Origin: Nitrospirota bacterium
GTDB taxonomy: Bacteria > Nitrospirota > Thermodesulfovibrionia > UBA6902 > JAJYJJ01
Length of the DNA stretch: 64,000 bases
Assembly: GCA_021789595.1 (NCBI GenBank)
Contig: JAJYJJ010000004.1
Coordinates: 1 to 64,000 of the forward strand
Reading direction: 5' to 3'
Part shown: one piece after another, positions 1 through 64,000 of the stretch
Layout: the number at the start of each line of letters is the position of its first letter
How positions within the stretch are numbered: position 1 is the stretch's first letter
Notes under the pieces: generated by a model
What the model was told of the DNA's origin: nothing
The model's input: the letters and a program-made list of their open reading frames with translations, nothing else
The model's database searches: none
Program-made: the position numbers and the translations under genes

Positions 1-129
1 CCTGGTGACAATGTAAATGTAGTAGGGGAGCTGATAACGCCGATAGCGATGGAGAAGGAATTAAGGTTTGCAATAAGGGAAGGCGGAAGGACAGTGGGTG
101 CAGGCGTTGTTACGGAGATTATAGAGTAA
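1..129 (+). CDS. tuf: Elongation factor Tu, C-terminal fragment
   Basis: The first 42 codons are the C-terminal end of EF-Tu, the GTPase that carries aminoacyl-tRNA to the ribosome. The residues [19 protein letters not shown] match the conserved final beta-barrel domain (domain 3), and the frame closes with TAA at 127-129. The start lies outside the window. It is followed by rpmG, tRNA-Trp, secE and nusG, the usual tuf-rpmG-secE-nusG order. Only the family match is visible; nothing is odd in the fragment. Confidence 0.95.
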
Positions 130-152
130 TTTAAATAGGGAGCGAATCGGCA

Positions 153-305
153 ATGAGAGACATAATACTTTTACAGTGCACAGAGTGTAAAAACAGGAAC
201 TATTCGACCATGAAGAACAAAAAGAATACTCCTGATAAACTGCAGATACAGAAATACTGCAGGCACTGCAGGAAGCATACGGCGCATAAGGAGACAAAGG
301 CATAG
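153..305 (+). CDS. rpmG: 50S ribosomal protein L33
   Basis: This 50-residue basic protein is ribosomal protein L33 of the large subunit. It begins [19 protein letters not shown] and has two CxxC pairs (CTEC and CRHC), so it is the zinc-binding (C+) form. Start ATG at 153 follows GGGAGCGA. The TAG stop at 303-305 shares its last two bases with the 5' end of the tRNA-Trp acceptor stem. It lies between tuf and secE as in many bacteria. Confidence 0.96.
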
Positions 306-380
306 GCCAGTAGCTCTAACGGCTAGAGCACCGGACTCCAAATCCGGGTGTTGGGGGTTCGAATCCCTCCTGGCCTGCCA
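304..380 (+). tRNA. trnW: tRNA-Trp (anticodon CCA)
   Basis: A full cloverleaf is visible. Acceptor arm AGGCCAG pairs with CTGGCCT, the D arm is GCTC/GAGC, the anticodon stem CCGGA/TCCGG encloses loop CTCCAAA with anticodon CCA, and the T arm carries TTCGAAT. The 3' CCA is encoded at 378-380. The first two bases overlap the rpmG stop codon, so the tRNA must be cut out of the tuf-rpmG-secE transcript or be read from the same promoter. A tRNA-Trp between rpmG and secE is a common arrangement. Confidence 0.97.
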
Positions 381-402
381 GTATAATTTTTAAGGGGTAT
401 AG

Positions 403-594
403 ATGATAGAAAAGATAAAGGAGTTTTTCAGAGAGGTCAAGATTGAACTCAAGAAGGTGGTTTTCCCATCAAAGGATGAGATCATAGGCTCTACCTGGGT
501 GGTGATAATAACAGTATTTATTGTATCTATCTTCTTAGGGCTAATAGATATAGGACTTTCTAGGCTTATTGGTTTATTGATAAGTAATCGCTAA
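403..594 (+). CDS. secE: Preprotein translocase subunit SecE
   Basis: This 63-residue protein is the single-span SecE subunit that clamps SecY in the inner-membrane translocon. Residues 1-25 are a charged amphipathic helix (FFREVKIELKKVVFPSKDE, with the family FPS/WPS-type turn), followed by one transmembrane helix at about residues 30-57. Short SecE of this size is normal outside enterobacteria. It lies 10 bases upstream of nusG, its usual partner. Confidence 0.95.
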   Translation: MIEKIKEFFREVKIELKKVVFPSKDEIIGSTWVVIITVFIVSIFLGLIDIGLSRLIGLLISNR

Positions 595-604
595 ACAGGA
601 GATA

Positions 605-1135
605 ATGGTGAAAAACTGGTATGTTGTTCATACCTACTCAGGGTATGAGGAAAAGGTTAAGACCTCCCTTGAAGAGAAGGTGGAGAAGAAAGGTTTTGCA
701 GAGAAGATATCAAAGGTGCTTGTTCCAACAGAACGTGTTATAGAACTCAGGGGTGGTAAGAAAAGGCAGACAGACAAGAAGTTCTATCCTGGTTATATAC
801 TGGTCCAGATGGATCTGGATGATGAGACATGGCATTTTGTAAGAAGTACTCCAAAGGTTACAGGGTTTGTGGGTGGCGCCAATCCGATTCCGCTTCCCCA
901 GGAAGAGCTTGATATAATCATTCAACAGATAGAAAAAGGCCCTACTTCGCAGGTTCGTGCCCAATTTAATAAGGGGGATAGTGTAAGGATAATTGACGGG
1001 CCGTTTACCAATTTTATTGGATTTGTTGATGAGGTTGACCTTGATCATGGAAAATTAAGAGTAATGGTCAGCATATTCGGCAGACAGACACCTGTTGAAC
1101 TCAATTTTCTACAGGTTGAGAAGGAGAAGGCATAA
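605..1135 (+). CDS. nusG: Transcription termination/antitermination factor NusG
   Basis: NusG (176 residues) binds RNA polymerase and links it to Rho or the ribosome. The NGN domain starts WYVVHTYSGYEEKVK and contains the PGYILVQM and TGFVGG motifs. A KOW domain follows at about residues 122-176 (FNKGDSVRIIDGPF, GRQTPVELNF). Start ATG 605 has CAGGAG at a good spacing. It is the second gene of the secE-nusG-rplKAJL block. Confidence 0.97.
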   Translation: MVKNWYVVHTYSGYEEKVKTSLEEKVEKKGFAEKISKVLVPTERVIELRGGKKRQTDKKFYPGYILVQMDLDDETWHFVRSTPKVTGFVGGANPIPLPQEELDIIIQQIEKGPTSQVRAQFNKGDSVRIIDGPFTNFIGFVDEVDLDHGKLRVMVSIFGRQTPVELNFLQVEKEKA

Positions 1136-1152
1136 AATTCAGGAGGTTTTAG

Positions 1153-1581
1153 ATGGCTAAAAAAGATATTGCAGCTCAGGTGAAATTGCAGATACCAGCA
1201 GGCAAGGCAAATCCTGCCCCTCCGCTGGGGCCGGCCCTTGGACCGCATGGTGTAAACATAATGGAATTCTGCAAGGCATTTAATGCCCAGACTCAGGCAT
1301 TGGGGGATACCATAGTCCCTGTTGTAATAACTATCTATTCTGACAGGTCATTTACATTCATTATGAAGACCCCGCCTGCAGCAGAGCTCCTCAAGAAGGC
1401 ATCTGGAGTAATCAAGGGTTCAAGTACCCCAAACAAGGATAAGGTCGGCAAGGTTACAGCGGCGCAGGTTAAAGAGATAGCCAGGACAAAACTCCCTGAC
1501 CTGAATGCATATACGGTGGAGAAGGCTGAAAGGATTATCAGGGGTACTGCAAGAAGCATGGGCATAGAGGTTGTAGATTAG
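1153..1581 (+). CDS. rplK: 50S ribosomal protein L11
   Basis: L11 (142 residues) is the protein of the GTPase-associated centre of 23S rRNA. The N-terminal domain has the hallmark [19 protein letters not shown]. The C-terminal rRNA-binding domain includes KDKVGKVT and [13 protein letters not shown]. Start ATG 1153 follows CAGGAGG. It sits between nusG and rplA as in nearly all bacteria. Confidence 0.98.
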
Positions 1582-1604
1582 CACTTGTAAGACAGGAGGA
1601 ACAG

Positions 1605-2303
1605 ATGGGAAAAAAATTTATTGCTGCCAAAGATAAGGTGGATAGAACCAGGCTTTATTCACTTGAGGAAGCTGTTAATCTGGTAAAGGAACTTTCCTAT
1701 GCAAAGTTTGATGAGACAGTAGACTTTGCTGTAAATCTCGGGGTTGACCCTAAAAAGTCAGACCAGATGGTAAGGGGAACTGTTGTTCTTCCACACGGGA
1801 CAGGCAAGACTGTCAGGGTTTTGGTCTTTGCAAAAGGTGAGAAGGAAAAGGAGGCCCGTGATGCAGGGGCAGATTATGTCGGGGCCGAGGACCTCGTCGA
1901 AAAGATAACCAAGGGTTGGCTTGATTTTGATAAGGTGGTTGCTACCCCGGATGTGATGGGTATGGTAGGCAAGCTCGGCAAGATCCTTGGGCCGAGGGGT
2001 CTGATGCCAAACCCGAAACTCGGCACTGTAACATTTGATGTAGCAAGGGCGATCAGGGAAATAAAGGCAGGAAAGGTCGAGTATAAGGTTGAAAAGGCAG
2101 GTATTGTCCATGTCCCTATCGGCAAGGTCTCCTTTGATTCGAAGAAACTCTATGACAATGCCGTTGCCATTGTTGAATCAATACTAAAGGCAAAACCATC
2201 AACGAGCAAGGGTAAGTACCTGAAAAAGATCTCCTTGTCCTCGACCGTGGGGCCTGGTATTGCCATAGATACATCAAAGATTAGCGCTATTTTTGCGAAA
2301 TGA
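1605..2303 (+). CDS. rplA: 50S ribosomal protein L1
   Basis: L1 (232 residues) forms the mobile L1 stalk and often represses its own operon by binding mRNA. The conserved loop [16 protein letters not shown] is at about residues 127-142, and the protein ends with the typical region after STVGPGI. Start ATG 1605 follows AGGAGG. It directly precedes the L10 leader, so rplKA and rplJL can be controlled separately on one transcript. Confidence 0.98.
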
Positions 2304-2304
2304 G

Positions 2305-2436
2305 CCGCCTTGCGGTTTTTATAAGGGTCAGAGACAGTAGGTGCTTTGCTTAAAGGATTTGCCATGGACGATAAAACATGGTATGTCCGCCTGCCGAGAC
2401 CGTGGAGTCTTAGTTCTGGCCTTGTCTTAGAATGAA
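2305..2436 (+). promoter_or_regulatory. Ribosomal protein L10 leader (autoregulatory mRNA element)
   Basis: The untranslated stretch between rplA and rplJ carries the marks of the L10 leader. These are GACAGTAGGTGC at 2334-2345 and the distal partner CCGCCTGCCGAG at about 2387-2398, which can pair to form the kink-turn stem that L10 (with L7/L12) binds to lower rplJL expression. Just after the rplA stop a small CCGC/GCGG hairpin followed by five T (2305-2320) could act as a weak attenuator. The family assignment is from recognised sequence blocks; the fold was not computed. Confidence 0.75.
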
Positions 2437-2450
2437 AGGAGTGATAGTAG

Positions 2451-2969
2451 CTGAAAAAACAGGAGAAGGCAAGACAAATTAAAGAGCTTAATGATAAGCT
2501 CGGCAGGGCAAGGGGTGTTGTTTTTACCGACTACCGGGGGCTGAATGCCTCCGAAATGACGGATCTGAGAAGGGCACTGAAGGCCTCTTCCATAGACTAC
2601 AAGGTAGTAAAAAATACCTTGGCAAAGAGGGCCTCCGAGGGGACATCAGTGTCATCTGCCAAAGATAGTTTCTCAGGCCCTGTTGCTATTGCTGTTGGCT
2701 ATGACGACCCTGTTATTCTTGCCAAGAGGATGACCGAATTTTCAGGCAAGAATGAGAAGTTAAAGGTAACAGGCGGGGTTATCGATGGCAGGTTTTTAAC
2801 CTCGGAAGAGATGAAGGCCATTGCCCTATTGCCACCGAGGAATGTGCTGCTTTCCCAGGTTGTGGGTCTGTTACAGTCACCGATGGGAAAGCTTGCAGGG
2901 GCAATGAATGCAACCATAACATCGTTTGCCTATGCCCTGAGGGCATTAGAGAAAAAGAAATCTTTATAG
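2451..2969 (+). CDS. rplJ: 50S ribosomal protein L10 with a CTG start
   Basis: L10 (172 residues) anchors L7/L12 dimers on the ribosome stalk. The true N-terminus ([16 protein letters not shown], then VVFTDYRGL) aligns with the family only if translation begins at CTG 2451. TAG at 2448-2450 closes the frame just upstream, and no ATG, GTG or TTG occurs in frame before 2556, which would delete about 35 conserved residues. AAAGGAG at 2435-2441 is well placed for CTG 2451. The rest ([37 protein letters not shown]) is typical and of normal length. Confidence 0.93.
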
Positions 2970-2979
2970 GAGGTCTGAT

Positions 2980-3360
2980 ATGAGCGAGGTTACCAAGGAA
3001 CAGGTCTTTGAGTTTATCGACAAGATGACTGTTCTTGATATGTCTAAGTTTGTTAAAGAATTTGAGGAGAGATATGGCGTAACTGCTGCGGCCCCTGTTG
3101 CCGCAGCCGCAGCCGTACCTGGCCTTGCAGCACCAGCACAGGAGGAAAAGACGAGTTTTGATGTAATACTTGCCTCTGCAGGCGAGAAGAAGATACAGGT
3201 TATAAAGGTTGTAAGAGAACTTACAGGCCTTGGACTGAAAGAGGCCAAAGAGCTTGTAGATGGGGCACCAAAACCATTGAAGACCGGCGTATCAAAAGAA
3301 GATGCAGATGCACTCAAGGCAAAGCTTGAGGAGCAGGGCGCAAAGGTAGAAATAAAGTAA
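2980..3360 (+). CDS. rplL: 50S ribosomal protein L7/L12
   Basis: L7/L12 (126 residues) recruits translation factors to the ribosome. It has an N-terminal dimerisation helix pair (residues 1-35), an alanine/proline hinge (about 36-52) and the globular C-terminal domain with [27 protein letters not shown]. Start ATG 2980 has AGGAGG just upstream. It is 10 bases after rplJ, and a strong inverted repeat separates it from rpoB. Confidence 0.98.
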
Positions 3361-3365
3361 AAATT

Positions 3366-3412
3366 AGTGTCGGTGTCAGTTCTTAGTGACACTAACCACT
3401 GACACCGACACT
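3366..3412. repeat. Perfect inverted repeat between rplL and rpoB
   Basis: The 14-base arm 3366-3379 (AGTGTCGGTGTCAG) is the exact reverse complement of 3399-3412. The loop itself holds a second palindrome, TTAGTGACACTAA at 3383-3395. No T-run follows, so it is not a classic terminator. The rplL-rpoB gap is where other bacteria have an attenuator or RNase III site that lowers rpoBC relative to rplJL; a similar role is an inference. It could also be one more copy of the palindromic repeats found elsewhere in the window. Confidence 0.85.
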
Positions 3413-3430
3413 GAGAATAAAAGGAGAGAC

Positions 3431-6400
3431 ATGGCAAGAGTTTTGAGGGAGAGAAAAAATTTCGGGAAGATACCATCAATCCTTGAAATACCTGACCTCA
3501 TAGAGATTCAGAAGAGGTCATATGAGAGGTTCCTGCAAAAGGATGTCCCCTATGATAAGAGAGAGGATATGGGGTTGCAATCTGCCTTCAATAGTGTATT
3601 TCCCATTACAGACTATAACGAGATGTCGAAGATTGAACTGCTTGGTTACACTATAAGTGAGCCGAAGTATACGGTCAGGGAGTGTCTGCAAAAGGGTATT
3701 ACCTATTCAGCACCATTAAAGATTAAGGTTAGGCTGGATCTGTGGGAAAAGGATGAGGTAGGGAAAAAGTATTTTAAAGAATCAAGGGAACAGGAGGTCT
3801 ACCTCGGAGAACTTCCGCTCATGACAGATACAGGAACCTTTATCATCAATGGGACTGAAAGGGTTGTGGTCAGTCAGCTTCACCGCTCTCCTGGAGTCTT
3901 TTTCAGCCATGATAAGGGTAAGACTCATATAAGCGGCAAACTCCTTTACTCGGCAAGGGTTATACCATCAAGAGGTTCATGGCTTGATTTTGAATTCGAT
4001 ACAAAGGATATACTTTATGTGAGAATAGACAGGAGGAAAAAACTTCCTGCTACAGTACTGCTAAAGGCCCTTGGATACTCTACCGAGGATCTGCTCAAGA
4101 TATTTTATCCTGTTGAAGAAATAAAGCGACAGGGCGGAACATTTATCAGGCCGCTGAGCGATATACTGGCCGGTATGAAGGCGACCCATGCTATTGTAGC
4201 CCCCAAAACAAAGGAGGTCATTGTAAAAGAGGGCGGCAGGATTACAAAAGGCATTCTTAAGAGGATCCATGCATCCGGGATAAAGGAGATCCCTATAACA
4301 AAGGATGAGCTTATTGGAAGGATAACGCTTAAAGATATTATAGACCCGGATACAGGGGAGGTTGTACTTGAAGGGAACGAAGAGATAACAAGCGAAATTA
4401 TAGATAAGATACTTGCTACAAAGATAGATACACTCCAACTGCTGTTTATAGATAGCGTTAATTATCTGCCGTCACTCAGAGATACCCTTATGACGGACAA
4501 GATTAACACGGCTGAAGAGGCCCTTATTGAGATATACAGGAGATTGAGACCCGGGGAGCCGCCTACCGTGGATTCTGCAAAAGACCTGTTTAACGGTCTA
4601 TTCTTCGACTCTAAGAGGTATGACCTGTCTCCTGTTGGAAGGCTGAAACTTAGTAGCAGGCTCAATATTGATGTCCCGTTGGAAACCAGGGTGCTGACGG
4701 ACAAGGATATAATAGAGATTATGCGATATCTCCTGAATCTGAGGACAGGTAAAGGTGAGGTTGATGACATAGACCATCTGGGGAATAGAAGGATCAGGGC
4801 GGTTGGTGAGCTTATAGAGAATCAGTTCAGGATTGGGCTTGTCAGGATGGAAAGGGCGATCAAAGAGAAGATGACCTTAACAGAGTTGGAAACAGCAGTG
4901 CCCCACGACCTCATAAATGCAAAGCCTGTGATAGCAGCGATAAAGGAATTCTTCGGTGCAAGCCAGTTGAGCCAGTTTATGGATCAGACAAATCCACTTT
5001 CAGAGATAACACATAAAAGGAGGCTGTCAGCCCTTGGCCCTGGAGGGCTCACAAGGGAGAGGGCTGGTTTTGAGGTGAGGGATGTGCATCCTACGCATTA
5101 TGGAAGGATATGTCCCATAGAAACCCCTGAGGGACCAAACATAGGGCTTATAACCTCTCTTGCCACCTATGCACGGGTTAATGATTTTGGCTTCATCGAA
5201 TCTCCATATAGGAAGGTCCAGGACGGAAGGGTGACCGATGAGATAGTATATCTCTCCGCAATAGAAGGCGAGAGGTATATCGTGGCACAGGCCACATCCC
5301 CTATGGATGATAAAGGCAACCTCTTAGGTGAAACTGTATCTGTGAGGATTGGTGGAGACTTCAGGATGGTTACTCCACAGGAGGTCCAATACATGGATGT
5401 CTCTCCAAAACAGATAGTGGGCGTTTCTGCATCCCTGATACCGTTTCTTGAAAATGATGACGCCAACAGGGCGCTCATGGGCTCAAACATGCAGCGCCAG
5501 GCCGTACCTCTTTTACAGTCAGAGGCTCCTATTGTTGGTACGGGAATGGAATATGTAGCAGCAAGGGATTCGGGTGTAATCCTTTTGGCAAAAAGGCGAG
5601 GAGTTGTTGAGAGTGTTGATTCTACGAGGATTGTGATCAGGTCTTCCAAAGATGGAGGCGTTGACATATACAATCTTATAAAGTTTTACAGATCAAATCA
5701 GGCTACCTGTATAAATCAGAAGCCGACAGTCAAGGTGGGCGATAAGGTTGAGGCAGGACAGGTTATTGCAGATGGCCCTGCCACTGATATGGGCGAGCTT
5801 GCACTTGGCAAGAATGTCCTTGTAGCATTTATGCCATGGGGGGGGTATAACTTTGAAGACGCCATCCTCTTAAGCGAAAGGCTGGTAAGGGAAGATGCCT
5901 TTACGTCGATACATATAGAGGAGTTTGAGATAGAGGCAAGGGAGACAAAACTCGGAAGGGAAGACATAACAAGAGATATCCCAAATGTTGGGGAGGAGGC
6001 ACTGAAAAACCTTGATGACAGCGGTATAATAAGGATTGGAGCAGAGGTGAAGCCTGGTGACATCCTTGTCGGCAAGGTAACCCCAAAGGGCGAGGTGCAG
6101 TTAACCCCGGAGGATAAACTCCTCAGGGCGATTTTTGGCGAAAAGGCAGGCGAGGTGAAAGAGAGCTGTCTCTATGTACCTCCTGGAATCGAGGGTACTG
6201 TAATTGATGCGAAGATCTTCTCAAGAAAGGGTGTTGAAAAGGATGAGAGGGCCAAGAGCATAGAGGAAGAAGACATACAGAGACTCCAGAGGGATATGGA
6301 GGAAGAGATAACCATACTGAAGGATGAAAAGGCAAAAAAGATAAGAGAAAAGCTCTTTGGTCAGAAGGTAAAGGATGATGTCAAGGTTCCAAGGGTTGGT

Positions 6401-7357
6401 GTAATATGTCAAAAGGGCAAGAAACTAACAAAAGAGCAGATCAGTAATATTCCAGATGAACATCTAAAGAAGGTAAAGGTCGCAGATGAGGATATTCAAA
6501 GGGAGATAGCCCAGATAGATGAGGAGACAGAGAATTATATCAGGGCACTTAGCACCCATTACGAGGAGAGGATTGGAAGGCTTAAAAAAGGAGATGAACT
6601 TCCGCCAGGTGTTTTTAAGTTAATAAAGGTCTATATAGCCATGAAGAGGAAAATACAGGTCGGTGACAAGATGGCAGGAAGACACGGAAACAAAGGTGTT
6701 GTTGCCGTGGTCCTTCCAGAAGAGGACATGCCCTATCTTCCAGACGGCACGCCTGTTGACATAGTGCTTAACCCCTTAGGTGTTCCATCAAGGATGAATG
6801 TTGGCCAGATACTTGAGACCCACCTTGGATGGGCAGCAAAGGCACTTGGCCTCTATGTGGCAACCCCTGTTTTTGAGGGGGCAAAAGAAGGAGAGATTAG
6901 GGAGCTTTTGCATGAGGCAGGCCTTCCTAAATCAGGGCAGAGCATACTGTATGATGGAAGGACAGGAAGACCGTTCAGCAGGCCTGTTACAGTTGGTTCT
7001 ATGTATATGTTGAAGCTCCATCATCTGGTAGATGATAAAATACACGCACGCTCTATTGGACCTTACTCTTTGGTGACGCAGCAGCCACTTGGAGGCAAGG
7101 CACAATTTGGAGGACAGAGGTTAGGGGAAATGGAGGTCTGGGCGCTTGAGGCATACGGTGCAGCACATACCCTTCAGGAGTTCTTGACGGTGAAGAGCGA
7201 TGATGTCACCGGCAGGGCCAGGATGTATGAGGCAGTTGTAAAGGGTGATGCGACACTTGAGCCAGGACTCCCAGAATCATTCCATGTATTGATAAAGGAA
7301 CTCCGGAGTCTTGCTCTCGATGTAGAGCTTCTGGAAGAAAAACCGAAAGGGGTTTAG
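3431..7357 (+). CDS. rpoB: DNA-directed RNA polymerase subunit beta
   Basis: RpoB (1308 residues) forms half of the RNA polymerase active-site cleft and the rifampicin pocket. Family blocks include [16 protein letters not shown] and the following [13 protein letters not shown] of the rifampicin region, [16 protein letters not shown], the [12 protein letters not shown] catalytic block, and the C-terminal [26 protein letters not shown] 3431 is the preferred start: GGAGAG lies upstream and the family N-terminus (RKNFGKI) follows. An upstream in-frame codon at 3386 would translate the inverted repeat and is unlikely. rpoC follows after 2 bases. Confidence 0.97.
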
Positions 7358-7359
7358 CT

Positions 7360-10300
7360 TTGGTGGAAGACATCTATGCACTTTTCGAAAGGCCCAAAAA
7401 TCCAACAGAGTTTGAGGCCATAAGGGTTCGCCTTGCCTCGCCTGAGAAGATAAGGGCATGGTCCTACGGTGAGGTAAAGAAACCGGAGACAATAAACTAC
7501 AGGACATTCAAGCCGGAAAGGGATGGCCTTTTCTGTGCTAAGATATTCGGCCCGATAAAGGACTGGGAATGTATATGCGGCAAATACAAAAGGATGAAGC
7601 ACAGGGGGATTGTCTGCGATAAATGCGGTGTTGAGGTTATTCAATCTAAGGTGAGAAGGGAAAGGATGGGGCATATAGAGCTTGCTACCCCTGTCGCCCA
7701 TATATGGTTTCTCAAAGGCATTCCAAGCAGGATAGGCACACTCCTTGACATGACCATGAGGCATCTTGAAAAGGTTCTGTATTTTGAGAGTTATGTCGTG
7801 GTTGACCCTGGCAATACACCACTAAAGGAAAAAGACCTGCTTACAGAGGAAGAATATAGAAGGAAGCAAGCAGAATACAGTGATAGTTTTAAGGCCGGGA
7901 TAGGTGCAGAGGCCATAAGGGAGCTGCTGAGGGCTGTTGACCTTGATGCCCTTGCCAAGGACTTAAGGGGAAAGATGCACGAAGCCCAGTCCCTTGGTGT
8001 TAAACGCAGGCTTGCAAAAAGGCTGAGGGTTGTAGATGCCTTTAGAAAGTCTGACAATAAGCCCGAGTGGATGATACTTGATGTTATCCCTGTGCTTCCT
8101 CCTGACCTGAGGCCGTTAGTCCCGCTTGAGGGTGGCCGCTTTGCAACATCTGACCTCAATGACCTTTACAGAAGGGTGATAAACAGGAATAACAGGCTTA
8201 AGAGACTTATGGAGCTCAGGGCGCCGAGTGTCATAATCCGTAATGAAAAGAGGATGCTCCAGGAAGCGGTGGATGCCCTTTTTGACAACGGTAGAAGGAG
8301 CAAGGTCTTAAAGGCAACAACAAAGAGGCCGCTCAAATCTCTGAGTGACATGATAAAGGGGAAACAGGGCCGCTTCCGCCAGAACCTCCTTGGGAAAAGG
8401 GTTGATTATTCAGGCCGTTCTGTTATTGTTGTTGGTCCTGAGCTTAAGCTTCACCAGTGCGGTCTACCAAAGAGGATGGCGCTTGAGCTATTTAAGCCCT
8501 TTATCTTTAACAAGCTTGAGGATAAGGGTTATGTGACTACGATCAAGGCCGCAAAGAAACTTGTGGAAAAAGAAAGGCCAGAGGTATGGGATGCCCTTGA
8601 AGAGGTCATAAGGGAACACCCCGTTCTACTTAACAGGGCGCCGACCCTTCACCGTCTTGGAATCCAGGCATTTGATCCTGTGCTTGTTGAAGGCAAGGCA
8701 ATAAAACTCCATCCACTTGTCTGCACGGCCTTTAATGCAGACTTTGATGGTGACCAGATGGCTGTTCATGTCCCCCTTTCAATAGAGGCACAGATAGAGG
8801 CAAGGGTCCTTATGATGTCTGTCGGCAACATACTATCCCCCGCAAGTGGGAAACCTATCACCTTACCGACTCAGGACATGGTGCTTGGCATATATTATCT
8901 GACAAAGGTCAAAAGGGGTGTCAGGGGTGAGGGAAGGATATTTGCGGACCGTGAAGAGGTGAGAATTGCATATGACGCCAATGAGGTTACAGAGCATGCG
9001 ATGATAAAGGTAAGGATGGACGGTCAGAGGGTGGATACAACCGCTGGAAGGATTATATTCAGTGAAGTCCTTCCAGAGGAGATACCCTTTAGTATGATAA
9101 ACAAAGAGATGACCAAGAAAGAGCTCGGAAAACTCGTGGAGTACTGCTATAAGAGTGCTGGCAAAAGGGCCACTGTTGTGTTGCTTGACAGCATCGAGAA
9201 ACTCGGTTTTTATTATGCTACCCGTTCAGGCATGTCTATATGTATTGATGACATGCATGTGCCATCGAAGAAGACCCAGCTCATAAAAGAGGCAGAGCAG
9301 GAGGTCATGGAGGTACAGAAGCAATATGCAGAAGGCCTCATAACAAATGGTGAACGGTATAACAAGGTCATAGATATATGGGCGCAGGTTACAGAGAGTG
9401 TTGCAGATGAGATGATGAAGGAACTCGGTGCAGAGGATGGCAGGGAAAGGTTGACAGAGGAAGACCTAAAAGAAAGGCGGTCATTTAACAGCGTCTTTAT
9501 GATGGCTGACTCAGGGGCAAGGGGAAGCACAGCCCAGATAAGACAGCTTGCCGGGATGAGGGGCCTTATGGCAAAACCCTCAGGCGAGATTATAGAGACG
9601 CCTATTACTGCCAACTTCAGGGAGGGATTGACTCCGCTACAATACTTTATATCCACACATGGCGCAAGAAAAGGGCTTGCGGATACAGCATTGAAGACCG
9701 CCAATTCCGGCTATCTTACAAGAAGGCTCGTTGATGTTGCCCAGGATATTATAGTTGCAGAGGATGACTGCCATACCATTGATGGAATCTATATCACATC
9801 CCTTGTTGAGGGCGGAGAGATAATAGAGCCCCTTGAGGAGAGGATTATTGGAAGGGTTTCTTCTGAGACTATAAAGGACACAATAACAAAGGAGATTATT
9901 GTCAAAAAGGACCAGGAAATAGACGAGGAGGTCGCAAGGAAGATTGTGGATGCAGGCATAGATAAGGTTAAGATAAGGTCTGTCCTTACATGTCAGTCAA
10001 AACATGGCGTGTGTATAAAATGTTATGGCAGGGACCTTGCGAGGGGAGATAAGATAGAGATAGGCGAGGCTGTTGGCATCATAGCCGCACAGTCCATCGG
10101 AGAGCCTGGCACACAGCTTACCATGAGGACATTCCATATCGGTGGCACAGCTTCCAAGGTTGTAGAGCAGACAGTGCTTGAGGCAAAAAACTCAGGGAAG
10201 ATAAAGTTCATAGGGTTGAATACAGTTAGAAACAGGGAAGGCCTCCTTGTAGTAATGAATAGAAACGGCAGTATTGCTATAGTGGATGCCCAGGGCAGGG

Positions 10301-11466
10301 AGAAGGAGAAGTACTCTGTTGTCTACGGAGCAAAGCTTGTGGTTGAAGACGGTAAACATGTGAATATCGGGCAAAGGCTTGTTGAATGGGATCCATACTC
10401 GATGCCGATCCTTACAGAGGTGGGCGGCAAGGTCGCCCTTGGCGACCTTGTGGAAGGCGTTACCATCAAGGAAGAGGTTGACGAGGTGACAGGTCTTGCA
10501 CATAAGGTTATTATAGAATACCCTGCCCAGACGAGGCCGAGGATATCACTAAAGGATAAAGAGGGCAAGGCGACCCTCAAGATCCCAGGGACAAACAACC
10601 CTGCCAGATACCTTCTGCCCTCAGGCGCCCATGTCCTTGTTGAAAAGGGACAGGAGGTTTATCCAGGAGATATACTCGCCAAGATTCCGAGGGAGACGAC
10701 AAAGACAAAGGATATAACGGGAGGTCTTCCAAGGGTTGCAGAGCTGTTTGAGGCAAGGAAGCCAAAGGAGCAGGCCATTGTCAGTGAGATAGACGGCGTG
10801 GTGGAGTTTGCAGGCTTTGTAAAAGGTATGAGAAGGGTAGTGGTTAAAAGCGGAACTGATAGCAGGGAATACCTTATTCCAAAGGGTAAGCATATCAGCG
10901 TTCATGAGGGTGACTGGGTAAGGGCTGGAGAGCCTTTGATGGACGGCTCTGTTAATCCCCACAGCATCCTTGATATACTTGGCCCGAAGGAGCTGCAACG
11001 GTATCTTGTTGAAGAGGTTCAGAAGGTCTATCGACTTCAGGGCGTTTCCATAAACGACAAGCACATAGAGGTAATTGTCAGGCAGATGATGAAAAAGGTC
11101 AGGATAGATGACCCTGGAGATACAGACTTCCTCATTGGAGAACAAATAGACAGGTCTGCCTTTATCGAGGAAAATGAAAGGGTTACTGCTCAGGGCGGTA
11201 AACCAGCATCAGCAAGGCCGCTTCTTTTGGGCATAACAAAGGCATCATTGACAACAGAGAGCTTTATATCTGCTGCCTCATTCCAGGAGACCACAAGGGT
11301 GTTGACAGAGGCTGCAATAAATGGGATGCTCGATACACTCAGGGGTCTCAAGGAAAATGTAATAATGGGAAGATTGATCCCTGCGGGCAGTGGAATGGCA
11401 AGGTATCGCAACACATTTGTAAAAAGACCGCAGCAGTTACAAACAGAACCTGCAACCGAAGAATAA
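7360..11466 (+). CDS. rpoC: DNA-directed RNA polymerase subunit beta'
   Basis: RpoC (1368 residues) carries the catalytic magnesium site. The [12 protein letters not shown] motif (encoded near 8734-8769) holds the three aspartates. The N-terminal zinc site is CICGKY...CDKCG, and a second zinc cluster near [16 protein letters not shown] is encoded around 9990-10035. The start is TTG 7360, or GTG 7363, after AAAGGGG. The N-terminus fits the family pattern ([18 protein letters not shown]). It is tightly coupled to rpoB. Confidence 0.97.
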
Positions 11467-11485
11467 GATTGTATGGGACAGGGGC

Positions 11486-12028
11486 ATGAGAGGTGAGGAT
11501 ATAAAAGATCCCTCACCGCCTCATGCCTCAGAAGACTTACGCTTTATCGCAGATTCCATGCTTGGCCGTTTATCAAGATGGCTGAGGCTTCTTGGCTATG
11601 ATACGCTGTACTTCCCAACCATAGAGGATAACAAGATCATCAGGATAGCAAGGTCTGAGGGCAGGATACTGCTGACAAGGGATACACGCCTTATAAAAGA
11701 AAAGGGCGTTGGTGTTAAGTTTCTCCTTTTGACAAGCAACGACACCGTTCATCAGGTGCTTGAGGTGATAAAGATATTTGGCCTTATGGCAGGGGATATG
11801 AAAAGATGTGCGCTCTGCAATGGGGTATTGAAGAACATTGAAAAGGCATCTGTGCAGGATTCTGTCCCTGAGTATGTCTATTTGAATTTCAGCTCTTTTA
11901 TGAAATGCACTGAATGTGGTAAGGTTTACTGGCAGGGTTCTCATATAAGGAGATTTAGAGATAGATTTGAGAAGATGATCTCAGTATCTTCAGAGAGCAA
12001 CCAGGATATGGAGGAGACAGAGAACTGA
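11486..12028 (+). CDS. Mut7-C RNase domain protein (PIN-like plus zinc ribbon)
   Basis: This 180-residue protein matches the Mut7-C family (formerly DUF82), a PIN-like nuclease fold fused to a C-terminal zinc ribbon. The fold is suggested by RFIADSMLGRLSRWLRLLGYDT, then GRILLTRDTRL with its acidic residue, and the ribbon by CALCNG (about 111-116) and CTEC (about 138-141). The cellular substrate is unknown for most bacterial members. The gene follows rpoC by 19 bases and precedes the potassium channel gene by one base, so all may share a transcript. Confidence 0.8.
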   Translation: MRGEDIKDPSPPHASEDLRFIADSMLGRLSRWLRLLGYDTLYFPTIEDNKIIRIARSEGRILLTRDTRLIKEKGVGVKFLLLTSNDTVHQVLEVIKIFGLMAGDMKRCALCNGVLKNIEKASVQDSVPEYVYLNFSSFMKCTECGKVYWQGSHIRRFRDRFEKMISVSSESNQDMEETEN

Positions 12029-12029
12029 G

Positions 12030-13058
12030 TTGGATCCGAGAAGGCAGCTTGGGATTTCTATCGCTCTTCTTGTTGTTGTTATTGCAACCGGGACAATCGG
12101 CTATAGCCTTGTAGAGGGCTGGAACCTCTTTGATTCCCTTTACATGACTGTGATAACATTAGCAACAATCGGATACAAAGAGGTTCATGAGCTTTCTAAA
12201 GCTGGAAGGGCATTTACTATATTCCTCGTATTCTTTGGTGTTGGCGCCATGGCCTATGCTGTTAGAAATGCTACAAAGGTCATGATCGAAGGAGAACTAA
12301 GGGAGGTCTTAGGGAGGAGAAGGGTGGAAAAGAAGATTAGAGACCTTAAGGGGCATCAGATAATCTGCGGCTACGGCAGGATGGGCAGGATAGTGTGTAG
12401 GGAGCTGTTCCAAAGGCATGTCCCGTTTGTAGTTGTTGAAAATAATCCCGAGGTTGTCGCAGGCCTTGACAAAGAGGTACTCATTATACAGGGCGATGCA
12501 ACACAGGACAATGTGCTTGAAGAGGCAGGCGTTAAAAAGGCGGATGGACTTGTATCCGTGCTTTCCTCTGATGCCGATAATCTCTATGTTGTGCTGAGTG
12601 CAAGGGGATTAAACCCGAACCTCACCATCGTTGCGAGGGCAGGGGAAGAGGGTTCTGAACAAAAACTCCTGAGGGCAGGCGCTGACAAGGTTGTCTCTCC
12701 ATACCACATAGGCGGCCTGAGAATCGCCCATACGATACTAAAGCCGGCGGTTGTGGATTTTATTGAGTTTGCAACAAGGAGTGGCAATCTTGAACTGCAG
12801 ATAGAGGAGATCCAGGTGAGAGAGGGTTCAAGGCTTTCGGGTCAAAGCCTTGATCAGTGTGGTATAAGAAAGGAGCTCGGCATTATCGTGGTTGCTATAA
12901 AAAGGGCTACGGGGGAGATGGAATTTAACCCCACATCCGATAGTGTTATATTAGCAGGTGATACCCTGATCGCCCTTGGCGAAAGCAGCCACCTGAAGAT
13001 ACTCGAGGAGATGATTGGTGTAAACAATTCAGCTATGTCAAGGGCCAGATCAGAATAG
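12030..13058 (+). CDS. Potassium channel with RCK (TrkA-N/TrkA-C) domains
   Basis: This 342-residue inner-membrane protein has two transmembrane helices (about 8-26 and 60-80) flanking a pore loop. A Rossmann RCK domain starts IICGYGRMGRIVCRELF at about residue 111, and a TrkA-C-type domain occupies the last 80 residues. The pore signature reads TLATIGYKEVH, so lysine replaces the last glycine of the GYG filter. The start is TTG 12030 (DPRRQLG), one base after the upstream stop. The 3' end overlaps the convergent endonuclease gene by 9 bases. Channel activity and ion selectivity are inferred. Confidence 0.85.
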   Translation: MDPRRQLGISIALLVVVIATGTIGYSLVEGWNLFDSLYMTVITLATIGYKEVHELSKAGRAFTIFLVFFGVGAMAYAVRNATKVMIEGELREVLGRRRVEKKIRDLKGHQIICGYGRMGRIVCRELFQRHVPFVVVENNPEVVAGLDKEVLIIQGDATQDNVLEEAGVKKADGLVSVLSSDADNLYVVLSARGLNPNLTIVARAGEEGSEQKLLRAGADKVVSPYHIGGLRIAHTILKPAVVDFIEFATRSGNLELQIEEIQVREGSRLSGQSLDQCGIRKELGIIVVAIKRATGEMEFNPTSDSVILAGDTLIALGESSHLKILEEMIGVNNSAMSRARSE

Positions 13059-14324
13059 CCCCATCTGTCCTTTTTCAGGCATATCTGCTTCTTCTTTTAT
13101 GTCGATTTTTTGTCTCTTTTTGCCGAATATGCTGATTACCCCATGAATTCCATCATAGCCAGGCGTTATTGAAAGCTGCTTGTTCCTCACACGCATTATG
13201 CCTTCTGAAACCCGTGGCTCTGTAATCCGTTTAATCTCCTCTTCGGGCATATCAAGGAGTATGAAGAATTCTGAGCCGGCCATTGCTATCATACGGTCGT
13301 ATTCCTTCTGCACGGTTGATGTATTTACCCCTACTGCAAGGGCCTCGGCTATTATCTCCTCAAGTGGTACAAGGTGTCTTGCAGGTATGGCATCCTCCGG
13401 TATAAAGCCTGCTTTTCTATCTGAAAGTTCTTCAACCCTGCTCATAACCCCTACAGTGACAGGCTTACCGCATACAGGACATCTGCCGCGGTGTTTCTTT
13501 GTATCTTCAGGGGAAAGCATGATATTGCATGCCCTGTGGCCGTCATAATGGTATTTGCCCTCCTCAGGGTAAGACTCTATGGTAAATAGAAACCGCTTTT
13601 TATCCTTTTCTTTGATTATCCTGACAATCTCGTTATAATCCATCTCCGCATCAAAGACATTTGCCTCCCTACCGAGCTTTGAAGGAGAATGTGCATCTGA
13701 ATTTGAGATAAGCGTAATCCTGTCAAGGCCGGATAGTCTCCAGTTCATTGCAGGGTCCGAGGACAGACCTGTCTCTATGGCATGTATATATCTGGAATAT
13801 TCACCAAAACACTCCTCGATGGAATCAAAGCCTGAGTTGCTTCCAAATACAGAAAACCACGGCGTCCAGGCGTGTGCTGGGATGACCATGCAGTCAGGCG
13901 AGGCATCCATAGCAATCTTGACAATCTCTTTAGCTGGGATGCCGAGTATGGGCAATCCAGCCGACGACAGATTCCCTCTCTTGCTGAGCGCGGAGTTTAT
14001 CTTTAATGCGGCCTCAAAGCTTGGTGCAAGGATGATATTGTGTATCCTGCGCATCTTTCCACCCTCGCTGTAGATATGGCTTATCTCGGCTGTCAGCATA
14101 AAATAGGGCGGCCTGTTGGTGTCCTTTAAAGAGAAAAGGCCGTTTTGAGCAGAGCGCAGCTCTGACTTCAGTAAAGAGAAATACAATGGGTGTGTGAAAT
14201 CCCCTGTGCCAACGATGTCAATACCCTTTTTCTTTGCCCAGAGGGCAATCGTCCTCACATCCATGTCCTTGCTTGTGGCACGGCTAAATTTAGAATGGAT
14301 ATGGAGGTCTGCTATTATACGCAA
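13050..14324 (-). CDS. Endonuclease Q family protein (PHP domain)
   Basis: This 424-residue protein belongs to the EndoQ family, PHP-domain nucleases that cut 5' of deaminated bases (hypoxanthine, uracil) in DNA. The N-terminal PHP block IADLHIHSKFSRATS gives metal-binding histidines, and SNSDAHSPSKLGREA gives another. A cysteine cluster (ACNIM...GRCPVCGKP) lies near residues 254-280. The last five residues, QMGLF, fit a sliding-clamp binding motif. TTG 14324 has GAGGAG at 6 bases' spacing. It converges on the channel gene and overlaps its last codons. Confidence 0.85.
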   Translation of the reverse strand: MRIIADLHIHSKFSRATSKDMDVRTIALWAKKKGIDIVGTGDFTHPLYFSLLKSELRSAQNGLFSLKDTNRPPYFMLTAEISHIYSEGGKMRRIHNIILAPSFEAALKINSALSKRGNLSSAGLPILGIPAKEIVKIAMDASPDCMVIPAHAWTPWFSVFGSNSGFDSIEECFGEYSRYIHAIETGLSSDPAMNWRLSGLDRITLISNSDAHSPSKLGREANVFDAEMDYNEIVRIIKEKDKKRFLFTIESYPEEGKYHYDGHRACNIMLSPEDTKKHRGRCPVCGKPVTVGVMSRVEELSDRKAGFIPEDAIPARHLVPLEEIIAEALAVGVNTSTVQKEYDRMIAMAGSEFFILLDMPEEEIKRITEPRVSEGIMRVRNKQLSITPGYDGIHGVISIFGKKRQKIDIKEEADMPEKGQMGLF

Positions 14325-14447
14325 ATGGATCTCCTCCTCTTTATTGTGGATTAATTATAATTTCAATAGTGCATTATGTCCAGAGGTTTATTATTGTTTC
14401 AGAACTCAGGTTGACATTGCTCTGGTCTTTGGGATTCAATATAGTTT

Positions 14448-15371
14448 ATGGATGTCTTTGATAGCATAATTGAATTAATAGGCAAAACCCCTATTGTCAG
14501 ACTCAGACACCTGTTGGGCGAAGACGACGCAGAGGTTTATGCAAAGCTCGAAGGCTTTAATCCAGGCGGTTCTGTAAAGGACAGGATTGCTTTTTCTATG
14601 ATTGAGGCAGCAGAGAGGGATGGAAGCCTCAAGCCAGGTGGTACAATCATTGAGCCGACAAGTGGCAATACAGGGATTGGTCTTGCCATGGTAGCCTGTG
14701 TAAAGGGTTATAGGCTGATCCTGACCATGTCAGAAGCCATGAGTCTTGAAAGAAGGCAGCTTATGCAGGCATATGGTGCGGAGATTATCCTTACACCGGC
14801 GGCAGGCGGGATGATGGGTGCTGTTGACAGGGCAATGGAGATTCTAAAAGGAAATCCTGATTATTTTATGCCATATCAGTTTGAAAACCCTGCAAACCCT
14901 GATGTCCACAGAAGGACAACTGCTAAAGAGATTGTTGATGCTGTTGGCACTGAGATAGATGCCTTTGTTGCAGGGGTCGGCACAGGTGGTACAATCACAG
15001 GGGTCGGCGAAGTATTAAAGGAGCAAAATCAGAGCATAAGGATTATTGCTGTTGAGCCTGCTGGCTCTCCTGTCCTGTCCGGCGGCAGCCCAGGCCCGCA
15101 CAGGATTGCTGGCATCGGTGCTGGTTTTTTCCCGGGCGTTCTAAATAAAGGGATATACGATGAGGTAATACAAGTAACCGATGACGATGCTATCAATATG
15201 ACAAAGATGCTTGCAAGTAGGGAGGGCATTCTTGTCGGCATATCCTCAGGGGCTGCTGCATGGGCTGCGATTAAGATTGCAAAGGAGCTTGGAAAAGGCA
15301 AAAGGGTTGTAGCCATATTCCCTGACAGGGGTGACAGGTATCTGAGCACAGGGATTTTTGATAGCAAATAA
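14448..15371 (+). CDS. cysK: Cysteine synthase A (O-acetylserine sulfhydrylase)
   Basis: This PLP enzyme (307 residues) makes cysteine from O-acetylserine and sulfide. The PLP lysine lies in NPGGSVKDR (about residues 36-44), the TSGNTGIG loop binds substrate, and GTGGTITGVGEVLK binds the PLP phosphate. The C-terminal GISSGAA block is present and the length is normal. It is divergently arranged from the endonuclease Q gene with 123 bases between them, and is 23 bases upstream of queE. Confidence 0.94.
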   Translation: MDVFDSIIELIGKTPIVRLRHLLGEDDAEVYAKLEGFNPGGSVKDRIAFSMIEAAERDGSLKPGGTIIEPTSGNTGIGLAMVACVKGYRLILTMSEAMSLERRQLMQAYGAEIILTPAAGGMMGAVDRAMEILKGNPDYFMPYQFENPANPDVHRRTTAKEIVDAVGTEIDAFVAGVGTGGTITGVGEVLKEQNQSIRIIAVEPAGSPVLSGGSPGPHRIAGIGAGFFPGVLNKGIYDEVIQVTDDDAINMTKMLASREGILVGISSGAAAWAAIKIAKELGKGKRVVAIFPDRGDRYLSTGIFDSK

Positions 15372-15394
15372 AAAGGTGTTTTTAGGTTTATGCA

Positions 15395-16030
15395 GTGAAG
15401 GTATCTGAGATATTCCTCAGTATTCAGGGCGAGTCTACCTATGCCGGGCTTCCATGCGTTTTTATCAGGTTGACAGGATGTAATATGAGATGCACATATT
15501 GTGATACGAGGTATGCATACACAGGTGGCTATGAACGGTCAATAGATGAAATAGTCAACGCCGTCCAGTCTTACAGCATCCCGCTTGTAGAGATTACAGG
15601 AGGCGAGCCCCTCTTACAGGCAGAGACCCCTATGCTGGTTAAAAGGCTCATAGATATGGGATTCCATGTGCTGATTGAAACCAACGGTTCCATGTCTATC
15701 AGAGGGATGGACAGCAGGGCCATAGTCATTATGGATATAAAGACCCCCAGAAGTGGTGAGGCAGATAAACTGAATGTGGAAAACATAGGACTTTTAAAGA
15801 AGACCGATGAGGTAAAATTCGTGATAACAGGAAGAGAGGATTATCTGTGGGCTAAGGATATGCTTGAGAGATACAGCCTTGATAAGAGGTGCCCTGTCCT
15901 TTTTTCACCTGCCTGCGGGGTATTAAATCCAGATACACTGGCCTCATGGATTATTAAAGACAGGCTGCCTGTAAGATTAAATCTACAGATGCACAAATAT
16001 ATCTTTGGCATGGATAAAAGAGGGGTCTGA
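15395..16030 (+). CDS. queE: 7-carboxy-7-deazaguanine synthase (radical SAM)
   Basis: QueE (211 residues) converts carboxytetrahydropterin to 7-carboxy-7-deazaguanine in queuosine/preQ0 synthesis. The N-terminal FLSIQGESTYAG is followed by GCNMRCTYCDT, the CX3CX2C iron-sulfur motif of radical SAM enzymes, and EITGGEPLLQ. The GTG start at 15395 is forced because the nearby ATG at 15390 meets a stop after two codons. No queC, queD or queF is in the window. Confidence 0.92.
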   Translation: MKVSEIFLSIQGESTYAGLPCVFIRLTGCNMRCTYCDTRYAYTGGYERSIDEIVNAVQSYSIPLVEITGGEPLLQAETPMLVKRLIDMGFHVLIETNGSMSIRGMDSRAIVIMDIKTPRSGEADKLNVENIGLLKKTDEVKFVITGREDYLWAKDMLERYSLDKRCPVLFSPACGVLNPDTLASWIIKDRLPVRLNLQMHKYIFGMDKRGV

Positions 16031-16052
16031 TAACTATGGGGGCATCTTTGAA

Positions 16053-17729
16053 TTATTGCCGCTTAAAAAGCCTTCTTAGGTCATTCAGGCTCAGATGTAT
16101 CCTGGTCGGCCTGCCATGCGGACATTTATACGGTTGTCTTGTTTTATTCAGGTCATCAATAAGAAAGTCCAGCTTATCCCTGGAGAGCAACTCTCCTGAC
16201 TTTACAGCATTGCTGCATGCTATCCTTGCGGCAAGCCTCTCCCTTAAGGACTTCTCCGCCGATGGTCCTTCAATAAACATTGATGCAATGTCATGTAGCA
16301 GACCTGTCAGATTAACCCCCTTTAGAGAAGACGGGATGCTGCTTATAAGGATGCTGTTGCCTCCAAAATCAGAGAACTCAAATCCAAGCTCAAGCATTGC
16401 ATCATTGTTCTTCATCAGCACACCGAATTCCTGCGGTGTCAATTGAACCCTGGCAGGGATCAGGAGCCTCTCGGAATCAATACCCTTTTCTAAGAGCCCT
16501 TCAAACAGGACCCTTTCGTGGGCTGCGTGCTGGTCTATGATGGTGAGCCCGTCATCATTGATATATGCAGTAAATGCATCGCCCAGATAAAGGTATCCCC
16601 TGCCTTCTTCATACAGGGGTATATCCTCCCTTAGAAACAGAGGTTTATCCTGCATCTCCAATTTGTGATATACCGCATCTGCCTCATCCTTTGCTATAGG
16701 CTGATGTTGTGCGATTGAATGGAAATTGGTTCTGACATCAAAGGGTGTTGTCTGTGACCTGCCTGCCCCCTCTTCCAACAGGCTATACACCGTGTTATAG
16801 AGGATATCTCCATCCTCGAATTTTATCTCCCTCTTGGCTGGGTGGATATTCACATCTACCCTGTGAGGGTCTATCTCCATAAAGATGAAATATACAGGGT
16901 GTCTGTCCTTTGGTATCAGGCCCTCATATGCCCTGTATACAGCATGGTTGATGGATGGGTTTTTCACAGGTCTTCTGTTTACAAAGAGATACTGATAATC
17001 TCTACCGTGCATAGTGAAATCAGATGTTGATGCCAGACAATAGATATCATCCTTTGAAAGCTCAATAAGGCCATTGATAAATTCCCTTCCATAGAGTTGA
17101 AGCAGCCTCTCTTTTATATCCCCCGCCCTTGAAAGCTCAAGGATCGACCTTCCATCGTGTTTGAGCGTTATTGATAATTCAGGGTAGGGTATGGCCCTCT
17201 GCATAACTGTCTCAATGATGTGTCTTAATTCTGTCTGGGTTGATTTGAGAAATTTCCTCCTTGCAGGGACATTGTAGAACAAGTCTCTTACCTCTATTGA
17301 TGTGCCTTTTATAGGGGAGGAGTCTTTTATCTCCTTTATCTCACCTGCCATAATCTCTATGGATGTGCCAGGGCTTGATTCCGATATGCCGGTTGTGATG
17401 GATACTTTTGATACAGATGCAATGGATGGGAGGGCCTCTCCCCTGAAGCCGAGGGTCTTTATCCTGAAAAGGTCATCAATACTCTTTAATTTGCTTGTGG
17501 CATGCCTCTTAAAGGCAAGTATGGCATCCTCATGCTCCATGCCCGTGCCATTGTCAATGAGCCTTATAAGCCTTTTGCCGCCATTTGCTACATCTATGAC
17601 CATCTCTGTTGCACCTGCATCTATGGAGTTTTCAAGGAGCTCCTTCAGGGCAGATGCAGGCCTTTCCACGACCTCGCCTGCAGCAATCTTGTTCTTTATA
17701 TCATCAGGGAGTATGATTATTTTTGGCAT
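16053..17729 (-). CDS. mutL: DNA mismatch repair protein MutL
   Basis: MutL (558 residues) couples mismatch recognition to strand removal. The N-terminal GHKL ATPase has KIAAGEVVERPASALKEL, DNGTGM and TLGFRGEALPSIASV. The C-terminal domain has DQHAAHERVLFE, which fits the DQHA-X2-E-X4-E metal motif of nicking MutL proteins, plus ACSNAVK and CPHGRPT. So this MutL is probably an endonuclease, unlike the E. coli form. ATG 17729 (MPKIIIL) matches family starts and overlaps lolD by 26 bases. No mutS or mutH is in the window. Confidence 0.95.
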   Translation of the reverse strand: MPKIIILPDDIKNKIAAGEVVERPASALKELLENSIDAGATEMVIDVANGGKRLIRLIDNGTGMEHEDAILAFKRHATSKLKSIDDLFRIKTLGFRGEALPSIASVSKVSITTGISESSPGTSIEIMAGEIKEIKDSSPIKGTSIEVRDLFYNVPARRKFLKSTQTELRHIIETVMQRAIPYPELSITLKHDGRSILELSRAGDIKERLLQLYGREFINGLIELSKDDIYCLASTSDFTMHGRDYQYLFVNRRPVKNPSINHAVYRAYEGLIPKDRHPVYFIFMEIDPHRVDVNIHPAKREIKFEDGDILYNTVYSLLEEGAGRSQTTPFDVRTNFHSIAQHQPIAKDEADAVYHKLEMQDKPLFLREDIPLYEEGRGYLYLGDAFTAYINDDGLTIIDQHAAHERVLFEGLLEKGIDSERLLIPARVQLTPQEFGVLMKNNDAMLELGFEFSDFGGNSILISSIPSSLKGVNLTGLLHDIASMFIEGPSAEKSLRERLAARIACSNAVKSGELLSRDKLDFLIDDLNKTRQPYKCPHGRPTRIHLSLNDLRRLFKRQ

Positions 17730-18402
17730 CAACAATCCTGCCGTCAAGCATCTTTATGGTTCTGTGACATTCAGAGGCGAGTTTCTCATTGTGTGTAACG
17801 ATTACGAATGTAATACCCTTATCCGTATTTAATCTTTTAAGCAGGTCAAATAGTTCTTCGCCTGTCTTTGTGTCAAGGTTTCCGGTTGGCTCATCAGCAA
17901 GGACAACCATGGGATCGAGTATCAATGCCCGTGCAACCGCAACCCTCTGTTGTTCCCCGCCGCTCATCTCTCCTGGCTTGTGTGAAAACCTGTCCCCAAG
18001 GCCGAGTTCCCCAAGCAGGGACTCTGCCTTCTGCCGTACATTCTTTTGGGGGGTGCCCATTATAAGACCTGGCATCATAACATTCTCTAATGCACTGAAT
18101 TCTGGCAGGAGGTGATGGAATTGAAATACAAAACCAACAGACCTGTTTCTGAAGGATGCCAGTGCATCATCAGAAAGTGCAAAGATGTCCTTACCCTCAT
18201 AAAGAAGCCTTCCGGATGACGGCCTGTCAAGTGCACCGAGGATCTGCAAGAAGGTGCTCTTTCCAACGCCTGATGCACCAACTATGCTCATCATCTCACC
18301 GCGATGTATTGTAATTGTTATGCCATTTAATACATTAATTGAGCCTGCAAAGACAGGAAAGGATTTGTATATATTATCTACCTCAATCAGAGGGCTTTTC
18401 AT
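17704..18402 (-). CDS. lolD: Lipoprotein-releasing ABC transporter ATPase LolD
   Basis: This 232-residue ATPase powers extraction of lipoproteins from the inner membrane. Walker A is GASGVGKST, the signature is SGGEQQRVAVARAL, Walker B is VVLADEPTGNLD, and the switch histidine is in VIVTHN. It sits downstream of the LolC/E-type permease gene, separated by a small membrane-protein gene, and overlaps both the small gene (20 bases) and mutL. The overlaps suggest translational coupling. Confidence 0.93.
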   Translation of the reverse strand: MKSPLIEVDNIYKSFPVFAGSINVLNGITITIHRGEMMSIVGASGVGKSTFLQILGALDRPSSGRLLYEGKDIFALSDDALASFRNRSVGFVFQFHHLLPEFSALENVMMPGLIMGTPQKNVRQKAESLLGELGLGDRFSHKPGEMSGGEQQRVAVARALILDPMVVLADEPTGNLDTKTGEELFDLLKRLNTDKGITFVIVTHNEKLASECHRTIKMLDGRIVDAKNNHTP

Positions 18403-18640
18403 CGGTCTTGCTATCTCCCTTTAGTTTCTTTATCCCCTTTTCCACCTTGCCAACACCCTCTTTGATCTTATCTGCCTTTTCTCCCACAGACTCTGATTCC
18501 TTTTTTATAATCCTTCCTGCCTTTTCGCTTTTCCGGCCAAACCACCTGAATTTCTCTCCTCCCTCCCACAGGGCAAGGCCAAAAAATATAATCAGTGCTA
18601 TGACAACAATGCATATCAGTCTTTTCAAGAGCTTGAACAT
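18383..18640 (-). CDS. Small single-span membrane protein in the lol operon
   Basis: This 85-residue protein is unrecognised. Residues 6-26 form one hydrophobic helix (LICIVVIALIIFFGLALWEGG), and the rest is highly charged and probably helical (repeated KAGRI, EKADKIKEGVGKVEKGIKKLKG), suggesting a coiled-coil or amphipathic tail. It lies 5 bases after lolC and overlaps lolD by 20 bases, so it is co-translated with the exporter. A role in the Lol complex is possible but only contextual. Confidence 0.7.
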   Translation of the reverse strand: MFKLLKRLICIVVIALIIFFGLALWEGGEKFRWFGRKSEKAGRIIKKESESVGEKADKIKEGVGKVEKGIKKLKGDSKTDEKPSD

Positions 18641-18645
18641 TGTTT

Positions 18646-19872
18646 TTATTCATACCTCAATGGCTCTACAGGATTCAGCCTTGCAGCCTGCCATGATGGA
18701 TATAGGGTTGCAAGAAAACTTATTATGATTGCCGAGGTCGAGATCAGTATAAAATCGCTCAGCCTCATATTTACAGGCAGATGGCTGAGATTATAGATGT
18801 CTGCTGGAAGCGTGATGAACTTAAAGGTCTTTAAGAGGTAGCATACAGCATATCCGCCGATGACCCCTATCACAGTTCCTATAACGCCTATGATAAGCCC
18901 CTGGATCATGAATATGGACATTATGCCCCTGCTTGTTGCGCCCATGGCCTTTAGTATTGCAATCTCCCTGGCTTTTTCAATCACAAGCATGACAAGTGTG
19001 CTTACTATATTGAAAGACGCCACAAGTATTATGAGGATGAGTATTATAAACATGGTAATCTTCTCAAGCTTCAGTGCAGAAAAAAGGTTTTTGTTCATCT
19101 GCATCCAGTCCCTTGTGAAGTATGGGAAGCCAAGCCTCTGCTGTATGTCTTTTGAGATGCCTTCTGCCCTGTAGATATCATCCACCTTTAATTCTATCCC
19201 TGTCACCTCATCAGGCATATTAAAGAAACCCTGGGCATCTTTCAGGTTTATATAGGCAAGGTTAGCATCGTATTCGTACATCCCGGATTCAAATATCCCT
19301 GCAACCCTGAAGCCCCTTATCTTTGGCGTTATGCCGAGCGGGCCGATGGCACCTACAGGCGATATCATATTGACCCTGTCTCCAGGGAAGAGGCCAAGAT
19401 TTCTTGATAGCTCTTTGCCTATGAGGATTGGGGGCAGGTCTCCTTTTGCCTTCATTGCCTCAAGTGCGTCTCTGCTGATGCCTTTGAGTATATTTGTTGT
19501 CGTTATCTCTTTATCAGGGTCTATGCCCCTTATAACAACGCCGTGCACCCTTTCACCTGATGCGAGCATTACCTGTCCTAATATAAAGGGTGCCGATGAA
19601 AGGACATGCGGCTCGCCCTTTATCCTCCGCATTACATCCATATAATCTTTCATCGGGCCGTTTGAGTTAAGGATGACTATGTGTGCATTTACCCCGAGGA
19701 TCTTCTTCTGGATGTTATCCTGAAATCCTGTCATGACAGACAGTACTATAATAAGCGCCATTACCCCGAGAGCAACCCCGCCGATGGATATGACTGTGTT
19801 GAATGAGATACCCTTGTGTTTCTTTTTTGCCTTGAGGTATCTCAGGGCAATGAAAAACTGATACGGCATCAT
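18646..19872 (-). CDS. lolC: Lipoprotein-releasing ABC transporter permease LolC/E
   Basis: This 408-residue permease belongs to the LolC/LolE (FtsX-like) family. TM1 at about residues 25-48 includes ISIGGVALGVMALIIVLSVMTGF, a large periplasmic domain covers about 50-265, and three more helices end with LSFDIL-like segments and NPVEPLRYE. One permease gene is present, as in genomes with a LolF-type or homodimeric exporter. It heads the operon with the small protein, lolD and mutL. ATG 19872 or the adjacent ATG 19869 could start. Confidence 0.9.
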   Translation of the reverse strand: MMPYQFFIALRYLKAKKKHKGISFNTVISIGGVALGVMALIIVLSVMTGFQDNIQKKILGVNAHIVILNSNGPMKDYMDVMRRIKGEPHVLSSAPFILGQVMLASGERVHGVVIRGIDPDKEITTTNILKGISRDALEAMKAKGDLPPILIGKELSRNLGLFPGDRVNMISPVGAIGPLGITPKIRGFRVAGIFESGMYEYDANLAYINLKDAQGFFNMPDEVTGIELKVDDIYRAEGISKDIQQRLGFPYFTRDWMQMNKNLFSALKLEKITMFIILILIILVASFNIVSTLVMLVIEKAREIAILKAMGATSRGIMSIFMIQGLIIGVIGTVIGVIGGYAVCYLLKTFKFITLPADIYNLSHLPVNMRLSDFILISTSAIIISFLATLYPSWQAARLNPVEPLRYE

Positions 19873-20028
19873 CTAAACCGCCTTTTAAATCCTTTCAGGT
19901 TTAAAATTCGTCTGCATATAAACAATAGACGCTCTATTATACACATTTTAAAGCGGATATTTTTAGGTAAAATTTACATATCGTTCAGGCAGGTATATGC
20001 CGGGCAAGATATTATATGAGGACGAATT

Positions 20029-20769
20029 TTATCGGATGGGCCCTGTTGGGTCATTTTTCATGACCTTCGCCCTTTGACCGTGGCTTAGAACCTCTATCAT
20101 TCTCTCGATGGACTCATCGTGAAGCCTCTCGATCCTTTTTTGCGTAAACATCGCAGGGAATCTTCTGTCTATTAATTCGAGCATCCTCTGCTGTTTTAAT
20201 CCTGATAGTATGACTATCCCTTTAAAGATCCTCTTGTTTGTTTTAAAGGAGAATAGCGCCCTGTTAAGATTGTTCTCAAGAAGAGGGTCGTTCCTCCTCT
20301 GAACCATACGGTCAAACCTTACTGCCAGCATCCAGTATTTTCTGTCTATATAGCTGTCGGCCTTGAATTCCAATATTGTGTGACCTATGTTCTTAATGCC
20401 AACCTTCAAATCGGGTATGAGCTGGCTGTGTGCAACAGTATCTGCAGCAAGGTGGCTGAGGTAACCGTATGCAAATGCCTTTTGTTGTCGGCTTTTTGCT
20501 GCATCAAGGAGGCCAAGGCCAACCTGCCAGTTATGTGAATTTCTGTCATGTGTGAGCAGTTTCTTGCCGAATATTATGTCGGCTATAATATTGCCGTAAA
20601 GGAAGTCTGATTTATACCTCTTTATCATGGCATATATCCCTGCCGGGATGAGGGCCTCAAAGGACAGTATCTCGTTGCCGAGATACAGATGGGTCAATGG
20701 CCCCCATGCAAAGGCCATAGAGGGCACAAGCAGAAAGGATATAAAGAGGATTATCTTGAATAACTTCAT
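20029..20769 (-). CDS. Exported zinc-dependent phospholipase C-like protein
   Basis: This protein (246 residues) has a signal peptide (KLFKIILFISFLLVPSMAFA) with mature start AWGPLTHLYLGNEIL. It fits the zinc-dependent phospholipase C fold: WG..TH near the N-terminus and a later SHLAADTVAHSQ block. Such proteins cleave phospholipid head groups or related esters, but the substrate here is unknown. ATG 20769 is chosen because the signal peptide begins there; an in-frame codon 4 residues upstream is possible. It stands alone between lolC and the redox operon. Confidence 0.7.
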   Translation of the reverse strand: MKLFKIILFISFLLVPSMAFAWGPLTHLYLGNEILSFEALIPAGIYAMIKRYKSDFLYGNIIADIIFGKKLLTHDRNSHNWQVGLGLLDAAKSRQQKAFAYGYLSHLAADTVAHSQLIPDLKVGIKNIGHTILEFKADSYIDRKYWMLAVRFDRMVQRRNDPLLENNLNRALFSFKTNKRIFKGIVILSGLKQQRMLELIDRRFPAMFTQKRIERLHDESIERMIEVLSHGQRAKVMKNDPTGPIR

Positions 20770-20818
20770 ATTAATGACCAATTATAGCACAACTGGATAT
20801 AACAATGCACGAACACTT

Positions 20819-22657
20819 TCAGTGTCTATCTTTTCTTCCGAACAATTTCTCTTTTACCTTCCATGTGAGGGCAATACTTATAAGAAAGGCGATTGGAACG
20901 AGTAATGCTGTTGCAACAGGTTCCGGGATATGCAGGCCAAGGTATCTCAGGCCTTCGAACAAAAACTTGCTAATGCTGACTATATAATAGGTAAGCACAA
21001 TTATGGAAAGACCTTCAACCGTTTTCTGGAGCTCTACCTGTGTCTTTGCAGTCTCATCCATACTCTTTTGAAGCTCAAGGCTTTGTTCCTGCGTAATAAG
21101 GTCAACCCTGGTCCGCAGTATAGTTATAAGGTCTGTCATCTCTCTCCTTATCCCGTCTATCCGCATAGAAAGCCTCTGGTAGTCATCACCGAGACTCAGG
21201 GTAGCCTCGCGATAAAACACCGAAAGTGGAGGCAGAGACTCGGCAGATTTATCATCCCACTCCCTGAGTATATTCCTTATTACATCTATTCTTGTTGTTG
21301 TAGCTGTAAGATAATGTCTTAGCTCCTCTGCAAGGGAGGACACCTCTCCATAGGATTCACTCAGTGTGTAGAGCCAGTCCTTCAGGTCATCCGGGGATGC
21401 CTTTGGAAGGTTCAGGTTTATCGAGCCGATCTTGCCAACGAGTGATATCTCAAGCTGATTAATCCTGTCTGAGGCAAGTATATACTTCTGTCTTTCTCCC
21501 TTCAAGAGGTAGTAGCAGTTCTCAAGTTTTATTATCTGTTCAACAAGCCTTTCAAGTGCATCTTCGGATACCTTTGACGGCGCTGCTATTATTGCAATCC
21601 TGTCTCCCTCCAGCCTGCCGGATCTGAATACACTATAGAGGCTTACATTGCCAACCTTGCTCCCAAATCTCTCCTTTTCTCCGAGGTCTTCCCTCATAGC
21701 GGTTGATATGGAATTGTATACAAATATGCTTGCATCAATCATTGGCGGCCTTGGGAAGGAAAACTTCGTTCTTCCTGTAAACCATATCTCATGCGTATAG
21801 ACATCCATTCCCTCTTCAACCTTATAGAGCACATCCTTCCCATCTGTATCCTTACCAGAAACCACGCCGTAGCCGTCTTTCCATCTCTCCCTCTCAATCT
21901 TAAGCCCAAGAGTATCGATGAATTGGCGGACTTCGTTCTTGATCTGAGTCCTGTCTATTATTGAATAACTCCCAATCCTGATAACAAATCTCAGGGCATC
22001 TGAAGGTGCCTCCTTAGGAACCTCGATATGTGTTACCGTTTCCCTTGTATCTACGAGGTATTCGGGAAGTGATGTGTCACCTGCAATGTGCCTCTCGGTG
22101 ACATACAGGGCGCAGTAGCACCTGCCATACAGTTCAAGGTCCCAGCCGCAATAGGCGCATGGACATATGATGTCGGCATCCCTTTGATAGATACCTGATG
22201 CAAGCCTGCATGGACAGGAACGATAGCCGAACCTCCTCTCATTGTCAAGCAGCCCTCTTATGATGTCTGATAACACCTGCTCCTCTGGATTTACCATGCA
22301 CCCATATGTCTCGGCTATGCCCTTAACCCAAGAAAAAATTGTATCTATCTCTTCCCTGGCAAATCTCTCCTTTATCACCCTAACTGAAAGCCTTTTTGGT
22401 CCTTCAACAGGCTGAAGTTTTAATGTCCTCCTCAGGGCATTTTCATCAAAACCTATGACTGGATGCCCGTCAATCAGTGTGACTGGAAATGACCTCTGGC
22501 CTGTGAGACGGTATACCTCTGAAAGGACCTTTTCCTGCGAATCCCTATCAAGCATGTCAACAACAATTATTGTGGGACTAAGATTATTTTCCCTGAGGAA
22601 CTGTTCAACAGAATCGCACTTGTGGCATGTAGAGAGGCGGTAAAGGGTTATATCCAT
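20819..22657 (-). CDS. Glutaredoxin - ferredoxin:thioredoxin reductase - DUF3422 membrane fusion
   Basis: This 612-residue protein joins three modules. Residues 1-80 are glutaredoxin-like with active site CHKC (C11, C14) and the cis-proline in SFPVT. Residues about 95-195 match the catalytic beta subunit of ferredoxin-thioredoxin reductase, with cysteines at 120, 148, 150, 165, 167, 170, 180 and 182 (CPC, CPC and CYC pairs) for a 4Fe-4S cluster and redox disulfide. Residues about 205-612 resemble DUF3422, including a helical region ending VELQKTVEGLS and two C-terminal membrane helices (about 540-560, 577-596). Its start overlaps the rubrerythrin stop (TAATG). I infer membrane-anchored thiol reduction in stress defence. 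Confidence 0.85.
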   Translation of the reverse strand: MDITLYRLSTCHKCDSVEQFLRENNLSPTIIVVDMLDRDSQEKVLSEVYRLTGQRSFPVTLIDGHPVIGFDENALRRTLKLQPVEGPKRLSVRVIKERFAREEIDTIFSWVKGIAETYGCMVNPEEQVLSDIIRGLLDNERRFGYRSCPCRLASGIYQRDADIICPCAYCGWDLELYGRCYCALYVTERHIAGDTSLPEYLVDTRETVTHIEVPKEAPSDALRFVIRIGSYSIIDRTQIKNEVRQFIDTLGLKIERERWKDGYGVVSGKDTDGKDVLYKVEEGMDVYTHEIWFTGRTKFSFPRPPMIDASIFVYNSISTAMREDLGEKERFGSKVGNVSLYSVFRSGRLEGDRIAIIAAPSKVSEDALERLVEQIIKLENCYYLLKGERQKYILASDRINQLEISLVGKIGSINLNLPKASPDDLKDWLYTLSESYGEVSSLAEELRHYLTATTTRIDVIRNILREWDDKSAESLPPLSVFYREATLSLGDDYQRLSMRIDGIRREMTDLITILRTRVDLITQEQSLELQKSMDETAKTQVELQKTVEGLSIIVLTYYIVSISKFLFEGLRYLGLHIPEPVATALLVPIAFLISIALTWKVKEKLFGRKDRH

Positions 22658-23013
22658 TAGAGTCTCCTTATGTCAAAATCTCCGTCTGTTTCTATGAGTT
22701 CGAATGTAACACCGCACATCCTGCACCTTGTAATAGCACCTATCTCTGGATTTTCTCCAAAGCTGATCTCCCAGCCGCATACAGGACAAAGGAACCTTAC
22801 CACATAGGTGCTGTCCTTTATTGCCCTTATGACATTTATAAGGCCGTTCATATGACCGCTTTCTGCTATTGCAAGGTCAAGGAATAACTGCCGCAGTTCT
22901 TCATTTGATGCCTTTTCTGCAAAACCCTTATATCTCCGTAATGCCTCTCTTTCAAATGAAAGATTGCTCTCAAGTAGCCCAAGTAGCGATGAAAACCCCT
23001 TTACATTCCCCAT
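22657..23013 (-). CDS. Half-size rubrerythrin (ferritin-like helices plus rubredoxin-like site)
   Basis: This 118-residue protein has a two-helix ferritin-like part with SFEREALRRYKGFAE and AESGHMN (ExxH), then a C-terminal metal site CPVCGWEI...CRMCG. It resembles rubrerythrin, which reduces peroxide in anaerobes, but the four-helix core is only half length, so it should need to dimerise. It is coupled by a one-base stop/start overlap to the thiol-reductase fusion and lies 7 bases after another ferritin-like gene. Peroxide reduction is inferred. Confidence 0.78.
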   Translation of the reverse strand: MGNVKGFSSLLGLLESNLSFEREALRRYKGFAEKASNEELRQLFLDLAIAESGHMNGLINVIRAIKDSTYVVRFLCPVCGWEISFGENPEIGAITRCRMCGVTFELIETDGDFDIRRL

Positions 23014-23020
23014 GCCCGTG

Positions 23021-23209
23021 CTATGACTCTCTTATCCTTCTTAATACTGCCTCAAGCGAGGCACGGTGGTTCTGTTCATTTCTCCTTATGCCATCAATAT
23101 AGGCGACTATGAACGGGTCTTTTGACCTTTGCTGATACGCACTGTATCTTTCATCGGCCTCTATCTCAAGCCTTATGGCCTCTTCTATAAGGCTGATATC
23201 ATTATCCAT
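23021..23209 (-). CDS. Small ferritin-like (rubrerythrin-type) two-helix protein
   Basis: This 62-residue protein has helices with EEAIRLEIEADERYSAY and RRNEQNHRASLEAVL, which carry E and ExxH ligands typical of rubrerythrin/ferritin-like iron sites. It is about half a four-helix bundle. ATG 23209 is preferred because GGAGGG precedes it at good spacing; an upstream in-frame start (23245) has none. It is the first gene of the redox operon on the minus strand. Confidence 0.7.
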   Translation of the reverse strand: MDNDISLIEEAIRLEIEADERYSAYQQRSKDPFIVAYIDGIRRNEQNHRASLEAVLRRIRES

Positions 23210-23291
23210 AAAACCCTCCTCGGCCAATATTGATAATTTTACCACAATTTTCTATATCTATTTTTGCTATATGCATTAATATAATATAAGC

Positions 23292-24440
23292 ATGACTGAC
23301 CTTAGGTCCATAATCATCGATAAGATACATAAAGAGGGCCCGATTACCTTTGAGACCTTTATGGATTTTGCGCTCTATTACCCAGGACTTGGCTATTATA
23401 CATCGCCGCACACAGAGATTGGGAGGTCAGGAGACTTCTATACAGGTCCCCATCTCCATCCAATCTTTGGCGCCCTGATTGCAAGGCAGATAGAGGAGAT
23501 GTGGGGGCTTATGGGTAGGCCATCTGATTTTGTGATTGTTGAAGCAGGAGCAGGTAAGGGTTATCTATGTCATGATATCCTGAGCTATCTATCGGAGAGG
23601 GATCTTTATAATTCAGTCCATTATAAGATTATAGAGATCAATCCTGATGTAAGAGAATCACAGACAAGGCTTTTAAGAAGATTTGAGGACAGGGTTTCAT
23701 GGATAGGGTCATTAGAAGAAATACAGGGCATAAGGGGCTGTATTATTTCCAATGAGCTAATTGATGCCTTTCCTGTGCATGTGGTCAAGATGGAAAGAGG
23801 GAGATTGAAAGAGGTATTTGTATCATCAGATGGGAATGGATTGACTGAGGTCTTAGATGAGCCGAGCACAGGGGAAATAGAGGATTATTTCAGAGATGTC
23901 AATTTGAACTTTCCAGATGGTTATAGGACAGAGGTAAATCTGAGGGCAAGGCAGTGGCTAAAGGATATTGGAGATAGCCTGAAAGAGGGCTTTGTCTTTA
24001 CCATAGATTACGGCTACAGCAGCCGTGAATACTATGACCCTGAACGCTCATCAGGGACTCTCCTTTGTTACCACAGGCATCAGGTTGTTGAAAACCCCTA
24101 TATCAACATAGGCAATCAGGATATAACTGTGCATGTGAATTTTTCGGCCCTGAGAAAATGGGGCGAAGAATCAGGATTAATGCCTGTCGGCTATTGCCCG
24201 CAGGGTATATTCCTGATAGCTATGGGTATAGATGAACTATTGCAGGAGATCTATGAAACATCCAGAGACTATACCTCAGAGGTTCTGAAGCTGAAGGCAC
24301 TTATCCTTCCCCAGGGCATGGGCGACAGCCATCAGGTATTTATTCAGTATAAAGGTAATATATTGCCTTTCTCACTCAGGGGGTTTTCCATAAGAAATCA
24401 TGTGGGCAGACTCACTCACCATGACTTGCTGAGTTCCTGA
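23292..24440 (+). CDS. SAM-dependent methyltransferase, MidA/NDUFAF7 (COG1565) family
   Basis: This 382-residue protein matches the COG1565 family (mitochondrial NDUFAF7 methylates an arginine of complex I subunit NDUFS2). Diagnostic blocks are FMDFALYYPGLGYYTS, GDFYTGPHLHPIFG, the SAM loop VEAGAGKGYLCHDIL, SNELIDAFPVHVV, IDYGYSSREYY and NIGNQDITVHVNFSAL. The bacterial substrate is not firmly known. It begins about 80 bases from the divergent redox operon, and its 3' end borders the repeat-rich island. Confidence 0.88.
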   Translation: MTDLRSIIIDKIHKEGPITFETFMDFALYYPGLGYYTSPHTEIGRSGDFYTGPHLHPIFGALIARQIEEMWGLMGRPSDFVIVEAGAGKGYLCHDILSYLSERDLYNSVHYKIIEINPDVRESQTRLLRRFEDRVSWIGSLEEIQGIRGCIISNELIDAFPVHVVKMERGRLKEVFVSSDGNGLTEVLDEPSTGEIEDYFRDVNLNFPDGYRTEVNLRARQWLKDIGDSLKEGFVFTIDYGYSSREYYDPERSSGTLLCYHRHQVVENPYINIGNQDITVHVNFSALRKWGEESGLMPVGYCPQGIFLIAMGIDELLQEIYETSRDYTSEVLKLKALILPQGMGDSHQVFIQYKGNILPFSLRGFSIRNHVGRLTHHDLLSS

Positions 24441-24490
24441 TATGTCGCAGGTCTCTTTTACTAAGAAGTGCATAAGTATGGCAACATGAC

Positions 24491-24556
24491 TGTCATTCCC
24501 GCTGTCGGGAATCATTCTTACGATTCCTGACCGATCCCTAACAAGCGGGAATGACA
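24491..24556. repeat. Palindromic repeat with TGTCA...TGACA ends
   Basis: The 13-base arm TGTCATTCCCGCT (24491-24503) is the exact reverse complement of 24544-24556. An inner pair GTCGGGAATC / GATTCCTGAC (9 of 10 paired) adds a second stem. No coding frame fits. It is one of several short palindromic elements in the window ending in TGTCA/TGACA. Such elements are usually non-autonomous and mobilised by an unlinked transposase (REP/MITE-like); no transposase is present here. The surrounding 24441-24941 holds no convincing gene. Confidence 0.85.
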
Positions 24557-24650
24557 GGCTCTGCCGCAATGACAGAAAAGGACTGGTAATGTCTTCTTAC
24601 TTATGACCGCATTAGTAAATACTCAGAACCTTGATAAATCTATAACCCGG

Positions 24651-24779
24651 ATCCAGCGATAAGCGGGATAATCGTTTGTTTTATCCGTCATTGCGAGCAC
24701 CCGAAGGATGCGTGGCAATCTCATGACAAAAGACGAGATTGCTTCGTTTCACTCGCAATGACAATTCTTATCGCTGGAT
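24651..24779. repeat. Nested palindromic element (three inverted repeats inside each other)
   Basis: The outer arms ATCCAGCGATAAG (24651-24663) and 24767-24779 are perfect complements. Inside them GTCATTGCGAG (24687-24697) pairs with CTCGCAATGAC (24752-24762), and inside that GCAATCTC pairs with GAGATTGC. The inner unit is the same family as the copies at 33919-33995 and 52845-52937. The nesting looks like one element inserted in another, or one long cruciform; sequence alone does not decide. Confidence 0.85.
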
Positions 24780-24941
24780 TTGGCTATAAGCTAATCCTAT
24801 AGACTTATAAGAAGTTTATATTTGCCTTATTTTGTTTCCTTCTGTAGATTGACTATATAACTTAAAAGCTCTTTAGAAAGGAGGAAATGACTATAGAAAG
24901 AAAGGTATTATCGGAAGGCTGAGGCTTTTGGCTGCTATATT

Positions 24942-25052
24942 ATGGTTTTACTATTAATGACTGGTTGCCTTACTTCTTCTCCACCATCAGTCGCAGTTAT
25001 GAAGACTCTAAATGTCCCATTATATCAAGGAGTAATTTATGATTTTCTGTGA
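24942..25052 (+). pseudogene. Possible remnant of a lipoprotein leader
   Basis: A 36-codon frame begins MVLLLMTGCLTSSPPS, which has a lipobox-like LMTGC, and ends in TGA inside the start of the next gene. An AAAGGAGG with its own ATG lies further upstream (about 24879-24890), but that frame stops after 10 codons, so the two look like parts of one frameshifted lipoprotein start. Short length and overlap make a functional gene unlikely. It may also be chance. Confidence 0.3.
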
Positions 25053-25656
25053 GTCATCATGGGTGTTCTGGTTTATTTTCCTTATTATAATTGGATTCCT
25101 TTTCATACTTGGACGGCATTTAATCGTCACAACACCTTCAACAACATTCAACTCAACTAGTAAAAAAGTTGATATCGCCATTCCTACTGAAGGAACCCCT
25201 CCCGATAGACAAACGTTATACAATGCATCAATCCAATTAATTATTCACGCAGAGAACACAAGCTGGACTCGAATTATAAATTTTTTAACTGCCGACTCAA
25301 TTTTAATGCTTGCATGGGCAACGATTTTCGCGAGTTCAGATTTAGCTAATAAAGCATGGGTGCTAATAATTATGTCGTTGGTAGGATTTTTACTTAGCAT
25401 AGTATGGGCTCCTTTTGGCTCTCGTGGTAGACGATATTTTAAAAGATACGTGGACATTGCTAAAGCACTCGAACAGAACATATCAGAAAATGGGCAGGTT
25501 TGCGATGGACCTGTAAATTCTGGCGAAAAACTTAAGTTTCTTAGTTGGGAACAACTATGCAGGTCGCAGAATTTGGCTGTTATAGTCCTATTGTTCTTTG
25601 CTGCTGCTTTTTTCTTTGTCTTCTTAAAGTCAATAAGTTTGTATTTAAAACAATAG
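25039..25656 (+). CDS. Hypothetical integral membrane protein
   Basis: This 205-residue protein is not recognised. It has an N-terminal membrane helix (about 8-27), a central pair (about 85-120, with ADSILMLAWATIFAS and VLIIMSLVGFLLSIVW) and a C-terminal helix (about 182-203), with a charged stretch containing RGRRYFKRYVDIAK. ATG 25039 has AAGGAG six bases upstream. Its A+T-rich codon use differs from flanking housekeeping genes and matches the following methyltransferase genes, suggesting shared foreign origin. Confidence 0.7.
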   Translation: MIFCESSWVFWFIFLIIIGFLFILGRHLIVTTPSTTFNSTSKKVDIAIPTEGTPPDRQTLYNASIQLIIHAENTSWTRIINFLTADSILMLAWATIFASSDLANKAWVLIIMSLVGFLLSIVWAPFGSRGRRYFKRYVDIAKALEQNISENGQVCDGPVNSGEKLKFLSWEQLCRSQNLAVIVLLFFAAAFFFVFLKSISLYLKQ

Positions 25657-25676
25657 ATGAAAATAACATTTAAAGA

Positions 25677-25760
25677 AACATCTGCCCGCAACAGGCAGAT
25701 AACATGGCGGTTACCGGCAGATGCCCAAATGTCCCTTCGGGACTCTTCGGCAACCTCGCA
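25677..25760. other. Structured noncoding stretch with nested hairpins
   Basis: The gap between the membrane protein and the methyltransferase holds ATCTGCC / GGCAGAT around a 7-base loop (near 25679-25699), an overlapping longer CATCTGCC...GGCAGATG pairing, and a GTCCC-TTC-GGGAC hairpin (about 25732-25744). It is richer in G+C than its surroundings. It could be a repeat end, a recombination site or an RNA structure; no family is recognised. Confidence 0.5.
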
Positions 25761-25802
25761 CCCGTTGTGTGAAATTGCCCCTGAAAAGGTAAAATTTAAC
25801 TA

Positions 25803-27083
25803 ATGAAACAACGAGACCAGTTATTTAATAACAAACTAATACATACATCTATCGTCAATGAAGTATTTGGAAAAGACTTGTTATTGCTTACCTCAGTGAA
25901 TGAACTTTTCGAGCTTGAACTTGCTTTGATAGAATCTCGTTCCTTGTCTCAACAAGAATTATTATTACGTTCTGCATTTTTTAAATCTGTCAATGGCAAC
26001 TTAACAAACCATTATAAAATATGCCGGCCATTTGACGGTCATATTTCCGAGGATAGGTCAGCACAAACTCAAGCATATTTTCAAGTAGGAAAATATGCAA
26101 CTGGTTATGCAACTCATGGACTCTTTCCATATCGTGGAAAGTTCCATCCACAGCTTATCAAGGGTCTGCTCAATATCCTTGAGATTAAACGAGGAGATAT
26201 TGTTCTTGACCCGATGTGTGGAAGTGGAACACTAAATGTTGAAGCTTCTTTATTAGGAATTGATTCTATTGGTATTGATGTTAGCTCGTTTTGCCGATTA
26301 TTGGCGAGGGTAAAATGTGAAAGCTTGTCCTTAACGCCTGAGTATGTTGAATCGATGTCAAACAATCCAGACAAATGGTTCAATTATTTTTCAACTGGTA
26401 ATATAAATGATAAATTAAGAAAAATCAGGGAACCCGAGAAGCTCAAAATTTATGAATTAGCTTTATTAGCTTATCTTGACGCAATGGGCTATGCCCGTAG
26501 AGTTACCAAGGCAGGACACAAAGAACTATTTGAAAAAGTTTTGAAACGTTATCAAACAACCGTTCTTCAAACAATTATAAATCCAGTTATAAAATCATCT
26601 CAACTTGGAACTGCAAATATTTTGGAGGGTGATGCACGCTGTCTACCGCTTGATGATTCAAGCATTGATTGTATTATCACTTCTCCGCCGTATTCCTTCG
26701 CAATTGATTACGCAGAAAATGACGCCCCTCAACTTGCATTTCTTGGCTATAACGTAGATGAACTTCGCACTCAAATGATAGGTCTTGCCGGCAGAACTAA
26801 ACAACAAAAACTACAGCGTTATTTTGATGATATGAAAACGGTTGCTCAAGAAATTGTCAGAGTGTTAAAATCTCAGAAGTTTGCTATTATAATCATAGGT
26901 TCGAACACAAATCAGACGGGAGGAATTCGTTTAGAACAAACAATTATAGACCATTTTGATAGTTTTAATGCGCCACTTGTAAAAAGCATTCTTAAGCCTA
27001 TTAAAGGTATGAGAAATATGATAAAAGATTTGATAGATTATTTTTTGCGATCGATTTTCCCCCGGGATGTTGTCCATGCGTGA
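25803..27083 (+). CDS. Site-specific DNA methyltransferase (N4-cytosine/N6-adenine type)
   Basis: This 426-residue protein has SAM-binding motif I as LDPMCGSGT at about residues 135-143 and the catalytic motif IV TSPPY at about 293-297. TSPPY is most often seen in N4-cytosine enzymes; adenine methylation cannot be excluded. Motif I precedes motif IV, and about 130 N-terminal residues before motif I may contribute specificity. Codon use is A+T-rich compared with neighbours. The gene overlaps by 17 bases a nuclease-like gene, suggesting a restriction-modification pair. Confidence 0.85.
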   Translation: MKQRDQLFNNKLIHTSIVNEVFGKDLLLLTSVNELFELELALIESRSLSQQELLLRSAFFKSVNGNLTNHYKICRPFDGHISEDRSAQTQAYFQVGKYATGYATHGLFPYRGKFHPQLIKGLLNILEIKRGDIVLDPMCGSGTLNVEASLLGIDSIGIDVSSFCRLLARVKCESLSLTPEYVESMSNNPDKWFNYFSTGNINDKLRKIREPEKLKIYELALLAYLDAMGYARRVTKAGHKELFEKVLKRYQTTVLQTIINPVIKSSQLGTANILEGDARCLPLDDSSIDCIITSPPYSFAIDYAENDAPQLAFLGYNVDELRTQMIGLAGRTKQQKLQRYFDDMKTVAQEIVRVLKSQKFAIIIIGSNTNQTGGIRLEQTIIDHFDSFNAPLVKSILKPIKGMRNMIKDLIDYFLRSIFPRDVVHA

Positions 27084-27640
27084 GCAGCATCCCGGAAGCA
27101 TAGAGAAAGTTGGTGTTGGCCTTGTCTGTTCGGTTGAGACATTTCGAGGGTGCACAATACAATTGGTAAAAAAAGAATCAGGATTCAACGGTCTTTCTAC
27201 AAATAAAAATGGTGAGGTCAGAAAGATAGAAGTAAAGTCAATGGAAAAATCTTTTCATTGGATAGCTATTAGTAGTTTGATTGGGATTGACAAACTTTTT
27301 TTTTGAGAGAGATTATTGGATATACTTTGTACTTCTGCCAATGAATTATGTGGTGATGACAAAAGGACTGCCTTTCGTTAAACGTCAACTATCATTCTCA
27401 ACTAATGAAGAGTTTGTTGAGCGCATTCAAGATTGGATGAAGTCAACAAGAAAACTAACAAGGCTGTCAGGACTCAAATTTCTTCCAAAGTTACAGCTTA
27501 AGTTTCCTCTTGGATTAGATAAGTTAGTTGAGCACTTAATCAGCAATCCTGAAGATCGTACTTGGCATGATTCTGTTGTTGAAATTTGGCAAAATCAGAA
27601 TAATTGGAAATGCTTATATAGAGCGCCTGATGAAGATTGA
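27067..27640 (+). pseudogene. Restriction-endonuclease-like protein broken by a frameshift in a T9 run
   Basis: Two overlapping frames read as one protein. The first (27067-27306) contains RKIEVKSMEKSFHWIAIS, like the E-x-K half of a PD-(D/E)XK nuclease, and stops just after nine T (27296-27304). The second frame continues ERDYWIYFVLLP and VVMTKG to TGA at 27640. Removing one T restores a single frame of about 190 residues. Its overlap with the methyltransferase suggests the cognate nuclease. Real mutation, slippage or an assembly error are all possible; the nuclease call is by motif only. Confidence 0.6.
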
Positions 27641-27687
27641 GCCTTTTAATATGAAAACCTTAAAGCTATTATATAAGGAGAAAAGAA

Positions 27688-27924
27688 ATGTCTCTTAAGA
27701 TTGAACAAAGACTTGATGATTTCTTTTTTACTGAATCTAAGCCGCGCATATACACAACAGGCGCTTATCTTGTCCCGATGGAAATTGTCGAAGGAAATAA
27801 AAGCCGCTTTGTCTGGGTTGTTGATCAATTTGATGATGATACATATAAAGAGGACGGACTCTGTTCCCCAAAAGTGTATGCGTTTGAAAAGGAGAAAATG
27901 TTTGAAATGGGAGCAAACCAATGA
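27688..27924 (+). CDS. Hypothetical small protein coupled to a methyltransferase fragment
   Basis: This 78-residue acidic protein (KIEQRLDDFFFTESKPRIY, then FVWVVDQFDDDTYKED) is not recognised with certainty. ATG 27688 has AAGGAG upstream. Its TGA stop overlaps the ATG of the next frame as ATGA. Its C-terminal end followed by the start of the next frame (SDVWTDLHRIKHAKNRDEHP) could once have been one methyltransferase chain split by a frameshift. Either reading fits. Confidence 0.5.
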   Translation: MSLKIEQRLDDFFFTESKPRIYTTGAYLVPMEIVEGNKSRFVWVVDQFDDDTYKEDGLCSPKVYAFEKEKMFEMGANQ

Positions 27925-28418
27925 TATCTGATGTTTGGACAGATTTGCATAGAATCAAACATGCTAAGAATAGAGATGAACACCCTTGTCAACTACCCGA
28001 AACAATTCTTGAACGTTTGATTCTAATGACGACTGACGAAGGTGATATCATTCTTGACCCTTTTAATGGAACAGGAACAACCGTAATCGCCGCAAAACGT
28101 CTTGGAAGAAAATACATTGGGATTGAACTTGACAAACAGTATGTTACTATTGCCGAAGAAAAACTTAGAAACGTTCGTCCAGATTCTCATATTGAGGGTG
28201 TTTGGGTTAGTAAGTATCTTAATGGTATAGCTACCATTAGAGATAAAGACTGGGATGTTCTTCAATCGCAATTTCACATTCCACATCCAATTCCTTTACT
28301 TGAATACGAAAATATTGTTTATAAAAACGGTAAGATTCATAAACATACACATATCATGGACAAAACAGAGAATTGTTACAGTCCAACTGGTGTTGGGCAG
28401 CAACTACTCAGATGGTGA
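27921..28418 (+). pseudogene. DNA methyltransferase C-terminal half, truncated at both ends
   Basis: The 165-codon frame matches the C-terminal half of beta-class (N4/N6) DNA methyltransferases: NRDEHPCQLPETILERLI, then motif I LDPFNGTGTTVIAA, LGRKYIGIELDKQY. No motif IV (DPPY/SPPY) is present in it or in the small gene upstream, so catalysis is unlikely. After about residue 145 the frame runs out of phase into the peptidase coding sequence, which suggests a deletion joined the two genes near 28340-28375. Confidence 0.7.
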
Positions 28419-28996
28419 TGAGTTACTATGGTGTATATGCCTCTCAATGCGATATAGCGAATAAATATATAGGCGTGGAATATTGTTGTAGTTCGCCATA
28501 TTCATGTAATGAAACAGGTTTCCTGGCACTGGGGCTTTATGATTTCGACTACTTTTCAAATTGGTGGTTTAACTTAGACTGGTCAGTCGTAAAAGGGGAA
28601 ATTGACCATAATCGTCCCTTTATTTTTGGCTGGTGGTTTCCTCAATGGATTGTGAATGGGTATGGACATTTCATGGTAGCAAGAGGCTATAAAATCGAAA
28701 ACAACATAAACTCTATTTATGTTAATAATTCACTGGGTAAAAATAATCCAGCAGGCCCCTCATTCTCTCCATTTTTCCCTCCGTCGCCATACTGGATTAC
28801 TTATAAGGACTATGGCAGCGGCTATATTAAAGGTCTGGGAAGTTATACCCATTATATGGATTATTATGGCATCAGATATATGGGAACAACATATCAACGA
28901 CATCTTCCACCCAGATATGGGCAATCCCAGATGCCAATTCCAAAGTCATCTCCAACTCCTACGCCAACTCCAACTCCAACGCCTATATATAATTGA
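28373..28996 (+). CDS. Papain-like (C39-like) cysteine peptidase, N-terminus missing
   Basis: The frame opens LQSNWCWAATTQMVMSYYGV, the cysteine-nucleophile block of papain-like peptidases, and has a later histidine in YGHFMVARGY. The C-terminus is a Pro-Thr repeat tail (SPTPTPTPTPTP). Related proteins carry a signal peptide before the NWCWAA block. Here only TTG 28373 is available, and an in-frame TAA at 28340 blocks extension, so the leader seems lost at the junction with the methyltransferase fragment. Secretion and activity of this copy are doubtful. Confidence 0.65.
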   Translation: MLQSNWCWAATTQMVMSYYGVYASQCDIANKYIGVEYCCSSPYSCNETGFLALGLYDFDYFSNWWFNLDWSVVKGEIDHNRPFIFGWWFPQWIVNGYGHFMVARGYKIENNINSIYVNNSLGKNNPAGPSFSPFFPPSPYWITYKDYGSGYIKGLGSYTHYMDYYGIRYMGTTYQRHLPPRYGQSQMPIPKSSPTPTPTPTPTPIYN

Positions 28997-29035
28997 GGTT
29001 AAGGTTTAAGGTTAAATGAAAGAAAGGAGGAGATA

Positions 29036-29953
29036 ATGAAGCGTTTTAAAGCAGTCTCTTACATCACATTTCTAACAATCCTATTAATAGCATCCTTCAT
29101 TGTGATACGCCTCAGGGCATCTGAGAAGGAAATAGAAATATTTCCGCATATGTTTTATGATAAGAGCGTATGGCAGAAGATGACCCCTGAACAGCAGAAG
29201 GAGGTTTTGCAGACCCTCTTTCGTTCTATTTACGTAGACAATCCAGTCACTGCTAAGGCAGCGTATAAGCTGGCTGAGGAACATGCAAGAGAAATGGCTA
29301 AAGAGCTCATCAGGACAATGCCGCATCCTGAAGCAACAATCTCTAATGCCTCGCAGGCGGCTGTTTCAAAAGATGATGATAATTACATAAGGACAGCCTT
29401 TAAACAAATCAAGGCAGAGGAAATCCATCGCCTGCAACTCTGGAAAACTCAGGCTCCTGATGCGTATAATCAAGAATGGGAGTTTCTGCGAACCCTGAAT
29501 ATTAACTCAGATAAAGACCTGGCAGAAGTGCAATTGGGCGTCCCTCTCCGTTATTTTGAGAGTAATCCGAATGGTGACCCGAATAAACTTATCGGTGACG
29601 ACAGGGAGATGGACTATCCTCTTGAGATTCATCGCCAGCAGGTCGCCTGGGTAAAGGTTAGAAAGACAGATGGAAAGTGGGAAGCAGCAAGCGCAGGAGG
29701 CGATGCGGTAGGGTATCTGAATCTTGACCGCAAAAAGGCAGCCCAAATCAGCGGCAAGCCGATTGACTCTCTTTTTATGGTATTTTCTAAGGAAGGGGGC
29801 ACTTATGGATGGTATGAGGGCAATACATTAATGCTGTTGCCTTTAAAGCCTGGGGATGCTCCAATTGGCTGGCAGCCAGGACAGGTTTTATCTGCTGAAA
29901 AAGCAAGAAAGTTAATGAAGAATTTTCCCGCTAATAGCTTCGTTAAGAATTAA
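29036..29953 (+). CDS. Membrane-anchored or exported hypothetical protein
   Basis: This 305-residue protein is unrecognised. It has an N-terminal hydrophobic segment (about 10-27, with FLTILLIASFIVIRL) and then a soluble domain. Residues about 45-100 are helical, and a C-terminal part contains TDGKWEAASAGGDAVGYL and ends NFPANSFVKN. ATG 29036 has AAAGGAGG upstream. It follows the peptidase gene by 39 bases, so the two may once have worked as peptidase and partner; no function can be assigned. Confidence 0.7.
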   Translation: MKRFKAVSYITFLTILLIASFIVIRLRASEKEIEIFPHMFYDKSVWQKMTPEQQKEVLQTLFRSIYVDNPVTAKAAYKLAEEHAREMAKELIRTMPHPEATISNASQAAVSKDDDNYIRTAFKQIKAEEIHRLQLWKTQAPDAYNQEWEFLRTLNINSDKDLAEVQLGVPLRYFESNPNGDPNKLIGDDREMDYPLEIHRQQVAWVKVRKTDGKWEAASAGGDAVGYLNLDRKKAAQISGKPIDSLFMVFSKEGGTYGWYEGNTLMLLPLKPGDAPIGWQPGQVLSAEKARKLMKNFPANSFVKN

Positions 29954-30260
29954 GGAAGCGTTGAAGGCTTTGCGCCGCTTCATGCAGAGAGGCTTTAGCA
30001 TCTTTATCCAATCCGTCTGCATGAACCTCATCACAGAGCTTATCAATGCTGTGCAAAAGCTTATTAATCGAATCGGCCGCGGAGATGAGGACGAGGATAT
30101 TTTCCATGCCTTTGACAGCATAATATTGTCCATCAAGCTGCATGCTCAAGCGAAGTTTGATATGCGGCCTCAAGGAATGAGGGAAATTGAGTGCTACCCA
30201 TGATTTGCGGGCGTATGAGGAATCCAGGGGGCAGGCGGCGACAAATTTATTGGTATGCAA
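29943..30260 (-). CDS. Possible hypothetical protein
   Basis: This 105-codon frame is convergent with the preceding gene and overlaps it by 11 bases. Its C-terminal half (INKLLHSIDKLCDEVHADG, KASLHEAAQSLQRFLNS) looks like an amphipathic helical protein, which makes it better than chance. No ribosome site is clear and no family is recognised. An overlapping plus-strand frame at 29961-30203 looks less protein-like. Confidence 0.4.
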   Translation of the reverse strand: MHTNKFVAACPLDSSYARKSWVALNFPHSLRPHIKLRLSMQLDGQYYAVKGMENILVLISAADSINKLLHSIDKLCDEVHADGLDKDAKASLHEAAQSLQRFLNS

Positions 30261-30269
30261 TACATATAT

Positions 30270-30366
30270 ACCACCCTTTGAGAAGGGGGGTGAGGGGGGG
30301 GGATTTTTGAAAGAATAAAATCATTCATAAAATCTCTCTTAATCCCTCTTTGCCAAAGAGGGAAAT
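30270..30366. repeat. G-run palindromic repeat cluster
   Basis: A block CCCTTTGAGAAGGGGGG followed by long G-runs (30273-30302) lies next to a second hairpin, CCCTCTTT / AAAGAGGG (30344-30351 / 30355-30362). The first resembles the in-frame insert at 60481-60526 in the second TMTC-like gene. It fills the gap between the accessory island and the lysine operon and marks the island's right edge. Confidence 0.7.
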
Positions 30367-30406
30367 TATTTTTTACCTACTTTTTTGTCGCAGACCCAGG
30401 AAAGAC

Positions 30407-31165
30407 TCAGGGGAAGAGGGTCTGAAGTACAGTAATACTTTTTTCAACCCCCTCAATACTGTGGGCCTCAATGGTGTAAACAGGATTTCTGTCAATGACC
30501 CTTGAGATGATTTCCTTGAAATCAATATTGCCATCGCCTATAGCAAGGTGTTCATCATCAAGGCCGTGGTTGTCGTGCAGGTGAAGCTCAATTATATAAC
30601 TGCCTATAGCATCAAACCAGTCCTGCAGTTTTACCTTTGAAAAGGCATTGAAATGGCCTGTATCAAAACATATGCCGAAGTTTGGTGAGGATATCCCCTC
30701 AACAAGGTCTTTAAGACCTGATGGCTCTTCCTCAAAGACATTCTCTATGGCAATCCTTGTCCCAAGCGCCTCTGCCTTCTTTAGTATCGGCCTCCATGTG
30801 ATAACGCTATTGTTCAGCCAAAGCCCTATCTGCCCGTTATAGCGTCTTTCATCATAGCCTGTATGAAAGACTATGTTCGCAGGCCTTAATGTCTCTGCCA
30901 CATCCAAGACCTGATAAAATCTCCTGGTTGTAACCTCCCTTATCTTCGGGTCAACGCTGCCAGGCGCCATGTCCATAAACGGGCCATGGATGGTAAAGGC
31001 AGGATTATGGGTAAGGGCATTTTTCAGGTTGATAATATCTCTGCCTTTGATGGAGTCAAGTGACAGGGCATTCAGGTATATCTCCGGGTTTAATGCCCTG
31101 TGCCGTATAATATCTATGTGCTCATAGATTCTTTCATAGGGGATGTGTACATGGATGTTACGCAT
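30407..31165 (-). CDS. Sugar phosphate isomerase/epimerase-like TIM-barrel protein
   Basis: This 252-residue protein belongs to the xylose isomerase-like TIM-barrel / endonuclease IV superfamily. It has FTIHGPFMDMAPGS, VFHTGYDE, IAIENVFEE, FGICFDTGHFNAF, IELHLHDNHG and the closing TIEAHS; these give the usual metal-binding His, Glu and Asp residues. The reaction is not predictable from sequence. It is the last gene of the lysA-dapF-yacG-fmdB cluster and overlaps fmdB by 8 bases. Confidence 0.8.
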   Translation of the reverse strand: MRNIHVHIPYERIYEHIDIIRHRALNPEIYLNALSLDSIKGRDIINLKNALTHNPAFTIHGPFMDMAPGSVDPKIREVTTRRFYQVLDVAETLRPANIVFHTGYDERRYNGQIGLWLNNSVITWRPILKKAEALGTRIAIENVFEEEPSGLKDLVEGISSPNFGICFDTGHFNAFSKVKLQDWFDAIGSYIIELHLHDNHGLDDEHLAIGDGNIDFKEIISRVIDRNPVYTIEAHSIEGVEKSITVLQTLFP

Positions 31166-31421
31166 CCTTTGATGCAGATGCCGCTGATGTAGCTGCTGCT
31201 TTTTTATCTGGTTTATCCGACTCCATTGCCTTTTTTCTGTCAGGAGACGGGTAATCTGTTATATACCAGCCATTGCCCTTGAGGACAAAGGCAGTTGGAG
31301 CAATTATCTTTTTAAGCCTTCCACCGCAGGATGGGCATTTCTTGAGGGGTGGTTCGCTTATCTTCTGAACAACCTCTGTATGCTCCTTGCAATCCAGACA
31401 TTCATACACATATACAGGCAT
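31158..31421 (-). CDS. FmdB-family zinc ribbon protein
   Basis: This 87-residue protein starts PVYVYECLDCKEHTEVVQK and has a second CxxC in CPSCGGRLKKII, the two-knuckle ribbon of the FmdB family, first tied to formamidase regulation but of unclear role in most bacteria. The tail is rich in Lys, Ala and Ser and probably disordered. ATG 31421 has GGAGGT upstream at good spacing and gives the normal family N-terminus. An in-frame codon at 31436 is less likely. Confidence 0.85.
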   Translation of the reverse strand: MPVYVYECLDCKEHTEVVQKISEPPLKKCPSCGGRLKKIIAPTAFVLKGNGWYITDYPSPDRKKAMESDKPDKKAAATSAASASKDA

Positions 31422-31474
31422 AACTGTTACCTCCACTTAACCGATTCTTTTCATTATAACATAAATCTGCTTCA

Positions 31475-31654
31475 TTATTGGCTCTCGTGTGATCCTTCCT
31501 TTTTCTCGCTTGCTTTTTCATCTCCCTCAATCCTGTAGTCCTCAGATGCCCATGCACCGAGGTCTATAAGCTTGCACCTCTCTGAGCAGAACGGCCTTGA
31601 TGGGTTTTCTTCCCATGTAGTAATCTTCCTGCATACAGGACATCTTATCTGCAT
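31475..31654 (-). CDS. yacG: DNA gyrase inhibitor YacG-like zinc protein
   Basis: This 59-residue protein reads [19 protein letters not shown], then [16 protein letters not shown] and EDYRIEGDE. The CPVC...FCSERC zinc site followed by DLGAW is the YacG signature; the E. coli protein binds GyrB and inhibits gyrase. Its ATG lies directly beside the dapF stop with no gap, so it is co-translated with lysine synthesis genes. The C-terminal Lys/Glu tail is typical. Confidence 0.9.
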
Positions 31655-32506
31655 CTAAAGCTCAACCTCTGCCTCAAAGACCTTCACTGCAGGGCCTGTC
31701 ATATACACATGGTTGTCCTCCTCGAACCATTCGATAAACAGGTCGCCTCCTGACAGATGGATTGTTACATTGCGTTCAGTCAGCCCCTTTATGTTTAATG
31801 CTACCCCTACTGCCGATGCACCTGTGCCGCAGGCCATTGTCTCACCTGCACCCCTTTCCCAGACACGCATCATTATCTCTTTTCTATTCAATATCTCCAC
31901 AAACTCAACATTTGTCCTGTTGGGGAAGAAAGAATGTTTTTCGATCCTTGCTCCGTAGTGTGAGACAGGGAAATGATCCACATCACCGACAACTATTACA
32001 GCATGGGGGTTTCCCATGGATACGCATGTAATCTTAAATTCTCTGTCATCGATCTGCAATGGATAATCTATCACCCTGCTATCTATGGCTATGGCAACAG
32101 GTATTTTTCTTCCTTCAAGTATGGGTTCTCCCATGTCAACACGAATAAGGCCGTTAACCCGCATTGGCCTTATTATACCTGCAATGGTCTCTATATCGAG
32201 GGCGGTTTTTTTTGAAAGGCCGTTATCCCATATGTATTTTGCAAAGCACCTTATGCCGTTGCCGCACATCTCTATCTCGCCGCCATCGGCATTAAAGATG
32301 CGCATCCTGAAGTCTGCGACACTCGACGGCAGCAGGACAAGCATCTGGTCTGCACCTACCCCGAATCTCCTGTGGCAGAGCCTTTTTGAAAGTGCTGACA
32401 GATCGCCTGCCACACACAGAGGCACTGCATCATGTTCGAGGTTAAGGCAGTCTATGAGTATAAAATCATTTCCAAGGCCGTGCATCTTAACCAGTCTTAT
32501 TTTCAT
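31655..32506 (-). CDS. dapF: Diaminopimelate epimerase
   Basis: DapF (283 residues) interconverts LL- and meso-diaminopimelate for lysine and peptidoglycan. The two catalytic cysteines are visible in MCGNGIRCFAKY and METMACGTGASAVG-type blocks. The N-terminus KIRLVKMHGLGNDFILID is diagnostic. It lies 7 bases downstream of lysA and next to yacG, a common lysine operon layout. Confidence 0.96.
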   Translation of the reverse strand: MKIRLVKMHGLGNDFILIDCLNLEHDAVPLCVAGDLSALSKRLCHRRFGVGADQMLVLLPSSVADFRMRIFNADGGEIEMCGNGIRCFAKYIWDNGLSKKTALDIETIAGIIRPMRVNGLIRVDMGEPILEGRKIPVAIAIDSRVIDYPLQIDDREFKITCVSMGNPHAVIVVGDVDHFPVSHYGARIEKHSFFPNRTNVEFVEILNRKEIMMRVWERGAGETMACGTGASAVGVALNIKGLTERNVTIHLSGGDLFIEWFEEDNHVYMTGPAVKVFEAEVEL

Positions 32507-32513
32507 AGTTCAC

Positions 32514-33767
32514 CTATATATCTTCTGGAATCCTTTCCCTGGCGATGAGGTCTTCATATGTCTCCCTTTGCCTGATTATGCCGAAGGTCTTGCCCCTCAC
32601 AATAACCTCAGCAACCATCGGCCTTGAATTATAGCGTGAAGCCATTGAAAAACCATATGCCCCTGCACTCATCACTGCAATAAGGTCTCCCTGGAAAGGC
32701 CTTTCTATCTCCCTGTCCTTTGCAAGGAAATCACCTGACTCACAGATAGGGCCAACGATATCCGCAATAATCTTTTTTCTCTTCCTCTTTACAACAGGCA
32801 CAATCCTGTGGAATGCCCCGTAGAGGCTTGGCCTTATGAGGTCGTTCATCCCTGCATCAACGATTACAAAGTCCTTCCCAAGCCCCTTCTTGAGGTAAAG
32901 CACCTTTGTAACAAGGATGCCGGCATTGCCCAGGATTGAACGGCCCGGCTCAACGATAAGGGTAAAATCCCTTCCCCAGAGTAAAGGCAGGACTGCCTTT
33001 GCCAGGTCTTTTGGCTGTGGCGGTTCTTCGTCGTTATAGGGGATTCCAAGGCCGCCGCCAATGTCTATATACCTTATCTCCATCCCATTGAGCCTGAGGT
33101 TATCGACAAGCGACAGCAGTTTTTTTAATGCATCTACAAATGGAGATACCTTTGTTATCTGCGAACCAATGTGTTTGTGGATGCCCAATATCTCAATATG
33201 GGGCATCCTCTTTGCGATGCGGTAGCACTCAAGTGCATCCTCCATCGGGATGCCGAATTTATGTCGTTTAAGACCTGTTGATATATAGGGATGGGTTTCT
33301 GGGTCTATGTCAGGATTTACCCTCAGGGCAATGGGGGCATTCCTCTTCATAATCCCCGCGACCCTGTTTATCTCTATGAGCTCTGCCTCGGATTCCACAT
33401 TGAACATGAGTATCCGTTCCTTCAGGGCATATCTTATCTCCTCTGTTGTTTTCCCAACACCTGCATAGACGATCCTGTTTGCCGGGATTCCGGCATTAAT
33501 AGCCCTGAACAACTCGCCGCCGGAGACAACATCTGCGCCTCCACCTTCTTCCGCAAGTATCTTGAGTATTGCACTATTGGAATTTGCCTTGGCCGCATAG
33601 CAGATGATATGCGGATAGCCATCAAATGCCTCACTGAATGCCCTGAAGTGTCTGAGGATGGTTCTGTGGCTATAGATATAAACCGGCGAACCATATCTCT
33701 TTACAATCCTGCTGACAGGGACATCTTCTGCATGGAGTTCTCCAGATTTAAAAAGGAAATCGTGCAT
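32514..33767 (-). CDS. lysA: Diaminopimelate decarboxylase
   Basis: LysA (417 residues) is a fold-III PLP enzyme that decarboxylates meso-diaminopimelate to lysine. The PLP lysine lies in ICYAAKANSN, the HIGSQI and DIGGGLGIPY blocks bind PLP, and GPICESGDFLAKD gives the partner cysteine of the active site. ATG 33767 follows GGAGGT. It heads the minus-strand lysA-dapF-yacG-fmdB operon. Confidence 0.96.
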   Translation of the reverse strand: MHDFLFKSGELHAEDVPVSRIVKRYGSPVYIYSHRTILRHFRAFSEAFDGYPHIICYAAKANSNSAILKILAEEGGGADVVSGGELFRAINAGIPANRIVYAGVGKTTEEIRYALKERILMFNVESEAELIEINRVAGIMKRNAPIALRVNPDIDPETHPYISTGLKRHKFGIPMEDALECYRIAKRMPHIEILGIHKHIGSQITKVSPFVDALKKLLSLVDNLRLNGMEIRYIDIGGGLGIPYNDEEPPQPKDLAKAVLPLLWGRDFTLIVEPGRSILGNAGILVTKVLYLKKGLGKDFVIVDAGMNDLIRPSLYGAFHRIVPVVKRKRKKIIADIVGPICESGDFLAKDREIERPFQGDLIAVMSAGAYGFSMASRYNSRPMVAEVIVRGKTFGIIRQRETYEDLIARERIPEDI

Positions 33768-33815
33768 TGCTACCTCCGTTAAGAGATATATTAATTTAAC
33801 TACAGGAGGCGATAA

Positions 33816-33908
33816 ATGTCAAAAATAGCAGAGGTGCGGGAAAGAGGTCCGAAGGGTTTGCCCCTTTTATTTTCTAATGGCAAGAAATATCCTCTAACCG
33901 AAAAATAG
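33816..33908 (+). CDS. Possible small protein of 30 residues
   Basis: ATG 33816 is preceded by AGGAGG at six bases' spacing and opens a 30-codon frame (SKIAEVRERGPKGLPLLF, then SNGKKYPLTEK) ending TAG. It is divergent from lysA and ends 10 bases before a palindromic repeat. The strong ribosome site is the main support. No family is recognised; it may be a real microprotein or a truncated gene. The rest of the 33768-34075 gap holds only the repeat. Confidence 0.4.
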   Translation: MSKIAEVRERGPKGLPLLFSNGKKYPLTEK

Positions 33909-33918
33909 AGATAGAAAA

Positions 33919-33995
33919 TGTCATTGCGAGCAAAGCGAAGCAATCTCGCCTTTTGCCATGAGAAGCTCAGCACCCTTCGGGTTCTCGCAATGACA
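33919..33995. repeat. Palindromic repeat, TCATTGCGAG family
   Basis: TGTCATTGCGAG (33919-33930) pairs exactly with CTCGCAATGACA (33984-33995). The interior has GAAGCAATCTCG and a CTTCGGG segment, as in the related copies at 24687-24762 and 52845-52937. It lies between lysA and the DUF4912 gene. Confidence 0.88.
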
Positions 33996-34075
33996 GACAG
34001 ATTAAGGCTTTTGCGTTTCTATGTCTATTTTTCTTCTCTAGAAATTTATAGCCCTGACTTTACTGCCTGCCTCCC

Positions 34076-34855
34076 TCAGTGCTTCCCAAAGTGTTTCTCT
34101 GCAATTGCCCTTGACTCTTCAGAGGCAAGGCCGTATGTTGCCTTGTAGAGCCGTGTGTCGATCCACTGCTCTCCTTTTTCTTTTGAGACCCATGTCTTTG
34201 GGGTAGATGTCTTATTTGACCTTGCAATGGACATGAAGTGGCCTGTATTGTCCTTCACACCTATATCTGCAATAAACTCACTGTCAGGCTGCCTTACATC
34301 AATATACCAGTTGCCAATCCTTTCATATACATTGATGTCCAGAAAACGGTTGGCGTTGTCTCCATTGAATTCAACACCTGTAACATCATAGACCCTCAGG
34401 CAGAGATTCCCTCCCTTTAATTTCTTGCTGGTCTCCCTTAAGGTATCTTCCTTTACCTCCCAATAGGCATAGAGCCATTGAGGATCCCTTGTCATAAGTG
34501 TAATCCTGTTTTCTCCATACTCTTCTGGAAGTTCAGGGGGCTGTGAAACTGCCATTGGCGGCATTGGCACTGTCTGTTTTATCGGAAATTCCTTTTTTAC
34601 AGACGGAACCGCAATCTTCTTTTCCTTTACAGCTATCCTGGCCTTTGGTTTTTTTGCGGGTTCCTTTGCCTTTGGTTTCCCTTCAACCTTTTTTACAGCC
34701 TTTGATGTCTTTTTCTCTTTCTTGACCTTTTCTTCCTTTAAGAGGGCCTTTACTATATCCGCCTTTTTCCAGTCCCTCTTAAGTGGGATCCCTTTCTTTT
34801 TGGCCATAGTTCTTAATTCTGTAATCTTCTTTTCTCCTAAATCCTTCTTTGCCAT
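34076..34855 (-). CDS. DUF4912 domain protein with Rho-N-like N-terminus
   Basis: This 259-residue protein has an N-terminal nucleic-acid-binding-like segment (ITELRTMAKKKGIPLKRDW, then KADIVKALL, SAP/Rho-N type), a long Lys-rich linker (about 45-95) and a C-terminal DUF4912 domain with RDPQWLYAYWEV, LCLRVYDVTG and GNWYIDVRQPDSEF. The function is unknown; the DUF4912 fold is thought to be Ig/carbohydrate-binding-like, which is only an analogy. GGAGGT precedes ATG 34855. It is a single-gene unit. Confidence 0.8.
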   Translation of the reverse strand: MAKKDLGEKKITELRTMAKKKGIPLKRDWKKADIVKALLKEEKVKKEKKTSKAVKKVEGKPKAKEPAKKPKARIAVKEKKIAVPSVKKEFPIKQTVPMPPMAVSQPPELPEEYGENRITLMTRDPQWLYAYWEVKEDTLRETSKKLKGGNLCLRVYDVTGVEFNGDNANRFLDINVYERIGNWYIDVRQPDSEFIADIGVKDNTGHFMSIARSNKTSTPKTWVSKEKGEQWIDTRLYKATYGLASEESRAIAEKHFGKH

Positions 34856-34939
34856 GGTAATACCTCCTGCCTGGTTATAGGTTGTTTACACCAGTTGCCC
34901 AACCCTACTGTTTACAGTATAGCCGAGTCTCATTAAATG

Positions 34940-35671
34940 TCAATAAACCATCTTTCCTGTTATGAACCTCCATGCCTTGTCATCCCCTGGATTGTCAAAA
35001 AACTCGGCTGCTGAACCGTCTGCCTCAATCGTGCCTTCGTATAGGAAAAGCACCCTGTCCGCCAATCTCTGGGCCTGGAACATGTTGTGTGTTGACATGA
35101 TTATGGTCGGCTGGCTGCCCTTTTTCAATCCCCTTATGATGTCTTCGATTATGACAACACTGTGGGGGTCGAGTGAGGCAGTTGGTTCGTCAAGAAATAT
35201 TATCTCTGGTTCAAGGACTATTGCCCTTGCAAGGGCAAGTCTCTGCCTCTCACCTGTTGAAAGGGTAAGTGCATTCTGATTTATTTTATCCATAAGCCTG
35301 ACATCCATTAATACCCTTTCAACCCTGTGAGCTACATCGTTTCTCGAAAGCCCTCTTATCCTTAACCCGTATGTTATGTTTTTAAAGACAGTTGTATTAA
35401 AGAGGGTTGGCGTTGGAAATACAAGGGTCATGCGTCTCATGAGCATGATGTTATTTTCGATCGTGCTGCTGCCGTCATGATATGTAACATGTCCTTCATC
35501 CGGCGGTTCCAGAGACGATGCAATCCTCAGGAGTGTGGATTTGCCTGAACCATTAGGTCCTATTACGGTATAGATCTTTCCCTGTTCAAAGGCATATGAG
35601 CAGTCCTTAAGCACATATCTGCCATTGTATTTTTTTGAGATACCTGAAAGGGAAACCTTTAACATGTTCAA
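34940..35671 (-). CDS. tupC: Tungstate-type ABC transporter ATPase
   Basis: This 243-residue ATPase has Walker A GPNGSGKST, signature LSTGERQRLALARAI, Walker B IIFLDEPTASLD and switch MSTHN. It overlaps by 4 bases the TupB-like permease gene, so the pair forms a TupBC importer for tungstate or a similar oxyanion, probably feeding tungstopterin or molybdopterin enzymes. The substrate is inferred from the permease. Confidence 0.8.
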   Translation of the reverse strand: MNMLKVSLSGISKKYNGRYVLKDCSYAFEQGKIYTVIGPNGSGKSTLLRIASSLEPPDEGHVTYHDGSSTIENNIMLMRRMTLVFPTPTLFNTTVFKNITYGLRIRGLSRNDVAHRVERVLMDVRLMDKINQNALTLSTGERQRLALARAIVLEPEIIFLDEPTASLDPHSVVIIEDIIRGLKKGSQPTIIMSTHNMFQAQRLADRVLFLYEGTIEADGSAAEFFDNPGDDKAWRFITGKMVY

Positions 35672-36369
35672 TCTCCCTGCACCCCTATGCCCTGAACCCT
35701 GTGTAGTGCAATATTGACAATAAGCGATATTGTGACGAGTACAATTCCAAGGCCGAGCGCAAGTACAAAGTTCCCCTTGTCTGTCTCAAGTGCGATGGTT
35801 GTAGTCATCACCCTTGTATAGCCGTCTATATTCCCGCCCACGATGAGGATTGCACCTACCTCTGCTATAATCCTGCCAAAACCTGCTATAACAGCGGCCA
35901 TTATCGAATACCTTGCCTCGACGATTACCTTCTTGACAGTCTGAAAGGGTGTTGCCCCAAGGGTTGCTGCCGTATGTCTTATGCCCTTATCAACGCTGGC
36001 TACGGCAGAATGGGAAAGCGCTGCAACTATCGGCATTGCAAGGGCAGTCTGGGCAATAACCATGGCAGATGGGCTGTAGAGGATGCCGAGGAATCCAAGC
36101 GGCCCGCGCCTTGAAAAAAGGAGGTAGAAAAACAGGCCGACTGCTACAGGCGGAAGACCCATAAAGGTATTTAAGACACTGATTACAATACCCTTGCCAA
36201 AGAATCTTTTCATACCGACAATTGCCCCTATCGGGACCCCAAGTAAAGATGCTCCAATCAGAGCTGAACCAGAGATTTTCAGCGAAAGCAGGATGATGGA
36301 ATAAAGCTCCCTGTTAAATGAGAAGATAAGGCCGACAGCCTCGGCAAAACTCTTAAGGATATCGTGCAT
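35668..36369 (-). CDS. tupB: Tungstate-type ABC transporter permease
   Basis: This permease (233 residues from ATG 36369) has about five membrane helices and the TupB-like blocks FMGLPPVAVGLFFYLLFS, AEVGAILIVGGNIDGYTRVM and LETDKGNF. The open frame extends 52 codons upstream to 36525, but that part reads through a palindromic repeat (the MLNLFQH / LKRVQGD peptide) and is not family sequence, so the internal ATG is chosen. No TupA-type binding protein gene is nearby. Confidence 0.82.
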   Translation of the reverse strand: MHDILKSFAEAVGLIFSFNRELYSIILLSLKISGSALIGASLLGVPIGAIVGMKRFFGKGIVISVLNTFMGLPPVAVGLFFYLLFSRRGPLGFLGILYSPSAMVIAQTALAMPIVAALSHSAVASVDKGIRHTAATLGATPFQTVKKVIVEARYSIMAAVIAGFGRIIAEVGAILIVGGNIDGYTRVMTTTIALETDKGNFVLALGLGIVLVTISLIVNIALHRVQGIGVQGD

Positions 36370-36455
36370 GACATATAATAAAACAAATAAAAAGGCTAAT
36401 GAAAGAAATTCTGTTTTGACGGAAGCATCTCTTTTCCCGTGATAAACACAGAAGC

Positions 36456-36529
36456 TGTCACCCTGAACTCGTTTCAGGGTCTTATAATACATTAAATTAA
36501 TTAGATGCTGAAACAAATTCAGCATGACA
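36456..36529. repeat. Palindromic repeat upstream of tupB
   Basis: The element has ends TGTCA / TGACA and two sub-hairpins: ACCCTGAAC / GTTTCAGGGT (36460-36480) and ATGCTGAA / TTCAGCAT (36505-36524). It extends the tupB frame with spurious residues. The TGTCA/TGACA ends match the other palindromic elements in the window. Confidence 0.8.
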
Positions 36530-36664
36530 TCAAATTTTCAATTATAGCGGAAAATTTATTACATCACGAAATTGTAGATGCTTACGGTATCGCTAAAACT
36601 CTTGAAAAAATCTAAAAAAAATGCTTTAATTACCATCATATTTTAAAATATCAGGTTGGGGGAT

Positions 36665-37732
36665 ATGGGTGAACTTGAGAGATTTCGCAGGGAAATAGAT
36701 GAGGTCGATTCTGAGATCCTCAGGCTATTAAACAGAAGGGCTGAGATTGCACAGAAGATCGGAGAGATTAAGCGGCAGGAAGGTATCAATTTTCACTCCC
36801 CGGAAAGGGAGATGGAGATAGTTGAAAGGCTCAGGGAGCTCAATCAAGGCCCCTTTCCAGATGAGGCACTCAGGGCGGTTTACAGAGAAATCCTCTCTGC
36901 CTCAATATCCTTAGAAAAACCTTTGAATATAGCCTATTTCGGCCTCGCAGGTTCTTTTACTCACCTTGCTGCCATGATGCGGTTTGGCTCCTCTGTCCAA
37001 TACCTTTCCCAGGAAAGCATAAAAAAGGTCTTTGATGCAGTTGAAAAGGGTAAGGCAGATTATGGTGTGGTTCCCATAGAGAACTCAACAGAAGGCGTTG
37101 TCAACTACACACTTGACATGTTTATAGACTCGGAATTAAAGATAGCATCTGAGATAATGACTGAGATAAACCACAACCTCCTTTCAAAGACAGGGAAGAA
37201 GGAGGACATCAAGATAATATATTCTCATCCACAGCCGACAGCCCAGTGTAAGAATTGGCTTGAGGAAAATATGCCTGATATCGAGATAAAGGAGGCGACA
37301 AGCACAACAAGGGCAGCAGAGCTTGCATCAAGAGATCCATCTGCTGCTGCCATTGCAAGCGAGCTTGCAGCATCCCTCTATGACCTCAAGTATGTAGAAA
37401 AAAACATAGGGGACATCACAGACAACTATACCCGTTTCCTTGTCATAGCACAGTCCTTTCCATCAAGGAGCGGCAAGGATAAGACATCGATACTCTTTTC
37501 TGTTAAGGACAGGCCTGGTGCCTTGTACTCAATCCTTCAGCCATTTGCAAAGGGAGGCATAAACCTTACAAAGATAGAGTCCAGACCATCAAGAAGAAAG
37601 GCATGGGAGTATATATTCTTTGTTGATATGCAGGGTCATGTACAGGACGATGCTGTTAGAAATGCCATCGAGGAGATGAAAGAGGGATGTCTTTATCTGA
37701 AGATACTTGGCTCATATCCCTCTGCCGAATAG
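36665..37732 (+). CDS. pheA: Bifunctional chorismate mutase / prephenate dehydratase
   Basis: This 355-residue enzyme makes phenylpyruvate from chorismate. Residues 1-80 are the AroQ mutase helix bundle (REIDEVDSEILRLLNRRAEI). Residues about 90-270 are the dehydratase with GSFTHLAA, PIENSTEGVVNYTLD and the catalytic NYTRFLVI. Residues about 275-352 are an ACT domain (KDRPGALYSIL, KIESRPSRRKAWEY) for phenylalanine feedback. ATG 36665 is preferred over TTG 36656 on N-terminus fit. It is the first gene of the aromatic supra-operon. Confidence 0.94.
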   Translation: MGELERFRREIDEVDSEILRLLNRRAEIAQKIGEIKRQEGINFHSPEREMEIVERLRELNQGPFPDEALRAVYREILSASISLEKPLNIAYFGLAGSFTHLAAMMRFGSSVQYLSQESIKKVFDAVEKGKADYGVVPIENSTEGVVNYTLDMFIDSELKIASEIMTEINHNLLSKTGKKEDIKIIYSHPQPTAQCKNWLEENMPDIEIKEATSTTRAAELASRDPSAAAIASELAASLYDLKYVEKNIGDITDNYTRFLVIAQSFPSRSGKDKTSILFSVKDRPGALYSILQPFAKGGINLTKIESRPSRRKAWEYIFFVDMQGHVQDDAVRNAIEEMKEGCLYLKILGSYPSAE

Positions 37733-37735
37733 AAA

Positions 37736-38815
37736 ATGATAAGGGCACCTGAATATATATGCAGCATAAGCCCCTATGTCCCTGGAAAACCCGTAGAAGA
37801 ACTCGAAAGGGAGCTTGGTATAGAGGGCTCTATAAAGCTTGCCTCCAATGAAAATCCCCTTGGACCCTCCCCTATGGCAGTTGATGCCATAAGGGGTATG
37901 CTTGGGGATCTACACAGGTATCCTGATGGCAGCGGTTTTTATCTGAAAGAGGCGCTGTCAAAGAGACTTGATATCGCCGCTGAAAAAATAATCCTGGGCA
38001 ACGGCTCGAATGAGCTTATAGAGATGGCGGTAAGAACATTCCTTACACCAGGGGATGAGGCAATTATGGCAAAGCCGTCATTTGTTGTCTATTCCATGAT
38101 TGTCCAGGCAGTGGGCGGAACACCCATCTCTGTGCCGTTACAATACTACAGACATGACCTGAAAAAGATGGCAGACATGATCACAGAAAAGACTAAGATA
38201 GTATTTATAGCCAACCCCAACAATCCGACAGGGACTATAAATAACATGGAAGAGATGGATGCATTTATGGACAGGGTTCCTGAAGGCATTCTTGTCATTG
38301 TGGATGAGGCATACTACGAATATGTCACATCCTCTGATTATCCTGATAGCATGCAATACCTCCGCGATGGAAAAGACATCCTTATCTTGAGGACATTCTC
38401 CAAGATATATGGCCTTGCAGGATTGAGGATTGGATACGGCATCTGCAAGAAAGAAATAGCAGAGATGATGAACAGGATAAGACAGCCATTTAATACAAAC
38501 TCCATTGCACAGAGGGCAGCAGTAATGGCACTTCAGGACATGGAGCATGTGATGAGATCAAGGAGGATAAACGAGGATGGCAAGAGGTTTTTATACAGGG
38601 AATTTACACAGATGGGGATTGATTATATCCCTACACAGGCAAACTTTATCTATATACCATTAAAGACCATTGATGCAATGGAGGTCTATGAGAGGCTCCT
38701 CAGAGACGGCATGATTATCAGGCCTGTTGGGAAAAATGAGATAAGGGTGACCATAGGCATCCAGAAGGAGAATGAGAGGTTTATCACTGCCTTTAAGGCA
38801 TTGTTTCGGCTATAA
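37736..38815 (+). CDS. hisC: Histidinol-phosphate aminotransferase
   Basis: This 359-residue fold-I aminotransferase has ASNENPLGPSP, the PLP lysine in RTFSKIYGLAGLRIGYG, ANPNNPTG and VDEAYYEY. Placed between pheA and aroF, it may serve as both histidinol-phosphate and aromatic aminotransferase, as HisC paralogues in such operons often do. Three bases separate it from the pheA stop. Confidence 0.9.
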   Translation: MIRAPEYICSISPYVPGKPVEELERELGIEGSIKLASNENPLGPSPMAVDAIRGMLGDLHRYPDGSGFYLKEALSKRLDIAAEKIILGNGSNELIEMAVRTFLTPGDEAIMAKPSFVVYSMIVQAVGGTPISVPLQYYRHDLKKMADMITEKTKIVFIANPNNPTGTINNMEEMDAFMDRVPEGILVIVDEAYYEYVTSSDYPDSMQYLRDGKDILILRTFSKIYGLAGLRIGYGICKKEIAEMMNRIRQPFNTNSIAQRAAVMALQDMEHVMRSRRINEDGKRFLYREFTQMGIDYIPTQANFIYIPLKTIDAMEVYERLLRDGMIIRPVGKNEIRVTIGIQKENERFITAFKALFRL

Positions 38816-38841
38816 AAATTTAGAATCTATTGGAGGAAGAT

Positions 38842-39867
38842 ATGGATATAATAGTTCTTAAGCCAACAGCAACCGAAGAGGAGCTGAGGCATATTACAAA
38901 AAAGCTTGAAAGCCGCGGGCTGAACGCAAATATCTCCAAAGGCACAGAGAGGACTATCATAGGTGTCATAGGGGATACATCAAAGATAACAGAGGAGGAA
39001 GAGGATGCCATAAGGGCAATGAGTGGCGTGGAAGAGGTGATGCGCATTCTCAAGCCCTACAAGCTTGCAAGCAGGGAATTTAAATCAGAAGATACAGTTA
39101 TAGATATTGCTGGCAGAAAGATCGGGGAGAAAAAGATTCCTGTTATTGCAGGGCCGTGTGCAGTTGAAGGAAGGACAATCCTCATGAGGATAGCTGAGGA
39201 GGTGAAGGCAGCAGGGGCAAGCTTCATAAGAGGCGGCGCATATAAGCCGAGGACATCACCTTATAGCTTTCAGGGCCTTGGAGAGGAAGGGCTAAGGTAT
39301 CTTGCAGAGGCAAGGGAAAAGACAGGGCTTCCTGTTGTAACAGAGATCATGGACCCAAGGGATCTGGATGTGATAGTGAAATACGCAGATGTAATCCAGA
39401 TTGGCGCCAGGAATATGCAGAACTTCAGGCTGCTGCTTGAGGTTGGAACTGTGGATAAACCTGTGCTCTTAAAACGAGGGCTTTCAGCAACAATAAAGGA
39501 ATGGCTTATGTCAGCAGAATACATCATGTCAAAGGGCAACCAGAATGTCATACTCTGCGAAAGGGGTATAAGGACATTTGAGACAGCCACGAGGAACACA
39601 TTAGACCTCAGCGCAGTGCCTGTGCTGAAACAGTTGACGCACCTTCCTGTTGTTGTTGACCCAAGCCATGGTGTTGGAAAATGGGACCTGGTTGCGCCCA
39701 TGGCAAAGGCTGCTGTTGCAGCCGGTGCAGACGGGCTCTTAATCGAGGTTCATTCAAATCCTGAAGAGGCCATGTCTGATGGAGAGCAGTCCCTGAAACC
39801 GGATGTCTTCAAGAGATTAATGGGGGAGCTTAAACCTATAGCTGCTGCTGTGGGAAGGGAGATATAA
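38842..39867 (+). CDS. aroF: 3-deoxy-7-phosphoheptulonate synthase (DAHP synthase, type I-beta)
   Basis: This enzyme (341 residues) condenses PEP and erythrose 4-phosphate, the first step of the shikimate pathway. Residues 1-70 form the ferredoxin-like regulatory domain of the aroF/aroG(I-beta) group ([17 protein letters not shown]). The barrel has [31 protein letters not shown] and [14 protein letters not shown] 38842 follows GGAGGA; an upstream TTG at 38830 overlaps that ribosome site and is rejected. Confidence 0.94.
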
Positions 39868-39890
39868 AAAACAGTTATGGGTTATAAGTG

Positions 39891-40763
39891 ATGAGTAAAG
39901 GGTTGGAGAATAAACTATTTTTTAATAAGACGACTATCATTGGTGTCGGGCTTATCGGTGCATCCTTTGCCCTTGCTTTAAGAGAAAAGGGGTTATGCGA
40001 GACCATATATGGCTATGGCAGAAAACAGGAGAATCTAAGAAGGGCAAAGGACAGAGGGATAATTGATGATTACAGCCTTGATGCCTCCAGGGCATGTGAA
40101 GGTTCTGACCTCATACTCCTGTCAACACCTGTCGGTGTATTTAAAGACATTGTTGAGAAGATAAGAGGTGCTATAAAGAAGGACGCCCTTATAACTGATG
40201 GGGGAAGTGTAAAAGGCAGGCTGGTCTATGACCTGGAGTCATTGATGCCAGAAGGGGTTTATTATGTTGGCTCCCATCCAATAGCAGGCAGCGACAGATC
40301 AGGCATTGACGATGCCAAGGCAGATCTATTCAATAATGCAAGATGTATTATTACACCAACAGAGAACTCCAATAAAGACGCACTTAAAAAAGTTATATCT
40401 GTATGGGAGGCATTCGGTGCAAGAACAGAGTTAATGGATCCCTTTAAACATGACGAGATATATGCGGTAGTCAGCCATTTCCCTCATGTTGTTGCCTATG
40501 CCATTGTAAATACAGTGTGTGACATTAATTCAAAATACATAGAATACGCAGGGCAGGGTTTTAAGGATACAACAAGGATAGCCCTTAGCTCTTCCGAGAT
40601 GTGGAGGGACATATCAGTATTCAACAAAGACAACCTAATTAAATTGTTAGGCATTTTCAGAGATAATCTTGATAAGATAGAAAAATTTCTTCAGGCAGGA
40701 GATGCCTCTAAGATTGAAGAAGAATTTTTAAGGGCACAGGAGTTGAGGAAGAGGTTGAAATAA
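39891..40763 (+). CDS. tyrA: Prephenate dehydrogenase
   Basis: TyrA (290 residues) oxidises prephenate to hydroxyphenylpyruvate for tyrosine. The NAD-binding Rossmann loop is GVGLIGASFALAL, with SHPIAGSD as a substrate-binding block, VVSHFPHVVAYA and the GFKDTTRIA segment. No ACT domain is present. It belongs with pheA-hisC-aroF; the natural next gene aroA is separated from it by a VapBC module. Confidence 0.92.
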   Translation: MSKGLENKLFFNKTTIIGVGLIGASFALALREKGLCETIYGYGRKQENLRRAKDRGIIDDYSLDASRACEGSDLILLSTPVGVFKDIVEKIRGAIKKDALITDGGSVKGRLVYDLESLMPEGVYYVGSHPIAGSDRSGIDDAKADLFNNARCIITPTENSNKDALKKVISVWEAFGARTELMDPFKHDEIYAVVSHFPHVVAYAIVNTVCDINSKYIEYAGQGFKDTTRIALSSSEMWRDISVFNKDNLIKLLGIFRDNLDKIEKFLQAGDASKIEEEFLRAQELRKRLK

Positions 40764-40838
40764 GGATTTTAAATGTCAACCTTTGAACTGGGTTCACAAA
40801 ATGGCGATGAAACGAACGAATGGGGGGTGGGGGTTTGC

Positions 40839-40877
40839 TTGACATCTGTATATAAAAAAATTAGTATATGTATATAC
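40839..40877 (+). promoter_or_regulatory. vapBC promoter with overlapping operator palindrome
   Basis: TTGACA (40839-40844) and TAGTAT (40862-40867) are separated by 17 bases, a good sigma70-type promoter. GTATAT-GT-ATATAC (40864-40877) is an inverted repeat overlapping the -10 box, where the VapBC complex would repress its own operon, as is usual for such modules. AGGAGG follows before vapB. Confidence 0.65.
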
Positions 40878-40899
40878 ATAAGAGAGGAGGGGCATTGTC

Positions 40900-41094
40900 A
40901 TGAAGCCATCGGTTAAGATGACATCAATAAGACTTGACACGAGGCTCGCCGATAACGCTATGAAGGTGCTTGGTGCAAAGAGCAGAAGCGAGGCTGTCCA
41001 CATAGCATTGCGTGAGATTGTTGCACTCAAAAGGTTTAAAGAACTGATGTTAAAGCACGGTGGAAAATTAAAGTTTGAAGCCCATGGCAGATAG
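40900..41094 (+). CDS. vapB: VapB-type antitoxin
   Basis: This 64-residue protein has a short DNA-binding fold at the N-terminus (MTSIRLDTRLADNAM, GAKSRSEAVHIALREIV) and a charged C-terminal tail that should wrap the toxin. It matches small VapB antitoxins of ribbon-helix-helix type. ATG 40900 follows GAGAGGAGG. It overlaps vapC by 11 bases, giving coupled translation. Confidence 0.82.
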   Translation: MKPSVKMTSIRLDTRLADNAMKVLGAKSRSEAVHIALREIVALKRFKELMLKHGGKLKFEAHGR

Positions 41095-41494
41095 GATTAT
41101 CATATTTGATACATCAATTTTTATAGACCATCTAAGGACAAATAAATACACTGCTCATTTTCAAAACCTGGAGGGCATTATAAGGAACTCTTCGGTTGTT
41201 CTGTCCGAACTTTTGCGCGGTGCTACAAAAGAAGCCGAAATAGCCTTTGTGCATGTTCTGGCCAGAAATCATCCCATACTTACTCCTACAGAGAAAAACT
41301 GGCTCGAATCAGGCGAAATGCTATCGAAGGCATATAAAGATAAGGGGTTTTCTCCCGAGAAGCTGAGGGATCTGCATTTTGACATGTTAATAGCACTTAC
41401 CGCAAGAAACTACGGTGCAACAATTATAACTTCTAATAAAACGGATTTTGAACTTATAAGGTCGTATAAAGATTTTTATCTTGAAATCTGGTGA
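41084..41494 (+). CDS. vapC: VapC-type PIN-domain ribonuclease toxin
   Basis: This 136-residue PIN-domain protein has the acidic residues expected for metal-dependent RNase activity: IIFDTSIFIDHL (D), LSELLRGA (E) and DLHFDMLIALTA plus TSNKTDFELI (D). VapC toxins cut tRNA or rRNA. ATG 41084 fits the PIN start; an in-frame TTG at 41075 is possible. It sits with vapB between tyrA and aroA. Confidence 0.88.
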   Translation: MADRIIIFDTSIFIDHLRTNKYTAHFQNLEGIIRNSSVVLSELLRGATKEAEIAFVHVLARNHPILTPTEKNWLESGEMLSKAYKDKGFSPEKLRDLHFDMLIALTARNYGATIITSNKTDFELIRSYKDFYLEIW

Positions 41495-41510
41495 TGGTAG
41501 AAAGAAAACA

Positions 41511-42836
41511 ATGAATCGCGTTGAACTTAAAAAAGTGAAATCCTTAAAAGGCGAGATAACGCCGCCGCCTGATAAATCAATTTCTCACAGGGCAGTGATG
41601 TTTGCATCCATAGCAGAGGGGAAAAGCATTGTGAGAAATTTTCTATGGGCTGAGGATCCTATAAACACTATGAATGCAATGAGGATGCTGGGGGTCGAGA
41701 TAGAGCAGCCATCAGCCATCAGCCATCAGCCATCAGCCATTGTAATTCACGGCCAAGGATTACATGGACTTAGAGAGCCCTTTGATGTAATAAACTGCGG
41801 AAATTCAGGCACAACCATGAGACTCATATCAGGCATTTTAGCAGGCAATCCATTCTTTACAGTCCTTACAGGTGATGATTCATTAAAGCAGAGACCTATG
41901 GCGAGGGTGATTAATCCTCTTCAAGAGATGGGGGCAGACATATTTGCAAGAAACAATGATAAATATCCTCCGATTGCTATAAAAGGCGGAGGAGTAAAAG
42001 GGATAACCTGTAAGATGCCCATTGCCTCTGCGCAGGTGAAGTCATGCCTGATCCTGGCAGGGCTGTATGCAGACGGCACAACAATTATCACAGAGCCTCA
42101 GAAATCCCGTGACCATACAGAGAGGATGCTTAAGGCAATGGGGGCGGATATTGAGGTTGATGGACTAACAATAAAAGTCAGAGGTCAGAGGTCAGAGGTC
42201 AGAGGTCAGGAACTGAACCCTCTCGACATAACGATACCTGCTGATTTTTCATCTGCTGCATTTTTTATCGTAGCAGCATTGATGGTTCCTGATTCAGAGG
42301 TTTTAATAAAAGGTGTTGGCATAAATCCAACAAGAACAGGTTTATTGGATGTAATAAAAGATATGGGCGGTAATCTGAGGATTGAAAATATCAGGGATGT
42401 TTCTGGAGAGCCTGTAGCAGATATTTACTGCAGGACTGCAAGCAGTCTGAAGGCTGTAAAAATAGGTGCTGATATTATGCCATCTTTAATAGACGAATTC
42501 CCGATCTTATGTGTCCTTGCAGCTCAGGCTGATGGCATCTCAGAGATAAGAGGTGCAGAAGAATTGAGAGTGAAGGAATCTGACAGGATAAAGGTAATGG
42601 CTGAAGGGCTGAGAAGGATTGGGGTGGAGGTAGAAGAGCTGCCTGACGGTATGGTTATACACGGTACAACACATCTTAAAGGTGCAACTATAGAAAGCCA
42701 TGGAGACCACAGGGTAGCAATGGCCTTCAGCATCGCAGGGCTTTTATCAGAGGACAGGATAACAATAAAGGATACTGCCTGTATTGATACATCCTTCCCT
42801 GAATTCTTTAACTACATCGAAAGGCTAATTGACTGA
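41511..42836 (+). CDS. aroA: 3-phosphoshikimate 1-carboxyvinyltransferase (EPSP synthase)
   Basis: AroA (441 residues) transfers enolpyruvate from PEP to shikimate 3-phosphate. PDKSISHRAVM, NCGNSGTTMRL, LTGDDSLKQRPM, SAQVKSCLILAGL and ESDRIKVMAEGLR are family blocks. Two heptanucleotide tandem arrays insert low-complexity peptide in frame: residues about 66-77 (SAISHQPSAI) and about 223-233 (VRGQRSEVRGQ). Both lie in places where the enzyme tolerates loops, so activity is likely kept. ATG 41511 fits the family start; the frame stays open 10 codons upstream. Its TGA overlaps the cmk CTG start. Confidence 0.92.
   Translation: MNRVELKKVKSLKGEITPPPDKSISHRAVMFASIAEGKSIVRNFLWAEDPINTMNAMRMLGVEIEQPSAISHQPSAIVIHGQGLHGLREPFDVINCGNSGTTMRLISGILAGNPFFTVLTGDDSLKQRPMARVINPLQEMGADIFARNNDKYPPIAIKGGGVKGITCKMPIASAQVKSCLILAGLYADGTTIITEPQKSRDHTERMLKAMGADIEVDGLTIKVRGQRSEVRGQELNPLDITIPADFSSAAFFIVAALMVPDSEVLIKGVGINPTRTGLLDVIKDMGGNLRIENIRDVSGEPVADIYCRTASSLKAVKIGADIMPSLIDEFPILCVLAAQADGISEIRGAEELRVKESDRIKVMAEGLRRIGVEVEELPDGMVIHGTTHLKGATIESHGDHRVAMAFSIAGLLSEDRITIKDTACIDTSFPEFFNYIERLID
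41706..41740 (+). repeat. Tandem CAGCCAT heptamer array inside aroA
   Basis: Five exact copies of CAGCCAT run from 41706 to 41740. Because 7 is not a multiple of 3, three copies encode one 7-residue period (SAISHQP). The array adds about 11 residues to a surface region of EPSP synthase without breaking the frame. Confidence 0.95.
42177..42210 (+). repeat. Tandem GTCAGAG heptamer array inside aroA
   Basis: Four exact copies of GTCAGAG and a partial fifth (GTCAGG) occupy 42177-42210. It encodes a VRGQRSE-type peptide in frame. The unit differs from the first array in the same gene, so the two expansions are independent. Confidence 0.95.
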
Positions 42837-43489
42837 TACTAAGGGATGATGTAATCACTATAGACGGGCCGTCAGGCGCAGGGAAAACTACAATTGCAAG
42901 GCTCCTTGCTCAAAGACTTGGCTATACATATCTTGATACAGGCGCCATATACAGGGCAGTTGCCCTCAGGTTCAGGGACAACGGCATTCCCCTTGATAAC
43001 GAAGAGGAGATAAGGAATGAGATAAGGACAATGAGGATCAGGTTTCTCAATGCACGGATTGAGGTTGACGGTATAGATATTACAGATGAGATACGAGGTA
43101 CTGAGATCAGCGAGCTTTCCTCAAAGGTATCTGCAATAAAGGCAGTGAGAGAGGAGCTCTTCCACATCCAGAGGAGCTTTGCGGAGGCAGGAAAGACCAT
43201 ACTTGAGGGAAGGGATACAGGCACGGTTATATTTCCTGAGGCGGGAAATAAGTTCTTCCTCGATGCATCAATAGAGGAAAGGGGAAGGAGAAGGTTTGCC
43301 GAGCAGAAAGATAAGGCCGTAGATATTGAAGATACCATAGAGGCCATGATGCAAAGGGATGAGAGGGACTCTAAAAGGGCAATAGCGCCGCTCAGGCCGG
43401 CAGATGATGCCGTCTATATAGACACAACAGGGCTTGGCATAGAGGATGTTATATCAAGGATTCTAAGGGTGCTGGGCAGGGATCCATAA
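42833..43489 (+). CDS. cmk: Cytidylate kinase with a CTG start
   Basis: Cmk (218 residues) phosphorylates CMP and dCMP. The P-loop ITIDGPSGAGKTTIARLL, YLDTGAIYRAVAL and the later GRDTGTVIFPEA block are family hallmarks. The P-loop is encoded from about 42854, but the frame has no ATG, GTG or TTG after the TGA at 42830-42832. CTG 42833 is the only plausible start; it overlaps the aroA TGA as CTGA and has GAAAGG eight bases upstream. The first ATG, at 43031, would remove the P-loop. Length from CTG is normal for the family. Confidence 0.92.
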   Translation: MILRDDVITIDGPSGAGKTTIARLLAQRLGYTYLDTGAIYRAVALRFRDNGIPLDNEEEIRNEIRTMRIRFLNARIEVDGIDITDEIRGTEISELSSKVSAIKAVREELFHIQRSFAEAGKTILEGRDTGTVIFPEAGNKFFLDASIEERGRRRFAEQKDKAVDIEDTIEAMMQRDERDSKRAIAPLRPADDAVYIDTTGLGIEDVISRILRVLGRDP

Positions 43490-43511
43490 GGCCAGGCATT
43501 GTTTCCACTGT

Positions 43512-44132
43512 ATGGGTTATAATTATGGCAAGGGTTTTGAAGGTCTTTTTTACAGGTTTGTAAAAGGCCTTGCCTATGTGTTATTCAGGGTACTGTTCAG
43601 GATCGAGGTAAGGGGGATTGAAAATCTTCCCATGGAAGGAGGGATTGTGGTGGCATCAAACCATGTAAGCTTTCTTGACCCGCCTGCCCTTGGTGCAGTC
43701 CTTCCGAGGAAGGCAAACTTTATGGCAAGGAAAGGACTGTTTGGCATCCCCATACTCGGCAGCTTAATAAGGCCATTTGCCTTTCCTGTTGACAGACAAA
43801 AGACAATGCCTTCAACAATAAAGACGGCCATTGGAAAGCTGTCAGAAGGAGAGCTTCTGGTTATCTTTCCTGAGGGCAGAAGAAGCCATGACGGAAGACT
43901 GCTTGAACCAAAAAAAGGTGTCGGGATGATTGTTGCAATCAGCAAGGCCCGGGTAATGCCTGTCTTTATCAAGGGCACGGATAAGGCCCTGCCTGTTGGT
44001 GCTGGATTTATCAGGCCTGCAAAGGTTATTATACAATTTGGTGAACTTCTTGACCTTTCATCTATGGGAAACCATAACGATATAAGTTCTGAAATAATGA
44101 AGGCTATCGAGGCGTTGAGATGGAGATCTTAG
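43512..44132 (+). CDS. plsC: 1-acyl-sn-glycerol-3-phosphate acyltransferase
   Basis: PlsC (206 residues) makes phosphatidic acid. The catalytic NHVSFLDP (H-X4-D) block is at about residues 50-57, and FPEGRRSHDG is the substrate-binding block. The N-terminal amphipathic/hydrophobic region (YRFVKGLAYVLFRVLFRIEV) should associate with the inner membrane. It overlaps ispH by 13 bases. Its place between cmk and ispH is common in several phyla. Confidence 0.9.
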   Translation: MGYNYGKGFEGLFYRFVKGLAYVLFRVLFRIEVRGIENLPMEGGIVVASNHVSFLDPPALGAVLPRKANFMARKGLFGIPILGSLIRPFAFPVDRQKTMPSTIKTAIGKLSEGELLVIFPEGRRSHDGRLLEPKKGVGMIVAISKARVMPVFIKGTDKALPVGAGFIRPAKVIIQFGELLDLSSMGNHNDISSEIMKAIEALRWRS

Positions 44133-44992
44133 TGGCCAAAAGGGCAGGTTTTTGCTTTGGCGTTAAGAGGGCAATAAATATGGCCTTTGAAGCGGCAGAC
44201 GAGCATCAGGATGGAATCTATACCCTGGGGCCGTTAATACATAACCCCCAGGTGGTTGAAAGGCTTTCAAAACAGGGGGTAATGCCCATAGAAGATATTA
44301 ATGCAGAAGGGATAAGGAAATTGATTATAAGGTCACATGGGGTTCCGCCAAGGTTATATGAAGATGCTATAAATGCAGGTTGTAGTATAATAGATGCCAC
44401 ATGCCCGTTTGTAAAAAAGGCACAGAATTATGCAAAGGGTCTCAGGGAAGATGGTTATCAGGTTGTTATCTTAGGCGATAGGCGCCACCCAGAGGTAGAG
44501 GGGCTGCTTGGCTTTGCAGGTGATGATGCAATAGTTTTAAATGGACAGACCCCTATCCCCCCGCTTGGGAAAAAGGTGGGCATAGTCGTTCAGACGACAC
44601 AACCCATAGAAAAACTCAAGGTCCTCGTATGCGATATTATAGAGCGTGTGGAAGAGGTGAAGGTTTATAATACAATATGCGACTCAGCCGCTATGAGGCT
44701 TGAAGAGACAAAGGATCTGGCAGAGGAGGTAGATGCTGTTATAGTCGTTGGAGGGAAAAACAGCGCCAATACCACGCAGCTTGCAAACCTCTGCAGGTCA
44801 ATTGGTGTGAAGACATACCATATAGAGATGGCATCTGAGATAGAGTCTGATTGGTTTCATTCAGCAGAGAGGATTGGAATAACAGGGGGGGCATCCACCC
44901 CAAACTGGATAATTGACGAGGTCATAGACATGCTTAAAGAAATCTTTTCAGGAGGCAATATAAATATATGGAGTTTCAAAGGGAAGAATTAG
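44120..44992 (+). CDS. ispH: 4-hydroxy-3-methylbut-2-enyl diphosphate reductase
   Basis: IspH (290 residues) is the iron-sulfur enzyme of the last MEP-pathway step, giving IPP and DMAPP. The three cluster cysteines are in KRAGFCFGVKRA (C12), IDATCPFVKKA and CDSAAMRLEET. The conserved GGASTPNWIID is near the end. It overlaps plsC at its start and rpsA by 25 bases at its end, so translation of plsC-ispH-rpsA is likely coupled. Confidence 0.95.
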   Translation: MEILVAKRAGFCFGVKRAINMAFEAADEHQDGIYTLGPLIHNPQVVERLSKQGVMPIEDINAEGIRKLIIRSHGVPPRLYEDAINAGCSIIDATCPFVKKAQNYAKGLREDGYQVVILGDRRHPEVEGLLGFAGDDAIVLNGQTPIPPLGKKVGIVVQTTQPIEKLKVLVCDIIERVEEVKVYNTICDSAAMRLEETKDLAEEVDAVIVVGGKNSANTTQLANLCRSIGVKTYHIEMASEIESDWFHSAERIGITGGASTPNWIIDEVIDMLKEIFSGGNINIWSFKGKN

Positions 44993-46551
44993 AAAAACTT
45001 TATTCAGAGTCCTTCAGGAGGCTTGAGGAGGGAGCTATACTGAAAGGTAAAATCCTTAAGGTGAATAACGACGGGGTTATAGTTGATATAGGCTATAAGT
45101 CCGAGGGCTTTATACCTATCGAGGAATTTACTGAGGATGAATTAAGCACAATACAGCCTGATGATGAAATAGAGGTTTATGTTAGTGGCATAAGGGATTC
45201 TGAAGGCACAGTAAACCTATCAAGGGAAAAGGCATTAAAGATAAAGACATGGGATCTCATAGATGAGGCCATGGCAAAGGGCTCTCCAATAGAAGGGAAG
45301 GTTGTTGGGAAGGTCAAAGGGGGGCTGTCTGTGGATATATCAGGTGTAAAGGCATTCCTGCCGGGCTCCCAGATAGACCTGAAAGCTGTCAGGGATACCA
45401 ACCGACTCATGGGCCAGGTATTAAGCTTCAAGGTCTTAAAGGTAAATCCAAGGAGGTCAAACATAATAATCTCCCGCAGGGCAATCTTAGAAGAAGAGAG
45501 AAGGAAACTAAAAGAGGATACACTCTTAAAGATAAAAGAAGGCGCCATTGTTAATGGGGTAGTGAAAAATATCACGGATTACGGTGCATTTATAGACCTG
45601 GGCGGCATTGATGGCCTTCTTCATATCTCGGATATGTCATGGGGCAGGATTGGGCATCCATCAGAGCTTTTTAAGGTTGGCGATAATGTTGAGGTAATGG
45701 TGTTGAAATTTGACAGCGATAATGAACGGGTGACCCTTGGATATAAACAGAAAAAACAAGACCCATGGCTGACTGTGCAGGAGAAACACCCTGTTGGCAA
45801 AAAGATAAAGGGCAGGGTAATAAACATCACGGATTATGGGGCATTTGTTGAGATAGAGGATGGCCTTGAAGGCCTTGTGCATGTAACAGAGATGGACTGG
45901 TCTGAGAAATTGAAACACCCCTCGAAATATGTATCAGAGGGTGATGAGGTAGAGGCTGTTGTCATCAAGATAGAGAAGGAAGAACGAAGAATATCCCTCA
46001 GTATAAGGCGGCTGAAGCCAAGCCCGTGGGAGCTTGTTGCACAGAGATACAGGGTTGGACAGAAGATTGCCGGCAGGGTCAGGAGTTTTACAGAGTTTGG
46101 TGCATTCATAGGCCTCGATGAAGGAGTTGATGCCCTCCTGCATATATCCGACATGTCGTGGACAAGGCACATAAAACATCCCTCAGAGATACTTAAAAAA
46201 GGGCAGAAGATAGAGGCAATTGTCATTAACATAGAGCCTGAGAAAGAGAGGATGGCCCTTGGGATAAAACAGCTTACTCCTGACCCGTGGCTTGAGGAGA
46301 TACCGATGACATTCAGGCTCAGCGACCGTGTAAAGGGGAAGGTTGTAAAGATTGCCGATTTTGGAATCTTTATAGAGCTCGAAGGAGGGGTTGAAGGGCT
46401 GATATATTCCTCGGAGATAGAAAAACCTGCTTCTAAAAAGTTGGAGGAGATTGCAAAGATTGGCGATGAACTTGAGGCAAGGATAATAAAGGTGGACACC
46501 AGCGAGAGGAAGATTGGCCTGAGTATGCGGTCCAGGGAGGAAGGAAGATGA
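44968..46551 (+). CDS. rpsA: 30S ribosomal protein S1
   Basis: S1 (527 residues) helps mRNA bind the ribosome. Six S1 RNA-binding domains follow one another at about residues 17-86, 104-170, 188-258, 275-345, 362-432 and 448-518. The repeated phrase ITDYGAF / TEFGAF and the LLHISDMSW blocks mark them. AGGAGG lies 12 bases before ATG 44968. It ends by overlapping the sppA start. Confidence 0.96.
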   Translation: MEFQREELEKLYSESFRRLEEGAILKGKILKVNNDGVIVDIGYKSEGFIPIEEFTEDELSTIQPDDEIEVYVSGIRDSEGTVNLSREKALKIKTWDLIDEAMAKGSPIEGKVVGKVKGGLSVDISGVKAFLPGSQIDLKAVRDTNRLMGQVLSFKVLKVNPRRSNIIISRRAILEEERRKLKEDTLLKIKEGAIVNGVVKNITDYGAFIDLGGIDGLLHISDMSWGRIGHPSELFKVGDNVEVMVLKFDSDNERVTLGYKQKKQDPWLTVQEKHPVGKKIKGRVINITDYGAFVEIEDGLEGLVHVTEMDWSEKLKHPSKYVSEGDEVEAVVIKIEKEERRISLSIRRLKPSPWELVAQRYRVGQKIAGRVRSFTEFGAFIGLDEGVDALLHISDMSWTRHIKHPSEILKKGQKIEAIVINIEPEKERMALGIKQLTPDPWLEEIPMTFRLSDRVKGKVVKIADFGIFIELEGGVEGLIYSSEIEKPASKKLEEIAKIGDELEARIIKVDTSERKIGLSMRSREEGR

Positions 46552-47393
46552 AAAAGGTATGCGCCTTCTTGTTCGGTCTTGTTGTCCTTGCAGTACTTAT
46601 CAGCCTTATAATGACCCTTATGAATAAGACTTCTTTAAAAGAAAAGGTCGGTCTTGTCAGGATAGAGGGTGTAATCCTTGATCCCAAGAATATCGTTGAT
46701 GAGATAAGGGAATATGCAAAGGACTCATCTATAAGGGCCATTGTTATACGGGTTGACAGCCCTGGCGGTGGTGTTGCACCTTCACAGGAGATATACGAAG
46801 AGGTAAAAAAGGCAGAGAAGAAAAAGAGGGTTGTCGTCTCCATGGGCTCAGTCGCAGCATCAGGCGGCTATTATGTCTCATGTCCTGCCGACAGGATTGT
46901 GGCAAATCCAGGAACACTCACAGGCTCGATAGGTGTTATTATGGAGATACCCAATATAGAAGGGTTGATGAAAAAGATAGGGGTAAAGACCGAGGTCATA
47001 AAGAGCGGAAAATATAAAGACATCGCCTCTGCCTTCAGGGCAATGGCACCGCAGGAGCGGCAGATACTGCAGGGGGTGCTCGATGATGTGCATGAGCAGT
47101 TTATAAGGGCAGTGGCAGATGGCAGGAAGATGAAGTTTGATGCAGTAAAAGAACTGGCTGACGGCCGCATCTTTACAGGCAGGCAGGCAAAGGCCATTGG
47201 CCTTGTAGATGAACTTGGAGACCTTGAGGACGCCATAAGGCTTGCAGCAAAACTTGGTGGCATAAAAGGAGAGCCGGCAGTTGAACAAAAGAAGGAGAGA
47301 TTCACAATACTTGACTTAATCAGGGGCAAATTTCCAAAGGAGTTTCAGAATATTATCCCAGGGGCAAGGCTCGAATATCTGTTTTCACCGTGA
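46548..47393 (+). CDS. sppA: Signal peptide peptidase SppA
   Basis: SppA (281 residues) is a membrane-anchored serine peptidase that digests leftover signal peptides. It has one N-terminal membrane helix (about 5-24), the nucleophile serine in GSVAASGGYYV, and the general-base lysine in VIKSGKYKDIASAFR. It is the single-domain (half-size) form common outside enterobacteria. It overlaps rpsA by 4 bases. Confidence 0.93.
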   Translation: MKKVCAFLFGLVVLAVLISLIMTLMNKTSLKEKVGLVRIEGVILDPKNIVDEIREYAKDSSIRAIVIRVDSPGGGVAPSQEIYEEVKKAEKKKRVVVSMGSVAASGGYYVSCPADRIVANPGTLTGSIGVIMEIPNIEGLMKKIGVKTEVIKSGKYKDIASAFRAMAPQERQILQGVLDDVHEQFIRAVADGRKMKFDAVKELADGRIFTGRQAKAIGLVDELGDLEDAIRLAAKLGGIKGEPAVEQKKERFTILDLIRGKFPKEFQNIIPGARLEYLFSP

Positions 47394-47427
47394 TTGGCAT
47401 ATTGACACAATATATCAGGAGGTAGAT

Positions 47428-47715
47428 ATGACAAAGGCAGGACTTATTGAGACTGTGGCAAAAAGGGTTGACGGCCTCACTAAAAAACAGGTGGAGATAA
47501 TAGTAAATGTGATATTCGACAGCATCAAGAACGCACTTGCCGAGGGCGATAAGGTAGAGATAAGGGATTTTGGCAACTTCAGGCTTAGAAGCAGGAAACA
47601 GAGGCTTGCAAGAAATCCAAAAACAGGCGCTCTGGTCAATGTGCCCCCAAAAAGGGTTCCACACTTCAAGGTTGGCAGGGAACTAAGGTTAATGGTGAAC
47701 AGACAGGGCAACTGA
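47428..47715 (+). CDS. Integration host factor / HU family DNA-bending protein
   Basis: This 95-residue protein has the HU/IHF fold: N-terminal helices (TKAGLIETVAKRVDGLTKKQ), GDKVEIRDFGNFRLR, and the beta-arm RLARNPKTGALVNVPPKR that inserts in the minor groove. The extended arm and its position after rpsA-sppA resemble IhfA/IhfB more than HU. AGGAGG precedes ATG 47428, and the stop overlaps the Rieske gene start by one base. Confidence 0.92.
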   Translation: MTKAGLIETVAKRVDGLTKKQVEIIVNVIFDSIKNALAEGDKVEIRDFGNFRLRSRKQRLARNPKTGALVNVPPKRVPHFKVGRELRLMVNRQGN

Positions 47716-48167
47716 TGTCTGTAGACAGACGGGGCTTTCTTCAACGGGCTGTAAAATACATCTTCGGCCTTATGGGACTTGCTTTTCTCATGCCGATTGC
47801 CTATCTCTATCCATCAACTATAAAGAGGCGCAGGCTGAAATATTTTACCCTGATAGATGAGGATGATGCCCCGCGAAAGGGGATTAAACAGGTTGAACTG
47901 AGTTACGAGCTAAGGGGGGATACTGTGAAGACAAGGATCTTCCTCGTCAGGGAATCATCCGGCGGGCTGCTCTGCCTTTCTCCTGTGTGCAGCCATCTGG
48001 GCTGCCTTGTAAACTGGGACTGGGAAAAAGGCGAGTTCAGATGTCCATGTCATGGGGGCCGATATAATATGGTAGGCAAGAACATCGGAGGGCCTCCACC
48101 ACGACCTCTTGAGAGGCTTCCTATTATTACAAAAGGCGGTATTATCCAGGTAGGGCTCAGGCTCTGA
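47715..48167 (+). CDS. Rieske iron-sulfur protein of a cytochrome b6-type complex
   Basis: This 150-residue protein has an N-terminal twin-arginine-type segment (DRRGFLQRAV), a membrane anchor (about 17-34) and a C-terminal Rieske domain with CSHLGCLVNW and CPCHGGRY (two Cys, two His for the 2Fe-2S cluster), then GPPPRPL. It should carry electrons from menaquinol at the Qo site of the following cytochrome b to a periplasmic acceptor. It begins a cluster with the two cytochrome b pieces. Confidence 0.94.
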   Translation: MSVDRRGFLQRAVKYIFGLMGLAFLMPIAYLYPSTIKRRRLKYFTLIDEDDAPRKGIKQVELSYELRGDTVKTRIFLVRESSGGLLCLSPVCSHLGCLVNWDWEKGEFRCPCHGGRYNMVGKNIGGPPPRPLERLPIITKGGIIQVGLRL

Positions 48168-48169
48168 CA

Positions 48170-48817
48170 ATGGGAAGGATATTCGATTATCTCGACAGTC
48201 GTTTTATCCTCAAGAAGCCGCACAGCGACTTTCTTGAAAGGCCCATCCCACAAAATCTTAATTATTTTTACTGCCTTGGCGGTATTGCATTTACACTATT
48301 CTTATCCCTGCTTCTGACAGGGATTCTTCTGTCAGTATATTATATCCCTTCTGAAAAAGAGGCATATGCAAGCATAAGGTATATCCAGGAACAGGCATAT
48401 CTTGGATGGCTGATAAGAAGCATACACAAATGGTCGGCGAATCTGATGGTCGTCTTTGTCTTTCTCCATATGCTCAGGGTATTTATAACAGGCTCCTATA
48501 AAAGCCCGAGGGAGCTTAACTGGGCAGCAGGTGCGATGCTATTTTTATTTACTATGGCCTTCGGCTTTACAGGCTATCTCCTTCCATGGGACCAGAAGGC
48601 ATACTGGGCGACAGAGGTCGGGACGGCCATGGCAGGGACAATCCCGATATTAGGGAAGCCCATCCTTTATCTCTTAAGGGGAGGTGCTGATATCAGCGAC
48701 CTTACCCTCATAAGGTTTTACAGCCTGCACACATTATGGTTTCCCCTTTCCATGTTTGTTTTGCTGTGGGCACATTTTCACATGATAAGGCAGCAGGGCA
48801 TATCAGGAGGACTTTAA
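48170..48817 (+). CDS. Cytochrome b6-type subunit of a quinol:cytochrome c oxidoreductase
   Basis: This 215-residue protein has four membrane helices with two pairs of heme b histidines (SIHKW...FLHMLRVF and YSLHTLW...AHFHMIR). It closely follows the cytochrome b6 pattern, including WLIRSIHKWSANLMV, SPRELNW and LPWDQKAYWA. Cys35 in NYFYCLGG aligns with the b6f cysteine that binds heme ci covalently. The complex should oxidise menaquinol and move protons. Its stop overlaps the next start by one base. Confidence 0.94.
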   Translation: MGRIFDYLDSRFILKKPHSDFLERPIPQNLNYFYCLGGIAFTLFLSLLLTGILLSVYYIPSEKEAYASIRYIQEQAYLGWLIRSIHKWSANLMVVFVFLHMLRVFITGSYKSPRELNWAAGAMLFLFTMAFGFTGYLLPWDQKAYWATEVGTAMAGTIPILGKPILYLLRGGADISDLTLIRFYSLHTLWFPLSMFVLLWAHFHMIRQQGISGGL

Positions 48818-49188
48818 TGAATGACAAGAGATTCTATCCCGACTATCTCTTTGAGATCACAGTTGTCATCCTCCTCACACTTGGACTTGTCCTCATACTC
48901 AGTCTTTTGTTTCCGCCTGTTATGGGAAGGAAGATCGATTTTCTGGCCCAGTTTCAACCCATGCCTGAATGGTATTTCCTGTGGCTTTATCAGATGATAA
49001 AATATTTCCCCGGGAATTGGGCGTTTGTTGGTGCAGTGCTCATTCCTGCCGCTATGTTCCTTGCCATACTGTTTGCGCCATTGCTTGATAGATCACCAAT
49101 GTTGTCTATCAGAAAGAGGCCTGCAGCAGCCATTGCAGGGGCCATAATCTTAATTGCGGTTATCCTGCTAACCCTGCTTTCATATTAA
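48817..49188 (+). CDS. Cytochrome b C-terminal subunit (subunit IV-like)
   Basis: This 123-residue protein has three membrane helices and the Qo-site motif PEWYFLWLYQMIKYF. It is equivalent to subunit IV of b6f or the C-terminal part of mitochondrial cytochrome b. ATG 48817 has AGGAGG 6 bases upstream and overlaps the b6 stop (TAATG); longer in-frame readings run inside the b6 gene and are rejected. It completes a three-gene Rieske/b complex that lacks its own cytochrome c1 or f; the nearby multiheme cytochrome may take that role. Confidence 0.93.
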   Translation: MNDKRFYPDYLFEITVVILLTLGLVLILSLLFPPVMGRKIDFLAQFQPMPEWYFLWLYQMIKYFPGNWAFVGAVLIPAAMFLAILFAPLLDRSPMLSIRKRPAAAIAGAIILIAVILLTLLSY

Positions 49189-49226
49189 CCTTCAGCCATG
49201 AATTTAAATCATTCATAAAATTGTGA

Positions 49227-49255
49227 TTGACATTGCCCTGGCAGTTGAATAAAAT
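49227..49255 (+). promoter_or_regulatory. Sigma70-type promoter before the 13-heme cytochrome gene
   Basis: TTGACA (49227-49232) and TAAAAT (49250-49255) are spaced by 17 bases in the 121-base gap between the cytochrome b genes and the 13-heme cytochrome gene. It suggests the cytochrome cluster has its own transcription start. No operator-like repeat is evident beside it. Confidence 0.5.
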
Positions 49256-49309
49256 ATGCAAGTTTTATTAAAATTGATTGGATTCAATTCTTCTCAGGAA
49301 GGATAAAGG

Positions 49310-50350
49310 ATGAAGAAAAGAAAGATATTCCTCTATGGGTTAATCTTCTGCACAGGGTTTCTGTCCTTTCTTTATCTCTCTGGTCATAAGGTGGCCTATT
49401 CTGATGTAGACTGCACCCAGTGTCATCCGGATAAATCACAGGGCAAGGTAATACATCCTGCTGTCCAGATGGGCTGCACAGCATGCCATACAGGGGTTGA
49501 TGCATCAGAGGTTCCACACAAAATGACCAATAAAAACCCTAAAGGCCTTTCTGCTGATGCGCCTGAGTTGTGTTTTGGCTGCCATGACAAGAAGATGTTT
49601 GAGGGGAAGGATGTGCATCCGCCTGTTGCAGCAGGGATGTGCCTGAGCTGCCACCATCCACATGTATCTAACAATGAGAAGCTTCTGCGGGCAGAGCCGC
49701 CTGAGTTGTGTTTTGGCTGCCATGACAAGAAGATGTTTGAGGGGAAGGATGTGCATCCGCCTGTTGCAGCAGGGATGTGCCTTACATGCCATAAACCACA
49801 TGCATCCAATAATGAGAAGCTTTTACAGGCAGAGCCGCCAAAGCTCTGTTTTACATGCCATGATGAAGGGATGTTTAAAAAGAAGTTTGTGCATCCACCT
49901 GTTGCAGCAGGGATGTGCCTTACATGCCATAAACCACATGCATCCAGCAATGAAAAGCTTACAGTTTCTCCTGTGCCTGAGCTGTGCTACACATGCCATA
50001 AAAGGAAGGATACAAAGAAGGATGTGCATCCGCCTGTTGCAGCGGGGATGTGTCTTTTCTGCCACAGCCCGCACTCAACAGATAACACGCATCAACTCCT
50101 TCTGCCATTGAACAACCTATGCCTTCAGTGCCATCCTGAGAAGGCATCAGACGGCCATGTTGCCAGAACTTTTGTTTCTCAGTATCATCCTGTTCAGGGT
50201 AAGCCTGATCCATCAAGGCCTGGGCATATGTTAAGCTGTATAAGCTGCCATAATCCACATCAGTCTGACTATATCAGGCTGTTCCAGTTTAAGGCAGAAA
50301 GTGCTTTTGGGATATGTGCTTATTGTCACAAAAATATAGGAGGTATCTGA
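49310..50350 (+). CDS. 13-heme c-type cytochrome with repeated diheme modules
   Basis: This 346-residue protein has an N-terminal signal/anchor (FLYGLIFCTGFLSFLYL) and 13 CXXCH heme motifs (CTQCH, CTACH, CFGCH, CLSCH, CFGCH, CLTCH, CFTCH, CLTCH, CYTCH, CLFCH, CLQCH, CISCH, CAYCH). Residues about 80-230 are tandem 46-residue diheme modules (PPELCFGCHDKKMF, then VHPPVAAGMCLSCH). It should be a periplasmic or membrane-tethered electron wire. It follows the Rieske/b genes and could accept electrons from that complex. The stop is 3 bases before the NHL lipoprotein. Confidence 0.92.
   Translation: MKKRKIFLYGLIFCTGFLSFLYLSGHKVAYSDVDCTQCHPDKSQGKVIHPAVQMGCTACHTGVDASEVPHKMTNKNPKGLSADAPELCFGCHDKKMFEGKDVHPPVAAGMCLSCHHPHVSNNEKLLRAEPPELCFGCHDKKMFEGKDVHPPVAAGMCLTCHKPHASNNEKLLQAEPPKLCFTCHDEGMFKKKFVHPPVAAGMCLTCHKPHASSNEKLTVSPVPELCYTCHKRKDTKKDVHPPVAAGMCLFCHSPHSTDNTHQLLLPLNNLCLQCHPEKASDGHVARTFVSQYHPVQGKPDPSRPGHMLSCISCHNPHQSDYIRLFQFKAESAFGICAYCHKNIGGI
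49560..49782 (+). repeat. Near-identical 138-base tandem repeat in the 13-heme cytochrome gene
   Basis: Bases 49560-49644 are identical to 49698-49782 (85 bases, offset 138). The next 138-base unit is partly diverged but keeps a long block shared with the second unit (about 49763-49808 and 49901-49946). Each unit encodes 46 residues and two hemes, so copy number sets the heme count. Confidence 0.92.
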
Positions 50351-50353
50351 GAA

Positions 50354-51421
50354 GTGAATAAGATAAAGGCACTGGTCTTGGTTTTGCCCCTGCTGGTTTT
50401 ATGCTCCTGCGGTGTAACGCCGCCTCCAAAGATAACTCTATACTGGCCGTCTCCGCCTGATAAGCCGAGGATAAAGTATGTTGAATACTGGTATACAGAG
50501 GAGAATTTCGGCAGGTCTGCATTAGAGTCATTTTCAGAGTACCTTGCCGGTAAGGAAGGGGTTTTAGGTTTTATAAAGCCCTATGACCTTGTGGCAGACT
50601 CAAAGGGCAGTATATATGTCACAGACCCTGCGCAGGGCGCTGTGATAGTTATCGATAAGGAGAAAAAGATATTCAGAAGGATAGGCAAAGATGCCATAGG
50701 AGCCCTGGCTGTCCCATCAGGCATTGCCATCTATGAACCTGAAAGGCTCCTCTTTGTATCCGATACAAAGATGAGGGTCGTGAATGTCTATGACCTGTCT
50801 GGCGCATATAAATACAGCATCGCCAATAAAGGGCAGTTTGGCACCCCAACAGGCCTTGCAGTGGATGCAGCGAGGCAGAGGCTTTATGTCGTAGATACAA
50901 AGCAGAACAAGGTCTTTGCCTTTAAGATAGATGGAACCCCGCTTTTTGGTTTTGGCAGCGGGGGGACTGAGCCAGGGCAGTTTAATTTCCCGATATCAAT
51001 AGCAGTAGACCATGATGGGAATATATATGTTGTTGATATGGGCAATTTCAGGGTCGAGATATTCGACCCCAGTGGAAAATTTTTAAGGACATTTGGCAGT
51101 TTAGGCGACAGGCCAGGGCAGTTTGCAAGGCCAAAGGGTATTGCACTTGATTCAGAGAACCACATATATGTGGTTGATGCTGCCTTCCAGAACTTCCAGA
51201 TATTCGACCAGGAGGGCCATCTCCTCATGTGGGTTGGCAGCGGCGGCATATTTCCGGGGCAGTTCCAGATACCTGCTGGCATATATATAGATGCCCGTGA
51301 CAGGATATATGTTGCAGACCAGTTGAACAACAGGATACAGGTATTTCAGTATATGGGAAAGATATGGCAGGAAAGACAGAGGCTTAAGGAACAGGAAAAG
51401 CAAAGGAAACCTGAGAAATAA
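50354..51421 (+). CDS. NHL-repeat (six-bladed beta-propeller) lipoprotein
   Basis: This 355-residue protein has a lipoprotein signal (ALVLVLPLLVLCSC, lipid cysteine about residue 18-20) and then NHL repeats (PYDLVADSKGSIYVTDP, GLAVDAARQRLYVVDT, SIAVDHDGNIYVVDM, GIALDSENHIYVVDA, GIYIDARDRIYVADQ). It should face the periplasm or outer surface and act as a scaffold. A paralogue lies at 57058-58074, also beside a multiheme cytochrome. GTG 50354 is the start. The C-terminal RLKEQEKQRKPEK is charged. Confidence 0.85.
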   Translation: MNKIKALVLVLPLLVLCSCGVTPPPKITLYWPSPPDKPRIKYVEYWYTEENFGRSALESFSEYLAGKEGVLGFIKPYDLVADSKGSIYVTDPAQGAVIVIDKEKKIFRRIGKDAIGALAVPSGIAIYEPERLLFVSDTKMRVVNVYDLSGAYKYSIANKGQFGTPTGLAVDAARQRLYVVDTKQNKVFAFKIDGTPLFGFGSGGTEPGQFNFPISIAVDHDGNIYVVDMGNFRVEIFDPSGKFLRTFGSLGDRPGQFARPKGIALDSENHIYVVDAAFQNFQIFDQEGHLLMWVGSGGIFPGQFQIPAGIYIDARDRIYVADQLNNRIQVFQYMGKIWQERQRLKEQEKQRKPEK

Positions 51422-51733
51422 GGATGATGCGTGATTTGACGCACCTGATGTGTAAAATGACACGAGGCTGTTCAATAACATAGGCAGTTTTTCTGTTATT
51501 CCTGCGAAGGCATGAATGACAGAACCCTTTGAAAAATAAGTGGATTCCGTGTCAGGCACGGAATGGCAGAGTGCAGTAGGTTGTTAGTAAGGAGGTGGCA
51601 TTAAAATTGCATGAAGAATTTGCATAAAGACTTGCACAGTATCATTGGCTATATTGTGTTATAATATTCGCTGAGGATGGACTCTTAAAAACAGGATTAG
51701 GTTTTAATCCAAAAGAGGAAGGAGGTGAATCAG
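51422..51733 (+). other. 312-base gap with hairpins before the OmcE-like gene
   Basis: No gene is seen here. A perfect hairpin ATTCCGTG / CACGGAAT occupies 51544-51564, and TGCGT / ACGCA follows the upstream stop. TATAAT at 51660-51665 could be a -10 box, but no good -35 is found at the right spacing. The strong AAGGAGG before 51734 belongs to the next gene. The long leader may hold regulation of the cytochrome. Confidence 0.5.
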
Positions 51734-52474
51734 ATGAGAAAGATCTTAGTTTTAGGTTTAGCAGGCATATTGGTTCTTATGGCTATAGGTATAGCAATGG
51801 CCCTAACCGCAGGCCCCACTACCATCTATGGCAGCTATCATGACCTGAGCTCCTCTGGTAAGGCACTAACTGCAACAAATGTCAACCAGATATGCGTATT
51901 CTGCCATACTCCGCACAGCGGCCTGGCCTTAAGTGGTGACTACGCCTATCTCTGGAACAGGTGGGCATCCACAACAACATATCAGACTTATACGAGCAGC
52001 ACGATGAATGCTACTGAGCCGAGCACCATGTCAGGTGTATCAGCCATATGCCTGAGCTGCCATGACGGCTCAGTCGCCATTGGTGTGTTAAATAATGTCT
52101 ACGGGCAAAACTTTACAGCCACATTCACACAGACAGCAAACTCAAACGCATCTTATAACACAAGCACTCCTGGCTGGAAGATGACAGCAGGTCTGCCGTT
52201 TCTTGGCACGGATTTAAGGAACGACCATCCTGTTGGCTTTACCTATGATTCAGCTTTAGCAGCTGCTGATGGAGGGCTTCAGACCCCTGGGACAAACTCT
52301 GTTACAGGGACCACAAATGGCACAGGCATTACCCTTACGCTCTTCAACCAGAAGCTTGAGTGTGCAACATGCCACAATGTGCACAGGCCAGGTGCTACAA
52401 CAACAGGTGATTTCCCATTCCTAAAGGCTTCTAACAACAACTCCTCTCTGTGTCTCACATGCCATCTGAAATAG
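51734..52474 (+). CDS. Tetraheme c-type cytochrome resembling OmcE (filament-forming type)
   Basis: This 246-residue protein has a signal peptide (about 1-26), then GSYHDLSS and four CXXCH motifs: CVFCHTPH (54-58), CLSCHDGS (106-110), CATCHNVH (210-214) and CLTCH (240-244, two residues from the end). The order HTPH, LWN, SCHDGSVA, LGTDLRNDHPVGFTYD, LECATCHNVH and final LCLTCH resembles my recollection of Geobacter OmcE, a tetraheme subunit of extracellular cytochrome filaments. The Ser/Thr-rich middle is unusual and could be glycosylated. ATG 51734 follows AGGAGG. Filament formation is inferred, not shown. Confidence 0.82.
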   Translation: MRKILVLGLAGILVLMAIGIAMALTAGPTTIYGSYHDLSSSGKALTATNVNQICVFCHTPHSGLALSGDYAYLWNRWASTTTYQTYTSSTMNATEPSTMSGVSAICLSCHDGSVAIGVLNNVYGQNFTATFTQTANSNASYNTSTPGWKMTAGLPFLGTDLRNDHPVGFTYDSALAAADGGLQTPGTNSVTGTTNGTGITLTLFNQKLECATCHNVHRPGATTTGDFPFLKASNNNSSLCLTCHLK

Positions 52475-54189
52475 CAACGGCTTCAAAAAGGGGTATTGGT
52501 AAAACAATATCCCTTTTTTTCTCTATTGTAATCTTACTGTCTTCTGTCGTATATCTTAATACCATCCACAACGAATTCCTTTGGGATGACGAGAACATGA
52601 TTCTGAGGAATCCAACGCTTATAGACCCGTGGACGGCTCTTACACATACAGAGGGCTCTGCCCTGGGTAGAAGGCCCATTACAAACTTCTCCTTTGGCAT
52701 TGACAGATGGCTTTTCGGTATAAGGCCGGAGGGCTATCATATGACAAACATAATCCTTAATGCAGCGGATGCTGCCCTGTTTTTCTTCATAGCACTGAGG
52801 ATTTTCAGGTTCCTCTACGGCTCAACAATTTCAGGAGAGAGACAGGAGATTGCTTCGGGGACTGCGTCCCCTCGCAATGACAGCCCCTCTGTTGTTGGGG
52901 GTGATTTGTCATTGCGAGAAGCGCGGAGCGATCTCGTTTTTCTGTGGCCTGCCTTTTTCAGCGCCCTTATATTCGGCCTTCACCCTATCCACACAGAGGC
53001 AGTAGCATCGTTTCTCGGAAGGTCAGACCTCCTCGGCAGCCTTTTTTATTTCCTCGGGCTTCTGTTTTATATGAAGGCTGTAGAGGCAAGGCGCTTCATA
53101 TATTACGGCCTCTTCTTTGCCTCCTACATCCTTTCCCTTTTATCAAAGGAGATGGCAGTCACCCTTCCATTTATAGCCATATTATACGAGATGACCTTTC
53201 CATACGGCCTTGATATAAGGAGATGGTTTAAAGAGAGGTGGAGGGCTGTCTGCATTGTCCTTCTTATCACTGTTGGGCCTGCTTTATTCTACATAACATC
53301 CTATGGGATAGTAACGCCCTCTACTTTAGATACCCAACCCTACTGGGGAGGCAATATCCTTAACACATCCCTTATGATGCTTACGGTTATAAAGGAATAC
53401 CTGAGGCTGTTGTTTTTCCCTGTAAAGCTCTGCGCCTGGTATGTGACAGATGTCCCTTCAGTGAGCGAGGTTGCGCTTTCAGCAGGCCTTTTGCTTTCCC
53501 TTATCGCATTATTGATATGGGGCATAAGAAAAAACCGAATCGTCTTTTTCTCTATAGCATGTTTTTTTATCTCCCTTATCCCTGTTTTGAATATCGTCCC
53601 TATCCCCGGCTCTATGATGGCAGAGAGATGGCTTTATATACCATCTATGGGATTTGGGCTTATAGCAGGATATTACATATATAAGCTCAGGGCCAATCCT
53701 AAAGGTTCGGTGTTTGCCATACCGCTGCTTATTATCCTCCTCGGCCTTTACGCCGCAAGGGATGTTACGAGGAATGAGGTCTGGAGGACAGGATATGTAT
53801 TCTACACTGACATGATAAGGTGCTGCCCCAAGGGCTATCACGGCTATTACAACCTCGGAAATGTCTTCAGGGACATGGGCAGATATGACGAGGCTGCATA
53901 TTACTGGCAGCTTGCCCTGAAGATTGCGCCAGGGCACAGCATGGCGCATAATAACCTCGGCGATTACTACCTGATGAAGGGGAGGAAAGACCTTGCACTC
54001 GGTGAATTCCTTCAGGCTGTGAGATTTGATAAAAGGAATGTCGAGGCGAATTACAACCTCGGCATGCTCTTCTATGAGACGGGCTTTAAGGATGAGGCAA
54101 GGAAATACCTCCTAGTATTCCTTAAAATCGCTCCGTCTGATTATGAAAAACAAAAAGACATGGTAAGGAGGATTCTTGAAAGCCCTTGA
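52459..54189 (+). CDS. TMTC-like membrane glycosyltransferase with C-terminal TPRs
   Basis: This 576-residue protein has about ten membrane helices in its first 420 residues, with the acidic motif EFLWDDENMI after the first helix, as in GT-C O-mannosyltransferase-like (TMTC/DUF1736) proteins. Tetratricopeptide repeats follow (YNLGNVFRDMGRYDEAAYYW, NNLGDYYLMKGRKDLALGEF, YNLGMLFYETG). It overlaps the OmcE-like gene by 16 bases, so the two are made together. A palindromic repeat is inserted in frame at about residues 129-160. ATG 52459 or GTG 52450 may start. Sugar transfer to cytochromes is inferred from context. Confidence 0.75.
   Translation: MPSEIATASKRGIGKTISLFFSIVILLSSVVYLNTIHNEFLWDDENMILRNPTLIDPWTALTHTEGSALGRRPITNFSFGIDRWLFGIRPEGYHMTNIILNAADAALFFFIALRIFRFLYGSTISGERQEIASGTASPRNDSPSVVGGDLSLREARSDLVFLWPAFFSALIFGLHPIHTEAVASFLGRSDLLGSLFYFLGLLFYMKAVEARRFIYYGLFFASYILSLLSKEMAVTLPFIAILYEMTFPYGLDIRRWFKERWRAVCIVLLITVGPALFYITSYGIVTPSTLDTQPYWGGNILNTSLMMLTVIKEYLRLLFFPVKLCAWYVTDVPSVSEVALSAGLLLSLIALLIWGIRKNRIVFFSIACFFISLIPVLNIVPIPGSMMAERWLYIPSMGFGLIAGYYIYKLRANPKGSVFAIPLLIILLGLYAARDVTRNEVWRTGYVFYTDMIRCCPKGYHGYYNLGNVFRDMGRYDEAAYYWQLALKIAPGHSMAHNNLGDYYLMKGRKDLALGEFLQAVRFDKRNVEANYNLGMLFYETGFKDEARKYLLVFLKIAPSDYEKQKDMVRRILESP
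52845..52937 (+). repeat. Palindromic repeat halves inserted in frame in the TMTC-like gene
   Basis: CTCGCAATGACA (52871-52882) and TGTCATTGCGAG (52907-52918) are the arms of the repeat family seen at 24687 and 33919, here in the opposite (outward) order with 24 bases between. The flanks carry GAGATTGCTTCGG and GCGATCTCG, which are also repeat interior. The whole stretch stays in frame and encodes Ser/Arg/Asp-rich residues absent from the paralogue at 59873. Confidence 0.85.
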
Positions 54190-54213
54190 CATTTTAGCTT
54201 GAGTTTTTATAAT
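54186..54213 (+). promoter_or_regulatory. Sigma70-type promoter for the ppiC-barrel-cytochrome operon
   Basis: TTGACA (54186-54191) and TATAAT (54208-54213) are both perfect consensus, spaced by 16 bases. The -35 overlaps the TGA of the TMTC-like gene. It lies about 70 bases before the PpiC-type gene. The second cytochrome module can thus be transcribed on its own. Confidence 0.65.
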
Positions 54214-54284
54214 AATGTGATTTTTGGACTGATGAAACGGCAATAAATAATAGAGATGTAAAATACTTCAGAAAGAAGGCTCAT

Positions 54285-55271
54285 ATGAAACCAAAGGAAC
54301 TGTTTTTTGGTCTGGTTCTTGCTTGCCTTATATCTGTCGTTGTTAATACTGCTGTGGCATCTCAGGCTATAGCTCCGACTGGCTCAGTAGTTGCAATGGT
54401 CAATGGACTGCCTGTTACAGTATATGACCTTAACGATGCGCTGCAGAGGATACTGCCTATGGCAAGCTATCACGGCAATATCTCAGGGGATAAACTCCTT
54501 GAGCTTAGAAAGAAAGCGCTTCAGGAGGCCATTGATAAGGAGCTCCTCTCACAGGAGGCTGTAAGAGTTGGCATAAAGGTATCCAGGGCAGAGATAGATG
54601 GAGATTTAGATGTGGTGAGGAAGCGTTTCCCTTCGGATAAGGATTTTAAGGCAGCGATGAAAAACAGCGGTATAACGCTGAAACAATATACAGAGGCCAT
54701 TAAAAAGGGGATTCTGGTGAGGAAGCTTCTCAATAAGGAGGTATATTCAAAGGCTGTAACAGATGCTGAGATTAGGGCATACTATGATAATAATAAGTCC
54801 CGCTTTTTAGAGCCTGAGAGGGTAAGGGTCTTTTATATACTCCTTAAGGTTGACCCTGCAGCCACAAACGATGAGAGGAAAAAGGTGTTAGAGAAGGCAA
54901 AGGATATTGCAAAGAAGGCAAAGGCAGGCGAGGATTTTTCTGCACTCGCATGGAAGTACTCAGAGGATGCATACAGGGTAAAGGGCGGTGACCTCGGTTT
55001 CATCCACAGGGGGATGCTTGCCTCTGAGATAGAGAATGTCGTCTTTTCCCTTAAAGATGGCGAGGTAGCCGGGCCGATAGAGACCCTTGAGGGCTACAGC
55101 ATTGTAAAGGTGGGCAGGAAAGAGCCTCAAAGGCAGTTGTCGTTTTCAGAGATAAAGGACAAGTTAAAAAAAGACCTCGAGCGTCAGAGGACAGAAAAGG
55201 CATTAATGGACATCAAACAGAGATTAAGGAATAAGGCAAAGATAGAGATAATGGATAAGGCCTTGCGATGA
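54285..55271 (+). CDS. PpiC/SurA-type peptidyl-prolyl isomerase, exported
   Basis: This 328-residue protein has a signal peptide (about 1-27), a SurA-like N-terminal chaperone region (VAMVNGLPVTVYDLNDALQ; EAIDKELLSQEA) and a parvulin domain at about 178-275 (RVFYILLKV, AGEDFSALAWKYSED, GGDLGFI, LEGYSIVKVG). It should help fold the outer-membrane barrel and cytochromes encoded next to it. It is the first gene after a consensus promoter. Confidence 0.88.
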   Translation: MKPKELFFGLVLACLISVVVNTAVASQAIAPTGSVVAMVNGLPVTVYDLNDALQRILPMASYHGNISGDKLLELRKKALQEAIDKELLSQEAVRVGIKVSRAEIDGDLDVVRKRFPSDKDFKAAMKNSGITLKQYTEAIKKGILVRKLLNKEVYSKAVTDAEIRAYYDNNKSRFLEPERVRVFYILLKVDPAATNDERKKVLEKAKDIAKKAKAGEDFSALAWKYSEDAYRVKGGDLGFIHRGMLASEIENVVFSLKDGEVAGPIETLEGYSIVKVGRKEPQRQLSFSEIKDKLKKDLERQRTEKALMDIKQRLRNKAKIEIMDKALR

Positions 55272-55299
55272 GGAATGCATCAGACAGGGGTTCCTGGGA

Positions 55300-57045
55300 A
55301 TGAGCCATATAAGAGCATCCTTTTATGGGACAGCCTTCATTTTTTTTGCTGTCATGTCGGCTTTATTATTCTCAAAAGATGCTTATGCACTTACAGGGGC
55401 ATACGGCTTTGATGTGTTAAGGTGGGAGCAGGCACAGAGGTTCAGGGTGTCGGGTGACCTGGAGTTGAGCTACAGGGACTATACTGCTGAGTCAGCCGGG
55501 TATAAGACAAGGCAGAGGACATTTCAACAGCGATACAGGCTCAAACTTAAAGGATACATATACAGACCGAGACTTGCTATATTTGAAGCATCGCTTTCCT
55601 ATATAAAGACAAAGGATAAATATGATCAGGATGTATTTAACACAAAGGGCATTTACTATGGGCTCTTTGCTGTTTTGCTGCCGAGGACAAATTTCCCTAC
55701 GCTCTTGTACTTTGACAGGAGCACATCGCATCTCAACCCGAGCAGTGCACCTAATTACCAGGTAACAACCACGCTCGTTGGTATAGTGACAAATTGGATG
55801 ATAAGAAGTGGCATGTATCTGAGTCTTACAGCCGTCAATACAAAGAGCGATATAACATCACCTGTCACACCGAGAAAAGAAAATGACAAGTTCTATGCTG
55901 TTGAGTTTTCAAAGAGCTATAGGACAGGAGGTTTCCGTATAAATTACCAGCACTTTGATTATAAGGATGTAATTATAGACCGGAGAGAAAAAGACCATAC
56001 TATTAATATTGATGCAACGCAGAGGCTTGCAGGTTACACCAGGAGAAATGGTGAGACACATATACTACTGTCAGAGGATTTTTATTTCACAAAGCAGGAT
56101 ACCACACAGACTGATACTGCACCGATAAGGCAGAAGAGCTACTACCTCTACATCACACTTAATATCCAGAAGAAGAATTTCGAAACAAATACATATTACA
56201 ATTTCAACAAATATGATTACAACGATTCAAAATATCAAAGCCATAGTATAACAAATGCGAGCACATACAGGCCGACGCCAACCCTGCTTTTAAGCGAGGG
56301 TCTTTCATTTACCAGGGCAAGCTCTGATAACCAGAGCAGCACCTCTTATTCTGCAAACCTCGGCGCCGCATATAGCAGATTATATAAGGGTTACTCCTTA
56401 TATGCCGGCACATCCGTAGGCTATTTCGGCGCATCCAACGCGCCGAACACATTTTCTACAAACATGAATGCAGGCATAGCAACCCCGACCTTTGGCAGGA
56501 AACTGTATTACAACGGCTATTACGGCATCTCTGGATATTACACAACAGCAGGGGACAATGGCGGCAGGAACGACCTCGGTATAAACTTTGGTCTAAGGGA
56601 TATCGGGAGGTTTTCTCTTAATGGTCAGTCGAGCGTATATTATCTCATGACCAGGTCGAAGGAATTCGCAACCCAGACAGGATACGGCGGAACCATAACA
56701 GGGAATGCCTATTTCAGGGCAGCATGGTTTGCAGTATTGGATGCCCATTCCACATACGCTATGGGGCGGTCAGACGGCTCTGAGGCAAAAAGCATGGATG
56801 TCAGTGGAGGCGTTACACTGAATCTTATCAGAAACCTCGATATAAGGGGGACTGCAAGACATTATAACTCATCCACAAATGTTGGCGATAAATATACGGC
56901 TAAGGAGATTACAGGGATGCTGAATTATAGATTCAGGAAGCTCTTTCTCGACCTCTCATACGATATCTATGATGAACAATACAGCGACAACCCAAAAACC
57001 AAGAGAAAGACCATCTTCATGGCTGTAAGAAGGGAATTCAGGTAG
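55300..57045 (+). CDS. Outer-membrane beta-barrel protein (putative electron-conduit porin)
   Basis: This 581-residue protein has a signal peptide (about 1-31) and then many alternating amphipathic strands with aromatic girdle residues (SGDLELSYRDYT, RYRLKLKGYIY, KLYYNGYYGISGYY). It ends in a strand, IFMAVRREFR. No named family is certain; the closest idea is the large porin of porin-cytochrome conduits (MtrB/OmbB-like role). It lies between the isomerase and the NHL/multiheme pair, which supports that role. Function is inferred from fold and context. Confidence 0.72.
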   Translation: MSHIRASFYGTAFIFFAVMSALLFSKDAYALTGAYGFDVLRWEQAQRFRVSGDLELSYRDYTAESAGYKTRQRTFQQRYRLKLKGYIYRPRLAIFEASLSYIKTKDKYDQDVFNTKGIYYGLFAVLLPRTNFPTLLYFDRSTSHLNPSSAPNYQVTTTLVGIVTNWMIRSGMYLSLTAVNTKSDITSPVTPRKENDKFYAVEFSKSYRTGGFRINYQHFDYKDVIIDRREKDHTINIDATQRLAGYTRRNGETHILLSEDFYFTKQDTTQTDTAPIRQKSYYLYITLNIQKKNFETNTYYNFNKYDYNDSKYQSHSITNASTYRPTPTLLLSEGLSFTRASSDNQSSTSYSANLGAAYSRLYKGYSLYAGTSVGYFGASNAPNTFSTNMNAGIATPTFGRKLYYNGYYGISGYYTTAGDNGGRNDLGINFGLRDIGRFSLNGQSSVYYLMTRSKEFATQTGYGGTITGNAYFRAAWFAVLDAHSTYAMGRSDGSEAKSMDVSGGVTLNLIRNLDIRGTARHYNSSTNVGDKYTAKEITGMLNYRFRKLFLDLSYDIYDEQYSDNPKTKRKTIFMAVRREFR

Positions 57046-57057
57046 CATGGCTTTATT

Positions 57058-58074
57058 ATGAAGAATATCCTATTAGCTGTTGTTATTGTATTTCTTGCCC
57101 AATGTTCAGGCCCGGGGGCAGAACTGAAAGAGGAGGCGAACCTCTTCTATCCTCCGCCTCCGCAGAGGCCGAGGATACAGTATATCAGGACTATAGCCTC
57201 CCCTGAGGACATCGGGATAACGAGGTCATGGTTTAAAAAGACAATGCATACCATCTTTGGCTCAGGGTCAGAAAACGAGGACAGATTTATACGGCCGTAC
57301 TGCGTATTCTTCCATAATGGAAGGCTCTATGTAACAGACCCTGGATTTGCCTCCGTGCATGTGATGGACATTGAGGGGAAGAGATATCTGAGATTCTATC
57401 ATATAAAGAAGGATATTGACCTGATATCCCCGATAGGGGTTGTAGCGGATAATTCAGGCAGGATATATGTATCGGATTCTGTGCTGGATAAGGTTTTTGT
57501 CTTTGGCAGAGACGGCAGGTTTGATTTCTCATTTGGATATGATTTTAAGAGGCCAACAGGCATCGCCATTGATGAAGGCAGAGGTGTTATCTATGTGGTT
57601 GACACGCTTGCTGATAAGGTGGATGTCTTTAACCTCAAGGGAGAATTCCAGTTCTCCTTTGGGAAGAAGGGAGAGGGTGATGGCGAGTTCAATTATCCGA
57701 CGCATATCTTTTTCAAGGAAGGCCGTATCTATGTCACTGATACGATGAACTTCAGGATACAGGTATTTGATGGGAAAGGCAGATTCCTCTATAAGTTCGG
57801 GAGGCCTGGCGATGGCTCAGGGGACTTCTCAAAACCAAAAGGTGTTGCCTCTGACAAAGAGGGACACATATATGTTGTTGATTCAGACTTTGATAATGTC
57901 CAGATATTTACACCAGAAGGCAAGCTTCTTTTATACTTTGGCAGTGAAGGTAAAGGCAGGGCAGGGTTCTCTGTCCCTGCTGGAATTTTTATAGACGCTG
58001 ATGATAGGATCTATGTTGCTGATTCCTACAACAGCAGGATTCAGGTCTACAGGTATCTGAGGGAGAAGGAATGA
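57058..58074 (+). CDS. NHL-repeat (six-bladed beta-propeller) lipoprotein, second copy
   Basis: This 338-residue protein has a lipoprotein signal (LLAVVIVFLAQC, lipid cysteine about residue 16) and five or six NHL blades (PIGVVADNSGRIYVSDS, GIAIDEGRGVIYVVDT, THIFFKEGRIYVTDT, GVASDKEGHIYVVDS, GIFIDADDRIYVADS). It is a paralogue of the protein at 50354-51421, including the FYPPPPQRPRIQYI opening. It overlaps the next cytochrome gene by 4 bases. A scaffold or docking role for the cytochromes is inferred. Confidence 0.85.
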   Translation: MKNILLAVVIVFLAQCSGPGAELKEEANLFYPPPPQRPRIQYIRTIASPEDIGITRSWFKKTMHTIFGSGSENEDRFIRPYCVFFHNGRLYVTDPGFASVHVMDIEGKRYLRFYHIKKDIDLISPIGVVADNSGRIYVSDSVLDKVFVFGRDGRFDFSFGYDFKRPTGIAIDEGRGVIYVVDTLADKVDVFNLKGEFQFSFGKKGEGDGEFNYPTHIFFKEGRIYVTDTMNFRIQVFDGKGRFLYKFGRPGDGSGDFSKPKGVASDKEGHIYVVDSDFDNVQIFTPEGKLLLYFGSEGKGRAGFSVPAGIFIDADDRIYVADSYNSRIQVYRYLREKE

Positions 58075-59876
58075 GAATGAAAAGATTGTTGCTTCTGACA
58101 GGCATCCTTTTATACATCCTTGGCAGTTTCATCTCTGTCCATGCCGGGCCAAAGTCTGTGGCCGACCCAAAGAACAAACATAATCTGTCCATATCAGGTC
58201 CGGGCCCTATTAAGGCATTAAATGAGACACAGGTATGCATATTCTGCCATACGCCGCATAATGCAAACCCTGAAGGTCCTCTGTGGAACAAGGATACCAA
58301 CGCAAAGACGACCTATATCAACTACTGGAGCCATACGCTCAATACATATACATCTCCAAAAAATGCACCTAACATCAATGGCGTATCAAAGATGTGCCTG
58401 AGCTGCCACGACGGGACTATTGCGATAGGCGCTGTTAGAAGCAGGCCGCAGGGTATTGCAGTGACTTCTTCTTCACAAGGTCTATTAAGCGCAGAGGGCA
58501 GGCTTACATCAGTCCCTGGATTAATAGGCACAGACCTTTCAGGAAGCCATCCCATATCATTTGTCTTTGACCAGAGGCTTGCTGCCTTAAATCCATCCCT
58601 CATTGTCCCGTCTGACAGGGATGTAAGGCTTGACCGCAATGGCGAGATGCAGTGCACATCATGCCATGACCCGCATGACGACAGTAAAGCAAATGACCAG
58701 AATAACCCGGATCTGCATTTCTGGCAAAAGGCGACTTTTGATGAGGTATGCCTTGCCTGCCATAGTTTTACTAAAAAGACAGCAAAGAACCCTGTTCACC
58801 TCGACACACAGAAGATGTTGAAGGGCTGTGGAAGCTGCCATAAGGGACACGGCATGCAGAATACAGCAATGCTTCCTTCAAGCAGTGAGAGCAAGGAATG
58901 CTTCCAATGCCACGGCGATTCAACTGTTGTGGCCAAGGCAAAGAATGCGAGGATAATCGCCAGCACCGTTACGATGCAGAACCAGGATGTGGAGAAGGAA
59001 TTTCAGAAGCCTTATCACCATCCTATAGAGACAGAGGCGCTCCACAGCGACAGCGAGATACTTCCAGAGACAGACGCATCTCAGAAAAGGCATGTTGCCT
59101 GCGCTGACTGCCACAATGTCCACACAGCAACAAAGGAGAATCCTGTCGCAGGGGTATCAGGCTCAAGGTCAGGCAGGGTATTTGTAGAACAGACAGATAA
59201 GGAATATGAGGTGTGTTACAAGTGCCACTCCTATAACTATAACCTGCCAGGCGATGAGAAGAACAAGGCATTGGAGTTCAACCCTACGAATCAATCCTAT
59301 CACCCTGTAGAGGCTGTTGGAAAGAATACGAGGGTTCCAAGCCTTATATATCCGCTCACAACCTCAAGTATAATAAAGTGCACAGACTGCCACGGCAGCG
59401 ATGACATTAACGCGCCGAAGGGCCCGCACGGCTCAATCTACAGGTATATATTGAGATGGAATTATTCTACTGCTGACGGCCAGCCGGAAAGCCCATTCAG
59501 CTATCAGCTCTGCTATCAGTGCCATAAGAGGGAAAACCTCCTGAGCAATGCAAGCTTCAAGGAACACAACAGGCATATAAACATGACATCATGCTATACA
59601 TGCCACAATTCCCACGGCAGCAAGTCAAACCCATATCTGCTTGAATTTAACCCTACGGTTGTATTCCCCAATAAAGACGGCATCCTCAGCTATATTGACC
59701 ACGGAGGAGGAAATGTGGAGTGTTTTCTCAGATGCCACAATTATGACCACGGCAGTTTGTCTTCATCTCAGACAAAGACATCGCCGCAGTATGGGTCTCC
59801 TGCTACACCATTTACACCAGGGCCATTCACGCCGGGGCCATTTAATCCATTTCCGTTCCCTCCAAAAAAGAGGTGA
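58071..59876 (+). CDS. Large multiheme c-type cytochrome (11 CXXCH plus one CX3CH)
   Basis: This 601-residue protein has a signal peptide (about 1-25). Its N-terminal third repeats the OmcE-like tetraheme plan (CIFCHTPH, CLSCHDGT, LIGTDLSGSHPISF, CTSCHDPH, CLACH), and seven more CXXCH motifs follow (CGSCH, CFQCH, CADCH, CYKCH, CTDCH, CYQCH, CYTCH). A CX3CH site, VECFLRCHN, lies near residue 548. The C-terminus is a Pro/Thr-rich tail (TPFTPGPFTPGPFNPFPF). It should be an outer-membrane-associated or extracellular electron carrier beside the barrel. It overlaps the NHL gene by 4 bases. Confidence 0.9.
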   Translation: MRMKRLLLLTGILLYILGSFISVHAGPKSVADPKNKHNLSISGPGPIKALNETQVCIFCHTPHNANPEGPLWNKDTNAKTTYINYWSHTLNTYTSPKNAPNINGVSKMCLSCHDGTIAIGAVRSRPQGIAVTSSSQGLLSAEGRLTSVPGLIGTDLSGSHPISFVFDQRLAALNPSLIVPSDRDVRLDRNGEMQCTSCHDPHDDSKANDQNNPDLHFWQKATFDEVCLACHSFTKKTAKNPVHLDTQKMLKGCGSCHKGHGMQNTAMLPSSSESKECFQCHGDSTVVAKAKNARIIASTVTMQNQDVEKEFQKPYHHPIETEALHSDSEILPETDASQKRHVACADCHNVHTATKENPVAGVSGSRSGRVFVEQTDKEYEVCYKCHSYNYNLPGDEKNKALEFNPTNQSYHPVEAVGKNTRVPSLIYPLTTSSIIKCTDCHGSDDINAPKGPHGSIYRYILRWNYSTADGQPESPFSYQLCYQCHKRENLLSNASFKEHNRHINMTSCYTCHNSHGSKSNPYLLEFNPTVVFPNKDGILSYIDHGGGNVECFLRCHNYDHGSLSSSQTKTSPQYGSPATPFTPGPFTPGPFNPFPFPPKKR

Positions 59877-62011
59877 GTCATAAAAAGGCCATAGTGTTGC
59901 TATTGTTTCTTACACTATGCCTCTATGCAAATTCCCTCAATGGCAGGTTTCTCTGGGACGATCATATCCTTATAGAGAAAAACCCATTCATAAAGGTCTC
60001 ATCCATAAAGGGTATAACCCATATGTTCTCCTATCCTCCGGAAAATAAGGTCGAATATCTGCCGCTGAGGGATCTGAGCTATGCGATGGATTATTCCTTA
60101 TGGGGACTAAACCCTGTCGGTTATCATATAACAAATGTAATCCTTTACTCACTGACAGTAGTCACAGTCTATCTCATCCTTCTGAGATTATTCAGGCTGT
60201 TTAAACCCGGTAATGATACAGCCGCACTGCTCGGCACCCTTATATTCATGGCACATCCTGTCCATGTGGAGGCCGTTGCATGGATAACAGGCAGAAACAC
60301 TGTGATATCAGGGCTTTTTATGTTCCTGTCATTTTACACCTATCTAATTTATAGGGAGAGAAGAAAGGCAGGATTCTACATCCTTTCGCTTGTCCTTTTT
60401 CTTTTTGCTGTGTTCTCAAAGGCAACTGCGATTGTGCTGCCGTTCATGCTGATTTCTCTGGAGCTTATACTCGGTAAATCTAACCCCCCCTCGCCCCCCT
60501 TTACTAAAGGGGGGAGGGGGGGGATTTTAAAGACCACAGGCCCATTCTTTATCCTGATGGCTGCTGTTACCTATCTCCACATATCTGTAGCAAAGGCTAC
60601 AGGTATTATGAGTCCCCAAGTGATAAGGTTTGGAATGGACAGATTATCCATGAGATTGATGACAGCCCTGATTATCCCACAGTATTATCTCAAGATGTTT
60701 TTCTTCCCTTTTGGCTACAGGGCTGAATATTCTGTCTCTTATCCAACAGGTTTTTCTGATATCAGGATACCCATCGCACTGATAGTGCTTGTGACAATAA
60801 TATTACTGCTTATAAGATTCAGGAGAGACAGGGTTGTAGTCTTTTCATTTTTATGGTTTTTGTGCGGGCTTGTGCCTGTGCTTAACTTTTTTCCGACAAA
60901 CCCTGTGATAGCAGAAAGATACATGTATATATCTTCCTTAGGGCTTTCTATGCTGACAGGGTATCTGGTTACAAGACTTTACTCCAAAAACATGTTAGTA
61001 TTTTATGGCCTATCAGTTGTCCTGGTTGTCTGCCTCGGCCTTCTGACCGTCTTCAGAAACAATGTCTGGAGCAATGATGTTACTCTCTGGAGGGATGAGC
61101 TGAAGAAAGAACCCACATCCACAAAGGCTTATTACAACATCGTTGAATACTATCTGCAAAGCGGCAGATACAATGATGCCCTTTCCGTAATCAAAGAGCT
61201 TCAATCTAAAGCTGACAATACCTTCTATCCTGAGTTTCTCATGGGCAAATATTTCCTTCTTAATGGGGATTATAATGCTGCGGCATCTTATATGAAACAG
61301 GCAATCAACAAGGGCGGTGATACATCTATCGAGGTACACTTCTACCTTGCCTTTGCCCTTATCGGTGAAAGGGATGTAATGGGGGCAATAGATGAGTTTA
61401 ACAAGGTTCTGGAGTCAGAGGATGTGGACCCTGCTGGTATGTATGGCAGGATTGCAAAGGAGCAGTTGAATACCTTGAGGCAGGGTTTTGCATATAAGAT
61501 TAAGGAGATGCAAGATGCGATTGAGGCAACTCCGTATGGCAGCAAGGGCTTTGAAAACCGCTTCAGGCTTGCATACCTCTATGACACACTTGGTGAGTAT
61601 AAACAGGCGGTAAAGGAATATCAGGCATGTATATCCATAGATGGAAACAACTGGGTACCGTACAACAACCTCGGGAATATCTTCCAGAAGCTGAGGATGT
61701 ATAAGAATGCAGAAAGGCAATATCTTTATGCCCTGTCATTGAATCCGGGTAATCTTGATATAATGAACAACCTTGGCATCATATACAGGAAACAGGGCAG
61801 GATAGATAAGGCAATACAGTATTTCATGATGGCTATAGACAGAGACAGCAATTTCCTCTTTGCCAATTTTAACCTTGCAAGGCTGTATTTTTATATTGGG
61901 AATAAGGATGCGGCTTTTAAATATTTTAACAGGAGCAGGGAATTGGCCCGGGGTAATAATGATTTGATAGCAAACATAGATCAGTATATAGATGCACTAA
62001 AAAAAGGATGA
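59873..62011 (+). CDS. TMTC-like membrane glycosyltransferase with TPRs, second copy
   Basis: This 712-residue protein is a paralogue of the 52459-54189 product. It has RFLWDDHILIEKNPFI after the first helix, LNPVGYHITNVILYSL, HPVHVEAVAWITGRNT, about ten membrane helices and then C-terminal TPRs (YNNLGNIFQKLRMYKNAERQY, NNLGIIYRKQGRIDKAIQYF). GTG 59873 overlaps the preceding cytochrome stop as GTGA. A G/C-run palindrome adds residues about 203-219 (NPPSPPFTKGGRGG) in frame. Glycosyl transfer to exported cytochromes is inferred. Confidence 0.75.
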   Translation: MSHKKAIVLLLFLTLCLYANSLNGRFLWDDHILIEKNPFIKVSSIKGITHMFSYPPENKVEYLPLRDLSYAMDYSLWGLNPVGYHITNVILYSLTVVTVYLILLRLFRLFKPGNDTAALLGTLIFMAHPVHVEAVAWITGRNTVISGLFMFLSFYTYLIYRERRKAGFYILSLVLFLFAVFSKATAIVLPFMLISLELILGKSNPPSPPFTKGGRGGILKTTGPFFILMAAVTYLHISVAKATGIMSPQVIRFGMDRLSMRLMTALIIPQYYLKMFFFPFGYRAEYSVSYPTGFSDIRIPIALIVLVTIILLLIRFRRDRVVVFSFLWFLCGLVPVLNFFPTNPVIAERYMYISSLGLSMLTGYLVTRLYSKNMLVFYGLSVVLVVCLGLLTVFRNNVWSNDVTLWRDELKKEPTSTKAYYNIVEYYLQSGRYNDALSVIKELQSKADNTFYPEFLMGKYFLLNGDYNAAASYMKQAINKGGDTSIEVHFYLAFALIGERDVMGAIDEFNKVLESEDVDPAGMYGRIAKEQLNTLRQGFAYKIKEMQDAIEATPYGSKGFENRFRLAYLYDTLGEYKQAVKEYQACISIDGNNWVPYNNLGNIFQKLRMYKNAERQYLYALSLNPGNLDIMNNLGIIYRKQGRIDKAIQYFMMAIDRDSNFLFANFNLARLYFYIGNKDAAFKYFNRSRELARGNNDLIANIDQYIDALKKG
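60481..60526 (+). repeat. C-run/G-run palindrome inserted in frame in the second TMTC-like gene
   Basis: A CCCCCCTTTA / TAAAGGGGGG inverted repeat with flanking C- and G-runs (60481-60526) encodes NPPSPPFTKGGRGG in a loop between membrane helices. A similar G-run unit occurs at 30270-30312. The paralogue at 52459 lacks it. Confidence 0.88.
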
Positions 62012-62012
62012 G

Positions 62013-62050
62013 GCAAAATACACAGCATATGAGTTCCCTGTGTGTTTTGC
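62013..62050 (+). terminator. Putative intrinsic terminator after the TMTC-like gene
   Basis: GCAAAATACACAG (62013-62025) pairs with CTGTGTGTTTTGC (62038-62050) over 13 bases with one wobble pair and a 12-base loop. The stem has an A-run at its 5' foot and a T-run in its 3' arm, so it could work as a bidirectional terminator. It separates the TMTC-like gene from the next cytochrome gene. Confidence 0.5.
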
Positions 62051-62091
62051 TATAATTGGTTAGTGAAGAAAAAGATGGAGAGGGCTGATCG

Positions 62092-63189
62092 ATGAAAACC
62101 ATGATTTTCATTATGGCAGCGTCAATACTCCTGACATCATGTGCCGCAGGCAGGGTTGGTGTTAGTGAAAGGTGTGATAGCTGTCACGGCACTCCTCCGC
62201 TGACAGGCGCACATAGGATTCACTATGGAGGTTCTGCTGCTGCCACTTATGGAGATACATCCAATGCATCTTCAGGTAGGATTTATAGATTCAATTGCGG
62301 CAATTGTCATCCACTCAACAGATCGAAACACGAGGATGGTAAGGTTGAGGTTGAGCTCTATAACCCAAAGGCCAAAGGGCTCAAGGCACTTAATCCACCT
62401 GATGCACACTACAATATGCAGACAACGGTCTGCACAAATGTCTATTGCCACAGCTCGGGCCAGGCATCCCAATCAAGGATATATGTGCCCACCCCTCCGT
62501 GGACATCGAGCTTTGCCCAAAGCAATATAAAGAGGTGTCAGGGGTGTCACGGCTCTCCACCAATATACCAAAATGAAGGAGCAGGCTCTCAAATGGCAAA
62601 TTCACATTACAGGGGTAGCTCTATCGAGGATGAGGCTGCCCATCTCCTCGGTATCCACTGGGATTCTGTTGGAGGACATAACAGGGATTCCTTGAAGATA
62701 TATAAGACATCAAGCACTATGGGATGCAGCACCTGCCATAATAAGACCGTTTCTGATAATACCGATGGAGACAATATAGATACTACATTCATCGACCCTG
62801 TCGGAGGAGGGAAAGGGATATTTACATGCGATAGGTGCCACAGCAGCTCTACAATCCCTCCATCCAATCACTCAGGCAGCATCTCTGATACTGCATATCA
62901 TGTTAATGGCCGGGTTGATGTCGTCTTCAGCCCGCTGATATTTAAGTCAAAGGCACAGCTTATTACTGCCCCTGATGGATGGAGCAGGCAGAACGGATAC
63001 AAGACTGTTAAAAGCTATGATGAAACCACACAGGGTCTTAATACTGCCCGCTACGACCCTGTTACAAAGACCTGCAGCAATGTAGCCTGCCATCTGAGCG
63101 GAATTGGTGGATGGGGAACAACTGCAGGGACAGGCATCAGATGGGGCGAGAAGGCTGTACAGTGCAAGACATGCCACACCGAATACTGA
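62092..63189 (+). CDS. CXXCH/CX4CH multiheme lipoprotein cytochrome (Geobacter-type repeat family)
   Basis: This 365-residue protein has a lipoprotein signal (IFIMAASILLTSC) and eight putative heme sites: CDSCH, CGNCH, CTNVYCH (CX4CH), CQGCH, CSTCH, CDRCH, CSNVACH (CX4CH) and CKTCH. The mix of CX4CH and CXXCH with GTPPLTGAHRIHY is the pattern of the Geobacter CxxxxCH...CXXCH repeat family, often surface cytochromes. Heme at CX4CH sites is family knowledge rather than proven here. It lies after a possible terminator and before a third membrane glycosyltransferase-like gene. Confidence 0.88.
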   Translation: MKTMIFIMAASILLTSCAAGRVGVSERCDSCHGTPPLTGAHRIHYGGSAAATYGDTSNASSGRIYRFNCGNCHPLNRSKHEDGKVEVELYNPKAKGLKALNPPDAHYNMQTTVCTNVYCHSSGQASQSRIYVPTPPWTSSFAQSNIKRCQGCHGSPPIYQNEGAGSQMANSHYRGSSIEDEAAHLLGIHWDSVGGHNRDSLKIYKTSSTMGCSTCHNKTVSDNTDGDNIDTTFIDPVGGGKGIFTCDRCHSSSTIPPSNHSGSISDTAYHVNGRVDVVFSPLIFKSKAQLITAPDGWSRQNGYKTVKSYDETTQGLNTARYDPVTKTCSNVACHLSGIGGWGTTAGTGIRWGEKAVQCKTCHTEY

Positions 63190-63231
63190 TTCTATCCCTA
63201 TTTTTCAGTGGTAATAGAATCCTTTACTTTT
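63188..63231 (+). terminator. Possible terminator hairpin after the lipoprotein cytochrome
   Basis: GATTCTAT (63188-63195), starting within the stop codon, pairs exactly with ATAGAATC (63214-63221), followed by a T-rich CTTTACTTTT. The loop is long (18 bases), so it is a moderate candidate only. Confidence 0.35.
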
Positions 63232-63297
63232 CGGTTTAAACTTTAATATCATACTTTTTATGAAAGACAGGCGTGCCTTGCTGGGATCGTTATAGAT

Positions 63298-64000
63298 ATG
63301 ACATTACTGAAGAAGGCAGCACTCAGCGTTTTGCTATTTCTGGTCTTCTTTCTGCCGTTTGTAAACAAGCCATTTCATATAGACGATGGAAATTTTATTT
63401 CCATGTCAAAAGCGATTGGATTTAACCCCTTACATATTAAGAAAATAGGTATCTATTTTATGGGGAATTACGATAAGGATTTCTCCCCTCTTTCATCCAC
63501 GCATCCAGTCTTTATCCCATATTTTATCAAGTTGATAGGCTCGATATTTGGCATCAGGGAGATTCCTCTACATATCGCCTTCTTTATATTTACCCTTATT
63601 GCCTTCTGGTCATTCTATGCATTTATATCCTCTATAGAATCCTCAGCAGAACTCAGAGTTGACTGGAGGTTCCCTGTATTTGTGTCTCTACTGCTTGTTA
63701 GCAACCCTGCATATCTCGCAAACGCACACGATATAATGACAGATGTGCCCCTGCTGGCCTTCTGGCTATTGACCATTGTTCTGTTTATAAAAGGTGTAGA
63801 TTATGACAATAAGATTTATCTGTTACTGTCTTCTGTCTTCCTCGTATTTTCTATTCTGATAGCCTATCAGTCCCTGTTCCTCATCCCTATACTCGCCAGC
63901 TACCTTATAATTAACAGGAAACCCGGGCTATGCAATATCGCCTCTCTAACCGGCCCTTTTATAATCTTTGCCGCTTTTATCCTGTTTGTTTCTATCTTTT
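63298..64000 (+). CDS. GT-C-like (family 39-type) membrane protein, partial
   Basis: The frame opens at ATG 63298 and is still open at the window end (234 codons seen). It has a first membrane helix (about 8-22), then KPFHIDDGNFISMSKAIG, the acidic DD motif seen after TM1 in GT-C glycosyltransferases, and later THPVFIPYF and ANAHDIMTDVPLLAFWLL with further helices. It is probably a third member of the membrane glycosyltransferase group near the cytochromes. The C-terminus and any TPRs are beyond the window. Confidence 0.65.
   Translation, partial: MTLLKKAALSVLLFLVFFLPFVNKPFHIDDGNFISMSKAIGFNPLHIKKIGIYFMGNYDKDFSPLSSTHPVFIPYFIKLIGSIFGIREIPLHIAFFIFTLIAFWSFYAFISSIESSAELRVDWRFPVFVSLLLVSNPAYLANAHDIMTDVPLLAFWLLTIVLFIKGVDYDNKIYLLLSSVFLVFSILIAYQSLFLIPILASYLIINRKPGLCNIASLTGPFIIFAAFILFVSIF

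Follow-up and report, generated by a model that had tools for sequence, protein, structure and literature searches.

Ferredoxin:disulfide reductases (FDRs) are Fe-S enzymes of archaea and bacteria which are related to the catalytic subunit of plant FTR and act as ferredoxin-dependent reductases of thioredoxin-like proteins (PMC6262447, PMC7278568). Two described systems provide the framework for the protein discussed here. In the Desulfotalea psychrophila glutaredoxin/ferredoxin disulfide reductase fusion (PDB ID 7pwe), a glutaredoxin (Grx) is followed by an alpha-less FTR-like domain with the cysteine pattern CPC-CPC-CYC, both in one chain. The Methanosarcina acetivorans FDR (PDB ID 4tpu) has the alpha-less FTR catalytic fold with a tyrosine between the last two cysteines, and the same organism has a glutaredoxin-like partner protein, methanoredoxin (PDB ID 5cax). 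This FDR reportedly reduces methanoredoxin and has a rubredoxin centre within its own polypeptide; its PDB entry is listed as rubredoxin.

We analysed a 64,000-nucleotide stretch of Nitrospirota DNA (the window), which encodes a Grx-FDR core of this kind joined to a membrane segment derived from the DUF3422 family.

A Grx-FDR-DUF3422 fusion protein

The open reading frame at positions 20819-22657 on the minus strand runs from an ATG to a stop codon with no internal stops and encodes 612 residues. Its main features are as follows.

20819..22657, minus strand: gene 3, Grx-FDR-DUF3422 fusion, 612 residues (single open reading frame, Pfam and orthologues)
22412..22657, minus strand: glutaredoxin domain, residues 1-82, with the active site C11-H-K-C14 and Pro58 in an SFPV motif (Pfam and PDB similarity)
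22073..22348, minus strand: FTR catalytic-chain/FDR domain, residues 104-195, with CPC-CPC-CYC, expected to hold a [4Fe-4S] cluster and an active-site disulfide (Pfam and PDB alignment)
20948..21013, minus strand: predicted transmembrane helix 1 (TM1), residues ~549-570, after a VEGLS motif (hydropathy and alignment)
20855..20929, minus strand: predicted transmembrane helix 2 (TM2), residues ~577-601, followed by the basic tail KVKEKLFGRKDRH (hydropathy and sequence)

An earlier note on this DNA had described a CHKC glutaredoxin, an FTR domain with all of its cysteines and DUF3422 in one chain, ending in two membrane helices, and each of these elements was recovered. Three non-overlapping Pfam matches lie above their curated cut-offs: Glutaredoxin (PF00462) at residues 3-65 (E 2e-8, 34.7 bits against a cut-off of 22.9), FeThRed_B (PF02943), the FTR beta profile, at residues 109-190 (E 2e-17, 63.4 bits against 22), and DUF3422 (PF11902) at residues 323-603 (E 8e-28, 98.1 bits against 25). 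The two hydrophobic segments at residues ~549-570 and 577-601 correspond to the proposed membrane helices.

In the PDB search, residues 3-195 align to 7pwe with ~30% identity and residues 100-200 to 4tpu, while the glutaredoxin domain resembles glutaredoxin 3ic4 and methanoredoxin 5cax. The joining of a glutaredoxin to FTR, which the note had considered plausible, has already been crystallised as 7pwe. Tyr181 replaces the histidine of the plant enzyme, as it does in the aligned 7pwe and 4tpu. Across the seven full-length fusions, C11, C14 and P58 (the TVP/SFP position) of the glutaredoxin domain are invariant, as are C120 and all six FTR cysteines (C148-P-C150, C165-P-C167 and C180-Y-C182). 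By alignment and established FTR knowledge, four of these six would bind the cluster and the other two would form the active-site disulfide.

The FTR alpha (variable) subunit (PF02941) has no match in the genome, a 36-contig draft that is 99% complete, and the Synechococcus control was positive. The note had pointed out that FTR beta normally needs this subunit; its absence was borne out, but FDRs that work without an alpha subunit have been described as a class (PMC7278568, PMC6262447), so none is to be expected here. The lack of a PF02941 protein places the fusion with the FDR type and not the plant-type FTR. Other Nitrospirota encode glutaredoxin and FTR in two genes next to each other, as in loci L047 (Grx 7977-8240, FTR 7641-7973) and L045, so the first two domains of the fusion unite a pair that already exists elsewhere. 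The window genome encodes a second, standalone FTR catalytic chain (contig C32, positions 64363-64662).

The basic tail after TM2 makes it likely that the C-terminus lies inside, and the redox domains are probably cytoplasmic, because there is no evident signal sequence, the C-terminus is basic and the chemistry needs ferredoxin. A thiol reductase with membrane helices could also hand reducing equivalents through the membrane to thiols in the periplasm, in the manner of DsbD or CcdA. The fusion has two helices only, however, and no cysteine lies in or beyond them, which makes this route very improbable.

Distribution and origin of the fusion

Full-length orthologues with 52-53% identity are present in six other Nitrospirota genomes, which are all of the genomes examined (6/6) from one small class and span two genera other than that of the window. 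They are groundwater or subsurface MAGs labelled Nitrospirae or Nitrospiria in the GTDB scan, for example RBG_19FT_COMBO_42_15 and the Hainich bins. The fusion was found in 7 of the 396 phylum genomes searched; outside the small class it is restricted to the window genome, which is also the only carrier among the 47 genomes of its own order. The GTDB scan for proteins of this architecture used two peptide patterns specific to known members; it returned the six orthologues and would miss fusions of other phyla with different motifs. The viral contigs and phage records searched gave no fusion, and the plasmids searched gave no Grx-FTR.

A draft assembly of 36 contigs invites the suspicion that a frameshift, a chimera or a mis-assembly has joined unrelated genes, and the earlier note had named such an artefact as its possible undoing. 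The same full-length architecture recurs in six MAGs that belong to two other genera, which refutes this explanation, to which we assign a negligible probability. The fusion is real, conserved and unusual.

When DUF3422 domains are placed in a tree, those of the seven fusions group together as a single clade (support 100/100); its long branch lies next to standalone Nitrospirota members, a placement that comes with a long-branch warning. The pattern fits a single fusion event with either later transfer or loss in other lineages, the data not choosing between the two.

Directly downstream of the fusion, on the same strand, the window carries a gene for a Zn-dependent phospholipase C-like protein (PF00882, 20029-20781), which was not seen adjoining other fusion loci in the open reading frame tables. 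Farther along, between 25000 and 29000, the G+C content falls from ~0.45 to 0.37. Two open reading frames there look DNA-methyltransferase-like by eye (25803-27083 and 27921-28418), and a third (28373-28996) resembles a papain-like cysteine protease, also by eye. This region is possibly an acquired island.

Two half-rubrerythrin genes upstream of the fusion

Two small genes immediately upstream of the fusion were overlooked by the earlier note.

23021..23209, minus strand: gene 1, ~62 residues, half-ferritin/half-rubrerythrin-like, with an ATG at 23209 (conserved position and weak Pfam match)
22657..23013, minus strand: gene 2, 118 residues, half-rubrerythrin (E21, E51xxH54) with a four-cysteine knuckle (C76PVC79GW...C97RMC100G) (Pfam and orthologues)

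The mechanically called open reading frame for gene 1 starts at a GTG and spans 23021-23245. Gene 2 overlaps the start of the fusion gene by one base, and gene 1 lies seven bases further upstream. The three genes are adjacent and in the same order in all seven loci, in the histidine operon of the other class and between unrelated genes in the window, so the trio stays together across differing contexts. Spacing, strand and conserved order are our grounds for calling the three genes an operon, and they are probably cotranscribed.

Gene 1 has an orthologue at the same position in 7/7 fusion loci and is 47% identical to that of the other class. It aligns to positions 3-57 of the 137 of Pfam Rubrerythrin (PF02915) with an E-value of 4e-4, just under the cut-off; ExxH is present in the orthologues, and for one orthologue the PDB search gave weak matches to designed di-iron proteins of two helices. 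Gene 2 matches the same family above the cut-off, but at positions 2-60 of 137 only. All seven orthologues share its E21, E51 and H54 as well as the four cysteines, without exception, and the knuckle, with a LysW-like zinc ribbon match below the cut-off, scores better as LysW-type than as rubredoxin. Among the 198 Nitrospirota genomes searched, gene 2 is found in exactly the seven with the fusion and is absent from all others.

Neither gene 1 nor gene 2 matches Pfam Rubrerythrin over its full length, as a single chain with the whole four-helix di-iron domain would. The adjacency of the two half-sites hints at a split rubrerythrin or at a dimer like that of encapsulated ferritins. Each protein would supply one half of a di-iron site of the rubrerythrin type (E...ExxH), and pairing, either between the two or of each with itself, would probably give a four-helix di-iron protein with a rubredoxin-like four-cysteine knuckle.

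A proposed ferredoxin-powered redox-defence unit

At roughly even chances, we read the locus as encoding an inner-membrane-anchored, alpha-less FDR of the Grx-FDR type which forms a ferredoxin-powered redox-defence unit together with a split rubrerythrin. Established FTR/FDR chemistry and the order of the domains suggest the electron path. Reduced ferredoxin would deliver single electrons to the predicted [4Fe-4S] cluster of the FTR-like domain (putative ligands C148, C165, C167 and C180), the cluster would reduce the C150-C182 disulfide, and this pair would in turn reduce C11-C14 of the neighbouring glutaredoxin, which would then reduce a target on the cytoplasmic side of the membrane. As for the DUF3422-derived part, it may serve as a membrane scaffold, held in place by its two C-terminal helices, and is probably oligomeric. 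The knuckle of gene 2 could be an electron donor like a rubredoxin centre, or the product of gene 1 or gene 2 could be the oxidoreductase that is served. The most likely role of the three-gene unit would be peroxide/oxygen or thiol-stress defence of an anaerobe. The membrane-bound electron-to-thiol relay of the earlier note survives as the most economical reading, but its framing was too strong, given that alpha-less FDRs and a Grx/FDR fusion structure (7pwe) are known and that the DUF3422 part says little about ordinary DUF3422.

Several points count against this reading. The half-rubrerythrin matches are weak and cover the first half of the model only, and the four-cysteine knuckle fits a LysW-type zinc ribbon better than it fits rubredoxin. 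Ordinary full-length rubrerythrins are also encoded in the window genome, and the need for a second system beside them is unexplained. The co-occurrence of gene 2 and the fusion rests on two lineages, the class of six genomes and one further genome, and could stem from common ancestry or a single transfer event.

The fusion may instead be a ferredoxin-to-glutaredoxin reductase, tethered to the membrane, whose client is a different membrane protein, with the small genes as co-transcribed passengers or a sensor. All residues of the thiol-relay chemistry lie in gene 3, which would agree with such a division, as would the weakness of the family matches of the small proteins, whereas the strict adjacency of the three genes in every locus and the co-occurrence of gene 2 with the fusion speak for a closer tie. 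We consider this second reading possible, though clearly less probable than the redox-defence unit.

The DUF3422 segment and its likeness to CorA/Mrs2

The Pfam DUF3422 match covers profile positions 140-416 of 418, which is the C-terminal two thirds of the model. Two parts of the segment can be distinguished.

21587..22045, minus strand: divergent N-terminal part of the DUF3422 segment, residues 205-357, predicted beta-rich cytoplasmic domain (alignments and low-confidence model)
20942..21565, minus strand: long helices of the DUF3422 segment, hairpin at residues 365-465 and stalk at 477-572 running into TM1 (alignment and low-confidence model)

Alignment to 18 standalone proteins of Nitrospirota and Proteobacteria shows that the fusion segment has no N-terminal HARP motif but retains the VEGLS/TM region. 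The W-x-x-H-x-E motif of the standalone proteins is degraded in the fusions examined (H283 to G, E285 to D). C381 is invariant in the seven fusions, and a tyrosine occupies its position in 18/18 standalone proteins. Because the N-terminal motifs are missing, we call the segment DUF3422-derived and not a full DUF3422; with these motifs lost and VEGLS/TM kept, it looks like a scaffold that has lost the function of the standalone N-terminal site. The earlier note had expected the fusion to be a clue to DUF3422 function, but for ordinary DUF3422 proteins that clue is weak, as the N-terminal motif is lost and the match begins at profile position 140. No other DUF3422 was found in the window genome, and no paper on DUF3422 was found in the literature searched.

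The AlphaFold2 predictions, based on the seven-sequence alignment, are of low confidence (mean pLDDT of 46.8 for the full length and 57.6 for residues 205-612). They show a beta-rich domain, a hairpin at 365-465, a very long helix at 477-572 leading into TM1, and TM2 at 579-610. For the DUF3422-only model, the top ten Foldseek matches are all MRS2/CorA (E 3e-5, probability up to 1.0), at TM-scores of only 0.2-0.3; for the full-length model, glutaredoxins aside, MRS2/CorA follow directly after 7pwe. CorA/Mrs2 proteins have a stalk helix that runs into TM1 and a GMN loop outside, and they assemble as pentamers (PMC11919701).

The DUF3422 segment could accordingly be a CorA/Mrs2-like, redox-gated transporter or channel which is switched by the attached Grx-FDR, perhaps via Cys381. 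The Foldseek matches of both models, the predicted layout of hairpin helices, long stalk, short loop and second membrane helix, and the invariant C381 all point this way. Against it stand the low pLDDT and TM-scores, the TM1-TM2 loop without GMN, which is absent from all 34 DUF3422 sequences checked, and the sequence comparisons: hhalign of DUF3422 against the CorA profile (26 sequences) aligned the right region but was not significant (P-value 0.03, probability 1.6%), and Pfam CorA (PF01544) matches neither the fusion protein nor anything else in the genome. Taken together, we regard the redox-gated transporter or channel as unlikely, and the likeness to CorA/Mrs2 may serve as a lead, not as a sign of family membership. 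It is similarly doubtful that a CorA/Mrs2-like protein without the magnesium-selectivity motif is switched by its own Grx-FDR chemistry, or displays it at the membrane, together with a split di-iron rubrerythrin; this would be a previously undescribed membrane enzyme, either redox-gated or arrayed in a ring.

The DUF3422 profile gave no significant match to PDB sequences. RMND1/DUF155 was also considered as a relative of DUF3422 and received no support, the target being one single sequence.

Neighbourhoods of standalone DUF3422 genes

On plasmids of Enterobacter (L064), Acinetobacter (L065) and Sphingobium (L070), a standalone DUF3422 gene sits in a formaldehyde-glutathione cluster, adjoining S-(hydroxymethyl)glutathione dehydrogenase and S-formylglutathione hydrolase genes, with frmR in Enterobacter and Acinetobacter. 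It adjoins [NiFe] hydrogenase genes on Bradyrhizobium p53363 (L063) and the Sphingopyxis F plasmid (L066). In four further loci (L060, L062, L068 and L075) it lies near FAD/(2Fe-2S) opine- or amine-oxidase-like or ETF genes, which suggests a link of DUF3422 to membrane-coupled dehydrogenases. Other proteobacterial plasmid loci show no clear link beside DUF3422. These plasmid contexts were compiled with no background control and are a lead only.

Significance and comparison with known systems

If the redox-defence reading is true, ferredoxin-dependent thiol reduction takes place at the membrane in one polypeptide and is tied by gene order to a split rubrerythrin, so that a path by which ferredoxin could power oxidative-stress defence in uncultured Nitrospirota becomes open to testing. 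For DUF3422, a membrane family that is widespread, the analysis then provides two starting points: the suggested CorA/Mrs2-like scaffold and, for the standalone proteins, the formaldehyde detoxification, hydrogenase and flavoprotein oxidase neighbourhoods.

The Grx-FDR core is known; its fusion to a membrane segment appears to be undescribed in the literature searched, as does the unit of three genes with the split half-rubrerythrins. Unlike the fusion, 7pwe is a chain of 196 residues without a DUF3422 or membrane part, and the M. acetivorans FDR is soluble, with its glutaredoxin as a separate protein. Standalone DUF3422 proteins (PF11902) of Nitrospirota and Proteobacteria share the C-terminal helical region, the VEGLS motif and the two membrane helices, but they are ~420-490 residues long, keep HARP and W-x-x-H-x-E, and have a tyrosine at the position of Cys381. 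The CorA/Mrs2 magnesium channels resemble the DUF3422 segment in predicted overall layout and as the top Foldseek matches to a low-confidence model, and differ from it in having the GMN motif, with no significant sequence similarity between them. Rubrerythrins and encapsulated-ferritin-type (EncB/EncFtn) half-ferritins share the E...ExxH half-site with genes 1 and 2, and gene 2 adds the four-cysteine knuckle; in contrast to these proteins, genes 1 and 2 are two separate small genes beside a thiol reductase, each corresponding to the first half of the Pfam model.

Follow-up and report, generated by a model that had tools for sequence, protein, structure and literature searches.

The window, a stretch of 64,000 nt from a Nitrospirota bacterium, encodes a small protein with four CXXCH heme motifs at 51734-52474, amid further cytochrome genes. 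The question raised by this locus is whether that protein is, like OmcE of Geobacter sulfurreducens, the repeating subunit of an extracellular cytochrome filament, and what part the genes around it would then play.

The tetraheme protein and its relatives

The gene and its ribosome-binding site are as follows.

51734-52474, + strand: OmcE-like (UetA-type) tetraheme cytochrome of 246 aa, predicted to be secreted, candidate filament subunit (from the ORF and homology)
51720-51727, + strand: Shine-Dalgarno sequence AGGAGGTG, 6 nt 5′ of the ATG at 51734 (read directly)

A sequence-only reading had placed the start at ATG 51734, and this is borne out by the Shine-Dalgarno sequence 5′ of it; the longer mechanical start, GTG 51725, falls within the ribosome-binding site, so that the ATG is preferable. 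The four heme motifs are those described earlier (CVFCH-TPH, CLSCHDG, CATCHNVH and CLTCH), all within 246 codons. A pattern scan locates their codings at 51893, 52049, 52361 and 52451, and the fourth motif lies two residues from the C-terminal end. Genome-wide, the degenerate CXXCH pattern is found 518 times versus 70 for the reversed pattern. By a simple hydropathy count there is one hydrophobic stretch, at the N-terminus only, which agrees with the predicted signal without a membrane anchor.

In a single-sequence PDB search the tetraheme protein matched OmcE (7tfs_A, E 3.3e-29; 44.7 % identity over 197 aligned residues) and 9yuq_N (E 2.8e-23), a chain annotated as ‘putative multiheme cytochrome c’ in an entry of 16 chains, and nothing else notable. 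With a 16-sequence profile these two matches reach 1.2e-54 and 7.5e-46, respectively, followed by the weaker OmcS (0.00034, over 16 residues), MtrA (0.0015) and NrfB (0.028). The window protein, OmcE and 9yuq_N are about equidistant, at 44-45 % pairwise identity, and the similarity to OmcE spans the whole mature protein. On these alignments homology to OmcE, proposed in the sequence-only reading, is near certain. Kinship to the soluble periplasmic tetraheme cytochromes of the NapC/NrfB kind had been named as the counter-test. It failed: no NapC chain was among the matches, and NrfB appeared only with the family profile, at the value given above as against 1.2e-54 for OmcE. Membership of this soluble kind is very improbable; the weak NCBIfam matches that speak for it (NrfH, 22.1 bits with a cut-off of 134.2; NrfB, 14.9 bits with a cut-off of 166.6) all score under their cut-offs.

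All eight axial positions are histidine in the window protein, OmcE and 9yuq. In an alignment of 97 sequences, made up of 95 four-heme relatives from the loci described below and the two PDB chains and numbered from the GTG, H39 is kept in 96 sequences, H64 in 92 and each of the other six in all 97. An N-terminal histidine within SYHDLS had been singled out earlier as the residue to look for; it is H36 counted from the ATG, that is H39 of the alignment, and it is present. Heme 2 of OmcE takes one of its ligands, a histidine, from the neighbouring subunit (PMC12203936). The window protein holds exactly eight histidines, four proximal ones within CXXCH and four distal ones. With only those eight, one distal histidine would be shared between subunits in the manner of OmcE. 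The shared residue is most likely the HDLS one, judging in part by analogy with the OmcS structure, and it would ligate the heme of the neighbouring subunit.

The middle loop had been described as rich in Ser and Thr and in this respect unlike OmcE. The first part stands, as Ser and Thr make up 23.2 % of the 99 residues between hemes 2 and 3 compared with 14.0 % in OmcE; within the family the loop is no outlier (median 19.0 %, rank 83 of 97). The window protein thus resembles OmcE (7tfs) in its full-length homology, its heme and histidine positions, its predicted secretion and its C-terminal last heme, and differs in a loop that is longer and richer in Ser/Thr. An AlphaFold2 model of the monomer, built with 16 relatives, reached a mean pLDDT of 44.6 and a pTM of 0.29, and no conclusion was drawn from it. 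OmcE is a filament (PMC9473688), and filament formation by the window protein, as a candidate subunit, is likely from its sequence.

The surrounding gene cluster

From 47715 to 62011 every gene is on the + strand, and neighbours either overlap or stand close together; the widest gap, 303 nt, is 5′ of the longest ORF of the tetraheme gene. Apart from that gene, the features are as follows.

47715-48167, + strand: Rieske iron-sulfur protein (PF00355)
48170-48817, + strand: cytochrome b6-type subunit (PF00033)
48736-49188, + strand: cytochrome b C-terminal (subunit IV) ORF (PF00032), its true start probably close to the end of the preceding gene
49310-50350, + strand: MtrA-like multiheme cytochrome with 13 CXXCH (6r2q_A, E 1.8e-18), presumed periplasmic to transmembrane conduit
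50354-51421, + strand: NHL beta-propeller protein 1, UetH/I-like, with a lipoprotein-like signal by eye (Pfam/NCBIfam)
52450-54189, + strand: membrane protein of the GT-C (PMT_2-like) type carrying TPR repeats; its PMT_2 match (E 0.00048) falls short of the Pfam cut-off, and its gene overlaps the tetraheme gene at the 3′ end of the latter
54186-54213, + strand: sigma70-like promoter matching 12/12 consensus positions, 71 nt 5′ of the PPIase gene (by consensus match alone)
54285-55271, + strand: SurA/PpiC-type peptidyl-prolyl isomerase (PPIase), UetB-like (Pfam/NCBIfam)
55300-57045, + strand: predicted outer-membrane beta-barrel with 28 predicted strands, UetC/MtrB-like (structure model)
57058-58074, + strand: NHL beta-propeller protein 2, UetH/I-like (Pfam/NCBIfam)
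58071-59876, + strand: UetJ-like cytochrome with 11 CXXCH and one CX3CH, OmcE-like domain at about residues 25-235, candidate filament base
59873-62011, + strand: second GT-C-like/TPR membrane protein (27 % identity to the first), overlapping the UetJ-like gene by 4 nt
62092-63189, + strand: lipoprotein-like cytochrome with a CxxxxCH/CxxCH domain (TIGR01904), membership in the set uncertain

Promoter-like sites across the region number 31 versus 32.8 in shuffles, which is no excess. The domain of the last cytochrome in the list, whose gene lies directly past the cluster, is known from Geobacter.

The makeup of the cluster resembles that of Uet (undecaheme electron transfer), a system of Tenderiales and Gallionella. 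In the excerpted description of Uet, UetJ is an undecaheme cytochrome, UetA an extracellular tetraheme cytochrome, UetB a PPIase, UetC a barrel, UetDEG triheme cytochromes and UetHI NHL proteins (PMC10734462). Matched by these published roles, the tetraheme, PPIase, barrel, two NHL and 11-CXXCH genes are all present in the window, and the order tetraheme, PPIase, barrel, NHL, 11-CXXCH cytochrome is likewise that of Uet. Unlike Uet, the window has MtrA-like 13-heme and Rieske/cytochrome b genes upstream and two inserted GT-C/TPR genes. No ORF between 47.3 and 64 kb of the window is labelled triheme, and for lack of these genes the cluster is termed ‘Uet-like’ rather than Uet. A gammaproteobacterial locus (L129) has the order tetraheme, PPIase, barrel-family, triheme, NHL, long cytochrome. 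The Rieske/cytochrome b genes 5′ of the MtrA-like gene resemble the petB/petC-containing ‘PCC4’ clusters (PMC13264449). Placement within a conduit gene set also sets the window gene apart from omcE, which is predicted to be monocistronic in G. sulfurreducens (PMC1829397).

The barrel protein has no Pfam or NCBIfam match. Its AlphaFold2 model (28-sequence alignment) has a mean pLDDT of 86.8, a pTM of 0.70 and 28 strands between residues 48 and 580; MtrB has 26 strands. The top Foldseek match of the model in the PDB is MtrB (6r2q_B, E 6.3e-12, TM 0.47/0.43), with other barrels scoring close behind. In VIA-align MtrB scores Z 16.9 across 449 residues, a value that several porins equal or slightly exceed over shorter alignments; the likeness to MtrB is thus that of the fold search. 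A terminal Phe or Trp is the customary mark of outer-membrane barrels, and it ends 41 of the 64 barrel family members versus 34 of 858 other proteins. A search of the window's own genome for MtrB_PioB (PF11854) gave one sub-threshold match, on contig C28, and none in the window barrel. The cluster resembles MtrCAB (6r2q) in having an MtrA-like cytochrome by sequence and an MtrB-like barrel by fold. The OmcA/MtrC family (TIGR03507) is absent for 58071-59876 and below cut-off for 51725-52474 and 49310-50350.

In the osc (omcS companion) cluster, OscH is a prolyl isomerase and OscD a propeller. The likeness of the window to that cluster lies in folding, secretion and morphology proteins encoded beside a filament cytochrome (PMC13194489); the difference is that the candidate subunit of the window is of the OmcE type and not of the OmcS type. 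The PPIase of the window would help the subunit to fold.

From the kinship and the gene set together, the tetraheme protein is held, with somewhat better than even confidence, to be the main building block of an extracellular cytochrome filament of the OmcE type, with a Uet-like outer-membrane conduit encoded around it to serve the filament. The protein could instead stay monomeric, either bound to the surface or secreted, and act as the final carrier of a porin-cytochrome complex without any filament. The excerpted Uet description is in keeping with such a monomer, in that it has an extracellular tetraheme cytochrome and names no filament (PMC10734462). The nearest solved relative, OmcE, is nevertheless a filament, and every axial histidine position is kept with none to spare (eight for four hemes); a monomer is accordingly rated unlikely, and the filament subunit is the reading followed here.

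Along such a filament system, electrons would pass from quinol to the Rieske/cytochrome b complex (47715-49188), then to the MtrA-like 13-heme cytochrome within the large barrel, from there to the UetJ-like cytochrome at the surface and finally into the polymer of the tetraheme subunit. The reverse direction, in which Fe(II), a cathode or a partner cell would feed electrons into the conduit in the way proposed for Tenderiales and Gallionella, is a serious possibility, though somewhat the less expected one. Uet is named in cathode-oxidizing Tenderiales and in iron oxidizers (PMC10734462, PMC13386937), and the Rieske/cytochrome b complex directly upstream could run either way. OmcE and OmcS, on the other hand, come from metal reducers (PMC12307469), and the window sequence fixes neither direction.

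GT-C and TPR segments in one protein recall the layout of the metazoan TMTC O-mannosyltransferases, and the protein encoded at 52450-54189 is possibly a glycosyltransferase, as its sequence suggests. OmcE is glycosylated (PMC9473688). In the window a GT-C-like/TPR gene overlaps the 3′ end of each of the two OmcE-family genes, which is suggestive only. Glycosylation by such neighbours as a conserved trait was rejected: with GT-C-like genes or membrane proteins of >400 aa with ≥6 TM segments counted, such a neighbour lies within 5 kb of 14 of the 70 OmcE-like/UetJ genes from the class and of 14 of the 124 from other loci, compared with 26 of 124 controls. Given no enrichment elsewhere, dedicated glycosylation is a guess at the level of the window. 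A third PMT_2 gene comes after (L034:3299-4969).

The UetJ-like cytochrome and the distribution of both forms

The UetJ-like protein itself contains an OmcE-like domain. The product of 58071-59876 matches OmcE at E 1.4e-23 with its N-terminal part (main stretch residues 25-166) and MtrA at only 2.3e-8, over residues 191-284; the OmcE-like domain makes up its N-terminal third. A search of the window's own genome found three OmcE-like places only, namely this domain, the tetraheme protein and a paralog of 58 % identity on contig C28. The paralog (C28:27144-27920; L033:7145-7921) adjoins a threonyl-tRNA synthetase gene and has a fifth CXXCH between hemes 2 and 3; with such a side heme the wire could be branched and lie more in the open. 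Five-heme forms account for 21 of the 131 short OmcE-like relatives. About 8 kb from the paralog, a DmsE-family decaheme-type cytochrome gene (C28:35385-37999; L033:15386-18000; TIGR03508, 257.5 bits with a cut-off of 192.2) is followed by the large ORF with the sub-threshold MtrB_PioB match, the pair forming a second porin-cytochrome conduit.

Of 200 genomes sampled from the window's class, Thermodesulfovibrionia, 96 have an OmcE-like match (E ≤ 1e-5), and a scan of species genomes gave at least 526 relatives. Among the matches listed, 79 loci from 17 named phyla were retained; as most of them are metagenome bins, an isolated odd phylum may reflect a binning error. One possible such error is a Desulfurococcales archaeon bin (L108), in which a 3.8-kb contig pairs an OmcE-like gene with an NHL gene. 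Gene calls, family profiles, TM counts and the terminator scan used scripts of our own. Of the 79 loci, 47, from ten named phyla, contain a long, UetJ-like cytochrome, among the matches listed. The 46 of these loci that reach ≥15 kb hold a barrel in 36, NHL proteins in 34, a UetJ-like cytochrome in 33 and a PPIase in 10 cases, again among the matches listed. Twenty random 20-kb control stretches from genomes of the class held no barrel, NHL, short or long form, one PPIase and three other multiheme cytochromes. Since loci L035-L052 were picked partly for visible OmcE/UetJ pairs, co-occurrence was counted over the 79 loci instead. Short and long forms stand together in 26 of the 46 loci of ≥15 kb and in 34 of all 79, among the matches listed, the latter being the fairer number because some of the 79 were fetched via the UetJ domain itself.

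Of 63 UetJ-like proteins, 57 have 11 CXXCH motifs. An extra CX3CH close to the end is found in 44 of the 63, and in 42 of the 44 aligned rows that were left after five proteins with ten CXXCH, one with thirteen and 13 of ≥760 aa were dropped. With 11 CXXCH and a conserved CX3CH, these cytochromes probably bind 12 hemes. A split form exists in seven loci (L045, L046, L052, L104, L180, L188 and L190), where an OmcE-like gene directly adjoins a 7-CXXCH gene.

The sequences suggest that UetJ, seen as an OmcE-like domain plus an eight-heme domain, may be the filament base, a ‘subunit zero’ whose OmcE-like domain would offer the filament interface on the cell surface. The domain could also be there by descent only, with UetJ as an ordinary terminal outer-surface cytochrome off the filament or as a cap at its far tip, and this is nearly, though not quite, an even prospect. 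In a tree of 164 rows (99 short forms, 63 long N-domains and two PDB chains), 66 of 67 UetJ-N domains, four split ones counted, fall on one side of a branch with weak support (SH-aLRT 64), the exception being a long-branch Geothrix row; OmcE, 9yuq and the window subunit fall on the other side. The two domain lineages thus part as old duplicates would. Descent alone fits less well with the joint occurrence of both forms in the loci counted above, and with an HDLS-like histidine in 44 of 44 UetJ rows. Ligand counting, tried as a means to tell a donated N-terminal histidine from one used in cis, does not discriminate: 23 histidine positions are invariant (44/44) for the 12 hemes, and five more are kept in 41 to 43 of the 44 rows (93-98 %). 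These five near-invariant extra histidines spoil the count as a docking test, and it cannot separate a base from a cap.

A hairpin downstream of the tetraheme gene

One further feature lies at the 3′ end of the candidate subunit gene.

52485-52521, + strand: terminator-like hairpin with a 14-bp stem and U tract, candidate attenuator (by folding)

It starts 10 nt past the stop codon of the tetraheme gene, within the 5′ end of the next ORF, and folds at −20.9 kcal/mol (z −6.44), a value equalled by none of 200 shuffles. The hairpin was spotted first in the window and then tested on the other loci with a script of our own (stem ≥7, T-rich tail, ≤90 nt; genes of <120 aa or close to a locus end left out). 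Hairpins were found 3′ of 43 of 114 short OmcE-like genes (42/113 without the window). The remaining genes of these loci have one in 34 of 1292 cases (Fisher p 3e-30), and shuffled downstream sequences in 9 of 1140. By class, they follow 2 of 65 long cytochromes, none of seven split domains, 3 of 134 NHL genes, 2 of 73 barrels, none of 34 PPIases and 7 of 168 other cytochromes. Across five scan settings, the number of short OmcE-like genes with a hairpin ranged from 35 to 50 of the 114. Four-heme genes carry it in 42 of 95 cases versus 1 of 19 five-heme genes. A same-strand gene begins within 300 nt past 32 of the 43 hairpins, and in 28 of these 32 it is a member of the set. The window's class contributes 26 of the 43, so that the cases are not all independent, and 17 come from records with a named phylum.

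The simplest reading is that the hairpin acts as an attenuator: most transcripts would stop there, so that far more would be made of the tetraheme protein than of the single-copy barrel, propellers and long cytochrome. Excess production would suit the secreted monomeric carrier considered above as well as the filament subunit, and as a monomer made in bulk would show the same hairpin, the hairpin is no proof of a filament.

With attenuation added, a broader reading of the family may be formed, in which UetJ-type cytochromes are fused ‘subunits zero’ that sit on an MtrB-like barrel and nucleate OmcE-type nanowires, passing electrons on through a shared heme ligand, and Uet is a nanowire system of many phyla whose subunit is overproduced by a conserved attenuator. 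This reading is tentative, and on present evidence it is more doubtful than not. Neither UetA as a filament nor an OmcE-like domain in UetJ is mentioned in the excerpted Uet description (PMC10734462). No OmcE-UetA/UetJ link in print was found in the part of the literature that was searched, and this absence is weak evidence. New here are the OmcE-type subunit in a Uet-like conduit, the subunit-like domain in UetJ-type cytochromes and the hairpin signature.

As a mark of an overproduced subunit that is read from sequence only, the hairpin could help to pick filament genes from among multiheme cytochromes. How cytochrome filaments are anchored, and where electrons enter them, are counted among the open questions in reviews (PMC12307469). 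For these questions, a conserved cytochrome in which a filament-subunit domain is fused to a heme chain, encoded beside a barrel, offers a defined protein pair. If the filament reading is true, OmcE-type wires would extend past metal-reducing Geobacter into a lineage of Thermodesulfovibrionia and into many other phyla.
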